Assembly (NCBI GenBank): GCA_905221615.1
Contig: CAJNDT010004724.1
Span: forward strand, 434,001 to 498,000
Origin: Symbiodinium sp. CCMP2592
Taxonomy: Eukaryota; Sar; Dinophyceae; Suessiales; Symbiodiniaceae
DNA length: 64,000 nt
Direction of reading: 5' to 3'
Part shown: positions 1 through 64,000 of the stretch, one piece after another
Position numbering within the stretch: position 1 is the first letter of the stretch
Layout: each line of letters opens with the position of its first letter
The notes under the pieces: model-generated
Database searches by the model: none
Told to the model about the DNA's origin: nothing
Seen by the model: the letters and a program-made list of their open reading frames with translations, nothing else
Position numbers and translations under genes: made by a program

Positions 1-1770
1 AGCTTTTACATAGGCAGTGTCGAGCAACATACCGAAGGGCGATCTTGCTGCGGTGGGCTGTTGTTGATTGTTCCCGGCGAATAACGCTGGGTTCTCTGAG
101 CTCGACGAACCCGCTGTCCTTGCCAACGAGCCGAAAAAACTAGTCCTGTTCAGGGAGCATTGAGCGCCGTGCCATGATAGACAGGGGTGAGGCAATGCAT
201 TTCGTGAGTGGAAGCCATGACTCCCTGAATCCGGACAGCCTTCGGCCTAAGCTCAGTCGCAACAGATCTGGGCGCCCCACGCATCCACGTCGAAGAGCTG
301 GAAAGCAACGCAAACTGTAGCACGAAGCTTTGGCATTGGTTGGCCCTGACTGTACGTGGTAGCAAAGCCCAGAAGCAGTCAACGTGCGTTTTTTTCCAGA
401 TGGCTGGCACGGTGAAGAGCCCAGAGTGGCCAATTGCTTGAGAGAATGAAATGGTTAGTTGCCTGCTCAAAACATACGCTGAGGTTTCGTACTACTACGT
501 GCGCACGGCTCCAAGGGCCGTGCCTCGGCGCAACGAATGATTCATGCCGGTCTCGGTCGCCTCTTGTAGCCTCCTCTGCATCGTGTGTGAGGCGCCGGCC
601 GTTGTGACGATGCCAATGAGACAGTGCCTGCCTCGGGAAGTCTCGCGGAGTGGACTGTCACTGTCTGCCTTCTTTGGGAGAGGTCTTGCAGCTTCTGCTT
701 GTTTTGGTGTGTGTGTGTGTGTGAGAGAGAGAGGGTTGAGCGAGGATCTACGTCGTGCCACGAGCCGTGGTGGCGGCGACACCGCCGGCGGGCCACCAGG
801 CTGACCGGGCTGGCGTTTGCGCTGCTGCTTCCTGCGGAAATGGAATCTTCAATCCGGTTCGTGCATCTTGCCCAGTCCTTCTGGCCCAATTTTCCCGTCA
901 AGGCTGTGCGTACCCCAGAGAGTGTGGCGCTACGGCGCTGCTGTGCGGGCATGCAGTGTGACGGTTAGCCGTCCACCACTGAGCGCTGAAGTCTGAGGCC
1001 AATGTGCCCTTGACACGACCCGTGGCTGCCGCCACCAGGCTCGCAGCTCACAGCTGAGGGATAACCGGAGTAGGGTGCAAGCCCGACTTTTATCATGTTA
1101 TCGTGTTGGATGTGTGCGGTCATGGGGCTTCGCCTGCGCGCTAACCATGACTCGAAAGCTCTGCCAGATTCCGATGATCGTTCCCACGCGTTTGACTCTG
1201 AAGCAGGTCGCTGGCGCCTTGCCCAGCGAAGATGGACCGCCCTATCTACGTTCCTCAGGAGCACGTGAAAGCCTCCATGGCCAAGAACTGAGAAATCCGG
1301 CCAGTGGAGTTTTAACCTTGGTTGCGCTGACGCGTTGTCACCGGTTTCCTTTTTCCGATCCTGAGCGATGTCGAGGTGCATACGACGGCGAACACCGTTG
1401 TCTCTGCACCCAGGCCTGGCTCGGTCTCCATGCATCTTGCGGCGTTGGGGCAGCAGTGTTGACATCGCCTGCGCATCTTTGACTCGATAACCTTTGCAGC
1501 CCGATGCCTTAATCTGCCTTCGAAGTCGAAGCAGGAGCTTTGTCCCCGGGCCACCGGCGCAGGACTGCCCAATGCCGGTTGAGGGGATCCGTTCGTTTCC
1601 GATTTCTGCTTCCCAGTTGAGTTCCTCGTCTTATTCGTCTTGGTGCCACGAAGCCAGCCTGTCAGGCGCGTGCACACAACGCCGTGGCCAGGATCTGAGA
1701 AGATCGGGGTCCTCCTTGGCTACACCGATGTGTTGTCACGGCTTTCCTTTTGCAGTCTGCGCGACGTCGA

Positions 1771-1806
1771 GGTGCAGACCGCGACGAAGACCGTTGTGTC
1801 TGCACC
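1771..1806 (+). repeat. Recurrent inverted-repeat (hairpin) exon-like motif, first array unit
   Basis: The sequence folds with a perfect 9-bp stem, GGTGCAGAC against GTCTGCACC, around an 18-nt loop. It is read in one frame as VEVQTATKTVVSAP. A diverged partner lies at 1373-1410. The same pair recurs in every complete unit, at about 20919 and 21319, 25492 and 25882, 29702 and 30100, and 34200 and 34591. The open frame is kept in most copies, so the motif may be a duplicated exon upstream of the rhodanese exons. It could also be a structured non-coding repeat. Confidence 0.6.
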
Positions 1807-2073
1807 GAGGCCCGGCTCAAAAGACACGATCTGCGACCTCCATGACCACCTTCATCCTCGTGTGTAGCCTTCCATTGCAGTCGATGCAAAAAAGGCTGCT
1901 GTGGTCTGCGAAACAGACCACATAACTGATATCCCGTCGATTGTGTTCACTGAGTTCAAGAGGATCAGAGGCAACAACGTACAAGCAACCTGAGAGCCAC
2001 ATTCAGGGTTTGTGCGGATTATTTGAACTCCAATGTCTCAGCTGTTTGGAGTCTTTGCCAGCGACAAGATTTT

Positions 2074-2221
2074 AATTTTAACGCTACGCCGCCCGCCTCG
2101 GCTGTGTAGCGGCAGGGCGAGGGGGCAGTCTTACACGCGAAGTGCCAGGAAAACGGGCACAGGGAAAGGGAGGGGGGGGGAGGGGGGGGGAGAGGGGGAG
2201 GGGGGAGGGGGGGAGGGGGGG
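2074..2221. other. Left part of a purine-rich insertion unique to array unit 1
   Basis: Unit 1 departs from units 2 and 4 after the block ending GACAAGATTT near 2073. It rejoins them at GATTTCTGTGCC near 17298. The extra DNA is 2074-2221 plus 17102-17297, about 344 bp, mostly runs of G broken by A. The copia element sits inside this insertion, so the insertion came first. I see no terminal repeats or coding potential in it. Confidence 0.6.
2217..2221. repeat. Target site duplication GGGGG (left copy)
   Basis: Five G residues lie directly before the 5' LTR, and five G residues at 17102-17106 directly follow the 3' LTR. Five base pairs is the usual copia target duplication. Because the target is a G run, the exact length is ambiguous. 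Confidence 0.7.
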
Positions 2222-2405
2222 TGAAACACTGAATGTTACACATCCAGGTGCCTGTCTGTTTCACGTATCACTTGCATGTATCCATGCCTGTTGCTCAAGG
2301 TTCTAGTGCAGTGGACTACAGCTGTGCGCCTGTAGCAAAAGAGACACCTGAGTGCCTGTGTTCCTGTACGCCTAGCGAGGGGATACACGTCCAGGTTACA
2401 TCTCA
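2222..2405 (+). repeat. 5' LTR of copia element
   Basis: This 184-bp repeat starts TGAAACACTG and ends ACATCTCA. It matches 16918-17101 except for C/G in the CTGTAGCAAAAG segment and G/A in the CGTCCAGGTT segment. It is short for an LTR. It should hold the promoter and the R region, but I cannot place a TATA box, which dinoflagellates generally lack. Confidence 0.95.
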
Positions 2406-2408
2406 ACG

Positions 2409-2420
2409 TGGTAGCGGAGC
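2409..2420 (+). other. Primer-binding site, initiator Met tRNA-like
   Basis: TGGTAGCGGAGC begins three bases after the LTR end. Its complement, GCTCCGCTACCA, has the shape of a tRNA 3' end with CCA. It closely parallels the copia primer sites TGGTATCAGAGC and TGGTAGCAGAG, which pair with initiator Met tRNA. The donor tRNA gene is not in this window, so its identity is inferred. Confidence 0.85.
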
Positions 2421-2437
2421 TCCCGGGAAACGGGAAG

Positions 2438-2561
2438 CTTCACACTTGTGGAGGTACCCGTTCGGTACTCTCTACACAGGTGGAGGCAACCGGAATACCC
2501 GGTGTGCTTCACTCAGGTGAAGGTGACCGGAGTCTCTCCGGCACACTTCACTCAGGTGAAG
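2438..2561 (+). repeat. Cluster of four short hairpins in the copia leader
   Basis: Four units of the form six-base stem, four-base loop, six-base stem lie at 2438-2453, 2470-2485, 2507-2522 and 2546-2561. The third and fourth are perfect (CTTCAC, TCAG, GTGAAG). The first two each contain one G-T pair. Each is followed by a short tail ending ACC, and the GG before a unit can pair with that CC as an outer stem. The same family recurs throughout the element. Confidence 0.85.
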
Positions 2562-2607
2562 ATAACCGGAAGAGGTTTCTCCCGGGGCTCGATCCAAGAA
2601 CAGCGCA

Positions 2608-5600
2608 ATGGCTAGCCACTCTGCGACTATCTTTGAGCATGAAGGAGGAGATGATGACTACCTCCTCCACGGAAATGAATCTTTCGCGACTAATCATCGT
2701 CATCTCAATGAATTACACCGTCTTTCAGCTTTCCAGCAGGTGACCACCAAAGTACCTCCATCTTATGATGGTAGAAGCAGTTGGTTTGCCTATGAAGATG
2801 CGATCGATGACTGGTGTGACATTACTGAGCTAGACAATGATAAGCGTGGACCAGCTTTGAGAAATCGGCTAGAAGGTGAAGCAGCAATCCACAAGAGACT
2901 TCTCGACAGAGATCGCCTGAAGGACCCGAACAACGGAGTGAAGTACTTCAAGAGTTTCCTGCGGCCGCTTTTCGTGAAGGGAGCAGCGAATGTTTTTCTC
3001 TATCGCTTCCAGCAGTTCATGAACATGCACCGTGGGAACGGAGACATGCTTCGTTGGATTACCAGGTTTCAACTCTCTGTTCAGAGAATGCAAGAAGCGT
3101 GGAACGATACCTATCTGCCGATCGAGGACCCGAACAATGCAGAGGTCAGAGCTTTCATAGTAGGACTTCCTCCAGAAGAACAAGAAAACCTTACGCCAGC
3201 TCAGGCAATGGAGAGAGCCAACGAACGGCTCAGAGAGCAGCATGCTCGGACCATTCCGATCACGCCCAACCTGGTCGCTTTGATCTTTGTGTCCCTGTCT
3301 GATCTGACACAGGATCAGCGTCAGGTGTTGACATCACTGATGGCGCATCGGAACCGAGTCCTGGCTGACTACAACACGGCCGAGCTTCGCGAAGTCTACC
3401 TGGAGATCTTCTGTACGACCAAGACTACCGTCGACAATCCACTCCTCGCTCCTTCCGGCCACGGTGGCCGCAAGACCTTCCTTGTGATCGATGAAGGATA
3501 TTTGAACGATCATGAAGGCTACTGGGTCGAGGACGAGGAAGATGGCACCGAAGGTTTCCTCGAAGCGGATGAGGACGCCTTCTGGGTCTACGACGACGAG
3601 AACTATTCATGGTTCCAGCGGCGCTTCCAAGGCCGCAAGATGAGGCGCGGATTCAAGGGCCACCGTAAAGGCAAAGGAAAAGGTGGCAAAGGATCCAAAG
3701 GAAGGCGCTTCTTCAAAAGGAAGAAAGGCAGGTCACATCTTGCCGAAGAATCAGAAGCATGGCAAGCAGAAGGACAATGGCAAGATTACCATTGGAGCGA
3801 TCAGTCCTGGGATGACTGGTCCTGGTACGAGTCTGAGGAATCCTATGCAGCCAAAGGAAAAGGGAAGAAAGGAAAGAAGGGCAAAGGAAAGAGCAAGTTT
3901 GGCAAGGATGGAAAAGATGGAAAGTCCGGAAAAGACGGACAGAGCCAGCTTGCTGATGCTGCCCCGAGCGGCACCACAGCCGCCACAACCTTCTTCGTTG
4001 AACATCTCAACACTCCGAACTTTTCTTTCATGGCCACCGAAGAGAAGATCAATGAGATCGAGGAAGCCTTCATCTCTCAGCCCTTGACGCCGACCGCGAT
4101 GGTGTTGGACCTGGGATGCACGAGAGCAATGGCTTCGAGAGTGGCCGCACAGGACCTCATGGAGTTCTGTGACAAGAACCAGAACTGTGGCATATGGTAC
4201 ACCATTGCTGAGACCACTTCTCAGTTCACCTTTGCCAATTCCGAGTCTACCAAATGCAACCAGAAGTTGGTCATTTGCATGTACGACCGGGACTTTGCAG
4301 TTCAATCCACAGAGTTCGACATTGTGGAACAAGGGCATGTTCCCATTCTCATGTCCTTACCTCAGATGCGCAATCTTCGTTTCCAGTTCGAGCTCCATCC
4401 GGAAAAGGCCTTGCTCAGCAGCCCTGTGCTGGGAATCAAGGATGTGAGGCTGAAGGTTGCACCCAGCTCACACTTGGTACTTGATCTTCTTGAACTCAGT
4501 CAGCTGATGTGGAATGTGCGTTTCAGCAAGCATAAGAAGTCGAGCTTCCTCACCTACTTCTCCCACTACGAGTACGGCTTCCATCAGAAGACCGAGGGAT
4601 GCTGTTCTCATGAACAGGTACCTGACAATCTCGTGTTGGCGACTGATGATGAATGGGTGATCAACGAAGCCGACATGGAAATGATTCGCATCCACAAGAA
4701 GATGAGAAGAGTCAAGTACGAACCCAAGGCGGGTTATGTGCCAATTCCGTTGGAGTATCTGGACACCAAGCGCAAGACGATCATGGAGTTCTCCAAGGGA
4801 AAGAGCGTTACTCAAGAAGATGACTGGCGTTCTTCTGAGCTTTCTTCAACAAGAACTACTGACTCTTGGAAAGGCAAGACCATTTTCAAGATTCTGCCTG
4901 GTGGCATCGAGAGTAGAACCTCGGTGCCAGCCAAGTCCAAGGATCCAACCCGTGGAAAGGTAGGATCTCCAGAGGACATGGTTAGCGCAGGTAAGCCTGA
5001 AGACAGCTCGAAGAACACAGGAGCATCCGGAAGCTTTCCTCAGGGAAAGGCACCGGCAAAGAGAAGGATTCGAGCCAAGGGAAGCTTTCCACAGGGAAAG
5101 GCACCCGAGGAACCGGCTCCTCCTCCTCTTGCTCCTGAGGATGATCCGGATCTTCAAGAGTACGAACCTTCCGAACCGGGGGATGCAGATTTGCTTCCTC
5201 CGAGTCCTCCGAAGGCCCCAGAGCCACAGTCGCTAGAACCTAGGAGGATCGCGCTTCCGTTGCCAGGCCACGAGGTCTCAAGGGCTTCTCCGCAGTATCA
5301 GCGCATGTTGGAAAAGCTGAACAATGATGTTGAGCTTTACAAGTTGCATGTGAAGCATTACCACATGAGTCCTGCTCAGTTTCGACGCAGGACCAGCATG
5401 CTTGGTCTGCCAGGAGAGATCTATGACAAGTACGACCGCATTGTCAAAGGCTGTCGTGTTTGCAGCACCTCGGTGCCTACGCCTCCGCGAGCCAGAATCG
5501 CAGGGTTAAGAGCATCATCCTTCGGTGATCTCATTTTTGTTGATCATGAAGAAATCAAGTTCGGTACTAAAGCCTACTTGGCTTTGGTCATCATTGATGG

Positions 5601-5799
5601 TGCTTCAAATCTTCTGTGGGCTACGGCTCTTACAAGCCTGGAAGCGCCAGAGACTCTGGGAGCTTTTAGACAATGGACAGAGGAGAACAACTGCGTTCCT
5701 AAGGGAATCGTAGGAGATCAAGCATTTTTCATTCATGTCTTACTACAAGTTCCATGGCATTACTCCGTATCCATGTGGACCACGGACTCCTTGGCCTAA
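2608..5799 (+). CDS. Copia Gag, protease and N-terminal integrase (frameshifted)
   Basis: This 1063-residue ORF starts at an ATG after the leader. Residues 1 to about 330 are a Gag-like region. Instead of a CCHC zinc knuckle, residues of about 340-450 are basic and low-complexity (KGKGKGGKGSKGRR). The protease motif is at residues 501-503 and reads DLG within VLDLGCTRAM, where families normally have DSG or DTG, so activity is doubtful. Residues of about 800-900 are a Pro-rich linker with two GSFPQGKAP repeats, each encoded by a hairpin. An HH-CC zinc-binding segment (KHYHMSP, then CRVC) precedes the integrase core, with catalytic Asp at residues 979 (FVDHEE) and 1037 (VGDQAF). The frame then breaks in a T-rich run near 5720-5735, and the last 20 or so residues are out of frame. 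The core continues in the next ORF. Confidence 0.9.
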   Translation: MASHSATIFEHEGGDDDYLLHGNESFATNHRHLNELHRLSAFQQVTTKVPPSYDGRSSWFAYEDAIDDWCDITELDNDKRGPALRNRLEGEAAIHKRLLDRDRLKDPNNGVKYFKSFLRPLFVKGAANVFLYRFQQFMNMHRGNGDMLRWITRFQLSVQRMQEAWNDTYLPIEDPNNAEVRAFIVGLPPEEQENLTPAQAMERANERLREQHARTIPITPNLVALIFVSLSDLTQDQRQVLTSLMAHRNRVLADYNTAELREVYLEIFCTTKTTVDNPLLAPSGHGGRKTFLVIDEGYLNDHEGYWVEDEEDGTEGFLEADEDAFWVYDDENYSWFQRRFQGRKMRRGFKGHRKGKGKGGKGSKGRRFFKRKKGRSHLAEESEAWQAEGQWQDYHWSDQSWDDWSWYESEESYAAKGKGKKGKKGKGKSKFGKDGKDGKSGKDGQSQLADAAPSGTTAATTFFVEHLNTPNFSFMATEEKINEIEEAFISQPLTPTAMVLDLGCTRAMASRVAAQDLMEFCDKNQNCGIWYTIAETTSQFTFANSESTKCNQKLVICMYDRDFAVQSTEFDIVEQGHVPILMSLPQMRNLRFQFELHPEKALLSSPVLGIKDVRLKVAPSSHLVLDLLELSQLMWNVRFSKHKKSSFLTYFSHYEYGFHQKTEGCCSHEQVPDNLVLATDDEWVINEADMEMIRIHKKMRRVKYEPKAGYVPIPLEYLDTKRKTIMEFSKGKSVTQEDDWRSSELSSTRTTDSWKGKTIFKILPGGIESRTSVPAKSKDPTRGKVGSPEDMVSAGKPEDSSKNTGASGSFPQGKAPAKRRIRAKGSFPQGKAPEEPAPPPLAPEDDPDLQEYEPSEPGDADLLPPSPPKAPEPQSLEPRRIALPLPGHEVSRASPQYQRMLEKLNNDVELYKLHVKHYHMSPAQFRRRTSMLGLPGEIYDKYDRIVKGCRVCSTSVPTPPRARIAGLRASSFGDLIFVDHEEIKFGTKAYLALVIIDGASNLLWATALTSLEAPETLGAFRQWTEENNCVPKGIVGDQAFFIHVLLQVPWHYSVSMWTTDSLA

Positions 5800-8700
5800 T
5801 CGAGCTGAGACCGCAGTGCGTCTTTTCAAGCGCACCTGGGCAATCATGGCCAAGGCCTTAGCTGATGAGGGTTATGCAGAGAAGGTGACTGTTCGTCAAG
5901 CAGTCAAGAAGGTGGCTTGGGCAAGAAATTGCCAGCTTACCGTCTCAGGCTATTCTCCTTTGGAGATAGCTACAGGAAGACGGCCACCAGACTTGTTTGA
6001 TGTCGAGAACAGTTCTCCTGAACAGCTCTCTGCTGAACCTGCCGAGGAGGATCGAACCACTCTGGAACTCCAGAGGATTGCCATGCGGGCTCATCAAGAG
6101 GCCAGACAATCACTTGACCTTCGGAAGGACCTTGCACGGAGAGTCATGCCGTCTGATGGTCCTTACTCGAAGGGTGACCGCGTGTTTGTTTGGCATAAGG
6201 ATGAGTCGAAGAAGAAGTCTGAAGGAACCTGGGTCAGAGGCATAGTTGTGTCACAGGAAGGTGCCATGGTGTTGGTTGAAGTTCATCGTGCCGTTCTTCG
6301 GGTTAATCAGTCGAAGGTCAGGCGTGATGGAGATCCGTGGCATGATGTGGCCATTCCTCTGAAGAAAGATGAGGTCCCGAGACGCTCTTCTCAGGAAGAG
6401 GCACTCGACCGCATCGGCGACGATATTCTTGATCGTGCCGGTTCTGGGTTCTGCTATGAGCATGAGATCTGTTACCACACTCTCACTTCAGGCAAGAGCG
6501 ATTTCGTTGAGATCACACCTCGCCTCACCGGGCTTACTGCGTGCACAGTCCATTCTGGACTTGATGCGAGTGAACCTGTGTTGTTTGGTGAATGGAACGC
6601 CAAGTCTATCCAATCTTCGATTGAGGCCGCTTGGCGAGTGATCTTGAAGGCAGAGCCTAATCACATTTTTATTCATCCTGTCATCCCTGATGGTTGGACC
6701 AGGAAGGCTACCAATGCCTTCTGGCACTTTTGTGCCGAAGTCTGCCGTTGGCAAGATGACAAGGGTGATGGATACTTCGTGACCATCATGTATCCTTCTC
6801 ATTGTGGGTTTTGGCTTTCGCAGAGTAGTCGCTCGCTGAAGTGGAGGAGAGGACTTTCATTCCACACCTTCAAGAACCGTGGTGTACTTCCTTCAGGGGG
6901 AGATGACCACGGTAAGCGTCAGCATGGTGAGCTTTCTTTTCTCACTAATCTGCCTGATGGATCATTTGGCCGTTTGGAGTCGTTGGAAGAAGGCTATGAC
7001 TCTGCTAACGCACTTGATCCAAGGTTTGCTGTGCTGCTTTCGCAGTGTCTTGTGGGTGATGAACGATCAGATCTCCGACAATGTTACTTGTTCGAAGATA
7101 TCTTTGAGGATTTTGATGATGGAACACTGTGTGCGTTGTGTTTGCGATCAGACCGCAATTCAGAGGCTTTACCGGTTCTTCCGTCAGAAGCAGAGTACTC
7201 ATTACTCTCAAACAATGACAAAGGGAAGCTTCCGACACCTCTGAGGTTTGTTGCGCCGCAGCGGTTTGTTACATCGTCTTTGGTCCAGACTCTGTCATAT
7301 GTTGACAGTCTCCTTCCAGGTACTGAGTTGGAAGTTCACACGACCACATCGTCTGACGCGGTCGCCTTGCGGCCGATGATTAAGAATGTGCGCGTGCTAA
7401 CTCTGCCGTATCTGGAGTTTGAGTACTGTAACGTCTACAGGGGGACTCAAGGGAAAACACTCCCTTTGGTTCATCGTCATCCTGATGCTGTTGTCATTTT
7501 GTGGCAGAAGGGTGATATGAATCATGTGTTTTTCGTGACGATGGCACAGTTGCTTCCTTGCCTTAAGGATATGCAATCAACGCACTGGTCCATGATAGTG
7601 TTCTGGAACGAGTCACAGAACAACAGTTCCAGACGCGGGCCTGATGTTGGCTTGGACTTCACGGACCAGCCAGCGCCAGCCCCGGTTGCACCGCAACCGC
7701 CAGCCACAGACGACGATGTGGACTATCCAGGATATGATGATCCACACGGTGATATGCCTGTGGACGATGAGGAAATGCCACTACAGCATCCAGAGCAGGA
7801 TTTAGATGATAATCCTGTTGAGTTGCATGTCGGTGGTGACCCTCCGTCACAACCTCCTGGAGGCGGTACTCATGTACCGGTACCAGGGGGAGATGATGAT
7901 TCCGACCTGGATCACGATCCGGACGGTGATGGACATCCGCCAGGAGGCGGTCCTCAGGGACCGGGACCTGGTTATGGTCCGTCACCGGAAGAGCCTCCTC
8001 TTCCGATGGAGTTTCACGAGGAGTCGCCTCCTCCTGGAGGTCCTCCCGATTCTCCTGGGGCTCCGCCTCAGTTTGCCAACCCGGATCAGGTTCTTAGTCC
8101 ACCGATGCCGTGGCCGGCACCACCTTCACCTATTGTTCCTGTTCCAATTCCGCCGCATCCTCACTTTCCGGTGCCACAGAGTATGCGACCGCCGTCGCCT
8201 CGCAATGTGTCTCAGACACGTGCCAGAGGCACACATCCTGAAGATGTGTCTAAGGCCAAGTCACGTACTGTTGTGGGACCTCCGGTTGTGTTGTTGCCTG
8301 GGCAGTCTGCGGGAAAGAAGGATCCCGATCCGTCGGGTGACTTTCCAGGTTTTCACGAGCCTGCTTCCTCTTCTTCTGATCCGGCTCCTGTTCCTGGTTT
8401 GCCGGTGACTGAGGGGGAATTTCCTATCCAGCAAACCCCACTCCCGGAACCCACCCCGGAACCGCCGGTGCCGGAAGCTGGTGAGGATACTGATTCGGAT
8501 GCAACGGTTGACTATCGTGATGAAAGCTTGCTTGCTTTGGCTGTTGGAGACGACGACGTTTTGATTCGCCTTCCGTCGGACTTCAAGGTTCCGTCCTTTG
8601 TTCCGTTGGATGGTGATGGTTTTGCGTCGTGGTTGACTAAACAAGATAAAATCAAGGCAGGTACCCTCACGCCGGAGATGCAGCGCAAGTATGCCGCCGA

Positions 8701-10993
8701 AATTCGGAAGGCTAAACTTGAGGAGTTCAAGAGTTACTTGGACAATGATGCAATTCGGCTGACGGACCGTCGCAAGCTTAAAAACGATGTCAATTTTCTT
8801 ACCGGACGTTGGGTCCTTACTGTGAAGGTTGACAAGAACGGTTACTTTTCCAAGTTCAAAGCCCGATGGGTTTGTCGTGGGTTTCAGGACAAGTTTGCCT
8901 GGGATCAACAAACGGACAGCCCTACGGCTACTCGGTATGGTTTCCGTTTGGTTGCGCAGTGCGCTGCCAATCACTATTGGGATCTTTTTCATTTGGATCT
9001 TAAGACCGCTTTCCTTCAGGGGGAACACTACAATCTGTCATCTCGCATGGTTGTGGTTCAGTTGCCTCCTGACATCGGTTTGCCTACCTGGATGGTTGGC
9101 CTTTGTCTCAGACCAGTCTATGGTCTGAACGATGCACCGAGAAGATGGTGGAATCGTTTGGACAAATTCCTCAGGTCTGTAGGCATGGAACCGACCAGAG
9201 CTGACCGATGCACTTATGTCGCATACGACGGCATAGAAGGCAAGAAGGGCAAGAGCCACCTTGCGGCAGGAAGCTCCTCTCAGGAGGAGGAACCTGAAGC
9301 AGGAAGCACCTCTCTTGAGGTGGAACCTGCCTACCTCAAGGAGGTTGCCCTTCATGCCATGACATGCTACGCATACGATGAAGGAAACCGTTCTTCCTCC
9401 GACCGTGCGGAGGAGAGATCCTATCTTTCATGTCCCGATATCGCTCAGTGCTTTAACACCGATACCAAGAAGATGGTTGACTATGCTTGGAGGCCTGTGA
9501 CTGATGATAAGCTTCTCGGATTCTTGGGCAGTGTTGCTTGTAAGAAAAGAGGTTGGTTCCCTTATGAGAACGGGCATGCTCTCGTTTCTCACAGGGCCAA
9601 GGCTCTCCGTACTCCTGCACCTGTCTATCAGGTCAAGGACTACCCTTATCGAGTTTCCATGATCCTCCGTAAAGGAACATGGTGGATTGTCGAAAGGGCC
9701 CATGACCTGAGGTTGGACAAGGGCGATAAGACCTGCTTCCTTGAAGAAGAAGCTGAGGTCCTAGTCTCCTTGTTCCTTCCAGAGAAGGCTTCATACAAGG
9801 TCGAGAGCTTATCAGAGCTCTCCCCCGAGTTGGTTGATCAGCTTCTTGAACACTTTGTTGACCCTGTGCATGGAAGTCCCAGCAAAGGTCGCAGGACAGT
9901 TGGAGTGATGAGTCTTCATGTTGATGATCTCATCATAAGTGGAACCCCTGAGTTCCTCACTTGGTTCCTAAAGAAGATCAAGGAACACTTCACTGTCGGC
10001 CATGAGGACAAGAATGACCTTACGTTCACGGGACAGCGTGTTCGTTGGGTTCTTGATGCACAAGGGAAGAAGAAGTATATCTCGATCGATCAAAAGCTGT
10101 GTGTTTCAGAGCTTGAGGAGATTGTCATACCAAAGCATCTTAAGGATGCAGATGCGTGTGATAAATCTCTTCACACTTCCTATCGCTCTTTGCTTGGTAG
10201 CATCAACTGGCTTCAGTCGAGGACGCAATTTCAGGCATGTTACCAGTTCTCTCGTCTGGCATCAGCATCCGCTGCTCCGACTATTGGTCACTGCAAGGAG
10301 TTGAACAAGTTGTGTCGACAGATACGCAGTGAGGAAGTTGAGTTGCGGGTGTGGCCAGTGAAGGGATCACCGAGGATTCTTGGAATTCCTGACGCAGCTT
10401 TCCGTAACAACAGCGACAAGTCCTCACAGAGGGCGATGACTATCTTCATCGCAGATGAAAGGGTCAAGAATCGAAGAGACACCCGAGGCTCATTGGTCTT
10501 CTTCGAATCAACCAAGATTAAGAGAACGACCCTCAGTACCACTGTCGCTGAGCTTTACGCCTTGATGAAGTGTTTTGGTACCTGTCAAATGCTTCGTGGT
10601 TTGTGGAAGGACATTAGTGGTCTGGATGCCGAGATTCACATTCGCACCGATGCTAACAATCTCGTGTCTACCGCTTCTACTACTCACTCACCCGAACAAC
10701 AGGAAACCATTCACATGATTCAAATGCTGAGAAAGGAAGCGTGTTCAGGTGCTATTGCTGATCTTTCTCACGTTCGAACCGAACACTGTCTTTCTGACTG
10801 TCTCACGAAACGAAGCGCTAATCCTAGAAACCTCCTGAGTTCTGTTCAAACTGGGTGGTTGAAGGAAATTGATTCACATCCTCCTTTTCGTTCCATGATT
10901 GAGCACAAGGCCTTCTTGAACGCCTGGCTCCGTAAGGAGTACGCGGTTTTGAGTGCAGTGCAACATGTCATGTTCATGCAGGAGCGTTTGTGA
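5735..10993 (+). CDS. Copia integrase C-terminal part, RT and RNase H
   Basis: This 1752-residue ORF is offset by one base from the upstream ORF and overlaps it by 65 bp. It begins inside the integrase core (GPRTPWPNRAE), with the third acidic residue at Glu25. The displayed ATG is therefore internal to the ancestral polyprotein. A long region of unknown function is followed by a Pro/Asp-rich linker (about residues 640-920). RT runs from KARWVCRGF through HLDLKTAFLQGE (Asp1088), VYGLNDAPRRWW and LHVDDLIIS (Asp1397, Asp1398). The two RT catalytic motifs are 309 residues apart, against about 80 in ordinary copia RTs, because of an insert between about 1168 and 1388. RNase H residues are seen in IPDAAF, TVAELYAL and IRTDANN. 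Several hairpins lie in the coding sequence, including 6385-6400, 9274-9289 and 9307-9322. Confidence 0.93.
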   Translation: MSYYKFHGITPYPCGPRTPWPNRAETAVRLFKRTWAIMAKALADEGYAEKVTVRQAVKKVAWARNCQLTVSGYSPLEIATGRRPPDLFDVENSSPEQLSAEPAEEDRTTLELQRIAMRAHQEARQSLDLRKDLARRVMPSDGPYSKGDRVFVWHKDESKKKSEGTWVRGIVVSQEGAMVLVEVHRAVLRVNQSKVRRDGDPWHDVAIPLKKDEVPRRSSQEEALDRIGDDILDRAGSGFCYEHEICYHTLTSGKSDFVEITPRLTGLTACTVHSGLDASEPVLFGEWNAKSIQSSIEAAWRVILKAEPNHIFIHPVIPDGWTRKATNAFWHFCAEVCRWQDDKGDGYFVTIMYPSHCGFWLSQSSRSLKWRRGLSFHTFKNRGVLPSGGDDHGKRQHGELSFLTNLPDGSFGRLESLEEGYDSANALDPRFAVLLSQCLVGDERSDLRQCYLFEDIFEDFDDGTLCALCLRSDRNSEALPVLPSEAEYSLLSNNDKGKLPTPLRFVAPQRFVTSSLVQTLSYVDSLLPGTELEVHTTTSSDAVALRPMIKNVRVLTLPYLEFEYCNVYRGTQGKTLPLVHRHPDAVVILWQKGDMNHVFFVTMAQLLPCLKDMQSTHWSMIVFWNESQNNSSRRGPDVGLDFTDQPAPAPVAPQPPATDDDVDYPGYDDPHGDMPVDDEEMPLQHPEQDLDDNPVELHVGGDPPSQPPGGGTHVPVPGGDDDSDLDHDPDGDGHPPGGGPQGPGPGYGPSPEEPPLPMEFHEESPPPGGPPDSPGAPPQFANPDQVLSPPMPWPAPPSPIVPVPIPPHPHFPVPQSMRPPSPRNVSQTRARGTHPEDVSKAKSRTVVGPPVVLLPGQSAGKKDPDPSGDFPGFHEPASSSSDPAPVPGLPVTEGEFPIQQTPLPEPTPEPPVPEAGEDTDSDATVDYRDESLLALAVGDDDVLIRLPSDFKVPSFVPLDGDGFASWLTKQDKIKAGTLTPEMQRKYAAEIRKAKLEEFKSYLDNDAIRLTDRRKLKNDVNFLTGRWVLTVKVDKNGYFSKFKARWVCRGFQDKFAWDQQTDSPTATRYGFRLVAQCAANHYWDLFHLDLKTAFLQGEHYNLSSRMVVVQLPPDIGLPTWMVGLCLRPVYGLNDAPRRWWNRLDKFLRSVGMEPTRADRCTYVAYDGIEGKKGKSHLAAGSSSQEEEPEAGSTSLEVEPAYLKEVALHAMTCYAYDEGNRSSSDRAEERSYLSCPDIAQCFNTDTKKMVDYAWRPVTDDKLLGFLGSVACKKRGWFPYENGHALVSHRAKALRTPAPVYQVKDYPYRVSMILRKGTWWIVERAHDLRLDKGDKTCFLEEEAEVLVSLFLPEKASYKVESLSELSPELVDQLLEHFVDPVHGSPSKGRRTVGVMSLHVDDLIISGTPEFLTWFLKKIKEHFTVGHEDKNDLTFTGQRVRWVLDAQGKKKYISIDQKLCVSELEEIVIPKHLKDADACDKSLHTSYRSLLGSINWLQSRTQFQACYQFSRLASASAAPTIGHCKELNKLCRQIRSEEVELRVWPVKGSPRILGIPDAAFRNNSDKSSQRAMTIFIADERVKNRRDTRGSLVFFESTKIKRTTLSTTVAELYALMKCFGTCQMLRGLWKDISGLDAEIHIRTDANNLVSTASTTHSPEQQETIHMIQMLRKEACSGAIADLSHVRTEHCLSDCLTKRSANPRNLLSSVQTGWLKEIDSHPPFRSMIEHKAFLNAWLRKEYAVLSAVQHVMFMQERL

Positions 10994-11065
10994 GTCATGT
11001 CTGCTTCATGTGTGAGCTGTCGGAGCAATTCAATGCATGTGCTTCATGAAGAGTTGTTGGTCTCT

Positions 11066-11082
11066 TTTTAAATTTGTGCCTG
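11066..11082 (+). repeat. Internal copy of a 17-nt motif also found beside the 3' LTR
   Basis: TTTTAAATTTGTGCCTG occurs here, between pol and the next ORF, and again at 16899-16915, two bases before the 3' LTR. No other copy was seen in the element. An internal copy of the sequence abutting the 3' LTR is what a second plus-strand priming site would look like, although the motif is not purine-rich. A shared RNA-processing signal is the alternative. Confidence 0.6.
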
Positions 11083-11132
11083 CATTGCTCAAATCAGCTG
11101 GTTCAAAACTCAAGTGAGAAAGTAGCCCACAA

Positions 11133-11154
11133 CTTCCTCTTCTTCTGTTACCAG
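11133..11154 (+). promoter_or_regulatory. Probable 3' splice site just before the third copia ORF
   Basis: A pyrimidine-rich tract (CTTCCTCTTCTTCTG) ends in CCAG, and the ATG of the next ORF starts two bases after that AG. This fits a cis-splice or spliced-leader trans-splice acceptor and would allow the downstream ORF to be made from its own mRNA. It is a prediction from sequence only. Confidence 0.5.
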
Positions 11155-11155
11155 C

Positions 11156-13921
11156 ATGGCTGCGGCAGGACCCTCGATGGACACTGGACGCTCCTCTCAT
11201 GAGGAGGCACCATTCCAGGTCTACTGGACACCGACAACGGGATGCAACTTCAAGATTGACGTCCGCACTGGTGTCCCCGACCTGTCCTTGTACCAACAGA
11301 GCGCGTCCTGGGCAAACCGTCGTGTACTCCGAACAGTTGGAGATGGCGACGGTAATGCCAGCTATCCTACAAGGGATCGTCGAGCCTATCCTGCGAGTGC
11401 TCCGGTGGCCTCCCTCAGGATCATCCCAGAAGGTGTTCCACGGTTTTTCCGTCAGCAGGACACCACGGCGTACTTCCCTCAGGGGGAGATGGCCGCGGTG
11501 AACATTCTGGAAGGACAGTTGGCCTTTCTGTCACACGTCCTGCTGTACGAGGAAACTCACCCTGGGACCCATGTGTTGCAGCGGCACCTCACGTGGAAGT
11601 TCGACTTCCTCCGGTGCTTTCTTGGATGTCTGACCGGCGACGAGCTCACCGAGCTCGATCGTGAAATCTTCAACATTCACCAGATGCGCCACAATCACGG
11701 TGGATGGGCGGTGAAGTCATCCAAACAGCTGTCATCATTGACCAGGCACGACACGAGGGTCACGCCGGGTCGATACATGGAGATCCCGTTGGAGACGATG
11801 ATGAAGCACCCCATCAGGCCTTTCGAGTGGGAGCCCAAGAAGTTCTTCGCCTTCTTGATGGCGAACTCGAAGGGTCGCTTCAACATCTGGGTGGCCCCGG
11901 TGGCTCTGCAGTTCGAGCGGTTCTTTGACTTCGACTTCTATGTCGGGGTCTCCGCCGTCCAGGGTCACTCACGGATGCCCGAGCGGGTCTCTGATGTTGC
12001 TCTCGGGGAAAGGCTCACCTTGGAGCGATGCCGCCAGCTTGGAACGATTTTCCACGCCTCGGATAACTCCAACTACGAGAGCATCCGGGAAAACGGCTTA
12101 AAGCTGGAGGCGACGAAGGCGGCGTGGCAGCGGCACAGGAAGGCCATCCACCTCGTTTATGCGGGTGGAGTGGTTTCTCCTGGGGCTGGGACCGTCATTA
12201 AGTACGGTACCTACGTCTTCTACGCCAAGCTCGATTACGAGTGCTACCTGAGTCACGGCCACAATCTGTTTCTTACAGACAACGGCGTGGTGCTCTCGTA
12301 CCAGGACATTCCGGCGATGTATCTCACACATCACTACCGTCCTCCTCACGAGCAAGATCCGGGTGGCATTCGCCACGAGAGGAAGCAGCAAAGCGCAGGG
12401 GTAGGCTCTTCTCAGGAAGAGGGAACCTCAGCGTCTGCTTCCGCATCTGCTTCCGGAGGCCCTCCACAGGGAGGGGTACCGGGTAGCAGCTCGGATCCAA
12501 TGCCTTCGAAGCCAGCTCCCAAGAAGCGGCCAAAGACATCTCAGGATGCAGGCCAAGCGTCACCGGGAAGCTTCTCTCAGGAGAAGGTACCCACATTGGA
12601 CGCGGCAGCTCTCCAGAAGCTTATTCGTGACAATGAGCTTAAGGCAGAGCGGGAGCGGCAAGCCACAGCCTCCGAAGGAGACACCAAGTATGCGTATCAG
12701 TCTGGGGACACCGTCCACGGCAAGATTGATGCGCATAAGTCCCAGCAGCAGGAGGAGCTCAACGAGGTTCTCCGCAAGGCCAGGACGAATCCATGGCATC
12801 TCTTCGCGCACGGCAAGTTGCACATGGTGGACTCCTCTGGCCAGCCGATGCTTAGCACCTATGGCGATGCCCTCGTTCAGGTCACCCCCTGGCACACTTT
12901 GACTACTTCTATGAGAGAGTCTTTGGGTGGTGAATACGATTGGGCATCGTGGTTGCAGCATCCTCTTTCGGGGTACTCCCTGCACTTCTTCCTCAAGGCC
13001 TTCGAGATGGGGAAGTTGCAGGGGAACTACCTCGTGGAGCTGGACAAGAAACCGAAGGTTTACTCCAACGGTTACACGTCACCTTGGATGAACTTTAAGC
13101 GTCATCCTGGCGGTCTTGCCCAGATGCTGGACGATGTCTCCGTTGCCGCGTCGAACGAATTCAGGCCCAACTTGGGTAACATTGGATTCGATCGCCCTCG
13201 GGACAATGACTCTCGTGCAAAGATGCCAAGGACAGAGGATCCCGACTACTCTCGCAAGCTCGCCGCACACAAGGCTTTCCTCAGGGAAAGGTATGTGTAT
13301 GAAGAGGTTGGCTATGTGCGAGAGGATTTCCAGATGCTCGTCCGCGTCATCAATGAGGCTTATGGAGTGGACTTCTTCTCCTACATCCAGCGCCACGCCG
13401 GTGATCTGGAGGTTCGCCGTAAATACACGGTGCGAACCCCTGAGGGCTATTGTCTCTATGACAGTACCCTGAAGCAGCCGTTCAACGGCAGCTACCTCCT
13501 GGCGGTTCTGGAGAAAGTCTTCGCTGAGTCTGACCAGCGCGATTTCAAGTCGGCTTTCGCCCGCAAGGCAAAAGCTGATTTAGTGGCGTACGAGGACTTG
13601 AAGGCGAAGAAGGAGTCTGAGCTGAATGAGCTCCTCACCCGACCATATGACGACATTATGATTGAGGAGTTCATCGAGCGACTCCCATGTCCACAGATCG
13701 AGGAGATCGAAGAGCCTCCCGCGGCTACTCAGATGGATACCTCCGAACCGTCGTCTGGATCCACGGACTTGCCACAGGGCAAGAAGGTTGATCCGGTCAA
13801 GACCGAGCCGACCGATGTGCCAATGGAGACTGATGCTCCAGGAAGCTCTCCACAGGGAGAGGTACCTGGGGCTACTGTCGAGTCAATGGAGACCGAAGCC
13901 ACGGAAAGCTCTCCACAATAA
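11156..13921 (+). CDS. Copia ORF3: Tpt1/KptA-like RNA 2'-phosphotransferase domain protein
   Basis: This 921-residue ORF follows pol within the same element. Residues of about 186-395 match the Tpt1/KptA family in order: SSKQLSSLTRHD (Arg197, His198), NSKGRF, VSAVQGHS (residues 265-272), FHAS at His300 followed by ESIRENGLK, RKAIHL (Arg328, His332), and DNGVVLSYQDIP near 375. Tpt1 enzymes remove a splice-junction 2'-phosphate from RNA using NAD+. The Arg normally preceding A-x-QGHS is Ser266 here, so one of the four usual catalytic residues (R-H-R-R) is missing. The rest is acidic, Ser/Pro-rich linker carrying hairpin-encoded S-x-x-Q motifs, plus an unrecognised C-terminal region. The ORF stops at TAA 13919-13921 inside a degenerate hairpin, and the following ORF resumes in the -1 frame. 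A role in processing the element's RNA ends is inferred. Confidence 0.85.
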   Translation: MAAAGPSMDTGRSSHEEAPFQVYWTPTTGCNFKIDVRTGVPDLSLYQQSASWANRRVLRTVGDGDGNASYPTRDRRAYPASAPVASLRIIPEGVPRFFRQQDTTAYFPQGEMAAVNILEGQLAFLSHVLLYEETHPGTHVLQRHLTWKFDFLRCFLGCLTGDELTELDREIFNIHQMRHNHGGWAVKSSKQLSSLTRHDTRVTPGRYMEIPLETMMKHPIRPFEWEPKKFFAFLMANSKGRFNIWVAPVALQFERFFDFDFYVGVSAVQGHSRMPERVSDVALGERLTLERCRQLGTIFHASDNSNYESIRENGLKLEATKAAWQRHRKAIHLVYAGGVVSPGAGTVIKYGTYVFYAKLDYECYLSHGHNLFLTDNGVVLSYQDIPAMYLTHHYRPPHEQDPGGIRHERKQQSAGVGSSQEEGTSASASASASGGPPQGGVPGSSSDPMPSKPAPKKRPKTSQDAGQASPGSFSQEKVPTLDAAALQKLIRDNELKAERERQATASEGDTKYAYQSGDTVHGKIDAHKSQQQEELNEVLRKARTNPWHLFAHGKLHMVDSSGQPMLSTYGDALVQVTPWHTLTTSMRESLGGEYDWASWLQHPLSGYSLHFFLKAFEMGKLQGNYLVELDKKPKVYSNGYTSPWMNFKRHPGGLAQMLDDVSVAASNEFRPNLGNIGFDRPRDNDSRAKMPRTEDPDYSRKLAAHKAFLRERYVYEEVGYVREDFQMLVRVINEAYGVDFFSYIQRHAGDLEVRRKYTVRTPEGYCLYDSTLKQPFNGSYLLAVLEKVFAESDQRDFKSAFARKAKADLVAYEDLKAKKESELNELLTRPYDDIMIEEFIERLPCPQIEEIEEPPAATQMDTSEPSSGSTDLPQGKKVDPVKTEPTDVPMETDAPGSSPQGEVPGATVESMETEATESSPQ

Positions 13922-13935
13922 AAAAGGCATCCGAG

Positions 13936-16185
13936 GTGAAGGTCGAACCTGATGTGCACATGGGTCAGGAAGGAGGTAAGTCCGAGAACATTGAAATGGC
14001 TGAGGAAGGCTCACCACAGGGTGAGGAATCCATGCCAGACATTTCTCCCGAGAAGGATGATGAAAGTGAACTTCACGATCAAGGCATCTGGGGGAAATGC
14101 AAGACTGTTCCGGATCCTGAGTACTACCAGGCCGCGAAGGATGCAGAGGACCAGAATGAGAACGCGTTCGACAAAATGGGCAAGGCAAAGGAAAAGATCG
14201 AGCTCGTTGATCTCGAAGAGTTCAAACATTTCCTTAATCAGCTCACCGAAATCGAACGACAAAGCCCTATGCGGATGCTCTGCAAGCAGCTGCATGGATA
14301 TGGCTATTCAGGCTTGTATCATACAGGACTTCGCGATCCTGAGTACGAGCCCGTTCTCGCCTACAAGGTGCAGCATATGAGTTGGAGGGTAAATGTTCCG
14401 AACCACAAGGGACAGAAATACTCTCTCTCTATGGTGGATCTATTCGACCAACTCAACAAGATGGATCCCATCTATGAGCGTCGTCCCGACAAAAAGGACG
14501 TTGTTTTTCGTTCTGGGGACGTTCGTAGCACCTTGGACGACAAGCTCATGGGCAAGGCCTCTGACATCCGAGAATCAGCACTGGATGTTATGGAAGCACT
14601 TCTTGATAAGCTGAAGTCCCTGGATGCAAGCGGCAATCCGGCAACTCGAGAAGAACTTTTGAATGCTATGCTTCACTACTTCTTGAGCACCGGAGTCGAT
14701 GAAGAGGAGATCGGGGACCTCTCTCTTGAGAAGACGCCGAATCCTTATATTCATCGTTTTGGTCTGGCAGAGGACTCCAATGTCCCTATCTTCACCAGCA
14801 AGACCAAGTATGCCGCGCTCATCCTCAATCTCGGCAACATGAGCAGGGGAAGAAAGCGTTCCGCTCCTAGCTCCGTTGCTAATCACATTGACTGGGACGA
14901 TGCTACACCATCTAAAGGAGCCTTGATAAAATCGATTGCACAGTCGAAGACGCATTTGTTCATGCTCTGCGAAGCGGCTAAGATCGATGACTCCGAAGAG
15001 GCCTTCCTCAAGTCACGCGGTTGGCAATTCCTTCGTAACGAGTCCAAGGACCTGATGGTGGGAAGTCGTACAAATGGTGTCGGATCTTCGATCACCCGTC
15101 TTGCCGGCTCCACTCTCAGTGGATATGCCCACGAGTCCCTTCCAATAACCTATATGGTCGCGGAAATCGTGTATGGCATGACGTTACCGACCGGTCTCCA
15201 GGGCAGTCGTGGTGATGTTCCAGATGAGTCACTGACCAAGGTCTTGGAGCGAGCTGGATCCGACCGGCTCAGAGTTTGTGTCTTCCACCTCCACAATGAC
15301 GCGGCGGCAGACAAGGTGGCGTTGGCTCATGAAGTGTTGGGCAACATGTTCATCGACTGCTTGCACTACCAAGTCGACCTCATCGGTGGCGACGCCAACA
15401 TGGCCCTCTACCGGGCCACCGGCAGAAAGCAGGAGTCGATGGATATTCGTGGCGGGATGTACCAAAGCCTTCTCGACTACTTCTTGGAGGCATGGTCAGA
15501 AAGCCCAAAGTGCCCACACTTCTGTTCGCCTCGTGCGAGACATGTGTCAGCAAACGCCATGTGGCTTCTGAAACAGTATGAGGACACGCTGGGAATGCCA
15601 TACAAGGAAGCTAAGCAACCAGACTGGAATACTTTTCCTGGTTTGGATCCTGTTATGGCTACAGTCATGGAATGGGGACACAGCATGTCGGACGATCAAT
15701 GGGCGGAGTTTCCGTCTTCAAAGACTGAGTTCGACATCCATGTCTCTGAGTGGCTGTTAAACTCCACCAGCGCCGCGTACCTTCTCAACGATCGGGACTA
15801 TGACGCTCACACTCCGCTCCTCATCGAGGTTCACGCGAACCAGTACTCTGGAGGCAGGATGAGAGCGCTCAACCGCAATCCCGACACCGTGAAGGAAGCC
15901 GCGGACAGAAGAAAAGAGAGACAGAAGCTGAACAAGGCGCGTGGTTCTGGTTCTACTGGTCCTGCAGCCGCACCACAGGGAGCAAGCTCTTCTCAGGAAG
16001 AGGCAGCTTCTGGTGCTAAAGCTTCTGGTTCTCAACGTCCTCCAGAACCCGCACAACCTCCTGGTGGCAAGGAAGGCGGCAAAGGAGGCAAGTCCTCCAA
16101 AGGAAAAGGCAAGGACGCCGACAAGGGCAAGTCCAAGGGCAAGACCAAGGACAAGTCCAAAGGCAAGGCCAAGGGCAAAAACTGA
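13936..16185 (+). CDS. Copia ORF4: EEP-fold nuclease/phosphatase-like protein
   Basis: This 749-codon open frame is given from GTG 13936. The first in-frame ATG is at 13960, and the frame is open back to about 13921, so a -1 link from ORF3 is possible. The pattern of the endonuclease/exonuclease/phosphatase superfamily is visible in order: ILNLGN (Asn298), MLCEAAK (Glu346), FHLHND (His451, Asn454, Asp455), LIGGDANM (Asp486, Asn488) and YDAHTPLL (Asp623, His625), the last matching the SDHxP motif. Such folds cleave phosphodiesters in nucleic acids or small phosphates; the substrate is unknown here. The C-terminus is basic and repetitive (KGKSKGKTKDKSKGK), like the Gag tail, and probably binds RNA. 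Two hairpins lie at 14010-14025 and 15987-16002. The frame ends at TGA 16183-16185 followed by CTA. Confidence 0.75.
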   Translation: MKVEPDVHMGQEGGKSENIEMAEEGSPQGEESMPDISPEKDDESELHDQGIWGKCKTVPDPEYYQAAKDAEDQNENAFDKMGKAKEKIELVDLEEFKHFLNQLTEIERQSPMRMLCKQLHGYGYSGLYHTGLRDPEYEPVLAYKVQHMSWRVNVPNHKGQKYSLSMVDLFDQLNKMDPIYERRPDKKDVVFRSGDVRSTLDDKLMGKASDIRESALDVMEALLDKLKSLDASGNPATREELLNAMLHYFLSTGVDEEEIGDLSLEKTPNPYIHRFGLAEDSNVPIFTSKTKYAALILNLGNMSRGRKRSAPSSVANHIDWDDATPSKGALIKSIAQSKTHLFMLCEAAKIDDSEEAFLKSRGWQFLRNESKDLMVGSRTNGVGSSITRLAGSTLSGYAHESLPITYMVAEIVYGMTLPTGLQGSRGDVPDESLTKVLERAGSDRLRVCVFHLHNDAAADKVALAHEVLGNMFIDCLHYQVDLIGGDANMALYRATGRKQESMDIRGGMYQSLLDYFLEAWSESPKCPHFCSPRARHVSANAMWLLKQYEDTLGMPYKEAKQPDWNTFPGLDPVMATVMEWGHSMSDDQWAEFPSSKTEFDIHVSEWLLNSTSAAYLLNDRDYDAHTPLLIEVHANQYSGGRMRALNRNPDTVKEAADRRKERQKLNKARGSGSTGPAAAPQGASSSQEEAASGAKASGSQRPPEPAQPPGGKEGGKGGKSSKGKGKDADKGKSKGKTKDKSKGKAKGKN

Positions 16186-16434
16186 CTAGGTTCAGATGAG
16201 GGCGAGGACGCAGACGTTGACGTTCCTGACGAAGACGTTGGTCCTGGCCCAGCATCCTTTGGTGATAGACCGTGGTTCCCATTTCGCCTGCAGCTTTTTC
16301 ACTGGCATTTGGAGAGATGGTACTACCCTCACCACCATTTGCCTCATCCTGATGACAGTCCTCGTACTCGTCGTAGGGTGGAGCAGTACAACCAGAGGGT
16401 GATGAACCAAGGTCCGATGGAAGAAGTGGAGTGA
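16186..16434 (+). CDS. In-frame extension of ORF4 after UGA-CUA (possible readthrough)
   Basis: After TGA at 16183-16185 the same frame stays open for 82 codons until TGA 16432-16434. The predicted extension starts acidic (DEGEDADVDVPDED), then has an aromatic and His-rich stretch (FHWHLERWYYPHHH) and a basic end. The bases after the stop are CTAG, and UGA-CUA is the best known leaky stop context. The alternative is a recent nonsense mutation in this copy. Confidence 0.5.
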   Translation, partial: LGSDEGEDADVDVPDEDVGPGPASFGDRPWFPFRLQLFHWHLERWYYPHHHLPHPDDSPRTRRRVEQYNQRVMNQGPMEEVE

Positions 16435-16449
16435 GTGTTTCATGGAATG

Positions 16450-16569
16450 CTTCTTTCATAAGAAGGTATCCAGTTTGAGCATTCGCCATTTCATAGGAAG
16501 ATGCTTTTCTCATGAAGAGGTACTTCCTTAAAGACCTTGTCAGAAAGAAGATACTTATCTCAGGATAAG
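16450..16569 (+). repeat. Cluster of three hairpins in the copia 3' region
   Basis: Three units of the family lie at 16450-16465 (CTTCTT/AAGAAG, loop TCAT), 16504-16519 (CTTTTC/GAAGAG with one T-G pair) and 16554-16569 (CTTATC/GATAAG, loop TCAG). They lie beyond the last stop codon, so their stem complementarity cannot result from selection on protein. The rest of 16570-16898 shows no gene and no clear polypurine tract. Confidence 0.85.
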
Positions 16570-16898
16570 ATACTTCTCATGCCCTTATATATTTGCCGTG
16601 TCGCAAGATGTCATGCTGGCATCAAGTGGAGCTAAGCTCTACAATCTTTTATGTGACAGTAAGCTTTCCGCCTGGAGAGGAAACTGAACACAAGTGGGCA
16701 ACTTTCAAGCAAAAGTTTTCAGTTGAAGATCCGTTTGCGTTTTCGTGCGTGTTCTGCTCTTTTCATTGAAGCTGTCTTCAGGTGAGAGATGTATAGATTC
16801 TCTTCAAGTCGCAGATGTAGCTCAATACTCCGCTAATTCGACCGAGAGCAATAACAGGCTAGTTGAATGCCGACTCCACGGCCATGCAGCTCTACGTG

Positions 16899-16915
16899 TT
16901 TTAAATTTGTGCCTG
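16899..16915 (+). repeat. 17-nt motif abutting the 3' LTR
   Basis: This is a perfect copy of TTTTAAATTTGTGCCTG at 11066-11082, ending two bases before the LTR. It occupies the place of the polypurine tract, which is otherwise absent. Confidence 0.6.
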
Positions 16916-16917
16916 GT

Positions 16918-17101
16918 TGAAACACTGAATGTTACACATCCAGGTGCCTGTCTGTTTCACGTATCACTTGCATGTATCCATGCCTGTTGCTCAAGGTTCT
17001 AGTGCAGTGGACTACAGCTGTGCGCCTGTAGGAAAAGAGACACCTGAGTGCCTGTGTTCCTGTACGCCTAGCGAGGGGATACACGTCCAAGTTACATCTC
17101 A
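16918..17101 (+). repeat. 3' LTR of copia element
   Basis: This 184-bp copy matches the 5' LTR except at two positions. It is followed by GGGGG and then by the purine-rich flank that also borders the 5' LTR. Confidence 0.95.
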
Positions 17102-17371
17102 GGGGGAGGGGGGGAAGGAGGAGGCCTGGGAGGGGGGGGGGAAGGCCGACAAATCAGGTAAAATGAGGGGAAGCCGGGCAAGGGGGTGGCAAACGAACGC
17201 AAAAACAGGGTCACCAATCATTTCGGCTGCAGGGAAGAGGATTAGGTGGAGGGTACCTGAGGTAACCACCAAAACGCCTGGGCCTCTGGCCTCGGCGGAT
17301 TTCTGTGCCAGATGCGGCTCCAGCTTGCGGAGCACAAATCACCACGGACAGAGCCGACCCGTGCACAGGCC

Positions 17372-19194
17372 AGCTCCCACCGGTCTGGTGGGTCCGAATT
17401 TCGACGTGCCCCTGCAGAAGGACGGCCACGCCCAGTCTGCAACATCTGATTGAAACATAGTCTTGATGTGGCCTATATTTTTGTCTCTGCAAGGGGGTCG
17501 AGAAGCTCTCGCCTGAAGAGGCACAGCTGGAGAGCTACTCGTACCAGGATACTTGTAGTACACAGGGCGACTGACAAGAGCGATGTCCGTGTTTCTGTCA
17601 CATCGCATGGGATCTTGCCTTGAGGTGTCTGAACTCCTCCAGAAAGGACAGCCTGTCTCTCAGGACCCAGTGGGTGCAAATGCGACAAGGACTCAAAAAG
17701 AACACCGAGGTGCTGCCTCATCGACGTGCGCGGGGATGATCGTGCCTCTGGCTTCATTCAGGCCAGAACAGCACGCTTCGCGGAGTTTGTGTCTGGAGGG
17801 AGTCCGTGTGTCTCGTCCCTCGACGGCTCCAGGGCTCGGTGCACGAGCCCACCAGCTTCCAGGCACCCCTTTTGAAGCGGGCGGGGCCGCCAAGAGAGGG
17901 AGTGGGTGCTCCGACCGGAAGCATGGGGTGTAGAATTCGTGACGGAGCTTGTCTGAATCTGCCAGTGAGGTGCCGGAGCTGGTGGCCAAATTCTGCAAGG
18001 AGAAGCTCGTGGCAAGCAGCTCGGGTCCGTGCTTGTCGCATGTGGCGCTGCGGAGCGGTCAGTGACTGCACCACTTCGCAAAGCTGCTAAGATCTTCCAC
18101 TGCCAGTACTCCATGCACCGCGGCCCCCAGCGGGACGCCAAGTGTACTGTCATGGGCCATGGGGGAAGGCAAAATTCGTTCATCGCGCTTCTTCGGTGAA
18201 TATGCTCTCCGGTGGGTCGAGGTCCGAGCTTCAGGATAGGCGATCTTAGACAGCACGGCAGGTGTGCAAACTGGTATCGCGAGCGGGCGCCGACTTCGCA
18301 GCGGGGGCCCTGTTTCCCTTCAGTTACGCATGTTGTGCTCTGACACTTGTGCCCAGAGAGCTGAGTGAGCTACATGCGACTCTCCCAGATGGCACTAGAC
18401 AGCTTCTGTTTGCTTCCTCTTTGCGCAGCCTATTTCTCGGCAAGTGTTTATGTTTTTGCAAACGTGAGACAGCAAACAGTAGACACAGTGCCACCAAGAG
18501 TATGTGTGAAAACTTTTGTACGAACATGCTCGACATGACGCTGGTCGTGTTACTGAAGCTGTATGATTGCGAAACAATGGGTGCGCATGCCTTGTGCAGC
18601 GCCGTATCGTCGCATCGGTATTAATTAGTACACCACTCCGTCCTCAACCTGATTCACGCGAAGGCGCGTGGCCGTCATGGAGGGAGGCTTCCGCGGCTGG
18701 GAACGCCAGCGATTGCCGGCAGGGAGCCTGGCCTTCGTGAACGGAAGGATGCAGTGCTTCGTCAGAGAGTTTGTGCAGCTGGCATTGTTGCAGTCTTTCT
18801 TCTTTTTTTGGGGCCCGAGCTGTTCAATCTGCTGTGCATGGGGCATGGGCGTTTGCTGGCCGACTGCAGGTCGTCCACGAGCAACCCATGGATGCCCAAG
18901 TGCAGGCTAGTTGCCTCTGTGTGCAGCTGGTTGCTAGTTGCTGCTGTTGCTTCCTGCCAGCACGAAAGCAGTTTAAGGCTTAAGGCTGTTGAAGGTGGAG
19001 TGGCATGTGCATCGTTGCAGTGCGATGTGCTTTGACATGTCCGGCCTCTTTCAGAGCTGGAGTGCCAGGCGAAGGCAGACGTCTATGCGCTCTCGATGGG
19101 AAGGCGTGTGGCAGGCAAGGCTGCTTGGGGGGGCCTCGTGTCGGTTCAATCGGACGACTTCTCTGAATCTCTCTGGTGGGATTGTATCTTCGCA
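17372..19194 (+). CDS. Rhodanese (Cdc25/Acr2-like) gene, copy 1, multi-exon, partial
   Basis: Exon-like pieces on the + strand spell a single-domain rhodanese. They include GLVGPNFDVPLQKDG (about 17382), ELLQKGQPVSQDPVGA (17627), CCLIDVRGDDRASG (17711), GSVHEPTSFQAPLL (17834), VPELVAKFCKEKLVA (17969), KIFHCQYSMHRGPQ with the catalytic Cys codon at 18101, ANWYRERAPTSQ (about 18266), GGFRGWERQRLPAGSL (about 18682) and DVYALSMGRRVAGKAAW (about 19079). HC-x5-R followed by GP is the signature of Cdc25 phosphatases and Acr2 arsenate reductases, so a phosphatase or reductase role is likely but unproven. The upstream half of this unit is separated by the copia insertion, and the usual C-terminal stop is lost. 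Whether the insertion lies in an intron is unknown. Confidence 0.7.
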
Positions 19195-19447
19195 CTCTGA
19201 ATGGGCAGGTGTGTTGCAGGCAGGTTCTTGGACGGCTCCTGATGGGTTTGCAGTGCCTCGATGTGTTTCTGCTCTGTTGGAAGGCGCTGGCGCGTGAGGC
19301 TGCAGCAGTCCTGCGTTTTATAGGATGCTTCGAGGGCAGGTCATTGTCATTAGCCTAGCTCCATGAACGTCGCACGCTTATTCTCTCGTAGCCAGAGACC
19401 GTGGCAGCAGTTCATAGATCTAGTCTAGCCATCGGACATGCGGTGCG

Positions 19448-21660
19448 GCTTTAACATTGGCAGTGTCAATCAGCATACCGAAGGACGAACTTGTTGGGGC
19501 GGGCTGTTGTTCGTCGTTCCCGGTGAAGAACGCTGGGTTCTCTGAACTCGACGAACCTGCTGCATTTGCAAACGAGCCAAAAGGAGTGCTTCTGACTGAT
19601 GGTACTTAGCACACTGTGCTGCACAGTCACCACCTACGACGGGGAAAACGCCACGAGGTCCCGTTGTGGGCTTCGCGATCCCGTGCAAATGTCGATTCAA
19701 GGAGGTGTGGACATGTGTGAGGCTTCTATCGCTTTTTGACATTGAGTTCCACGCCCACTTAGTTCATTTGGCTGCTTTTCCTAATTAATTGACAAGTTTG
19801 GCGAGCTCTGTGACCGACTTGACCTCGGCGGTACACCGTTACGAAGCCCACTGCAGCCACCGAGATGGCCAGCCACGTGAAAGGCTCAGTGCGGCCCATT
19901 GCGCCGAACGGATGCCTGCTGGACTGCAGCTTGTTCAAAAGAAGCGAGCTAAGTGAGCTCAGGTTTCGTACTACTACGTGGCCACAGCGCCGAGGGCCGT
20001 GCCTTGGTGCAAAGGATGGTTCATGATGACTCATCATCGGGCCCTCTTTCCTGCCGGGTGGGGAAGAGCCTTGCCAGCGTCTCGGCCTCCTCTTTCAGCT
20101 TCTTCTCTGTCGCATGTGAGGTGCCAGCCGCCGTGACCATGCCGGTGAGGCAGTGCTTGCCTCGCGACACTTAGGTCGGGGCAGAATTCTGGCGGAGCGG
20201 ACGGGCTGCCGTCGCAGTTTTTGTGCGGGGGGGTTGAGCAAGGATCTACATCATGCCACGCGCTTCTGTGCCCACGACGGCTGGCTTCTAAGCTGCTGCT
20301 TCCAACGAGCCTTATTGACAGCGGAATGTTGAAGCTTGTCCGTGCGTCTTGCTCAGTCCTTTTGGCCCAATTTTCCCGTCAAGGCTGTGAGTACCCCAGA
20401 AAACCTGTGCAAGTTTGCTGGCAGTACAGTGCCGCTGGATGCTGCTGTGCAGACATGCAGTGTGACGGTTGGGTGCCCACGAGCTGAGCTGTAAATCTGA
20501 GGCCACTTTGCCCTCGGCGCGACCGGTGGCCGCTGCCACCAGGCTCGCTGCTCACCCTTGCGGCAGAGTTCTGCTGCAAACTCCCGGCTGAGGGATGACC
20601 TGCACGAGTAGGGTGCACGCCCGACTTTCGCGTTAGACGTGTGCCGTCATGACATGCCATGACGTTGCCTGGGTGGTGGCCGTCACTCGAAAGCTCTGCC
20701 AGCTGCGTTTGACTTTGAAGCAGGTCGTTGGCGCCTGGCCCAGCGAAGATGGACCGCCCTGTCTGCACCCTGCATTGCATGCTTCGATCTGCTTCCCGAG
20801 TGTCTTCCTCAGGAGCACATGCAGGTCCCCGTGGCCAGGAACCGAGAAAATCCGGCCACTGAAGTTTGAAGGAGACAGCGCCGGTCCTCCTCGGCTGCGC
20901 GAACCTATCCTCTGCGATGTCGAGGTGCAGACGACGACGAAGACCGTCGTCTCTGCACCCAGGCCTGGCTCTCTCCATGCATCTTGCGGCGTTGGCGCGG
21001 CAGTGTTGACATCGCCTGCACATCTGTGACTCGATAACTTTGCATCCCGATGCCTTAATCTGCCTTCGAAGTCGAAGCAGGAGCTTTGTCCCTGGGCCAC
21101 CGGCACAGGACTGCCCAACGCCGGTTGAGGGGATCCGTTCGTTTTCGCATGCTTCCATTCGCTTTGTAGTTGAGTTGCTTTTCCTTGATGCCAGAAGCCA
21201 GCCTGTCAGGCGCGTGTGCACACCTCCTCCGTGGCCAGGATCTGAGAAGATCGGGGTCCTCCTCGGCTGCGCCGATGTGTTGTCACGGCTTTCCTTTTGC
21301 AGTCTGCGCGATGTCGAGGTGCAGACCGCGACGAAGACCATCGTGTCTGCACCGAGGCCCGGCTCGAAAGCACGATCTACAACCTGCATCCATCCTCGTG
21401 TGTAGCCTTGTATTGCACTCGCTTAAAAAAACTTCTGCTAGGGATCCCGAGCGGACCACGTAACTGATGTTCCGCCGATTATGAATTATGATCACTGAGT
21501 GCAAGAGGATTCACGGCAACAAAGTACAAGCACATTCAGGGTTTGCGGATTCCGTCTCAGCTGTTTGGAATCTTTGCCAGCGACAAGATCTTGATTTCTG
21601 TGGCAGATGCGGCTCCAGCTTGCTGAGCACAAATCGCCACGGACAGAGCCGACCCGTGCA
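19448..21660 (+). repeat. Array unit 2, region upstream of the rhodanese exons
   Basis: This stretch corresponds to 28293-30450 in unit 4. It holds exon-like pieces conserved between units but not assignable to a known family. Examples are FDFEAGRWRLAQRRWTALS near 20711 (also near 25255 and 33963 in type A units) and the two hairpin motifs near 20919 and 21319. It contains no recognised domain. Confidence 0.5.
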
Positions 21661-23730
21661 CAGGCCAGCTCCCACCGGTTTGGTGGGTCCGAATTTCGAG
21701 GCTCGAAATTCGGACCCACCAAACCGGTGGGAGCTGGCCATTTCGAGGTGCCCCTGCAGAAGGACCGCCACGCCCAGTCTGCAACATCTGATTGAAACAT
21801 AGTCTTGATGTGGCCTATAATATGTCTCTGCAAGGGTGTCGAGAAGCTCTCGCCTGGAGAGGCACAGCTGGAGAGCTACTCGTACTAGGATAGTACACAC
21901 GGCGATGGCCGTGTTGACTTTGTCACTTCGCATGGGATTTCGCCTTGAGGTGTGTGAACTGCTTTATAAAGGACAGCCTGTCTCTCAGGACCCAACGGGT
22001 GCAAATGCCACAAGGACTCAAAAAGAACACCGAGGTGCTGTCTTATCGATGTGCGCGGAGATGATCGTGCCTCTGGCTACATTCAGGCCTTTTCAGCACG
22101 CTTCGCGGAGTTTGTTTCGCACTGGGCGTCTGGAGAGAGTCCGTTTGTCTCGTCCCTCGACGGCTCCAGGGCGCGGTGCACGAACCCACCAGCTTCCAGG
22201 CACCCCTTTTGAACCGGGCGCGGCCGCCAAGAGAGGGAGTGAGTGTGGACTGCTCCTGACCGATCTTACTTGTGGAGTGGGATGTGCGTGAGGTGCCGGA
22301 GCTGGTGCAGAAGTTATGAGAAGCTGGTGGCCGGCAGCTCAGTGTCCTGTTCGCCGCATGTGGAGGCACGTCTGTCAGTGACTGCGTCCACTCAGAATCC
22401 ATGTGCAATACGGCTGAGATCTTCCATTGCCAGTACTCGCTGCACCGTGGCCCGCAGTGAGATCCCAAGTCTGCTGCGGGGGACAGGGGCCTTCGAATTT
22501 TGTGGAACTGGTTCTTGAGGGCTATCGAAGGGACTGAAGGTTACAGCCGATCTTGGAAGACTCCAGGTGTGCGAACTGGTACCGCCAGCACCTCCGACGC
22601 AGCTGGGGCCTTGGTCCCGGGATGAATTTCGCAGCTGTACTTCTCTCCAAAGGTCATGTCTTATGGTGCTGGCTTCCTGCAGGTGTGTTTTCGTTGAACA
22701 TGTCTGTGCAAGCTGCAGAGTTGCATGTGGTGACTGGCATGGTGTAGCTGTGCAGCTGCACGCTGTGTCTCTGCGAGTTCTGATTTTGCAAAAAGATACG
22801 GTGCATCCGAAATGCGCAGTCAACACTTAATTTGTGTCAGGCCCTTTCTCCAACGAGTGTCTGTGTCACACTCATCGTGTGTTACGAAACTAGGAAAGGT
22901 AAGCTGGCGGAACGTTGCAGGCTCTTTGACTGACACCATGAACGTAGTTCAGCACGGTCCCAGAGTCCTCAAGCTCCAGATCCGACAGTGCGCGCCGCTG
23001 CACCTTTTCGGATTGCGCTTCCGGACATGAAGAGAGACTGCATGGTCGTGGTTGAGGAAAGAAGGAAGCATTGTGCCCGTCGCAGCATCGTATCGTACGA
23101 TTACCTTCTCGCGCCGACGGAGTCCTCGATTTGATGTGAGTGGCTGCTCACGGGAAGGCGCGTGGCCGTCCTCGAGGGAGGCTTCCGCGGCTGGGAAGGA
23201 CAGCGTCTTCCGGCAGGGAGCCTCAGCTTTCGTGGATAGAAGGATGCAGTGCTGCCTCAGGGAGTGTATGCACGTGGTATGTCGCAGTAGGCGTCGCAGC
23301 ATGTTGCAGAAAGCTGAAGCTTAAGGCTTGAGGGTTTCTTGATTTCTGTCGGCCCGAGTTTTGCAGGGTGGTCTGCACAGAGTCGGACATGTGGACCTGT
23401 GCGCTGGCCAACCGCAGGTCGTCCGCGAGAAACTCATGGATGCCCATGGGCAGGCTGGGTACCCATCTGCAACTAGTCGCTGTTTTCCCATGCCAGCACA
23501 AACACAGTTGAAGGATGTTGAAGACTTGAGGATGTTGAAGCTGGAGTGGCATGCGCATGCATGCGCATTGCTGCAGTGCGATGCTCTTTGGCATGTCCGG
23601 CCTGTTTTGGAAGCCAGACGGCCAGGCGAAGGCAGACGTGTACGCGCTCTCGATGGGCAGGCGTGTGGCAGGCAAGGCTGCTTGGAGGAGTGTCTCGTGT
23701 CGGTTCAATTCAACGACCTTTGATGGGCTG
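21660..23730 (+). pseudogene. Rhodanese gene, copy 2 (pseudogene)
   Basis: The same exon order is present: ELLYKGQPVSQDPTGA (about 21960), CLIDVRGDDRASGYI (22037), VHEPTSFQAPLLNR (about 22177), VPELVQK (about 22292), EIFHCQYSLHRGPQ (about 22410), ANWYRQ, GGFRGWEGQRLPAGSL (about 23180) and DVYALSMGRRVAGKAAW (about 23636). It carries clear lesions. Five bases are missing in the VPELV exon relative to copy 4, which shifts the frame to a stop. A TGA at 22458-22460 directly follows RGPQ, where copy 4 has TTG. Two fold-back duplications at 21663-21739 and 23757-23817 disrupt flanking exon-like sequence. The copy is therefore very unlikely to make an active enzyme. Confidence 0.78.
21663..21739. repeat. 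Perfect 38-bp fold-back inverted duplication
   Basis: The exon-like sequence at 21663-21700 is followed after one base by its exact reverse complement at 21702-21739, and then the normal sequence continues. Units 1 and 4 carry only the single forward copy. This is the footprint of a template-switch event on the nascent strand. In RNA or single-stranded DNA it would form a very stable hairpin. Confidence 0.95.
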
Positions 23731-23756
23731 GCTGTGCTTTGCCGAAGGTGCTGGAG

Positions 23757-23817
23757 CGTGAGGCTGCGTTCTATCAGAATATCAGATCCTGATATGCTGA
23801 TAGAACGCAGCCTCACG
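23757..23817. repeat. 61-bp fold-back inverted duplication near the end of copy 2
   Basis: The arms 23757-23786 and 23788-23817 match at 28 of 30 positions around a single central base, within the conserved GAGCGTGAGGCTGC block. The corresponding place in unit 4 (about 32520-32560) has no such palindrome. Confidence 0.93.
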
Positions 23818-26269
23818 TAGGCGGTCCAGTGTTGGCCAGTGCTGGTTGCTGAGACGTGGCAAAGCGGACGTTATGCTTTGTTCAAGCAGAAAGCAGTAGA
23901 CTCGACGGAGAAACGTGTTTGCCGAAGTGGGCCCGCAGAGATGCGGCTGCAGTGCCCAGCGAATCGATTGTTTTCGCTAGCCAGAGCTCTTGGCAGCAGT
24001 TTAGATGTGGCAAGTCGGACATGAGGTGTAGCTTTGACATAGGCAGTGTCGAGCAACATACCGAAGGGCGATCTTGCTGCGGTGGGCTGTTGTTGATTGT
24101 TCCCGGCGAATAACGCTGGGTTCTCTGAGCTCGACGAACCCGCTGTCCTTGCCAACGAGCCGAAAAAACTAGTCCTGTTCAGGGAGCATTGAGCGCCGTG
24201 CCATGATAGACAGGGGTGAGGCAATGCATTTCGTTTCGTGAGTGGAAGCCATGACTCCCTGAATCCGGACAGCCTTTGGCCTAAGCTCAGCGCCCCATGC
24301 ATCCACGTGGAAGAGCTGGAAAGCAACGCAAACTGTAGCACGAAGCTTTGACATTGGTTGGCCCTGACTGTACGTGGTAGCAAAGCCCAGAAGCAGTCAA
24401 CGTGCGTTTTCTTTCGAGATGGCTAGCACGGTGAAGAGCCCAGACTGGCCAATTGCTTGAGAGAATGAAATGGTTAGTTGCCTGCTCAAAACATACGCTG
24501 AGGTTTCGTACTACTACGTGCGCACGGCTCCAAGGGCCGTGCCTTGGCGCAACGAATGATTCCCGGTCTCGGCTCTGCATCTCTGCATCGTGTGTGAGGC
24601 GCCAGCCGTCGTGACGACGCCAGTGATACAGTGCCTGCCTCGGGAAGTGTCGCGGAGTGGACTGTCACTGTCTGCCTTCTTTGGGAGAGGTCTTGCAGCT
24701 TCTGCTTGTTTTGGTGTGTGTGTGTGTGTGAGAGAGAGAGGGTTGAGCGAGGATCTACGTCGTGCCACGAGCCGTGGTGGCGGCGACACCGCCGGCGGGC
24801 CACCAGGCTGACCGGGCTGGCGTTTGCGCTGCTGCTTCCTGCGGAAATGGAATCTTGAATCCTGTTCTGTTCGTGCATCTTGCTCAGTCCTTCTGGCCCA
24901 ATTTTCCCGTCAAGGCTGTGCGTACCCCAGAGAGTGTGCAAGTGTGCTTGGCGCTACGGCGCTGCTGTGCGGACATGCAGTGTGACGGTTAGCCGTCCAC
25001 CATACCATCATCGAGCTGAGCGCTGAAGTCTGAGGCCAACGTGCCCTTGACACGACCCGTGGCTGCCGCCACCAGGCTTGCAGATCACCATTGTGGAGTT
25101 CTTCGGCTATCACCTGCACTCTTTTGTCATGCTTTCGCTTTGGATGTGTGCTGTCATGACATTGCCTGGGCGCTACCCATCACTCCAAAGCTGTGCCAGA
25201 TTCCGACGATGGTTCCGTACTAGTAGCCGTCACTCGAAAGCTCTGCCAGATGAGTTTGACTTTGAAGCAGGTCGCTGGCGCCTGGCCCAGCGAAGATGGA
25301 CCGCCCTGTCTGCCGTCCTCTGCGTTGCATGCTTCGATCTGCTTCCCGAGTGTCTTCCTCAGGAGCACATGCAGGTCCGCGTGGCCAGAAACTGAGACGA
25401 TCGGGTCATATCGGGTCACAGGAGTTTGAAAGGGTGAGTGCCAGTCTTCCAATATGCACGGCTTTCCGTTTTCCCATCCTTTTCGATGTCGAGGTGCAGA
25501 CGACGGCGAACACCGTCGTCTCTGCACCCAGGCCCGGCTCGGTCTCGGTGCAACTTGCGGCGTTGGGGCGGCTTTGACATCCCCTGTGTTGGAAATCCCT
25601 TGATGCCAGATGCCTTCAGTGCCTGTAGTGCCTTAGAACTTGAAGCAGGCGCTTTGTCCCTGGCCCACCGACCAAGGACGGCTCTATAACGGCTGACGGG
25701 ATCTGTTCGTTTCCGGTTTTGATCTGCTTGCCGACTGAGCTCCTTGTTTTGGGGCGCCACAAGCAAGCGTGTGAGGAGTCCTTGCAAGGCTCGCTTGCCA
25801 GGAACTGAGAAGCAGTGCCGGTCTTCCTCGGCTGCGCTGACGCGTTTGTCGCGACTTTCCTGTTTCAGCCTCCGCGATGTCGAGGTGCAGACTGCGACGA
25901 AGACCGTCGTCTCTGCACCGAGGCCTGGCCTGACACCACGATCTGCATTGCAGCGGCTGAAACGAAAGATGTCGGCGACACACGGACGGACGGGGCAGAC
26001 AAGGATTGGGAGATCTGAAATTACGAGACCAAGTGAACGAGATCGGAATGAATGGGGTAGAAGATGGCACGAACACGCTGAGAGGCACGTTCAGGGTCTG
26101 CGCTGTGCACGCTCGACACTTGCAAGCGCGGTGAAGGGCTCGAAGAGATTTTTGGAGCTGGCTCCATTCTTCAACTCTTCTCCACTCACTTACGGCCTTC
26201 GCCAATGAATGGTTGTCGTTTCGTTGCTCGACTCTTGCGGGCCCAGCAAAACCGAGCAGCAGGCCTGCG

Positions 26270-28028
26270 ACTGGCGCCGGACTCGTGGGGCCGAACCTCG
26301 AAGTGCCCCTGAGCCAGGACGGCCGGGGGCAGCATCTGCTTGAATTCTTGACGTCGCCTCCATATTGGGTTTCCTCCAGGGGGTGGAGAAGCTCGCGCCT
26401 CTGGAGGCGCAGCCCGGAGAGTGATTGTCGTGTCACGTCGCGTGGCATCTTGCCTCCGTGCAGGTGGACGAACTCCTCCGCGCAGGGCAGCCTCCGCCTC
26501 AGGACCGGGCCACAGGCCGGTGAAAAGTTGGCAAACGTCGCGGATGCGAAGATTGCTTTGAAACACTGAGGTGCTTGGTCGTGGACGTGCGGGCGGCAGA
26601 CCGGGCCTCTGGCCACATCAAGGCCTTTCAGCGGATCTGTGGTTCGGCGCGTCCTGCCTCTCTCCATCGCTGCAGGGGTCGGTGCACGAACCCACCAGCT
26701 TTCAGGCTCCCCTTTTGAATCGGGTGGGGACGCCAAGAGAGGGAGTGGGTGCTTAGAGAAGTCGCGTTGGACCGCTCGTGACCTCGTGTGAGGTGCCGGA
26801 GCTGGTGGCGAAGTTCTCGAAGGAGAAGCTGGTCGCCGGCAGCTTGGGGTCGGTGCTCCTCGCATGTTGTGCTGCCGCTTAGATTCCACGTGCACAGCTG
26901 CTGAGATCTTCCACTGCCAGTACTCCATGCACCGTGGCCCCCAGCGGGATGCCAAGTCTACTGTCATGGGCCATTTGTGGAAGGCAACTGATCGAAGGTC
27001 ATTGAGCTTCGTTTATCACGCTTCTTCGGTGGATATGCTCTCCCGTGGGTCGAGGTGAGTTTCAGGATAGCCGATCTTAGACAGCACGGCAGGTGTGCAA
27101 ACTGGTATCGCCAGCAGGCGCCGACTTCGCAGCGGGGGCCCTGTTTCCCTTGAGTTACATCCGACTCTCCCAGATGGCACTAGACAGCTTCTGTCTGCTT
27201 CCTATTTGCGCAGCCTGTTTCTCTGCAAGTGTTTATGTTTTTGCAAACGTGAGACAGCAAACAGTAAACACAGTGCCACCAACGGTATGTGTGCGACCTT
27301 TTGTGCGAACATGTTCGACATGACGCTGGTCGTGTTACTGAAGCCGTATGGTTTCGAAACAATGGGTGTGCATGCCTTGTGCAGGGCCGTATCGTCGCAT
27401 CGTCATTAATTAGTACACCACTGTAACCCTCGGCGTCTTTTGTCCTCGGAGTCCTCAACCTGAATCGAGTAGCTGTTCACGCGAAGGCGAGTGGCCGTGA
27501 TGGAGGGTGGCTTCCGCGGCTGGGAACGCCAGCGATTGCCGGCAGGGAGCCTCAGCCTTCGTGAAGGGAAGGATGCAGTACTGCGTCAGAGAGTTTGTGC
27601 AGCTGGAATGTCGCAGCTGTCGAGTGGTGAAGCTGGAGTCTTCATCGTTTTCTGTTGGCCCGAGCTTTCAATCTGCTCCGCGCGGGGCACGTATTGCCGG
27701 CCGACGGCAGGTCGTCCACGAGCAACCCATGGATGCCCAAGTGCAGGCTAGTTGCGTCTGTGTGCAACTACTAGTAATTGCTGGGGCGGTTGCTGCTGTT
27801 GCCTCATGCCAGCGCAAACGCAGTTTGAGGCTTAAGGCTGTTGAAGGTGGAGTGGCATGTGCATCGTTGCAGTACGATGTGCTTTGACATGTCCGGCCTC
27901 TTTCAGAGCTGGAGTGCCAGGCGAAGGCAGACGTCTATGCGCTCTCGATGGGAAGGCGTGTGGCAGGCAAGCCTGCTTGGGGGGGCCTCGTCCCGGTTCA
28001 ATTGGACGACCTCTCTGAATCTCTCTGA
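26270..28028 (+). CDS. Rhodanese (Cdc25/Acr2-like) gene, copy 3, multi-exon
   Basis: Exon-like pieces are GLVGPNLEVPLSQDG (about 26279), VDELLRAGQPPPQD (about 26464), CLVVDVRAADRASGHIK (26572), GSVHEPTSFQAPLL (about 26678), VPELVAKFSKEKLVAGS (about 26790), EIFHCQYSMHRGPQ with the catalytic Cys codon at 26915, ANWYRQQAPTSQRGP (about 27096), GGFRGWERQRLPAGSL (about 27506) and a final exon with DVYALSMGRRVAGK ending LSESL and TGA 28026-28028. The join SGHIK to GSVHEP requires an intron from AAG|GC to CAG|G near 26623-26674, a GC donor of the kind seen in dinoflagellates. No lesion was found in these pieces. The N-terminal exons lie further upstream, and candidates near 25255 and 25882 are unproven. 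Confidence 0.78.
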
Positions 28029-30449
28029 TGAGTTTGTATCTTCGCACTCTCAATGGGCAGACGTGTTGCTGGCAGGGGTTCTTGGACAGCTCCTGATGGG
28101 TTTGCAGTGCCTCGATGTGTTTCTGCTCTGTTGGAAGGCGCTGGCGCGTGAGGCTGCAGCAGTCATGCGTTTTATAGGATGCTTCGAAGGCAGGCCATTA
28201 GCCTAGCTCCATGGACTTTGCACGCTTATTCTCTCGTAGCCAGAGCCGTGGCAGCAGTTCACGGATCTAGTCTAGCCAGTGGGACAGAAGGTGCGGCTTT
28301 AACATTGGCAGTGTCAAGCAGCGTACCCAAGGACGAACTTGCTGCAGCGGGCTGTTGTTCGTTGTTCCTGGTGAAGAACGCCGGGTTGTCTGAACTCGAC
28401 GAACCTGCTGCGTTGGCAAATGAACCGAGAGGAGTGCTCTGAATGGTGGTACTTAGCACACTACGTTGCACAGTCACCACCTACGACGGGGCAAACGGCA
28501 CGAGGTCCCGTTGTGAGTTTCGCGATCCCTTGCGAATGTCGATTCAAGGAGGTTTGGACATGTGTGAGGCTTCTATCGGTTTTGGACATTGAGTTCTCAT
28601 GCCCACTTAGTGCCTTTGGCTGCTTTTCCTAATTAATTGACAAGTTTGGCGAGCTCTGTGACCGACTTGACCTCGGCGGTACACCGTTACGAAGCCCACT
28701 GCAGCCACCGAGATGGCCAGCCACGTGAAAGGCTCAGTGCGGCCCATTGCGCCGAACGGATGCCTGCTGGACTGCAGCTTGTTCAAAAGAAGCGAGCTAA
28801 CGGAGCTAAGGTTTCGTACTACTACGTGGCCACGGCGCCGAGGGCCGTGCCTTGGTGCAAAGGATGGTTCATCTTTCCTGCCGGGCAAGCGAAGAGAGTT
28901 GCCAGCGTCTCGGCCTCCTCTTTCAACCTCTTCTCTGTCGCATGTGAGGTGCCAGCCGCCGTGACAATGCCGGTGAGGCAGTGCTTGCCTCGGGCCACTT
29001 AGGTCGGGGCAGAATTCTGGCGGAGCGGACGGGCTGCCGTCGCAGTTTTCGTGCGGGACGGTTGAGCCAGGATTTACATCATGCCACGCGCTTCTGTGCC
29101 CACGGCGGCTGGCTTCTAAGCTGCTGCTTCCAACGAGCCTTATTGACAGCGGAATGTTGAAGCCTGTCCGTGCGTCTTGCTCAGTCCTTTTGGCCCAATT
29201 TTCCCGTCAAGGCTGTGAGTACCCCAGAGAACGTGTGCAAGTGTGCTGGCAGTACAGTGCCGCTGGATGCTGCTGTGCAGACATGCTGTGTGACGGTTAG
29301 GTGCCCACGAGCTGAGCTGTAAATCTGAGGCCACTTTGCCCTCGGCGCGACCGGTGGCCCCTGCCACCAGGCTCGCTGCTCACCCTTGCGACAGAGTTCT
29401 GCTGCAAACTCCCGGCTGAGGGATGACCTGCACGAGTAGGTTACACGCCCGACTTTCGCGTTAGCCATGACGTTGTCAGCTCTGCCAGATGCGCTTGACT
29501 TTAAGCAGGTCGTTGGCGCCTGGCCCAGCGAAGATGGACCGCCCTGTCTGCAGCCTGCATTGCATGCTTCGATCTGCTTCCCGAGTGTCTTCCTCAGGAG
29601 CACATGCAGGTCCCCGTGGTCAGGAACCGAGAAAATCCGGCTACTGAAGGGAGACAGCGCCGGTCCTCCTCGGCCGCACTAACCTATCCTCTGCGATGTC
29701 GAGGTGCAGACGACGACGAAGACCGTCGTCTCTGCGCCCAGGCCTGGCTCGGTCTCCATGCATCTTGCCACGTTGGCGCGGCAGCGTTGACATCGCCTGC
29801 ACATCTGTGACTCGATAACCTTCGCAGCCCGATGCCTTAATCTGCCTTCGAAGTCGAAGCAGGAGCTTTGTCCCCGGGCCACCGGCACAGGACTGCCCAA
29901 CGCCGGTTGAGGGGATCCGTCCGTTTCCGATTTCTGCTTCCCGGTTGAATTCCTCGTCTTATTCGTCTTGGTGCCACGAAGCCAGCCTGTCAGGCGCGTG
30001 CGCACACCGCCGTGGCCAGGATCTGAGAAGATCGGGGTCCTCCTCGGCTGCGCCGATGTGTTGTCACGGCTTTCCTTTTGCAGTCTGCGCGACGTCGAGG
30101 TGCAGACCGCGACGAAAACCATCGTGTCTGCACCGAGGCCCGGCTCGAAAGCACGATCTACGAATCTACAACCTCCATCCATCCTCGTGTGTAGCCTTGT
30201 ATTGCACTCGCTTAAAAAAAACTTCTGCTAGGGATCCCGAGCAGACCACCTAGCGTAACTGATATTCCGTCGATTATGAATTATGATTCACTGAGTGCAA
30301 GAGGATCCACGGCAACAAAGTACAAGCACATGCTGTTTGGAATCTTTGCCAGCGACATGCCAGCGACAAAATTTTGATTTCTGTGCCAGATGCGGCTCCA
30401 GCTTGCTGAGCACAAATCACCACGGACAGAGCCGACCTGTGCACAGGCC

Positions 30450-32486
30450 AGCTCCCACCGGTTTGGTGGGTCCGAATTTCGAGGTGCCCCTGCAGAAGGA
30501 CGGCCACGCCCAGTCTGTAACATCTGATTGAAACATAGTCTTCATGTGGCCTATAATATGTCTCTGCAAGGGGGTCGAGAAGCTCTCGCCTGGAGAGGCA
30601 CAGCTGGAGAGCTACTCGTACTAGGATAGTACACAGGGCGACTGACAGGAGCTATGGCCGTGTTGATTCTGTCGCTTCGCATGGGATCTTGCCTTGAGGT
30701 GTGTGAACTCCTCCAGAAAGGACAGCCTGTCTCTCAGGACCCAGTGGGTGCAAATGCCACAAGGACTCAAAAAGAACACCGAGGTGCTGTCTTATCGACG
30801 TGCGTGGGGATGATCGAGCCTCTGGCTACATCGAGGCCTTTTCAGCAAGATTCGCGGAGTTTGTTTCGCACTGGGCGTCTGGAGAGAGTGAGTGTGTCTC
30901 GTCCCTCGACGGCTCCAGGGCGCGGTGCACGAACCCACCAGTTTCCAAGCACCCCTTTTGAACCGGGCGGGGCCGCCAAGAGAGGGAGTGAGTGTGGACT
31001 GCTCCTGACCGATCTTATTTGTGGAGTGGGATGTGCGTGAGGTGCCGGAGCTGGTGAAAAAGTTCGGCAATGAGAAGCTGGTGGCCGGCAGCTCAGTGTC
31101 CTGTTCGCCGCATGTGGAGGCACGTCTGTCAGTGACTGCGTCCACTCAGAATCCATGTGCAATACGGCTGAGATTTTCCATTGCCAGTACTCGCTGCACC
31201 GTGGCCCGCAGTTGGATCCCAAGTCTGCTGCGGGGGACCGGGGCCTTCGAATTTTGTGGAACTGGTTCTTGAGGGCTATCGAAGGGACTGAAGGTTACAG
31301 CCGATCTTGGAAGACTCCAGGTCTGCGAACTGGTACCGCCAGCAGGCACCTCCGACGCAGCTGGGGCCTCGGTCCCCGGATGAATTTCGCAGCTGTACTT
31401 CCCTCCACATGTCATGTCTTGTGGTGCTGGCCCGGCTTCCTGCAGGTGTGTTTTCGTTGAACATGTCTGTGCAAGCTGCAGAGTTGCATGTGGTGACTGG
31501 CATGGTGTAGCTGTGCAGCTGCACGCTGTGTCTCTGCGACATCTGATTTTGCAAAATGATACGGTGCTTCCGAAATGCGCGGTCAACACTTAATTTGTGT
31601 CAGGCCCTTTCTCCAACGAGTGTCTGTGTCACACTCATCGTGTGTTACGAAACTAGGAAAGGAAAGCTGGCGGAACGTTGCAGGCTCTTTGACTGACACC
31701 ATGAACGTAGTTCAGCACGGTCCCAGAGTCCTCAAGCTCCAGATCCGACGGTGCGCGCTGCGCCTTTTCGGATTGCGCTTCCGGACATGAAGAGAGACTG
31801 CATGGTCGTGGTTGAGGAAAGAAGGAAGCATTTTGCCCGGCGCAGCATCGTATCGTACGATTAGTATCGCTCGTCCTCGGAGTTCTCGACCTGATGCGAG
31901 TGGCTGCTCACGGGAAGGCGCGTGGCCGTCCTCGAGGGAGGCTTCCGCGGCTGGGAAGGACAGCGTCTTCCGGCAGGGAGCCTCAGCTTTCGTGGATGGA
32001 AGGATGCAGTGCTGCTTCAGGGAGCATATATGCACGTGGTATGTCGCAGTAGGCGTCGCAGCATGTTGCAGAAAGCTGAAGCTTAAGGCTTGAGGGTTTC
32101 TTGATTTCTGTCGGCCCGAGTTTTGCAGGGTCGTCTGCATAGAGTCGGACACGCTGACATGAATGTGCGCTGGCCAACCGCAGGTCGTCCGCGAGAAACT
32201 CATGGATGCCCATGGGCAGGCTGGGTACCCATCTGCAACTAGTCGCTGTTTTCTCATGCCAGCACAAACACAGTTGAAGGATGTTGAAACTTGAGGATGT
32301 TGAAGCTGGAGTGGCATGCGCATGCATGCGCATTGCTGCAGTGCGTTGCTCTTTGGCATGTCCGGCCTGTTTTGGAAGCCAGACCGCCAGGCGAAGGCAG
32401 ACGTCTATGCGCTCTCGATGGGAAGGCGTGTGGCAGGCAAGCCTGCTTGGAGGGGCCTCGTCTGGGTTCAATTGGACGACCCTTGA
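30450..32486 (+). CDS. Rhodanese (Cdc25/Acr2-like) gene, copy 4, multi-exon
   Basis: This type B copy has GLVGPNFEVPLQKDG (about 30462), VEKLSPGEAQLES (about 30573), ELLQKGQPVSQDPVGA (about 30702), CLIDVRGDDRASGYIEA (30788), VHEPTSFQAPLLNR (about 30927), VPELVKKFGNEKLVAGS (about 31041), EIFHCQYSLHRGPQ with the Cys codon at 31182, ANWYRQQAPPTQ (about 31326), GGFRGWEGQRLPAGSL (about 31937) and DVYALSMGRRVAGKPAW ending VQLDDP and TGA 32484-32486. All diagnostic pieces are open, unlike copy 2, so it may be functional. It differs from copies 3 and 5 at many residues, for example LHRGPQLD against MHRGPQRD, so the two types could differ in substrate. Confidence 0.76.
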
Positions 32487-34977
32487 TGGGCTCTTCGACA
32501 TGGTGCTCAGTTGGAAGGTGCTGGAGCGTGAGGCCGCAGCAGCCCTGCCTTCTATGAGATGAATCGTAGGCGGGCCAGTATTGGCCAGTGCTGGTGGCCG
32601 AGACGTGGCAAAGCGGCCGTTATGAGTTCTTCAAGCACAAAGCAGAGAATGGACGGAGAAACGTCTTTGCCGAAGCGGGCCGGCAGAGATGCGGCTGCAG
32701 TGCCCGGTGAATCGGCAGCAGTTCATAGATCTGGCAAGTCGGACATGAGGTGTAGTTTTGACAATAGTTGGCAGTGTCAGGCAGCATGGCGAAGGACGAA
32801 CTTGCCGTGGTGGGCTGTTGTTGTTTGTTCCCGGCGAATAACGCTGGGTTCTCTGAGCTCGACGAAATCGCTGTCCTTGCCAACAAGCGATAAGACTGGT
32901 CCTATTCAGGGAGCATTGAACGCCGTGCCATGATAGACAGGGGTGAGGCAATGCATTTCGTTTCGTGAGTGGAAGCCATGACTCCCTGAAGCCGGACAGC
33001 CTTTGGCCTAAGCTCAGCGCCCCACGCATCCACGTGGAAGAGCTGGAAAGCAATGCAAACTGTAGCACGAAGCTTTGGCATTGGTTGGCCGTGACTGTAC
33101 GTGGTAGCAAAGCACAGAAGCAGTCAACGTGCGTTTTCTTTCGAGATGGCTAGCACGGTGAAGAGCCCAGACTGGCCAATTGCTTGAGAGAATGAAATGG
33201 TTAGTTGCCTGCTCAAAACATGCGCTGAGGTTTCGTACTACTACGTGCGCACGGCTCCAAGGGCAGTGCCTTGGCGCAACGAATGATTCATGCCGGTCTC
33301 GGCTCTGCATCTCTGCATCGTGTGTGAGGCGCCAGCCGTCGTGACGACGCCGGTGAGACAGTGCCTGCCTCGGGAACTGTCTGCCTTCTTTGGGAGAGGT
33401 CTTGCAGCTTCTGAGTGTTTTGGTGTGTGTGTGTGAGAGAGAGAGAGGGTTGAGCGAGGATCTACGTCGTGCCACGAGCCGTGGTGGCGGCGACACTGCC
33501 GGCGGGCCACCAGGCTGACCGGGCTGGCGTTTGAGCTGCTGCTTCCTGCGGAAATGGAATCTTGAATCCTGTTCTGTTCGTGCATCTTGCTCAGTCCTTC
33601 TGGCCCAATTTTCCCGTCAAGGCTGTGTGTACCCCAGAGAGTGTGCAAGTGTTGCTTGGCGCTACGGCGCTGCTATGCGGACATGCAGCGCGACGGTTAG
33701 CCGTCCACCATACCATCATCGAGCTGAGCGCTGAAGTCTGAGGCCAACGTGCCCTTGACACGACCCGTGGCTGCCGCCACCAGGCTTGCAGATCACCATT
33801 GTGGAGTTCTTCGGCTATCACCTGCACTCTTTTGTCATGCTTTCGCTTTGGATGTGTGCTGTCATGACATTGCCTGGGCGCTACCCATCACTCCAAAGCT
33901 GTGCCAGATTCCGACGATGGTTCCGTACTAGTAGCCGTCACTCGAAAGCTCTGCCAGATGAGTTTGACTTTGAAGCAGGTCGTTGGCGCCTGGCCCAGCG
34001 AAGATGGACCGCCCTGTCTGCCGTCCTCTGTGTTGCATGCTTCGATCTGCTTCCCGAGTGTCTTCCTCAGGAGCACATGCAGGTCCCCGTGGCCAGAAAC
34101 TGAGACGATCGGGTCATATCGGGTCACAGGAGTTTGAAAGGGTGAGTGCCAGTCTTCCAATATGCACGGCTTTCCGTTTTCCCATCCTTTTCGATGTCGA
34201 GGTGCAGACGACGGCGAACACCGTCGTCTCTGTACCCAGGCCCGGCTCGGTCTCGGTGCAACTTGCGGCGTTGGGGCGGCTTTGACATCCCCTGTGTTGG
34301 AAATCCCTTGATGCCAGATGCCTTCAGTGCCTGTAGTGCCTTAGAGCTTGAAGCAGGCGCTTTGTCCCTGGCCCACCGACCAAGGACGGCTCTATAACGG
34401 CTGACGGGATCTGTTCGTTTCCGGTTTTGATCTGCTTGCCGACTGAGCTCCTTGTTTTGGGGCGCCACAAGCAAGCGTGTGAGGAGTCCTTGCAAGGCTC
34501 GCTTGCCAGGAACTGAGAAGCAGTGCCGGTCTTCCTCGGCTGCGCTGACGCGTTTTTCGCGACTTTCCTGTTTCAGCCTCCGCGATGTCGAGGTGCAGAC
34601 TGCGACGAAGACCGTCGTCTCTGCACCGAGGCCTGGCCTGACACCACGATCTGCATTGCAGCGGCTGAAACGAAAGATGTCGGCGACACACGGACAGACG
34701 GGGCAGACAAGGATTGGGAGATCTGAAATTACGAGACCAAGTGAACGAGATCGGAATGAATGGGGTAGAAGATGGCACGAACACGCTGAGAGGCACGTTC
34801 AGGGTCTGCGCTGTGCACGCTCGACACTTGCAAGCGCGGTGAAGGGCTCGAAGAGATTTTTGGAGCTGGCTCCATTCTTCAACTCTTCTCCACTCACTTA
34901 CGGCCTTCGCCAATGAATGGTTGTCGTTTCGTTGCTCGACTCTTGCGGGCCCAGCAAAACCGAGCAGCAGGCCTGCG

Positions 34978-36750
34978 ACTGGCGCCGGACTCGTGGGGCC
35001 GAACCTCGAAGTGCCCCTGAGCCAGGACGGCCGGGGGCAGCATCTGCTTGAATTCTTGACGTCGCCTCCATATTGGGTTTCCTCCAGGGGGTGGAGAAGC
35101 TCTCGCCTCTGGAGGCGCAGCCCGGAGAGTGATTGTCGTGTCACGTCGCGTGGCATCTTGCCTCCGTGCAGGTGGACGAACTCCTCCGCGCAGGGCAGCC
35201 TCCGCCTCAGGACCGGGCCACAGGCCGGTGAAAAGTTGGCAAACGTCGCGGATGCGAAGATTGCTTTGAAACACTGAGGTGCTTGGTCGTGGACGTGCGG
35301 GCGGCAGACCGGGCCTCTGGCCACATCAAGGCCTTTCAGCGGATCTGTGGTTCGGCGCGTCCTGCCTCTCTCCATCGCTGCAGGGGTCGGTGCACGAACC
35401 CACCAGCTTTCAGGCTCCCCTTTTGAATCGGGCGGGGACGCCAAGAGAGGGAGTGGGTGCTTAGAGAAGTCGCGTTGGACCGCTCGTGACCTCGTGTGAG
35501 GTGCCGGAGCTGGTGGCGAAGTTCTCGAAGGAGAAGCTGGTCGCCGGCAGCTCGGGGTCGGTGCTCCTCGCATGTTGTGCTGCCGCTTAGATTCCACGTG
35601 CACAGCTGCTGAGATCTTCCACTGCCAGTACTCCATGCACCGTGGCCCCCAGCGGGATGCCAAGTCTACTGTCATGGGCCATTTGTGGAAGGCAACTGAT
35701 CGAAGGTCATTGAGCTTCGTTTATCACGCTTCTTTGGTGGAGCCGATCTGAGACAGCACGGCAGGTGTGCAAACTGGTATCGCGAGCAGGCGCCGACTTC
35801 GCAGCGGGGGCCCTGTTTCCCTTCAGTTACGCATGTTGCGCTCTGACATTCGTGCCCTGAGAGCAGAGTGAGTTACATCCGACTCTCCCAGATGGCACTA
35901 GACAGCTTCTGTCTGCTTCCTTTTTGCGCAGCCTGTTTCTCTGCAAGTGTTCATGTTTTTGCAAAGGTGAGACAGCAAACAGTAAACACAGTGCCACCAA
36001 CGGTATGTGTGCGACCTTTTGTACGAACATGTTCGACATGACGCTGGTCGTGTTACTGAAGCCGTATGGTTTCGAACCAATGGGTGTGCATGCCTTGTGC
36101 AGGGCCGTATCGTCGCATCGGCATTAATTAGTACACCACTGTGACCCTCGGCGTCTTGTGTCCTCGGAGTCCTCAACCTGAATCGAGTAGCTGTTCACGC
36201 GAAGGCGAGTGGCCGTGATGGAGGGTGGCTTCCGCGGCTGGGAACGCCAGCGATTGCCGGCAGGGAGCCTCAGCCTTCGTGAAGGGAAGGATGCAGTGCT
36301 GCGTCAGAGAGTTTGTGCAGCTGGAATGTCGCAGCTGTCGAGTGGTGAAGCTGGAGTCTTCATCGTTTTCTGTTGGCCCGAGCTTTCAATCTGCACCGCT
36401 CGGGGCACGTATTGCCGGCCGACGGCAGGTCGTCCACGAGCAACCCATGGATGCCCAAGTGCAGGCTAGTTGCGTCTGTGTGCAACTACTAGTAGTTGCT
36501 GGGGCGGTTGCTGCTGTTGCCTCATGCCAGCGCAAACGCAGTTTGAGGCTTAAGGCTGTTGAAGGTGGAGTGGCATGTGTATCGTTGCAGTGCGATGTGC
36601 TTTGACATGTCCGGCCTCTTTCATTCAGAGCTGGAGTGCCAGGCGAAGGCAGACAGGTACGCTCTTTCGATGGGAAGGCGTGTGGCAGGCAAGGCTGCTT
36701 GGGGGGGCCTCGTCCCGGTTCAATTGGACGACCTCTCTGAATCTCTCTGA
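34978..36750 (+). CDS. Rhodanese (Cdc25/Acr2-like) gene, copy 5, multi-exon
   Basis: This type A copy is almost identical to copy 3 up to about 35740: CLVVDVRAADRASGHIK (35280), GSVHEPTSFQAPLL (about 35386), VPELVAKFSKEKLVAGS (about 35498) and EIFHCQYSMHRGPQ with the Cys codon at 35623. It then continues with ANWYREQAPTSQRGP (about 35770), GGFRGWERQRLPAGSL (about 36224) and a last exon 36628-36750 ending LSESL and TGA. In that exon VYAL of the other copies reads RYAL. It keeps the segment near 35836 that copy 1 also has and copy 3 lacks, so small deletions distinguish neighbours. No inactivating change was seen. Confidence 0.78.
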
Positions 36751-36997
36751 TGAGTTTGTATCTTCGCACTCTCAATGGGCAGACGTGTTGCTGGCAGGGG
36801 TTCTTGGACAGCTCCTGATGGGTTTGCAGTGATGTGTTTCTGCTTTGTTGGAAGGCGCTGGCGCGTGAGGCTGCAGCAGTCCTGCGTTTTATAGGATGCT
36901 TCGAAGGCAGGCCATTAGCCTAGCTCCATGGACTTTGCACGCTTATTCTCTCGTAGCCAGAGCCTGCGGCAGCAGTTCACGGAGTGGGACATGAGGT

Positions 36998-37735
36998 GCG
37001 GCTTTAACATTGGTACTTGTGTAGCGTCAAGCAGCGTACCGAAGGACGAACTTGCTGCAGCGGGCTGTTGTTCGTTGTTCCTGGTGAAGAACGCCGGGTT
37101 CTCTGAACTCGACGAACCTGCTGCTTTGGCAAATGAGCGGAGAGGAGTGCTCTGAATGATGGTACTTAGATGTACTTAGCACACTACGTTGCACAGTCAC
37201 CACCTACGACGGGGCAAACGGCACGAGGTCCCGTTGTGGGTTTCGCGATCCCGTGCGAATGTCGATTCAAGGAGGTGTGGACATGTGTGAGGCTTCTATC
37301 GCTTTTCGACATTGAGTTCTCACGCCCACTTAGTGCCTTTGGCTGCTTTTCCTCATTCATTGACACGTTTGGCGAGCTCTGTGACCGGGACCGGCCCTTG
37401 CTACGGTGATGTCGGTGCTGACGTAGCTTGGAGTCTGACTTAAACGGAGTCGGTTCGAGGAGCCTTGAGGCGACGTGCCATGATAGACTGAAGTCGAGCA
37501 GCATTTGGCCCAAGCTCGCAGTTTTTGTGCGGGAGGGTTGAGCAAGGATTTACATCATGCCGCGGGCTTCGGTGCCCACGACGGCTGGCTTCTAAGCTGT
37601 TGCTTCCAGCGAGCAATTTTGACGGCGGACTCTTGAAGCCTGTCCGTGCATCTTGCTCAGTTCTTTTGTCCGAATTTTCCAGTCAAGGCTGTGCGCACCC
37701 GCTGGCCTTGTCTGCCGAATTCTCTTTTTTCTGAA
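36998..37735 (+). repeat. Truncated sixth array unit
   Basis: The landmark block recurs and the unit follows units 2 and 4 for several hundred bases, with a deletion of about 1.2 kb relative to them near 37390-37525. Similarity fades before the rhodanese exons. The array ends here, about 220 bp before the ubiquilin start codon. Confidence 0.7.
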
Positions 37736-37953
37736 CCCGCATGAATCGCGCGTGATCCGCCATCGCTGACGAGAGAGAGCCTGTGGTTGTGTCATGAAAC
37801 AGCATGCAAGATCATGATCATGGCGCATGTCGCAGCTTGTTCACTTCAAGCCGCTCCTTTCAATTCGATTTCTTTTCCGCCCGCGCGGGGCCCTTGCCTC
37901 AGAAGCTGGGCGGAAGCGTGCAGAGAATGCACGGGCCCTGTTTTGCTCCAGGC

Positions 37954-40900
37954 ATGGCCTCTGTCAATCTGACCATCAAGCCCGTCCAGGCCAGGCCACG
38001 CCACGCGACTCGCCGACGGATGTCAGGTTTGCATTCGCCGCCGCTGCCAGGCGCCTGCTGGCGCCAACGCGGGCGAGTTTCAGGTGAGCATTGACACGAC
38101 AGCTACCGTAGAGGAGCTGAAGGAGAAGGCTGGATGCATGGCCAAGGCTTGAGAGGCATGGGGGGCATCATGGGGCCGGGGCGAGGTTTCCGCACAAGTC
38201 AACATCCCAGCGAAGAACATTCGGCTGGTGTGCGTCGGCCGCATCTGGCAGGCCGGGAATCGGAGCACCGCACGGGGCTCTGCTGCTCAGCGCACCCTGC
38301 AGGACACCCAGACCGTCGGGTCTTACGAGCCGAAAGACGGAGTCGTGGTGCACTGTCTAAACAATCCGCCCGCCCCTCAGAAATCTCGCTACACGGCCCT
38401 CACCCGCAAAATGCCGGGTGCTACCGAGGCAGAGGGAGGCCCCTCCAGCCGCCAGCCAGTCCTTAGCCGGGGGCTTCAGCTGCAAATCCCCGACGCATCC
38501 GAACTACACCTCCGGGCCCAGGCACCGGCGAACCCCATGGCGCAGATGATGGGCGCAGCACCCGCGCCGCAGGCCAACTCAGGTGCGGGCGCCGTAATCT
38601 GCAGCTTAGACGAAGGAAGATCTGGGAGTAGTTCTCAACCCGCCGCTTTACCGTCGATTAGCAGTGCACGTTAGTATTTTGATGCAGGTTTAGGACATCG
38701 ATTCAGAACCGGCACGGCGCAAGTCCAACGGCCATTAGCAATGTGACTTAAAGTGTGACTGACCCTCTTGATGCAGGGCCCTGTTCCCTGACAAATAGCA
38801 GCGCTCCGCACCTTCAGAGCTCAAAAGTAACTTTATGTTTCAAGCAAGAATAGCAAGTGTGATTACAGGTATCAGCCACTACGACTCAGACAGGACTTTC
38901 GTTTACAAGTGAGTCCGAACTACGGGTACTTCTCGGTATGCTGACATTCAATATTGGCATGCGCAGAGTCTTGCTTGTAGCGCTCACCGGTCGGTCGGGG
39001 TTCTTCGTATCAAGTCCTTGCTTCTGGAACGCTGCACAGCGGGGCTTGCAGCAAGGCGTACTCGTTTCGTTGCGTACACTCCAGCCGTGACAACGGCTTG
39101 TCACACAACGTGACGAGGGTATGTCACAGGGTTCGGTGGGGCAGAACAAGCCGGTTTGCTTTGGTCCAGTGCCCGTTTACTTATTCTGCACTCCGCTTCG
39201 TGGTTCGGGGTCCCCAACTTCAGATTAAGGACGGTGGGTTTCGGCAGAGGACCGCAGTCCCCATGAACTGACATCTTTGGATGCCTGGCAGGCGTCAAGA
39301 GCGGAGTTGCAGTCCGGGTTGCTCTGAAGCCTTGGTCGCAGGTGATCCTTTCTCCCAGATGATGGCCGATAGCTCAGGCTCCAGACGGCCGCGACTTCTC
39401 AAGTGCCGTGGAGCGAGGTCGGGTTTCTTCGCAGACTTGCTTGGAGGGTTGCGCCTTTCTCGAGCGTAGTGCGTGCCGAGGCGCAGACTCAACAGCAGAT
39501 GATGCAGAATCCAGAGATGATGCTGCGGACTATGACGGGCTGTGTGCATTGAATCGGGTCCCAAGAAACCTGTCGTCCGAGGCAGCAGCTGATGAACTCG
39601 CCCATGGTTCAGCAGATGATGAGCAACCCGGAGGTTTTGAGGCCTCGGCTTTGGTCTTCCGCCTGGCCCTTGGCCGGAATTTTGACCCTGGCTACAGGAC
39701 GATGGTTCGCATGAACCCGCAGCTCAACGAGCTCATGGAGCAGCGACCGGAGAGCCCAGGCTAAACGGACGTGAGCGCGGAACCATCGAGTCCTCTGTTG
39801 ACCCTGGTCTTCCTCCATGCCGAGAATTGCCGAGGATCGCCAGAATGCTGGAAGATCCGGAGGCACAGACGCTCGTTGCCAGCGCCAGCTTCTGACCTTC
39901 AAACGCCCGGTTTCGTGCAGTTGCTCCAGCAGTCCATGCGCATGGTTGCCAATCCATCGCTGATGCGAGAAATGACGAGGACTGCCCACGCACGGGTGGA
40001 GGCTCGGTGGGTGAAGAGGGACGATCCTACGTGGCCATGCCAGGAATGCAGATCGCGCCCTGGGCCAGCTCGACGCCATGCCGGGCGGTCACAACGCGCT
40101 GGCCAGGGGCTTGCGCCGCTGACACACGCTCTCTCTCTCTCTCTCTCTCTCTCTCGTTGTTGTTCTTTTTGGGCACAGGTGCGAGCTCACGAGGAGTTTG
40201 CAGACCCGCTCTTTGAGGCTATGTCAGGAGGCCGGCAACCGGCACCGAAGTTTTGAATGGCACTTGCACGATTCGCATGTCACACACCCATATACCGTAT
40301 CATATACCTGTATACCTCGCCCTACGCTGATTCCAGGAGGCAGCACCGCCAGCGGCGGGAACGCGACGGCGCGGCGAGCTGAGCACGTCAAAGTACCTCC
40401 AGCAACCTCTGAGATGTTGACGCCGGTGCGGTTCTCGCGTTTGCAACCGAGGGTCGACTACTCGCAAGACACTAGCTCTGGACCTAGCAGTGAGGCCGAT
40501 CCCGGCGTTGCATGACATGATATGACATGGCTGCGCTGTGCGATGTCCGGGTCCGGGAGGCGCTGCCCAACCCTTGGGGCCCGGCGCCGACCGCGAACAC
40601 CCCCGCGGCCACCCCTGCGCCCGGAAACCCAGACAACACGCGAAACTGAGAGACGGTGTGACGGTGTCAGCTTCTTTGTCGTTTCTTCCGAGGCCAGCTG
40701 CAGCCACCAACCCGGCAGGCGGCATGGCCGGGTTAGGCGCCTTGGGCGCGCCAGGCGCCCTAGGTGCGCCAGGTGCCTTGGGCGGTGGTCTTGGTGGCAT
40801 GGGTGGCCTAGGTGGCATGGGCGGCTTTGGGGGTTTGGGTGGCTTGGGGGGTTTGGGCGCCCTGGGTGGCATGGGTGGCATGGCCGGTTCGGGGGCTCCT

Positions 40901-42401
40901 GGTGGCATGACCAGCCCAGCCCAAGCACCGACAGCTGGCACGACCGCGCCGGGAACGGCCGGTGCGACGGCGCCGGGAGCGGGCACGGCCGGACCTCCCA
41001 TGAACATGATGCAGCAGATGATGCCCGGCTGAATGTGTACTTCTCCCTAACAGGCTTGCTTTATCCCGTGAGCAGATGTATCTTCCATGCATGTCGAGTG
41101 TGAGTCTAACAGCAGCATGTGCTTCTGCAGCGAAGTCAGTTGGAGATGTTGGAGAACAGCCAGAAAATCCTTGCTTTGCCAAGGTGCTTCCTGGCCTTGC
41201 TTTTCCGGACTTGAATGTAGGAGCAATTTTGGAATTCAGGATTTGCCATATCGGCATGAGCAACAACTGAGTAACATTCGCAGTCGATTGCAGTCGCTCG
41301 TCGGCTCACACACTCAGCACCAAGCAACCAGACTGGAGTTTAGGTTTCAAGGTCCGTAACTAGCAACTGCATCAGGATCATCAGGGCAGGAACGAATGTA
41401 CGAGTAAAGCTGAGCAGATTTGTCAAGCTGGTGACAAGCTGCCTCGTGCACGCATTGGCTAGGTACAACTGTTAGCTTTCCCAAAGACAGGCAGCAGGGC
41501 AACTGTGAGTCCGTTCTAAGAGAAGCATGATCGGACGTTTGCGACAGCATTGCCAATGTTGAAAGATAAGACAAGAACCGAGGATGAGCAATCCTGCTCT
41601 GATGTCCATGATGATGAATCCGGCCATGAACCCGTTTGCCGGAGGCCCGAGCCCTGGCCAGAGATCATGATCCATGATCCGTGGAAGATGCAGCAAAACA
41701 GCTTTCACATAGACTGAGAGCAGTAGCAGCCGCAGTGGCTAGCCACGCCGACCATGCCGTCATGATACTTCCGGTTCCGGAACGCCACGGAACGAGGAAA
41801 TGATTCATTCCTGAAGCCTGAATGAAAAAGAACTACATGGTTTTTAGACATCTTGACTATCTGTTTTTCTCCAGAGTTATGTGTTCCATGAGAGCTGGTC
41901 GTCATTGTCGTCCGGGTTATCGTCCTCTGCTAGTCATCATCACCTTTCCAAACTAAGGATGTCATCCCTGTCTATCATTGTCCACACTGCCCTGAGTCGT
42001 TCAGGCAGCTACGGTGCGGGAGCACCCCTGGCGCAAGCGGCCACACAACCCCCGGAGCCGGATCCCGAGAAGGTGTCTGTTACTGCAGTGGGCTCCGCAT
42101 CCGAAGATAGCTCGCTTCTATCCGGACAGCCTATCGCATCCATGAAGCTGCTGCGCCAGAAGCTGAGCAGCTGTGGGTCCGCCGGCACGGCTCCGAGGCT
42201 TCAGAGAGCGCGGTTCGCGTCGCAGCTGACGCAGCTCTCTGCCATGGGCTTCACGAACGAGGTAGGCTGACTCCTGCACCCGCTTGCCGAAGAAGTTTGC
42301 TGATGTTTGCTCAGGCTGCTTGCCTGAGAGCCTTGGCGCAGCACGAGGGCCGCGTGGACGCGGCCATCGATACCCTGCTCTCCGGTGACGGCAACCCCTA
42401 A
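37954..42401 (+). CDS. Ubiquilin (Dsk2 family) proteasome shuttle, multi-exon gene
   Basis: The N-terminal UBL domain is split among 37954-37989 (NLTIKPV), about 38051-38146 (EFQVSIDTTATVEELKEKAG), about 38199-38255 (NIPAKNIRLVCVGRIW) and 38291-38380 (TLQDTQTVGSYEPKDGVVVH). STI1-like pieces follow: QQQMMQNPEMMLRTM (39487), QLMNSPMVQQMMSNPEVL (39586), MVRMNPQLNELMEQRPE (39702), RIARMLEDPEAQTLVA (39829), QSMRMVANPSLMREM (about 39929), AMPGGHNALAR (40075) and EEFADPLFEAM (about 40190). Then come a Gly/Met-rich exon (about 40695-41032), MSNPALMSMMMNPAMNPF (41584), and the UBA domain in two exons, ending RFASQLTQLSAMGFTNE at 42261 and restarting at 42315. The last intron is GT-AG, 53 nt; others look non-canonical. 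The stop is TAA 42399-42401. Ubiquilins carry ubiquitinated proteins to the proteasome. Junctions other than the last are approximate. Confidence 0.9.
40129..40155. repeat. CT microsatellite in a ubiquilin intron
   Basis: About 13 CT units lie between the AMPGGHNALAR and VRAHEEFADP exons. With the T-rich run after it, it may act as the polypyrimidine tract of the CACAG acceptor near 40179. Confidence 0.9.
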
Positions 42402-45179
42402 GGCCTGGGGAGAGCCGTGTTCGGGGATGCACTTCGATTCCCTACGGTCCTACAGCTGACACATTTTGACAGAGTGTTGTGCTTACTCTACGGGATGCTG
42501 GTCGCGCTTGTCTTGTACCTTGACGGAACCCTTCGCCCCTGGATAAGGCTAACCTTGTCCTCTGCTCCTTCCAGAGTCCTTCGGGATCCTTCGGGGCCGT
42601 GGTCCTCGTCTTCGCTCTTGTTCGATCGATAGTAACTTGAGAACTGCACAGAGCGAAACGCTCCTCGCGCTTTACGAGCGCCTCAGGAGGGGGGGTTATG
42701 AAATCAAATCTATGCCAGAGACTTTGAGGCCCGCAAACCGGCAAGAGTCGAGTTTCGCACGACGGCGAGCACGAGTGCCGTCCCAAATCTATGCACAGAG
42801 GCGAAGGTGGCAGTCACAGCCGGGACTGTGGTGGGGAACGGTGGGAAGAGGGGCCCTGAGCATGTCTTCTCTGTATGAGCCATGCGCGGGTGCAGTTGAA
42901 ACATGGAAGAAGACGCACACCCAGGGGGTCTAGAGCGAATACATATCGCAGCAGCAAAGGGACACATTCATTCCGTCCTCGCTTTATGAGCAGCTGGAGG
43001 GTATTAGCAACCAGAATGTTTTACCAAACAACCTTTAGTAAAATTTAGAACACTGCTACTCTAACCTGCAGACTCAAGAGCCCTGAATGCTGCAAATGAC
43101 GACACAATGGAGTGGATAGCAAAAGCAAGCTTGTGCCAGGGGCTGCTCCGTCGGAAGCGGACTTCATTGTCTTGAGGCATGATGGAAGGTAGGCAAGGCA
43201 AGAGATCAAAGAATCGCTGCCTGAGGTGTTTTACCGCGAGTGGCAGCTTCAGTCTCTAGGATTCCAAAGCTTTGCTGCAAACAGCGGGTGTGCTGGACCT
43301 CCTTTTGAGAGAAGCCAGCTTCTGCACAAGATTGCCCACATGCATTAAGCGCCCTCTGCGGTGCGCTACTCATAATCCGTAGTGATGTGTCCTAGGCCGA
43401 GGCGGAAGATGATGCTCCGCTGGAGCGATTTCCAAGCTATCGTCGCTTGAAATCACTTGTTTGGGCATCCAGCGTGTGATGCCTCACTTGACCATCACTG
43501 TCGTCCGCAGTTGTCTACACCATGATACATCATGCTTTTACATGGTTCTTGCAACTCAACTTGTCCCTCGCATGACGCCATAGTCGACGCATGTGCTAGA
43601 ATAAAGGTAAAGCGTTCGACTACAACTGCCGTAGCTGCAGTGATGCGTCGAGCATGAATCGGTGAGACGAGCGTAGCCGGTACACTTGCTTTGTTGAGGC
43701 GATTTGCCTCAGATGGCATTTTCGTGTCCAGTCTTGCTCGGCAGTAGACCGAACCGCCGCAACGTGGCACGGCTGATTTTCGAGACGGTGTAGCCAAGAG
43801 ATCAGCTGGAAGGAGTGTCGGATTTCAGCCGGCCTCCAATCTGGGACCACCTTCGCTGAAAGAGTGTCTCGCAGCCGTCATGTTTGTGTGAGGGCGCGAG
43901 GGAGGGAGCCTGAGGAAGGGGTACAGAGCGAGACCTCCTGGACTCGGTGAGGTCACGGACCAGATGATGTGGACAGCTCCAGGCTTGTGGTGTTTGCTTT
44001 GAAGGTTTTGCGAGTAATTATCTCATGTGTCCATTTGAGCCGAGTCTACTTGGGACTTGGAATTATTCGAGAATTGTCGGCACCGGCGTGTACCGAGGCG
44101 AACCGACCTTGCAAGTACAAAAAGCGGCACGAATGTTTCGGAGCACCATCACTATCTTGGAAGCCAGAGTATGCCAGCATGGCCAGCATGCCTAACCTTG
44201 CCACCGACAGAACGAAGCCAGGCAGCTCAGCGGCTACGCAGGGACGGCCCTGTGTTTCCACCGCACTCAGGTGGAAGTTCGATCGTCGGAGCCACCTGAA
44301 GCAGGGCCCTCTGGTGCGCTGGTCTGGATCTCGCCCTGGCGTGGCATCTCGCCTCGCGTGCTGCGTGAGCCCGCCAAGCCAGAGTTTTAGTAGAAGCTTC
44401 GCAAATTTTGGCAGGTGGTCCTGGAAGGGCTCTATCCCTGCGTTTCCTTAGCGTCGACATGTGTCGACTTCCCCAGTTTTGGAGACATTAGTTCTGAGTC
44501 GCTTTTCAGCGGCCACCCGAAATGCTTAGCTGCTTACCCTGGGTCAAAGCCACTTCAGCAAGCATACCATCTGGTTTAACATCCCCCTTTGCAACTTGCA
44601 AACAGGTAAGATGCCTCTGCACCGGAGGGTTTGGGCAAGCAGGGGTGTTTGCGCCCACCCGATGCCTGTCATGATGCCTGCCCACGCGCTGCCTGGTCCA
44701 CGGAGACACACACACACACACTCACAGAGCGACTATCTTAATTGGAACTTCCAGGCTTCTCTGCCTCTCAGCTACCAGTCTACCAGAGAAAGCTTTGACC
44801 GAGTCAAGCAGGTGCATAAATACTACTTGACTACTATCAAGCTCAAGGCCACTCAAACCCTGAACTTCCAGACTTTCGCCTCACGCCATTACCACACTGA
44901 CAACACATGTTTATATGATAACTACAGCAAGAATGCTGCCTTTAGTCCAATCGAGCCCGAGCGATGTGATGAGCAGCTTCACCGAAGATGCTGGAACCGG
45001 TGCCACTTCGGTGCCTTGCCGCGGCCCCGCAGGGGTATGCTGGAGATTCGCAACTGACGGTATTGGTACTGGTTTACAGGAGCATAACTGGCAATGTAGA
45101 AAGATATCGGTTGTGCCGTCAACGATTTGAGGATCATGAAGCTTGACATTGTGCCGACAACTGCACACCACAACAATTT
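42402..45179. other. No recognised gene between ubiquilin and the next exon-like cluster
   Basis: Open stretches here are short and none shows a domain I recognise. A short ACACACAC run lies at 44707-44720. The segment probably contains the ubiquilin 3' end and the start of the next gene. Confidence 0.5.
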
Positions 45180-45189
45180 GTGACACGTG

Positions 45190-46960
45190 CAGACTTGGAC
45201 CAGCGGCTTGAGGTTCCTGCCGAAATAGTCAAACTCTTCGCGGGAGAAGATGGTGTCGCTGCCGAGCACTCAAAGTGCCACCTCTCCACTCTAAACTACA
45301 AGGTGTGCGTTCACTGCACCACAGGCTGGGCGCATTGCGGTGGCGTGGGACACCCAGAGATAGATGTTCAAAGCCCTCGATTCCCGTCGATCGGCTTCAC
45401 GCAAGAAAAATCTTCACACGAGCATCGCCAGACCCGATTCCTTTTGCCAGGTCTGGGGCCGACATTTCGGTGTCCGATGCAAGCTGCTCAGGGCCTCGCA
45501 GGGTGTCATTAATCCGGCGCGATTCGTGGTGTCACTGGTGCTTTGTGTCAGGACGACACCACCCCGGCATCCCTGACGGACCGGATTGTCACCATCCATG
45601 GTGGGCAGCAGGTGCAGCAGGCGCATGCAGGAGCTGCTCCTGTTACTCTGTATTACCCTATAGTGCATGTGAGAGGGCAGACGTCACGGCGCAGGCGGCT
45701 TGCCGGCTGATCGTAGAGCGCTTCTACGAAGAGCAAAAGGCGACCTCTGACGAAGACCTTGGTGTCTTCATTCTGCTGGTGCCCGCGGAGCATGCCATTT
45801 CCATGAGTGAGGATGGCAGCTTGCATGCAAACTCCAGCAGAGAGTTTCTCTTGCAAGGATGCCCTCCAGAGACTGAGTGGCAGAGAAAGACTGCGATGTT
45901 TTCATTCCTGCCTTCGGCGGTATGGACGCTTTCGGTTCGGTTCAGGCACGTTGAACAAAGTCATGAAGCTGTCGGGCGCGGAGCTTTCCGTCCAGGCGCC
46001 AAGCCAGATGATATGTGCATGAGGTGCTCTTAATACGGGTTCGCATGCTTGAAGGATGCTTCCATCGCTGGAACCGAAGACCGGCCAGTTCGAATTGTTG
46101 CCCTGGCTTGGGATTCTTGATCCATTTTGATCCGTTGGCCCTTTGCCTGGCTCGGTATGCCACCATCACTGGCTTTCATGCTGAAGCACAATTGACAATA
46201 GCTATTAGCACATTCTGGCATCTGAAGTCCCAACCCCACGTGGAACCTCCGAAGCCAGGTGGGCACCCTTGAAGCGACGGTGGCAGCAGCCTCCCGGCTA
46301 CGCGCATGCGTGCAGGCTGACTTTAGGATTCACGCTTCGCGGGTTTTTTGATGTGCTTCTTCGGCGGAAGGGATGCATGTGGCACTGGAGATTCTGCTCT
46401 GTTCTGCCTTCTCTGCCTGGCCCAAGCCAGCTCAGCCAGCTCAGCAAGCTCAGCCAGGTCTTGGCTTGGAGGGCAGAGCAAGGAAGCAGCGACGCAGCTC
46501 CTCCTGAAAACGAGGACAGCGAGTGCCTTTTGGGCTGCGTGGGACACGTGCAGCCCGATTCGGCTCTGCGCAGGAGGGCCAGGTCGTGGCGAACGCGGCG
46601 GATGCGGATGCGGATGCTCTCGGCAGAGTTCAGGAAGCCCCAGGCCTTGAGAGACAACCCGTTTCCGAGCAGCCGGACACTGAAGAGCCAACAGCCGTGC
46701 CAGCCGAATGCTCAGAACCCGAGCAGCAGGGTGCGGAAGATGTCGTGGAGCCGGTGGAGCCGCCGGAGCAGAGACAGCCTGATGCAGAGCTAGGAGGGCC
46801 TCCTGCAGAGGGGCAGGATTTGCAGGAGCTCGACGTGCCCGAGGACGCTACAAAGGAGAAGCAGGGAGGAGAGCCGGAGGTGGAGGAGGAGGTGCAGGAG
46901 GCGGAGGCGGCGGCAGAGGCGGCAGAGGCGCGCTACTGCGCTGTCGTTCTCTACAATTAG
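45190..46960 (+). CDS. Unrecognised multi-exon gene (candidate)
   Basis: Several open blocks with protein-like composition lie on the + strand in changing frames. They include DLDQRLEVPAEIVKLFAGED (about 45196), SLTDRIVTIHGGQQVQQ (about 45571), CRLIVERFYEEQKATSDED followed by LGVFILLVPAEHAISM (about 45700-45805), LNKVMKLSGAELSVQAPSQ (about 45952), and a long acidic Glu/Pro/Ala-rich block (about 46570-46960) ending YCAVVLYN and a stop. AG|G boundaries precede several blocks, as in the ubiquilin gene. I do not recognise the family, and the number of genes is uncertain; the acidic end could be a separate gene. Confidence 0.4.
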
Positions 46961-47454
46961 CTCGCATGTCGTTCTGCCTTGCGAGTTTGTGGTATGCTGA
47001 TTTGTCAGCAGCATGGATGACCTCTCACGTGCGTAGACGTACTGCTGTCATGTGTCAGGGCAAAGTGGCGATGGAGCAAAGAGCTGAAGACCAGCAGGGT
47101 GCTGAGTTTGAACAGATTATCCCAACGTCGACAGCACGAAGCACAAGTATAACCACTACGTAGTCATATGCCCTTACGCACACATGCCACCACCAAGTAA
47201 CGAAAGCATTTTGCAGTAGTCTATTGCAGTGGTACCCCACATTTTTTCCTCAAACTGTGAGGTTGCTTATCACCCCACATCAGGACAACAAAAAGCACCC
47301 CATGTGAATTCTAAATTCTAGCATATGATCTCACTGGTCACCTGTGGCGTGTTGCCATGACTCCGTTGGCAACAAACTGTTCCTTTCCTTTATGAATCAA
47401 GCTTGCCGGCAACCTCAAATCCGACACCGGGCATCTGAAATCGCAAGCCGTAAC

Positions 47455-47458
<4 letters not shown>
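46961..47458. other. Intergenic, nothing recognised
   Basis: I see no conserved coding block, RNA gene or repeat here beyond ordinary short open stretches. Confidence 0.5.
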
Positions 47459-47502
<44 letters not shown>

Positions 47503-47522
47503 TTGTTTATATATATATATAT
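47459..47522. repeat. TA-dinucleotide microsatellite
   Basis: The tract is almost pure TA with a short TTTATTTGTTTA interruption near 47499-47510. Confidence 0.97.
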
Positions 47523-47729
47523 ACACACCTGAAGTCCGAGGACATGAGCCAAAACTCCTTCGTGCACCCAAGGCTTGCTCCACACGCGCTGGCCGAGCCG
47601 GAAGGGCCAGAGGAGGCCAGACCGGAGCGCTTGGGGGATGGCCCTGGTTTTCAGCGTGCCAGCTTGTAAATCATAACGTGTGGTTGTAGAAATGAAAGTG
47701 TTGGGGTCAAAGACCTTCTACGACGTCGC

Positions 47730-47874
47730 AGTAGTAGTAGTAGTAGTCGTCGTCGTCGTAGTCGTAGTCGTAGTCGAAGTCGTAGTGGTAGTGGTGGTAG
47801 TAGTAGTAGTCGTCGTCGTCGTCGTAGTCGTAGTAGTAGTCGTAGTAGTCGTAGTCGTGGTAGTCGTAGTAGTC

Positions 47875-47906
<32 letters not shown>

Positions 47907-47937
47907 CGTCGTAGTCGTAGTAGTAGTCGTAGTCGTC

Positions 47938-47978
<41 letters not shown>

Positions 47979-48026
47979 CGCAGTCGTCGTAGTCGTCGTC
48001 GTAGTAGTAGTAGTAGTCGTCGTAGC
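47730..48026. repeat. GTA/GTC trinucleotide microsatellite
   Basis: About 300 bp of GTA and GTC triplets in irregular alternation. It creates artefactual poly-Val and poly-Thr open frames. It ends about 290 bp before the LINE ORF. Confidence 0.97.
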
Positions 48027-48317
48027 CGCCACAAGTGCTCAAGCGGCCGCGCTGAATGAGAGGTTTCGAACAGGCTTGGGGCGCAACTGCCGTGCTAGAG
48101 GTTCCTACCGGGCCCTTTTCTGAACAGTAAAGGTTTGTGCCTCCTTCCACGCCATGGTCCTCTCCCTTTTCATACAGGAGCTGCTTTGAGCCGCCAGGTC
48201 CCAATTCCTGGGCCCAGACACTGTTTAAAACATTGCAAAACTGGGCAGGCGGTAGGGTTTCCACTTCCGCGCAGTGGAGGGAGGCATTAGGCTTCGGTCT
48301 CTTGACGAAAGTAGCGG

Positions 48318-51300
48318 ATGGCGCAATTGCCAGTGCACTCACAAAACTTTGCATCTCTTCGTAAGAATTCGTTCAAGACAGCATGTAGAAGGACAGTCCG
48401 TAGTGACGGGCCCGTACCATACCGAGGGCAGGTTCTGACACCTACCCTGGTTGATCGTCTGGGGGTACGCCCCCCACCCACTCGAAGAGAGCTTCAGTCA
48501 CAGACTGCTGACTCCCCTGCATATGGCACAGCCTCCCGCAGGGCAGGCCGGTTGGAAAGATCCATCCGAGTTATTTCGTGGAACGCGGGACACCTAGGTC
48601 AACAGCAATGGGGCGAACTCAAAACGTGGCTAGCAGCTGAAGCCTCTCATCACTGTGACGTCCTCATATTACAGGAAACGCACTGGACTGAGACCAGTGA
48701 ATTCAGCGTTTCTGGGTGGTACTGTATCTCCTCAGCCTCGGAGTCTACCAAACCACATACCCGGCCTAAACAAGCTGCGAAGCGTAATACTCGGCAAGAA
48801 CCGCGAGCTCCATCCACGACTCGCGCTGATGGAGTCATGATCCTATTCTCGCCCAAGTTCGCCCCCAAGAGCTTACGTTGGAAGGAGTGGAGCCCGGGTA
48901 GGGTCTTAGAAGCTCGTGCAGACATTGCAGGTACTCGGCTGGTTGTTGTCGCGGTGTACCAACACGCTTGGTCTTCTGCCAAGACCATCCAGTCCAATAA
49001 GGATGACCGTGCTAAGGTACTATCCGTCATGTCCAAGGTGATCAAGCAGGTGCCTAAGAGGGACTCCCTTATTGTAGCAGGTGATTTTAACACTTCCCTG
49101 CGTCCGAGCCCTCCATTGGTGGGAACGCACGTGAAGCCGCCCACTGAGGACCGCCCTGACGAATCCAACTTGTTTAACCTGCTGCTCAGGTTGCGTTTGG
49201 TTGCCCTTAACACCTGGCAATGTGACCATATAGCCACCTTCTCACAAGGAGGAGTGGAGTCGCAAATTGACTTCATTTTAACCAAAGAATCTACGGCGGG
49301 AGGCAAAGCAAAAAGGTCAGCCCCCTGGGTGGACTGCCCGTTGGGAAGCTGGAAGAAAGGAGGGCACTACCCGCTTAAAGCTGACGTACCCCTCCAACAT
49401 CACTGGATGCTCCCATCCCATAAGCTCAGCACGCGCCGTTACGATTCACTAGCTCTACAGGCCTCGGTCAGAGAGGAGGATGAGACGGCAAAGGCACTGC
49501 ACAGCTGGATAGCTTCCAGAATTGACACCTGCCAGGACCCCAAGGCATGGAATGCGTTGCTTTTGGAAGGTGCAGAACGCTTTTTTCCAAAAATTCCCAA
49601 ACGAAGACCGATCCCGTTGGAGTCAGAAACCCGACGCATGTGGCGGGCCCGTACCCATGACAGGGTTGTGAACACAACTCCCTCAGCACAGCTGATCGAG
49701 TCACCTAACGTAATGGCACAGCCTCCTAATCAGCACACGCCACGTCCGCCAGACACTGAAGCTGAACTGGCGCAAGTGGCACATCGCCAGGCTGTGAAAC
49801 AAGCAAAGAAAGATAGGATCGCGAGTTTCATATCTGAGGTGGACGCGAGTCTGGCTGAAGGTGACCAACACATCTCCTTTCAAACCCTCAAAAAACTGCA
49901 GCCTTGGCAGCCTGCGCGCAGAGCTCAGCTCAAGGACAACACAGGACACTTGCTGGGTCCAGCGCAGGAGCTAGCAGCCCTCAGGGAATATGCAAATCAG
50001 GTCTTTGCGGCCCACCCTCCGTTACGGACACTGCATGGAGCTTTCCCTGTTTTGGCGCCGCCCAAACTAGCAGCTCACATTCACTCTATCAAGCCTAATA
50101 AAGCTGTTCCTGACGGAGCCGCACCCGCGGCTGTGTGGAGACTGTGTAGCGACATCGTTGCACCGATCCTCTCAAAACACGTAGCATCCAAGCAGGCCGA
50201 GGACAGCCTCGAATCCGACCTCGTAGACGCTGATCTCTGCTTAATTCCCAAGCCGGGCAAACCCTCTGACAAACCAGCGAACTTGAGACCCTTGGGTATC
50301 CTTAGACCTGACGCTAAGGGACTGGCGGGAGCGGCCAGAGAAGCGCTTCAGCCACTGACCCTCTCGTTCCTCAAGCACATGCCACAGTTCGCTTATCTAC
50401 CAGGTCGGGGGCTGTCAGACGCGCTAGAACGCGTGGTGCATCACTTGCGTGAGGCTCGATCCCTGTTAGAACAGGCCCACCCCACGAGACATGCCTTGCA
50501 ACAAGGCACACAGGCCCCAGGCTTAGTTGGCGGCCTCACCTTCGCTCTTGACCTGAGCCAAGCGTTTGACACAGTCTCTCGCCAAGAGATCATCGACCTT
50601 CTTCAGAGAGAAGGGGCCGATCAGGACACAGTCCACCTCGTTCAGGCTCTGCATGACGGGTCTCGTTATGTCCTTCACGCGCAGGGAGATTCCACCTCTG
50701 TCGAAACCACAGCAGGCATAAAACAAGGATGTAAGCTCGCCCCCACACTCTTCTCGTTCCTTACAGGTGACCTTTTCCGCTCTCTGGTTGACCTATTCGG
50801 TGCTGAGCAGGTCTTGAAATTTCTGACAGGATACGCCGATGATCTCACGCTCCATCGGACTATCCGCTCCGACAAGGACCTCAAGGCCATTCATGCGATC
50901 ATCGCAGCGTTACTTGAGGAGGTCCGCAAACACCGCCTCCGAGTCAACATTAGCAAGTGCGTCATCTTGGTGAAGTTAGCGGGTAGAGAATCCCAAAACG
51001 TGATGAACAAACACGGCTGCTGGATCACAAACTCCAAGGGCGAGCAGGTTCGAGGATGGCGCATCGGGCCCAATAAATCGTTCCCCGCCTTCCAGTGGGT
51101 TTCCTGTAGCAAGTACCTGGGGGTAATGATCTCCTACAACCACTTCGAGCTGCAGACATTGCATTACCGCATAGGGGAGGCAAAGCAAAAGCTGCATCAA
51201 GTCCGCCAATTTGTCTACAATCGTAGGTATGCGAGCACCATGTCGCGACTCAAGGTTTGGCAAAGCACAGTCCTGAGCACACTGACGACAGGCCTATCAG

Positions 51301-53168
51301 ACGTCGGACTAAGTGAGGAGTCGGCAAAGCAGCTACGTAGTTGGCATGCTTACAAGGTGCGATCAGTGCTGAACTTGCCAGCACATACCAGCCGCATCAC
51401 CACTAAGGATCTTTTCCAGCTTTACAGTATTCAGGATCCGGTTCAAGCGATGCAGATCAAGCTAAGGAAGAGACTCCGCAAACTTGAGCGACGCGCAGCC
51501 AGAAGCCCAGACATCACAACCGAGCACTCGGTTTTGCAAGTCATCCGGGACAAGCTGTCCTTCCTATCACAACTCCCCGAAGCAGCTGAAAACCCTGTAG
51601 CCCTACATGCGTGCACACTCTGCGATGCCTCCTTCGAGACAGCAAATGGACTACATTTACACAAGTCGCGCGTACATCCAGCCAGCATTGACCGATTTGT
51701 ACCCTCAAGCTTCGATCGACAACTCCACGCGGTGGATGGGATGCCGCAATGCGCCGCTTGCATGCGCAAACTTCATCAATGGAAAGGTCTTCGTGACCAC
51801 CTGTTGTCAGGAGCATGCCCGGAACCCCAGAAGCTTCGATCTCTGAATGCGACGGACAAACTCTCAAGTCATCCTGAGGTAAGGATCCTTTCTCAGCTGC
51901 GACAGGACATTGCTCAGCTCCCACAACATCGAATAGCGGTGCTCTCAAAGACAGCGGAGGCCCGGGTCCTGATTCATCGGTGCCTCACGTGTGACTTCTG
52001 GACTTTCGATCACACCAAAGTTAAGTCACACTTCCGTCAGGCGCATCCTAAGGACTGGTCAAGGCTACACAAGCGTGCAGTCTCTATATGCCAGGGCTTC
52101 TCGCCCCACCTTGCCAAGGGACACCCGTGCTCCTTCTGCGGTTACAAGGTTTACGATCGCAGACTGCACCCGGAGCAATGCCCCGTGCTTTATCAGGTTA
52201 GCACGCAGTGGCTGCGAGGGCAACCGGAGGTGGAGGAAGCCGTTATGGCTCCCCCCTCCAAGCCCCAAGAGAAGTCACTAGCCCATTTCTTTAGGTCACG
52301 GTCGAATGGCACAGCCTCAAATCAGTCGAGCACAGCTCGTCAACCCCCGACAGACAAGCAGGAGTCCATTTCGCAGTCCCTTGGACATGCGGCAATGCGA
52401 CCAGAAGGAGTGCACCAGCGCGCTCTGACTAACACGTCAAACTCGTGTTACGCTAATGCTCTGTTCCAGGCTCTGCATCAGATCTCGAGTTTTGGGTATG
52501 ATCTAGGTGCTTTCCAGTCCGTCCTGTCCCATCTAGGAGACGAGAGAGCCCCCAGATTACTGAACCTGTTCGGCCTGTTTGAATTTCGCCATGCCATTTC
52601 AGGCTGGCGACTGGATGGCAGACAGCACGACGTTTCAGAGCTGCTTCTACATATGCAGTCCAAGCCTTTAGGCTCCCTTCAACAAACACAGTGGCAGGGT
52701 CGTACAGATGGCGAGGTTGAGGATTCAGACGTGGGAGTCAGCCCTCTCCTCCTTCCCCTCCCGTCTGGCCCATTGACATTATCGACTTGCTTACGGTTGT
52801 GGGAATCCCAGACCTTTACCCGAGCGCTTGTCTGGTCACCTGAACTCCTAGCGATTGTGATTTGCCGCTGGCAGGATGGAGTCAAGAACACTCAGCCATG
52901 TCTTTGGACAGGCCGCGCCACGGTGCCCGTATGGACCTCAAGCGAAGATCGAACCCAGCGACTCTATCAGGTCATAGCAGGCGTTGCCCACTTTGGGGAC
53001 TCCCTTGCTTCTGGGCACTACCGCGCTTTTTGGCCGGAGGACCCTGCGGATGCAAACTCTCAGGTTTGGATCTCTGACGACTACAGGCTCCCGGAAAAGG
53101 CCTCAGCGGCCTTGAATCTGTCCATCTCCAGGAATGTCTACATGCTTTTCTTGCAACGAATTCGCTAG
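48318..53168 (+). CDS. LINE polyprotein: EEP endonuclease, RT, zinc fingers, USP-like protease
   Basis: This 1616-residue ORF has an APE-type endonuclease at residues of about 83-350: SWNAGH (Asn89), LQETHW (Glu120), VAGDFNTS (Asp256), SQIDFIL and GGHYPL. The RT has LIPKPGKP, FALDLSQAFDT, GIKQGCKLAP and GYADDLTL (Asp841, Asp842). Cys/His clusters between about 1098 and 1285 (CTLCDASF..HLHKSRVH, CAACMRKL, CLTCDFWTF..HFRQAH, CSFCGYKVY) look like zinc fingers for nucleic-acid binding. Residues of about 1365-1616 match ubiquitin-specific proteases: the Cys box LTNTSNSCYANALFQAL (Cys1377), GRQHDVSELL, the His box HFGDSLASGHYRAF (His1567), WISDDY (Asp1587/1588) and VYMLFLQR. All three catalytic positions are present. 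The true start could be upstream or at a later ATG. The frame is fully open, so this copy may be recent. Confidence 0.92.
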   Translation: MAQLPVHSQNFASLRKNSFKTACRRTVRSDGPVPYRGQVLTPTLVDRLGVRPPPTRRELQSQTADSPAYGTASRRAGRLERSIRVISWNAGHLGQQQWGELKTWLAAEASHHCDVLILQETHWTETSEFSVSGWYCISSASESTKPHTRPKQAAKRNTRQEPRAPSTTRADGVMILFSPKFAPKSLRWKEWSPGRVLEARADIAGTRLVVVAVYQHAWSSAKTIQSNKDDRAKVLSVMSKVIKQVPKRDSLIVAGDFNTSLRPSPPLVGTHVKPPTEDRPDESNLFNLLLRLRLVALNTWQCDHIATFSQGGVESQIDFILTKESTAGGKAKRSAPWVDCPLGSWKKGGHYPLKADVPLQHHWMLPSHKLSTRRYDSLALQASVREEDETAKALHSWIASRIDTCQDPKAWNALLLEGAERFFPKIPKRRPIPLESETRRMWRARTHDRVVNTTPSAQLIESPNVMAQPPNQHTPRPPDTEAELAQVAHRQAVKQAKKDRIASFISEVDASLAEGDQHISFQTLKKLQPWQPARRAQLKDNTGHLLGPAQELAALREYANQVFAAHPPLRTLHGAFPVLAPPKLAAHIHSIKPNKAVPDGAAPAAVWRLCSDIVAPILSKHVASKQAEDSLESDLVDADLCLIPKPGKPSDKPANLRPLGILRPDAKGLAGAAREALQPLTLSFLKHMPQFAYLPGRGLSDALERVVHHLREARSLLEQAHPTRHALQQGTQAPGLVGGLTFALDLSQAFDTVSRQEIIDLLQREGADQDTVHLVQALHDGSRYVLHAQGDSTSVETTAGIKQGCKLAPTLFSFLTGDLFRSLVDLFGAEQVLKFLTGYADDLTLHRTIRSDKDLKAIHAIIAALLEEVRKHRLRVNISKCVILVKLAGRESQNVMNKHGCWITNSKGEQVRGWRIGPNKSFPAFQWVSCSKYLGVMISYNHFELQTLHYRIGEAKQKLHQVRQFVYNRRYASTMSRLKVWQSTVLSTLTTGLSDVGLSEESAKQLRSWHAYKVRSVLNLPAHTSRITTKDLFQLYSIQDPVQAMQIKLRKRLRKLERRAARSPDITTEHSVLQVIRDKLSFLSQLPEAAENPVALHACTLCDASFETANGLHLHKSRVHPASIDRFVPSSFDRQLHAVDGMPQCAACMRKLHQWKGLRDHLLSGACPEPQKLRSLNATDKLSSHPEVRILSQLRQDIAQLPQHRIAVLSKTAEARVLIHRCLTCDFWTFDHTKVKSHFRQAHPKDWSRLHKRAVSICQGFSPHLAKGHPCSFCGYKVYDRRLHPEQCPVLYQVSTQWLRGQPEVEEAVMAPPSKPQEKSLAHFFRSRSNGTASNQSSTARQPPTDKQESISQSLGHAAMRPEGVHQRALTNTSNSCYANALFQALHQISSFGYDLGAFQSVLSHLGDERAPRLLNLFGLFEFRHAISGWRLDGRQHDVSELLLHMQSKPLGSLQQTQWQGRTDGEVEDSDVGVSPLLLPLPSGPLTLSTCLRLWESQTFTRALVWSPELLAIVICRWQDGVKNTQPCLWTGRATVPVWTSSEDRTQRLYQVIAGVAHFGDSLASGHYRAFWPEDPADANSQVWISDDYRLPEKASAALNLSISRNVYMLFLQRIR

Positions 53169-53392
53169 CATCATCGTTAGGTGATGCATTCCGGCCCAGC
53201 TTCGTCCTTGGGGGCAACGCAGGGCGCCCGTGCGTGAGAAGCCTATAGTCAATTGGAAGTTGACATAGGCCGCCTCACGTCAAGGCCAAGTGTGTCATGA
53301 GCGCACGCGGACATGCACACACCGTAATTTCTTTTCCTCTCAATCAGCTCGCCCTCTTTTTGTATAGCTTCCTATCCGACTACTAGGCCGGC

Positions 53393-54683
53393 ATGACCGC
53401 TTCCCCTGTCGCAGTCAAGAGTCCGGAGCACAAACGCTCCCGAAATGGCACGGACTTTGATGACGCTTCGGGAATGGAAGTTTCAGAAGAACCTCCTCTC
53501 GAGTCTCTCTCGCCTGCGGCCAAGGCCGCTGCCCTGCCGAGGCAACTGGACCAGCCGCGCCGCAAATCTATCCCGAGACAGAAAGGACCTGGGGCGGTCC
53601 AAGCGCTCGGGCAAGGCACCCAGCCTCGAGCACAATCAGGTGCCATTCAGGCGCTGAGCCCGGAAGAGCTTACCAAAGCATTCCTTGTGCACGACGACCA
53701 AATGAGTCTACTGCAACACCAGCTGTCATTGGTGTATAAACTTCCCCAAGACCACCAACTTTCGAAGGCACTAGTTGCGTCCGTGAAATCCTGGCAGGGA
53801 GGATTGAAGAAGCTGCGCCAAGGAGAACCTCACCCCGAGGGTTCGTGCTCAAATGCAGTCTCCCTAGTTCTTCTCCACGAACTTACCAAGGGCAACCCCC
53901 CAGAACACGTGGACAAGACGGAGTACGGCAAGTTACTGAAGGTGGTTGACTCCATGATCAACATCACCACAGACAAGACCAAGCTGGCACAGGACATAGT
54001 GCACTGCTCAGCTAAGCCAAACAAGCTCAAAACGCACGTTATCCTTGACTTCAGGGTGGCCATCTACTCAGACCTTCTGCCATACCTCTCCCTTCTCGCC
54101 TCCCTCTTTGACTCCCACGACGGCTTTGAGCGCCTGGGAAGAAAGGCGCCGGGAGGACTGGCTCGCAAGGCTCGAGGCCGACCCTGAGTTTGGCCTAGTT
54201 GAAGCACACAGTGCACTAACTCCCTCAGCACAGCTGATGACCTGGTCAGTCTTGCACATCTGACACTTTCGTACAGGGTGCCTAGCATCGCCACGCTGAT
54301 TCTTTCAACAAAGTTCCAGCTGCGCATCAAAACGCAGGGGGACCTTATTGAGCAGCTCATACCGATTTACTCAACTTCCTGAGCGCGCCAGCCTGGCTCG
54401 AGCCTCTAGCATCATGGATCTCACACTTTTTGCGGACCTACCGGGTCCTGATCAAGTCCCACACTTTCTGAATCTGGTACATCAGCTGGACGAGATTCTC
54501 AAGCGTAAGGCCTCGCAACTATACACAGACCCTGGCTCGGCGTCTTCTACCAGCTCTCAGTCTGCTGAACGATGCACTCTGCCCTCGGGCAAGGCTCGTC
54601 CTCCTACACCGCCAGCTCCCAAACATCGACGAACTGACGAGGCTCCGGAACAGGACACTAGGAAAGCATCTTCAGAGAACTAG
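53393..54683 (+). pseudogene. Unrecognised ORF downstream of the LINE ORF, frameshifted
   Basis: An ATG at 53393 opens 264 codons ending at TGA 54185-54187, with a basic, Pro-rich start and helical-looking blocks such as LLQHQLSLVYKLPQDHQLSK. Protein-like sequence continues in a second frame near 54140-54220 (REDWLARLEADPEFGLVEAH), returns to the first near 54227 (STADDLVSLAHLTLSYRVP) and moves again to an open stretch ending at 54683. The frame changes fall around two mini-palindromes (54204-54214 and 54225-54237). I do not recognise the family. It could be a nucleic-acid-binding accessory protein of the LINE, now broken. Confidence 0.5.
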
Positions 54684-54835
54684 GCACTGCCGGTGGAGCC
54701 AGCTACCAGAGAGCAAAACTAATTGCCATGCGTTTTCCTGCAACTGCACTCAGCTGCTTTGTAACCAGGTCACAGGGCTCAAGCTACCAGTGGCAGGTAG
54801 CACACAGTGCAGCACGGATTCGTCACAGACGATAT

Positions 54836-56057
54836 CTCCCACTCACGCTGGGATGTATCGTGCTCCCTATCCTGATGGAGTGCATGAGGCTCTTGGTCGG
54901 AGCCATATGCCTGGACTTCGACGACCAGTCGACCCCCAAGTGACGGCCGCCATCTCGCCAGAGCTTTCAGGCGAGAGCATCGCTACGGGATACGCCAGCG
55001 CGGTCTTCAATTCCAGTGCTGCAAACTTTGTGCTCAAGAAAGTCACGCGGCCGCAGGAAGAGTACATGGCCAGACGAGAGTTTAGCAGATTATCGCGCCT
55101 CCCGCCGATCAACCATCATCGAGGCTTTCTGGCAGCAAGGCCCAACACTGTTACTGCCACGACTGTTCCCTGCCCATATCCCCTCCATGACAACTGACCA
55201 TGTCGTCAACCTCGTGGCTGACATCCGGGCTGCCCTCAATGCAGTGCATTCCAGCCAATTGGTCCACGCGGACATCCACATGGGCAACATCATGGTTCGC
55301 TTTGACCCCCCCACCTATGTCTTGATCGATTTTGGAGGTACGGCGGGGGAAAGTGTCTATCCTCTTAGCTTGGGCTACGGTGCCCTAGGCCAGGGAGGAG
55401 CGCTTCATCCTCCTCACGAGCTCATGGAGCGTCCCACCAGGACCGTCAGAGGCGACTACTACCGGCTCAGCAAGACGATCTCCGTCGAAGTCGTGGGCAA
55501 CAAGTGCTGGCGCAACACTGCGTCGGGCTTCCCGATGCCCCCGAAGCTCCCCAAACACCTGCGCGTCGAGCTGGCAGAATGGGAGAATCTCGCTGGCCTC
55601 ACTCCACCCAAATGGCCAGAATCTGCCTTTCCCGGAGGAAGCTGGTACGAGACTGCCATAGATCCCTCGATCACAGTGCAACGAAGAGACCGGCAATATT
55701 CGACTGGCCACTGCCGTTTTCTCCTACCCCAGGCAGCAAAAATCCAACGCATCCGGGCTTTTTGGGCCAGAAGATCCAACTCGGGCTCCTCTTGACTCCG
55801 GTAGCTGGGAGGAATCTGCTGCTTACGCTCGGTTCTTCCTAGCTTGCAGGCTCCGGACCATGGGCAGCCACGTCAGGACTATGTACACAGAGGTACTGCC
55901 GTACCAAAAGTACAGCAACCAGGATGGCTACCTCATGCTGGAGAATCCCCTCGAGCATTCTCCGCCTCCACCACCTCCCCCGGCTGCCAGCTCGAACGAG
56001 CCAGCGCCCTCGACACCGGCTACTGAGCTGCAGGGCATTTGGGCGGAAATGGACTAG
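54836..56057 (+). pseudogene. Protein-kinase-like (or aminoglycoside-kinase-like) ORF, frameshifted
   Basis: The N-lobe is in one frame (GYASAVFNSSAANFVLKKV near 54989, with the probable ATP-binding Lys). The catalytic loop and metal motif are in a second frame: LVHADIHMGNIMV near 55260 and VLIDFGGT near 55318, which fit HxDxxxxN and DFG. The C-terminal part resumes in a third frame (SWEESAAYARFFLACRLR near 55810, ending in a Pro-rich tail at 56057). At least two frameshifts, near 55100-55130 and 55700-55800, break it. The fold assignment is good; the substrate is unknown. It lies between two other ORFs of the putative composite element. Confidence 0.6.
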
Positions 56058-56069
56058 GCTTCAATCGAA

Positions 56070-56177
56070 GGACACAGTCCACCCTAGCGGCATATGGCAC
56101 AGCCTCCGCCACGCGGCTACTGTAACCATTTCGTCGCGGAATAGGACACAGTCCAAAGCTACCTGAGTCACAGACTC
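56070..56177. repeat. Cluster of ACA-centred mini-palindromes
   Basis: Four short perfect inverted repeats with ACA at the centre lie in 108 bp of non-coding sequence: GGACACAGTCC (56070), GGCACAGCC (56096), GGACACAGTCC (56144) and GAGTCACAGACTC (56165). The same kinds recur at 48495, 48525, 49683, 49715, 50624, 52308, 54204, 54225, 54800, 54821, 57291 and 57309. Confidence 0.85.
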
Positions 56178-56235
56178 CGTCCCAATGCCTACAGCGCTGG
56201 CCTTAGCCCGAGAAAAACCTGAGCATATGTCTTGA

Positions 56236-57279
56236 GCGCAGTTGTCAGCACTATCCAGCTACCGTTTGCTTGAGCTCGGCTTAGAATCGGTTACCGGCTC
56301 ACCACTTGCGCTAGTGCCAATGGTTGGCGAGGATGATGGCCCAATCCGGGCCATTTCCTTTCCCGCTGCGATCTTCGCAGATTACATGGAGGACTACCTC
56401 ACTCTTTCGGCGCTGAAGTTGTACTGTGAGGAGGCCCAAGTGTCCCTGCCGCCGGCAGCGGGAACATGGCCCTCCAATGACATCACGGCATGGGCACACA
56501 CAGCTCTCCCACCCCTGCAGTGGCAGCAATTCGAGAAATATCTCGATTCAATGACTACCATGACCTGCTCCGAGGCAGAGGAAGGCTGCTTGGTCAATCC
56601 CATCCCACACGGAGGATTGCCACACATGGTACCCAAGGCAGAGCAGATAGCCAGCAGCTGCATCACTTCTCGCTGTCTTTCCATCTGGTCATCGGTCCGT
56701 CAGGTTCTGCAGTACCTACCTTTCGAAGCCCACGACAGATGGGAGTGCACTCCCCGTGCGGCCGGCTCTTCATGTGGCCAGCGATTTCGGGTAGGGGCCT
56801 TCTGCCGAGTTCTTCCTGGCCTGCTTAAGGAGACGGTTTCCCATCCCAACGTCACTCGACTCTTCAACGCCTTCGTGTACTCATGCTATCCAGAACACCA
56901 GTGGACTTCGCTCGAGGTCTTGGTAGATGTGCACTCCCCACCGCATAAAGATGCTCGCAATGCAGCCTTGGGTACATTGCTCATCCCGATTTCCATTTGC
57001 GACCAGGGCGGCATATGGATCGAAGACCCTGAAGGCTGCGACTACCAGGAGATCCCGAACCAGCAGGGGATGATCCGGGGAAGCTGCTTTGACCTTCGTG
57101 GCCTCAGCCTCTTCTTCCGGGCGGATGCGCTGTGGCATGCAACTCTACCATGGGAAACCTTTACTCGAGTCGTTTTGGCGGCCTACACGGTAAGAGGAGC
57201 CTCTCGTTTCTCACCAACGCTGCAACAGCGCCTGACTGAGCTAGGTTTTCGCCTTCCACTAGGTACCACAGATGACTAG
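56236..57279 (+). CDS. 2-oxoglutarate/Fe(II) oxygenase-like ORF
   Basis: The frame is open from 56236 with no ATG until about 56320, so the start is uncertain. Numbered from 56242 it has 345 residues. The C-terminal half has the spacing of a double-stranded beta-helix oxygenase: HKD (His235, Asp237) in HSPPHKDARN, then LLIPISICDQGGIWIEDP, a distal His299 in ALWHATLPW and Arg309 in TFTRVVLAAYT. His-x-Asp...His would bind iron and the Arg would bind 2-oxoglutarate. The N-terminal half is unrecognised. Mini-palindromes flank the ORF at 56165-56177 and 57291-57321. Substrate and link to the LINE are unknown. Confidence 0.55.
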   Translation, partial: AQLSALSSYRLLELGLESVTGSPLALVPMVGEDDGPIRAISFPAAIFADYMEDYLTLSALKLYCEEAQVSLPPAAGTWPSNDITAWAHTALPPLQWQQFEKYLDSMTTMTCSEAEEGCLVNPIPHGGLPHMVPKAEQIASSCITSRCLSIWSSVRQVLQYLPFEAHDRWECTPRAAGSSCGQRFRVGAFCRVLPGLLKETVSHPNVTRLFNAFVYSCYPEHQWTSLEVLVDVHSPPHKDARNAALGTLLIPISICDQGGIWIEDPEGCDYQEIPNQQGMIRGSCFDLRGLSLFFRADALWHATLPWETFTRVVLAAYTVRGASRFSPTLQQRLTELGFRLPLGTTDD

Positions 57280-57341
57280 TTAGCACGAATGGCACAGCCT
57301 CTCGAGCTGAGACACAGTCTCTGACCATCTCTGCTCGTATT

Positions 57342-58124
57342 TTGAGGTTAAAGCAGGTACGCAAGCACATGTCGTATCTACACCGCTGTGACAACGCCAC
57401 TGCAATTCTTCAGTCTTTCTTGGCTCTAAAGTTCGGCTTTGCCCTCCACACACTAGACTGTGCTGATGGAAGACGCCTTCGTTCACGAATCTTTCACTTC
57501 CTGACGCCGATGCTCCTCAGCCTCGACTTCTACTTGCAGCTGACGGACCTGGACAGAACAGCCATCGATGACTCGAGCAGCCAGTCCAGCCTTACAGGAC
57601 CAGGCCTCACCACCAGGGATGGCCTGACAGCAGCCAGAACAGGCCTCCTGAAACTTCTTCAAGAGTGCTTCAATCACTGGCCGGCCCTCTCCATCACCTA
57701 CATCCCCCCAACTGCGCCAGACACACTGGACCCGAAGGACATGCATCTTGTCTACGAGGTCACGCAGCCGCGTCTAATTCAAGTCCGACGACTTGCCACT
57801 GTTAATCGAGTCTGGCATGACCTCATATCAGACATGATATCTGGTCAAGCCCGCATCAATACAGTGGAACTTCTGGTGGCGATGTCACGTTTGCGCAAGT
57901 CAGGCTCAGTGTCGGTTCGCGAAGGCCAGGACATCTTCTACCTTCCGGTCTCGATGGCGTTCAGATTGCCGGTCGAGAAACTCACTTCACCTCTGGCTCG
58001 CACTGCTCCCGCCGCTGCTTACCGCGCCTCGGGCTTCAACGCCTGGCATGCGCTCCTCTTTGACAGCTATGATGCCCTGCAGAATGAGACCCCAATAGAT
58101 CGGGTAAGGCAAATTCCTGACTAA
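57342..58124 (+). CDS. Unrecognised ORF, last of the LINE-associated train
   Basis: An open frame of 260 codons. The first ATG is at about 57369, and the frame is also open from 57342. Composition is protein-like with helical blocks (LKLLQECFNHWPALSI; RRLATVNRVWHDLISDM), and no known domain was recognised. It ends in TAA within the AT-rich tail. Two mini-palindromes lie just upstream. Confidence 0.45.
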   Translation: MRLKQVRKHMSYLHRCDNATAILQSFLALKFGFALHTLDCADGRRLRSRIFHFLTPMLLSLDFYLQLTDLDRTAIDDSSSQSSLTGPGLTTRDGLTAARTGLLKLLQECFNHWPALSITYIPPTAPDTLDPKDMHLVYEVTQPRLIQVRRLATVNRVWHDLISDMISGQARINTVELLVAMSRLRKSGSVSVREGQDIFYLPVSMAFRLPVEKLTSPLARTAPAAAYRASGFNAWHALLFDSYDALQNETPIDRVRQIPD

Positions 58125-58215
58125 TAGTTAATAGTTAATTCCCTAACTAATAGTTAGAAAAAATATTGACTAATTAGTTAATTTAGAATTAACTATTAGT
58201 TAATTTAGGCCTGTT
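58122..58215. repeat. AT-rich tail built of TTAACTATTAG-like inverted repeats
   Basis: About 95 bp of TAATAGTTAATT-type units in both orientations directly follow the last ORF. Simple AT-rich tails mark the 3' ends of many LINEs, so this may be the 3' terminus of the element. Confidence 0.5.
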
Positions 58216-59107
58216 TTGTCTTAACTATTTTTAGGCAATTTGCTATAAAAAGCATTGTTTTTCCATGAAAAAAGCTGTTGTTGTATTGGAGATGTCGTGC
58301 ATGAGTGCAGACTTTTCCCGATTTTTGCAAGGCTTGGTCATGGTTACTGTCGGCTTTTGCGACAACAGAGCGGGGGGGCAGGTTGTTCGGCAAAGAGGAA
58401 AAGTATCCAGGGGCTGTAAGAGGGGGGGGGGGCAGGACGGACAAGAAAGGAGATGCGGGGAGGTTGTAGGCTATTGGGCTGCATGTTTACTGTTGTTTGC
58501 ACCGGTTTTGCATGGGTATGTGTTCGCATGGTTACTGTTTTTGACGAGCGGCATGATTACTTTCGCAAGGAGTTGTGTTCGCATGGTTACCTTTTTTGAC
58601 TGGTTATGTGTTACTGCATTTGACGAGCTGCATGATTGTTTTGCACGGTTATGTGTCGGCATGGTTACTTTGTTTGAGGTGGTGGGGTGGTGGGGTGGTG
58701 GGGTGGGGGAGGCAGGCAGACCAAAATGGCCACTTGGTGTGGTGGCATCCGCTGTTCGAAGCCTCAAATGATTGGGGGTGGAACGGCTCTGCGGGGGGTG
58801 TCTCTTCACTCGCATATCAGGGGCTTTGGCCAAAAGGCGGTGAAAACCCCACCACCCCACCACCCCACCACCCCACCACCACCCCACCACCCCACCACCC
58901 CACCACCCCACCACCCTATACCACCCCACCCACCACCCCACCACCCACCACCCATCCAGGATTGAGTTTTTTCTGGCTGCAGGGGTTGTTTTGAAGGGTG
59001 CAGGAGTTAAGGGGTTAGGATTTAGTGGTTTAGGGTTTAGGCATGTAGGGTTCAGGGGTTCAGGGTTTAAGGATTTGGGGTGTAGGGGCTTCGGGGTTTA
59101 GGAGTTT
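58216..59107. other. Low-complexity DNA: G runs, GGTGGGGTGG and CCACCCCACC tracts, telomere-like repeats
   Basis: GGTGG-type repeats lie near 58678-58710 and CCACC-type repeats at 58850-58960, followed by degenerate TTTAGGG repeats to about 59107. The block from about 58930 to the start of the 53-bp array is a diverged direct copy of about 62345-62505. No gene is supported. Confidence 0.8.
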
Positions 59108-59782
59108 AGGGTGAAGCGGCCAAAACAACGGCAACACATCGTACTTCGTAGCACTTGGGCACCGCTTCGAGGCCAAAACAACGGCAACAAATCGTACTTC
59201 TTAGCACTTGGCCACGCCAGCACAACGGCAACAAATCGTACTTCTCAGCACTTGGGCACCGCTTCGAGGCCGAAACAACGGCAACACATCGTACTTCTTA
59301 GCACTTGGGCACCGCTCTGAAGCCAAAAACAACGGCAACAAATCGTACTTTTTTGGCACTTGGGCACCTCTTCGAGGCCAAAAAACGGTAACAAATCGTA
59401 CTTCTTGGCACTTAGTCACCGCTCTGAAGCCAAAACAACGGCAACAAATCGTACTTCTGAGCACTTGGGCACCGCTTCGAGGCCAAAACAACGGCAACAA
59501 ATCGTGCTTTGAGGCCGTAACAACGGCAACAAATCGTACTTCTTAGCACTTGGGCACCGCTCTGAAGCCAAAACAACGGCAACAAATTGTACTTTTTGGC
59601 ACATGGGCACCGCTTCGAGGCCAAAACAACGGCAACAAATCGTACTTCTTAGCACTTGGGCACCGCTCCGAGACCAAAACAACGGCAACAAATCGTACTT
59701 CTTAGCATTTGGGCACCGCTTCGAGGCCAAAACCACTTGGGCACCGCTCCGAGGCCCATATTCAACGGCAACAAATCGGTTT
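59108..59782. repeat. 53-bp tandem repeat array, copy 1
   Basis: About 12 units of a 53-bp repeat containing GGCAACAAATCGTACTTCTT. Two variants alternate loosely, one with CGCTTCGAGGCC and the other with CGCTCTGAAGCC. Some units are shortened. Confidence 0.95.
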
Positions 59783-60160
59783 TTTAGGGTGAGCGGGTTT
59801 AGGGTTTCGGGGTTGAATCCCCAAACCCCATAAATCCTTCAACCCTAAACCCCTCAACCCTGAATCCCGGACCCCCCAAACCCTAAACCCCAAAGCCCAA
59901 CACCAAGCCCCCTACACACCAAATCCTTAAACCCCAAACCCTCTAATCCCCAAACCCCACAAATCCTTAAACCCTAAACCCCTCAACCCTGAACTCCACA
60001 CCCCCCAGATCCTAAACCCCAAAGCCCAACACCAAACCCTCTACACCCCAAAACCTTAAACCCCTAACCAACCAAACTTTAAACCCTATAATCCCCAAAC
60101 CCCACAAACCCTTATCCCCAAACACCAAGCCCCCTACACTCCAAATCCCTAAATCCTAAA
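59783..60160. repeat. Degenerate telomere-like repeats (CCCTAAA strand)
   Basis: Irregular CCCTAAACCC, CCCCAAACC and CCTTAAACC units run through the segment. They resemble the TTTAGGG telomere repeat of plants and dinoflagellates but are too irregular to be an active telomere. Confidence 0.8.
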
Positions 60161-60500
60161 CAGAAATAGTCACTATGTAGTAATAGTGAGAATAATAGTA
60201 TTAATAGTCGTACTACTCCTTCTACTACTACTACTACTGCTACTACTAATATTCACCGTATGATTATTACTAGTTAAAGTAGCAGTAATACTAGTCATAG
60301 ATAATAATCATAGTGCGGTTGTACTAGCATTATTAATAATAATAATAATAGCAATAGTACGAATAGCACTGCTAGTAGTATAGCAATACTATGAATGTTA
60401 GTCATAGTAGGACTAGTAATAGTGGTAATAGTAGTAAGAGTCGTGATAGTAATAATGCTAAGACAAGTACTAACAGTCATAGTACTAGGCCTAACCAAGC
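60161..60500. repeat. Degenerate AGT/ACT trinucleotide tract
   Basis: TAGTAATAG, CTACTACTA and TAATAATAA runs in mixed orientation. No coding potential. Confidence 0.85.
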
Positions 60501-60589
60501 CCAAACCTATCCAATAGCGCCTAGGGTTTGGGTTAGAATCCACTACAACTGATGCGCATGATGGCCCCCCGTCCCAGCCCACACCACCT

Positions 60590-61960
60590 CACCCACCCCA
60601 CCCACCACCACCACCCCACCACCCTTGAAGGGTGTAGGAGTTTAGGGGTTAAGGGTTCAGGGTTTAGCCCGTTAGGGTTTAGGCGTTTAGGGTTCAGGTT
60701 TAAGGATTTGGGGTGTAGGGGGTGTGGCGGATTAGGTAGGGGTTTAGGGTTTTGGTTGGTTTCAGGGTTTTAGGATTCGGGGTGCAGGGGGTTGGGGGGT
60801 TGGTGGATCAGGGGTTGGGGGGGTTTGGGGTTTCAAGTTTATACGGTACAGGGTTTTGAGGTTTTTACGATGCAGGAGTTCAGGGGTTTGGGATTTCAGT
60901 GGCTGAAATTTTAGGGGTATAGGGGTCGGGGCAGCTTTTAGCACTTCGGATTGGATTTGGGGTGCCTAGCGCCTAGTATTCTAGAGTGATTTGGCACATT
61001 TTTTAATTTTTTTAAAAAAAATTCCTTATTTTTTTACAAAAATTTAAAGATTTTTCTCTATTTTGCAGAGGTGACCGTGCAAGTTTGTTGCAAGTTTGTT
61101 GCAAACTTGCAACAAACTTGCAATCACGATTGCAAGTTTGTTGCAAGTTTGTTGCAAGTTTGCAACAAACTTGCAATGAAACTTGCAACAAACTTGCAAT
61201 CGTGATTGCAAGTTTGTTGCAAGTTTGCAACAAACTTGCAACAAACTTGCAATCACATTGCAAGTTTCAGCCAAGCTTGCAACAAACTTGCAATCACATT
61301 GCAAGTTTGTTGCAAGTTTGTTGCAAACTTGCAACAAACTTGCAATCACGATTGCAAGTTTGTTGCAAGTTTCATTGCAAGTTTGTTGCAAACTTGCAAC
61401 AAACTTGCAACAAACTTGCAATCGTGATTGCAAGTTTGTTGCAAGTTTGCAACAAACTTGCAACAAACTTGCACGGTCACCTCTGCAAAATAGAGAAAAA
61501 TCTTTAAATTTTTGTAAAAAAATAAGGAAATTTTTTAAAAAAGTTTAAAAAAATGTGCCAAATCACTCTAGAATACTAGGCGCTAGGCACCCCAAATCCA
61601 ATCCGAAGTACTAAAAAGCTGCACCCCCGACCCCTATACCCCTAAAACCTAAGCCCCTGAAATCCCAAACCCCTTAACCCCTACATCGTAAAATCCTAAA
61701 CCCTCGGACCCTGTACCGTAGAAGCTTGAACCTATTAACCCAATCCCAGCCAAGCTGAAACCCCGAAACCTTAACCCCCCAATCCCCCCAACCCTTGATC
61801 CACCAAGCCCCGAACCCCCTGCACACCCAATCCTAAAACCCTGAAACCACCCGAAACCCTAAACCCCTAACCCTAATCCGCCACACCCCCCAAACCCTAA
61901 TCCCCAAACCCCAAACATCCTACACCCCAAACTGAACCCTAAACGCCTAAACCCTAAACC
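60590..61960. repeat. Large imperfect palindrome centred near 61275
   Basis: The left arm (TTTAGGG-like repeats, then GGATTTGGGGTGCCTAGCGC near 60953) is repeated in reverse complement on the right (CTAGGCGCTAGGCACC near 61573, then CCCTAAA-like repeats). Similarity extends outward to about 60552 and 62170 with length differences in GGTGG/CCACC tracts. The two strands share the same open frames in the core, as expected for a palindrome. Confidence 0.93.
61013..61540. repeat. Palindrome core: alternating TTGCAAGTTTG and its reverse complement
   Basis: AT-rich shoulders with CTCTATTTTGCAGAGGTGAC flank about 400 bp of short TTGCAAGTTTG and CAAACTTGCAA units in both orientations, with ATCACGAT and ATCGTGAT spacers. 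This allows many nested cruciforms. Confidence 0.95.
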
Positions 61961-62505
61961 GCTAAACCCTGAACCCTTAACCCTAAACTCCTACACCCTT
62001 CAAGGGTGGTGAGTGGTGGTGGTGGGTGGGGTGGTGGGGTGGTGGGGTGGTGGGTGGTGGGGTGGTGGTGGTGGGGTGGTGGTGGTGGTGGGGTGGTGGT
62101 GGTGGTGGTGGTGGTGGGTGGGGTGGGTGGGGTGGTGTGGGCTGGGACGGGGGGCCATCATGCGCATCAGTGGTGTTGGTGGGTGGGCAAGGGCAAAATG
62201 CACCTTTCATGAAACGGTGCGTTTTGTTTTTTGTGGTGTCTCTTCGCCCTCTGGAAAAAGGAGGGAACCCTTTTCCGCCGCACCCCCCCACCGCCCCCAC
62301 CACCCCCACCACCCCCCCACCACTCCACCCACCCCCACCACTCACCACCCAGGATTGAGTTTTGTCTGGTTGCAGGGGTTGTTTTGAAGGGTGTAGGAGT
62401 TTAGGGTTCAGGGTTTAGCGGTTTAGGGTTTAGGCGTTTAGGATTCAGGGGTTCAGAGTTTAAGGATTTGGGGTGTAGGGGCTTTGGGGTTTAGGAGTTT
62501 AGGGT
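61961..62505. other. GGTGG tracts, CCACC tracts and telomere-like repeats
   Basis: GGTGGTGGTGGG tracts lie at about 62005-62135, CCACCCCC tracts at about 62280-62350 and TTTAGGG-like repeats at about 62395-62505. The segment 62345-62505 is a direct copy of 58930-59107. No gene is supported. Confidence 0.8.
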
Positions 62506-63108
62506 GAAGCGGGCAAAACAACGGCAACAAATCGTACTTCTTAGCACGTGGGCACCGCTTCGAGGCCGAAACAACGGCAACAAATCGTACTTCTTAGCAC
62601 TTGGGCACCGCTCTGAAGCCAAAACAACGGCAACAAATCGTACTTCTTAGGACTTGGGCACCGCTTCGAGGCCAAAACAAGGGCAACAACTCGTACTTCT
62701 TAGCACTCGGGCACCGCTTCGAGCCCAAAGCAACGGCAACAAATCGTACTTCTTAGCACTTGGGCACCGCTTCGAGGCCAAAAAACGGTAACAAATCGTA
62801 CTTCTTAGCACTTGGGCACCGCTTCGAGGCCGAAACAACGGCAACAAATCGTACTTCTTAGCACTTGGGCACCGCTCTGAAGCCAAAACAACGGCAACAA
62901 ATCGTACTTCGAGGCCGAAACAACGGCAACAAATCGTACTTCTTAGCACTTGGGCACCGCTCTGAAGCCAAAACAACGGCAACCAATCATACTTCTTAGG
63001 ACTTGGGCACCGCTTCGAGGCCAGAACAACGGCAACAAATCGTACTTCTTAGCACTTGGGCACCGCTCCGAGGCCAAAACAACGGCAACATATCGTACTT
63101 CTTAGCAT
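62506..63108. repeat. 53-bp tandem repeat array, copy 2
   Basis: About 11 units of the same 53-bp repeat in the same orientation as copy 1. Together with the matching flanks it forms a direct segmental duplication on either side of the palindrome. Confidence 0.95.
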
Positions 63109-63450
63109 TTGGGTGTGGGGTTTGGGGATTAGGCTTTGGTGGGGTTGAGGTTTAAGGATTTGGGGTGTAGGGGGTATTGGGTTTCGGGATTAAGGTTTGG
63201 ATGGTTTGGGGACGAGGATTTGATGTTTAGGGTTTGGTAGGCTTGGGTTTTTTGGGTTAGGGTTTCGGGGTTGGTGGGTGTTTGAGTTCTAAACCCGAAA
63301 CTAAACCCGAAACCTTGTGTCGTGCTCGTCGTCATCGTCCTTTGTTGGTCGTCGTCGTCGTCCTCGTGCAGTCGCTGTGTCGTCGCTGTCGTGGTGGTCT
63401 TCGTCCTCGTGCTTGTGTTCGTGCTCGTCATCGTCGTCGCCCTCTTGTCG
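63109..63450. repeat. Telomere-like repeats followed by a GTC/CGT-rich tract
   Basis: Degenerate GGGTTTAGG and GGTTTGGGG units run to about 63300. Then CGTCGTC, CTCGTGC and TCATCGTC triplets run to about 63450. No gene is supported. Confidence 0.8.
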
Positions 63451-64000
63451 TGGAGTGTAAAGGAGAGAACATGGATTTGTGGCAAAGGTCATGCTGCCGT
63501 GGATTACATGCAAAGCAAATATCCTGGCCCGGACATGTCACCAATCCAAGCATCGAGGGTGCGGTTGCGACCTCTGACTAGGATAAGGACGAAGCATGGA
63601 AGCAGAGGTCTGGCGACTCGTGGGTTGCGCATGAATCAGCATGTCGCTAGTTTTCGCTTCCGTTGCTGCCAGATTCATGGCACGAAAAACACGAGGTGAT
63701 CCTAGCACGCGCTTAGAAGAAGGCGGATCGCACGGTTCTGACAAGCACCACGGACGGCGTTTACTTGGCCGGAATGATACTTTGCTGTTGAGAATGGCGA
63801 TTCTGCGAAAGCGTTTAAAGCCGCATGTGGCATGTTTGGCTTTGATGTGCGTGGAGGTCCCAAACCATGGAGGGCGATGCTTGGAAAGCGTTTGAAGTGC
63901 ATGTCGCATGTTAAGTTTTGCGGTTCGTGTAGGTCTCACAATACGAAGCTCTAGGAAAAGTTTTCGGAGGGTCATGTTGTCATTGTTAGACCAGAAGCAT
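63451..64000. other. Unassigned sequence with a two-copy ~76-bp degenerate repeat
   Basis: The block starting AAGCGTTTAAAGCCGCATG near 63809 is echoed by AAGCGTTTGAAGTGCATG near 63885. No domain, RNA gene or mobile element was recognised. Confidence 0.4.

Follow-up and report, generated by a model that had tools for sequence, protein, structure and literature searches.

How an LTR retrotransposon picks its own RNA from among related nuclear transcripts is an open question, and the DNA considered here, a stretch of 64,000 nucleotides from Symbiodinium sp. CCMP2592 (the window), offers an unusually direct handle on it. An earlier note, made from the letters alone, had described a private family of at least 17 covarying 16-nt hairpins scattered through a copia element. 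What are these hairpins, is their pairing under selection, and what might read them?

The carrier element

The earlier identification of the carrier proved right: an RVT_2 reverse transcriptase lies between two LTRs, in a copia-type element of 14.9 kb (2222-17100 of the window). The LTR direct repeat, detected at 2219-2405 and 16915-17101, is 98% identical. The features of the element, all on the plus strand, are as follows.

2222..2404, +, 5' LTR, about 183 nt, TG...CA; exact ends by eye
2409..2425, +, primer-binding-site-like TGG... stretch just inside the 5' LTR, read in the sequence; a probable assignment
2608..5799, +, ORF1, first part: Gag and following; a single ORF in relatives
5714..10993, +, ORF1, second part: integrase region, copia reverse transcriptase, RNase H (PF07727, E 5e-16)
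11147..13921, +, second gene, first part, with Tpt1/KptA-like domain (PF01885, E 5e-6)
13924..16185, +, second gene, second part; continuous with the first in relatives
16918..17100, +, 3' LTR, direct repeat; exact ends by eye

ORF1 is broken in frame near 5.7-5.8 kb, as judged by its relatives, where it is undivided and encodes about 2,800 aa. The second gene of relatives encodes 1,452-1,615 aa. Comparison of its second part with Pfam gave no match, and comparison of the gene's profile with solved structures gave none up to E 1.

Architecture of the repeated unit

Perfect hairpins of the form 6 bp, 4 nt, 6 bp with the loops TCAG, ACAG, TCAT or TCTT number 21 in the window, all on the plus strand, between 2507 and 16569. 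There are none on the minus strand of the element, nor on either strand in the remaining 49,120 bases; the flanking DNA is as empty as the earlier note had claimed. Its estimate of well under one by chance also holds: dinucleotide shuffles of the element gave a mean of 0.098 such hairpins and a maximum of 1 (500 shuffles), and synonymous-codon shuffles of four reading frames gave means of 0.112, 0.082, 0.202 and 0.026, as compared to 3, 5, 7 and 2 observed.

The 16-nt hairpin is real as an inner stem-loop, but the unit is larger. It was captured by a strict descriptor that calls for an outer stem of at least 3 bp, a 3x3 internal loop, a 6-bp stem and a tetraloop, with A.A or G.G at both mismatches flanking the internal loop. 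The descriptor finds 24 units on the plus strand of the element (28 counting near-matches, well above the 17 first seen), none on its minus strand and none in the flanks, against a shuffle mean of 0.01. An outer stem formed by GGAAG and GGTACC- or GGCACC-like tails had been suspected; it exists, separated from the inner stem by the 3x3 internal loop. In this register 23 of 25 units have 3 or more outer pairs, as compared to 5.7% of random positions. The 28 units, each of 28 nt and named by the start of its inner stem, are listed below.

2432..2459, +, unit 2438, leader; loop ACTT, contains a G.U pair; descriptor
2464..2491, +, unit 2470, leader; loop ACAG, has a G.U pair; one internal-loop pair is U.G
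2501..2528, +, unit 2507, leader; loop TCAG; descriptor
2540..2567, +, unit 2546, leader; loop TCAG; first outer pair C.A
4596..4623, +, unit 4602; loop TCAT; descriptor
5028..5055, +, unit 5034; loop TCAG; descriptor
5079..5106, +, unit 5085; loop ACAG; descriptor
6379..6406, +, unit 6385; loop TCAG; descriptor
6881..6908, +, unit 6887; loop TCAG, two G.U pairs; covariance model, E 7.6e-6
7858..7885, +, unit 7864; loop TCAT; descriptor
7942..7969, +, unit 7948; loop TCAG; descriptor
9268..9295, +, unit 9274; loop TCAG; descriptor
9301..9328, +, unit 9307; loop TCTT; descriptor
11185..11212, +, unit 11191; loop TCAT; descriptor
11321..11348, +, unit 11327; loop ACAG; descriptor, missed by covariance model
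11467..11494, +, unit 11473; loop TCAG; descriptor
12400..12427, +, unit 12406; loop TCAG; descriptor
12454..12481, +, unit 12460; loop ACAG; descriptor
12565..12592, +, unit 12571; loop TCAG; descriptor
13269..13296, +, unit 13275; loop TCAG, other codon phase; descriptor
13762..13789, +, unit 13768; loop ACAG; only two contiguous outer pairs
13840..13867, +, unit 13846; loop ACAG; descriptor
14004..14031, +, unit 14010; loop ACAG; descriptor
15981..16008, +, unit 15987; loop TCAG; descriptor
16444..16471, +, unit 16450, 3' non-coding; loop TCAT; descriptor
16498..16525, +, unit 16504, 3' non-coding; loop TCAT; descriptor
16548..16575, +, unit 16554, 3' non-coding; loop TCAG; descriptor
16658..16685, +, unit 16664, 3' non-coding; loop GCCT; descriptor and covariance model

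Four units fall in the 203-nt leader between the LTR and the start of gag and another four in the 3' non-coding end. One flank of the internal loop is A.A in 23 units and G.G in 5; the other is G.G in 21, A.A in 6 and U.G in 1. The dimensions are rigid. Under the homopurine rule, loops of 3, 5, 6, 7 or 8 nt occur neither in this element nor in a DNA relative (L001, described below), and stems of 5, 7 or 8 bp gave no match; among the 32 sites in the window's right flank that match by geometry only, none has both homopurine flanks. The inner stems contain G.U pairs (8 in the window units, 7 in those of L001) and no A.C pairs in either element, as expected for RNA of the plus strand. The architecture, in both its geometry and its sense-strand polarity, is established.

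Pairing kept under sequence change

In an alignment of 25 window units, 94.5% of cells are paired and the covariation score is 0.797, as compared to 0.207 after shuffling and no more than 0.208 when the register is slid. These units had been selected by their inner stem but not by their outer stem. At orthologous sites in the proteins of relatives, 120 of 138 gap-free cells are compatible with pairing. Both halves of the stem have changed in 71 cells, of which 58 are compatible, a number that falls to 28 if each is paired with the 3' half from the window. The unit alignment, the orthologous protein sites and an independent DNA copy (L001) thus agree that the stems covary, as the earlier note had proposed, and its own tests, shuffled controls and compensation in related copies, came out in its favor. 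Selection acts on pairing beyond protein coding.

Relatives and loop classes

A scan of genome contigs provided two DNA relatives. L001, on another contig, is 61% identical to the window element, and the strict descriptor finds in it 9 units, none on the minus strand (shuffle mean 0.03). Geometry alone finds the identical 9, all with both flanks homopurine. A recognizable relative of the second gene lies downstream of its ORF1 (by eye). The loops of L001 are NNCA, unlike those of the window element, and a covariance model trained on the window units detects none of its units. In L002 (48% identical, 6.7 kb) the strict descriptor finds no units. Three scans of viral contigs for DNA relatives found none; in two of them there were 13 and 81 pattern-matching stretches, of which none was confirmed. 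The architecture is conserved across about 60% protein identity, and what is private about the family is its loop letters, which belong to lineages of elements.

The elements that bear units group in one reverse-transcriptase clade. Nested inside it, as sister of L001, is the class of P0008 and P0058, whose proteins could accommodate 12 and 7 units (5.8 and 6.8 in shuffles), indicating few or no units, and which offer at orthologous sites 3 cells, none compatible; coding units can evidently be few or lost. This whole-protein test of feasibility is weak, with a high background and with some unit-free families exceeding their shuffles (P0105, 13 vs 7.2).

Loop class matches within elements in 120 of 174 pairs, as compared to 64.5 in shuffles (0 of 5000 as high), and in a further set in 46 of 102 pairs, as compared to 27.1 (4 of 5000), both counts uncorrected for relatedness. 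Classes are mixed within P0003, P0121 and P0124. Two proteins of S. necroappetens differ in their loop residues (P/S in P0130, H/Q/E in P0141, from few cells). Loop classes change together within an element and differ between lineages.

What might read the units

I give about an even chance to the units being sites, dispersed along the sense RNA, at which a protein encoded by the element recognizes it, most likely in order to select or package the element's own genomic RNA. That a protein binds, that the element encodes it and that packaging is the purpose are steps that I infer. Each unit would fold into an outer helix, a 3x3 loop with two homopurine mismatches, a helix that is always 6 bp long and a tetraloop. 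The candidate readers are Gag, by way of its Arg/Lys-rich region, and the product of the second gene; either might sense the widened groove at the internal loop together with the loop letters at a fixed distance. Many units per RNA, including the clusters of four in the leader and at the 3' end, could then serve selection, condensation or packaging of the full-length RNA. Retroviral packaging signals are usually located in the leader. Gag does carry an Arg/Lys/Gly-rich stretch, but it is conserved also in families without detectable units and so is not specific to them. Further points against this reading are that in fold predictions no leader unit forms on its own (2438 and 2470 pair together, as do 2507 and 2546), that unit 9307 and two units of L001 also fail to fold in a 75-nt context, that the P0008 and P0058 class has few or no units, that some elements mix loop classes and that the window-trained covariance model misses the units of L001.

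The rival readings that keep an RNA function differ in the reader, if any, and its purpose. Binding of an element-encoded protein, such as the Tpt1-like second-gene product, for export, stability or processing of the RNA in the manner of Rev is unlikely, though it would suit a second gene with a Tpt1/KptA-like domain, present in the window element and with a relative recognizable by eye after ORF1 in L001, and sites that span the whole transcript, both non-coding ends included. Export is not known to need 28 copies, which counts against it. No element-encoded export protein was recognized, a Rev-like one included, and the predicted structures of the second gene's two parts are of low confidence (mean pLDDT 39.2 and 40.7). 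In its favor, according to part of PMC4509934, homopurine pairs make the groove wider for helices rich in arginine. Less probable again is a host RNA-binding protein or modifying enzyme, acting for example in silencing or translation control: a conserved host partner would allow the architecture to survive across divergent elements, but loop classes that differ among lineages, and loop residues that differ (in few cells) between P0130 and P0141 of the same species, are hard to reconcile with a single conserved reader. I regard as equally improbable a structure acting in cis without a dedicated reader, through ribosome pausing, control of reverse transcription or pairing between units (genome dimerization). 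The predicted pairing of leader units with one another (z of the leader fold -6.67) speaks for it, but a cis structure leaves unexplained why A.A and G.G are conserved and the dimensions fixed while stem letters vary.

Other explanations do without an RNA function. A tiny mobile hairpin multiplied inside the element would account for the repetition, the small size and the preference for variable protein linkers seen in alignments. The units are not near-identical copies in either orientation, however: stem letters differ while pairing holds, the orientation is single, with none on the minus strand and none in 49 kb of flank, and sites are shared across elements with compensatory changes. That explanation was rejected, and I consider it very improbable. 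The poorest prospect is a peptide motif (e.g., a protease site) with codons that are complementary by chance. It draws on the 17 of 20 coding units that share one codon phase, giving peptides like G-S-x-x-Q-x-x-x-P, and may explain that bias, but 8 of the 28 window units lie outside reading frames and 3 of the coding units are in other phases, which such a motif leaves unexplained. The residues change in step with codon complementarity (F/K, G/P and E/S at one site), and L001 too has non-coding units (13659 and 13786). A peptide motif is refuted as sole cause, and the case is a warning that a recurring peptide in proteins of this kind may be a side effect of RNA structure. The letters of the window had also suggested mimicry of splice sites (YYYCAG|G before, AAG|GTA after), which was rejected because the loops of L001 end in CA without G and AG|GT is not kept.

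Returning to recognition by an element-encoded protein, I suggest, tentatively and with less assurance than for the binding sites themselves, an RNA identity code in one clade of dinoflagellate retrotransposons. One rigid motif, present in about 10-30 copies per genome, would be read via isosteric homopurine pairs, and the tetraloop would be a lineage password that changes in concert at all sites, so that each family would prefer its own RNA to that of sister families sharing the nucleus. It is the fixed dimensions of the motif, its presence in up to 28 copies per element, its compensatory change over large distances and its lineage-specific loops that make it a handle on the choice of RNA.

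Comparison with known systems

No published report of such hairpins was found in the open-access literature searched; the portion consulted of PMC5890265 mentions copia in Symbiodinium once, with no hairpin. The covariance models of Rfam 15 gave 4 matches at E of 5 or less; none of them reaches the gathering score (best E 1.1), and none overlaps a unit as its core. Organellar double-hairpin elements and GC clusters, from partial accounts, are likewise short hairpins repeated in one genome, but they are selfish copies of DNA, whereas the units here keep structure while letters change, in one orientation and at conserved sites. The Gag packaging signal of mouse mammary tumour virus, as far as described in part of PMC8096270, shares a purine-rich unpaired element (a purine loop near the primer site) and a leader position, but it is local to the leader, while the units span the whole RNA.

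The Rev response element of HIV-1 resembles the units in the purine-purine pairs of its internal loop. In Rev ligands, G.G may give way to A.A. The covarying A.A and G.G pairs here are a natural experiment in the recognition of non-canonical pairs. In stem IIB of the HIV-1 element, purine-purine mismatches within the helix widen the major groove for protein (PMC4509934, in part). That element, however, is one complex structure, as opposed to about 28 small units with no Rev-like protein found and no sequence relation (Rfam).

Dispersed packaging signals, as part of PMC6281560 describes them, are numerous stem-loops on one genomic RNA that have a recognition feature in common and otherwise vary; the same part suggests that the idea may extend to Gag-like proteins. 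Those of MS2, satellite tobacco necrosis virus, parechovirus and hepatitis B pregenomic RNA are alike in being many stem-loops with a shared feature, and so are the units, from the leader to the 3' end (24 strict, 28 total). The units differ from the packaging signals of single-stranded RNA viruses in their rigid geometry, homopurine-flanked internal loop and outer helix, in their carrier, a retrotransposon, and in that binding by a coat protein is putative. Their recognition by an element-encoded protein would carry the idea of dispersed packaging signals from RNA viruses to retrotransposons.

The Element and Its Surroundings

The window contains one LTR element, with a copia-type reverse transcriptase in its second reading frame (PF07727, E 5e-16) whose closest named relatives are S. 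natans proteins (78% identity). The closest named relatives of its downstream second gene are proteins of S. microadriaticum and S. necroappetens, so that the host would be a dinoflagellate near Symbiodinium. The second part of that gene bears a likeness, seen by eye only, to the endonuclease/exonuclease/phosphatase fold; its structure models had low confidence. The features of the window are as follows.

2222-17100: LTR element, carrying the hairpin units on its + strand
2219-2405 and 16915-17101: its LTR copies, 98% identical
11147-16185: second gene, with a Tpt1/KptA-like RNA 2'-phosphotransferase domain (PF01885, E 5e-6)
13897-13938: decayed unit that falls on the stop interrupting the second gene of the window copy
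25684-27012 and 34392-35720: two almost identical frames of 442 aa, offset by 8,708 bases, which points to a large duplication
48315-53168: frame of a non-LTR retrotransposon (1,617 aa) whose domains are an endonuclease, a reverse transcriptase and, at the C terminus, a ubiquitin hydrolase (UCH, PF00443, E 3e-5, just above the cut-off)
59118-63113: two tandem arrays with a 53-nt unit, spaced about 3.4 kb
61078-61473: array of the 11-nt TTGCAAGTTTG, in both orientations

Inner Hairpins and Their Controls

Perfect hairpins with six-base arms and one of four named loops (TCAG, ACAG, TCAT, TCTT) occur 21 times in the window, all 21 on the + strand of the element; there are none on its − strand or on either strand of the other 49,120 bases. 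Dinucleotide-preserving shuffles (n = 500) gave a mean of 0.098 and a maximum of 1. Synonymous-codon shuffling gave an expectation of 0.026-0.20 hairpins per frame, as compared to 2-7 observed, and the hairpins are therefore not required by the proteins. The earlier note had put the chance expectation well under one, had seen no such form in the flanking DNA, and had named shuffled sequences as a control; the first two statements hold, and neither kind of shuffle matches the observed counts. With the loop unrestricted, the element has 24 perfect hairpins (shuffle mean 4.16, maximum 11) and the flanks have 63, mostly owed to a TA array.

Architecture of the Full Unit

I will refer to units by the start of the inner hairpin. 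When 25 of them were aligned on that hairpin, outer pairing was seen only with three unpaired bases on each side, a register in which 23 of 25 units form at least three outer pairs, as against 5.7% of random positions. The outer stem that the earlier note proposed beyond the hairpin is thus real, but a 3 × 3 internal loop intervenes. This loop is constrained: 22 units have A.A and 3 have G.G as the mismatch on the outer side, and on the inner side 20 have G.G, 4 A.A and 1 U.G, with the middle position variable.

The stems vary and yet stay paired, as had been claimed: 94.5% of cells are paired, and the covariation score is 0.797, whereas 500 shuffles give 0.207 and slid registers no more than 0.208. 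Pairing reaches 100% in the inner helix, in part because it was the criterion of choice, and 88% in the outer helix by itself, where each of the five pairs shows changes on both sides.

A descriptor requiring an outer stem of at least three pairs, homopurine flanks, a six-pair inner stem with at most one G.U, and any tetraloop found 24 matches on the + strand of the element (shuffle mean 0.01, 100 shuffles), none on the − strand, and none in either flank. Units 2470, 2546, 6887 and 13768 fall outside it by one departure each, and including them brings the total to 28, consistent with the at least 17 units first noticed. A covariance model trained on the 25 aligned units gave 24 window matches at E 1.3e-5 or better, all within the element, two weaker ones there (the decayed unit at 13897 and 14706; E 0.018 and 0.038), and four outside it (E 0.14-0.57).

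Folded with 12 bases of flank, the 28 units have a mean predicted probability of 0.98 for their inner stem. With 75 bases the prediction exceeds 0.5 in 23 of 28, and in 7 of 9 units of L001, the related element described next. The four leader units fail singly in the 75-base context because they pair with each other in the predicted leader fold (z −6.67), 2438 with 2470 and 2507 with 2546; this pairing may be an alternative state of the leader or an artefact of the energy model.

A Related Element with Different Loops

A contig scan found L001 (WTIT01000146.1), a contig of 14.5 kb assigned to an archaeal MAG. Its reverse transcriptase shares 61% identity with that of the window. L001 is probably misbinned eukaryotic DNA, since its frames are typical of such an element and it is placed inside the clade. 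L002 (NYST01000022.1), a copia-type contig also filed under an archaeal MAG, is likewise probably misbinned.

The covariance model trained on window units found no match in L001. A search by geometry that left loop and mismatches free found 9 matches on its + strand, all 9 with homopurine flanks on both sides; in the window element the same search found 28, of which 24 have homopurine flanks, and in the right flank 32, of which none does. With one mismatch allowed in the descriptor, the window element had 27 matches on its + strand and a single one on its − strand, L001 had 13 and 0, and the right flank had none. One A.A plus one G.G occurs in 35 of 41 units (28 from the window and 13 from L001, the latter picked using the homopurine rule, though 9 of them were also recovered without it). 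Other loop lengths gave no match in either element and, in the right flank, a single match whose loop measures 6 nt; other stem lengths gave none, apart from one 4-bp case in L001.

The loops of L001 that match the full descriptor are GTCA, ATCA, AGCA, TTCA and GCCA, and all 13 of its relaxed set end in CA. Window loops read N-C-[A/T]-[G/T] in 27 of 28 units, with GCCT once. The architecture is therefore common to both elements and the loop is not, so that the family, called private in the earlier note, is private in its loop letters only. At 8866 of L001, the 3' internal-loop letters of the unit, ATG, resemble the start codon of its second gene.

Pairing and Loops in Relatives

Because most coding units have one codon phase, the residues of relatives' proteins can test the pairing. 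With columns set by the 17 in-phase units of the window and the P0008/P0058 class left out (3 cells, all incompatible), 120 of 138 gap-free relative cells can form the six standard pairs, as compared to 1-23 of 107-140 when the register is moved by 1 to 4 residues. A list compiled by hand gave 145 of 158. Among the 71 cells changed in both halves relative to the window, 58 are compatible, a number that falls to 28 if the window's 3' half is substituted. One-sided changes are compatible in 9 of 9 cases on the left and 3 of 8 on the right. Counted as distinct types, 43 of 57 are compatible (permuted mean 16.4, maximum 25; 2000 permutations). At site 5085, three elements have F..K, G..P and E..S.

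In P0083, a protein 53% identical, nine ten-residue stretches could encode a full unit with Watson-Crick inner pairs, as compared to 3 in P0084 and 0 to 2 in the 36 others of P0085-P0120. Its loop codons are mainly T, P or A, and it may represent a third unit-bearing lineage, known from protein sequence only.

Loop codons were classed as CA (Q, H), CY (L, P) or TY (S, F), in aligned rows thinned of near-copies (9 of 22 for the second gene, 5 of 10 for ORF1, the Gag to RNase H gene) and otherwise uncorrected for relatedness. Within-element pairs agree in 120 of 174 cases in the second gene, versus 64.5 when shuffled among elements per site (reached in 0 of 5000), and in 46 of 102 in ORF1, versus 27.1 (4 of 5000). 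Loop class is more alike inside elements than between them, and loops shift together: P0123 has TY at all 8 of its sites and the window CA at 16 of 17, while P0003, P0121 and P0124 are mixed.

In a midpoint-rooted tree of 32 reverse transcriptases, nine unit-bearing rows and three of a weak class (P0008, P0025, P0058) split from 20 rows of other families with support 100/100. The weak class has L001 as its sister, and P0083 takes the outermost position, which fits a single origin of the units and later reduction in the weak class.

Interpretation

The units are almost certainly a real, selected RNA family. That they are dispersed sites read by an element-encoded protein to select or package genomic RNA is a proposal I would give about an even chance, judging from sequence analysis. 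A putative protein reader that recognises the units in sense RNA is suggested by their sense-strand polarity, their presence in coding linkers and at either non-coding end, the fixed dimensions that they keep while the stem letters vary freely, and their lineage-specific loops. Were the reader encoded by the element itself, the concerted change of loops would be explained, and a role in selection or packaging would fit the leader cluster just ahead of gag and the spread of units along the RNA.

No Rfam family matches the units, and no report of hairpins of this kind was found in searches of open-access papers. Homopurine pairs are documented in other RNAs as groove-widening platforms (PMC4509934, in excerpt), and dispersed packaging signals have been argued for genomic RNA along similar lines (PMC6281560, in excerpt). 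As a sequence-structure family the units appear to be new; their way of working is most likely a variant of dispersed recognition signals.
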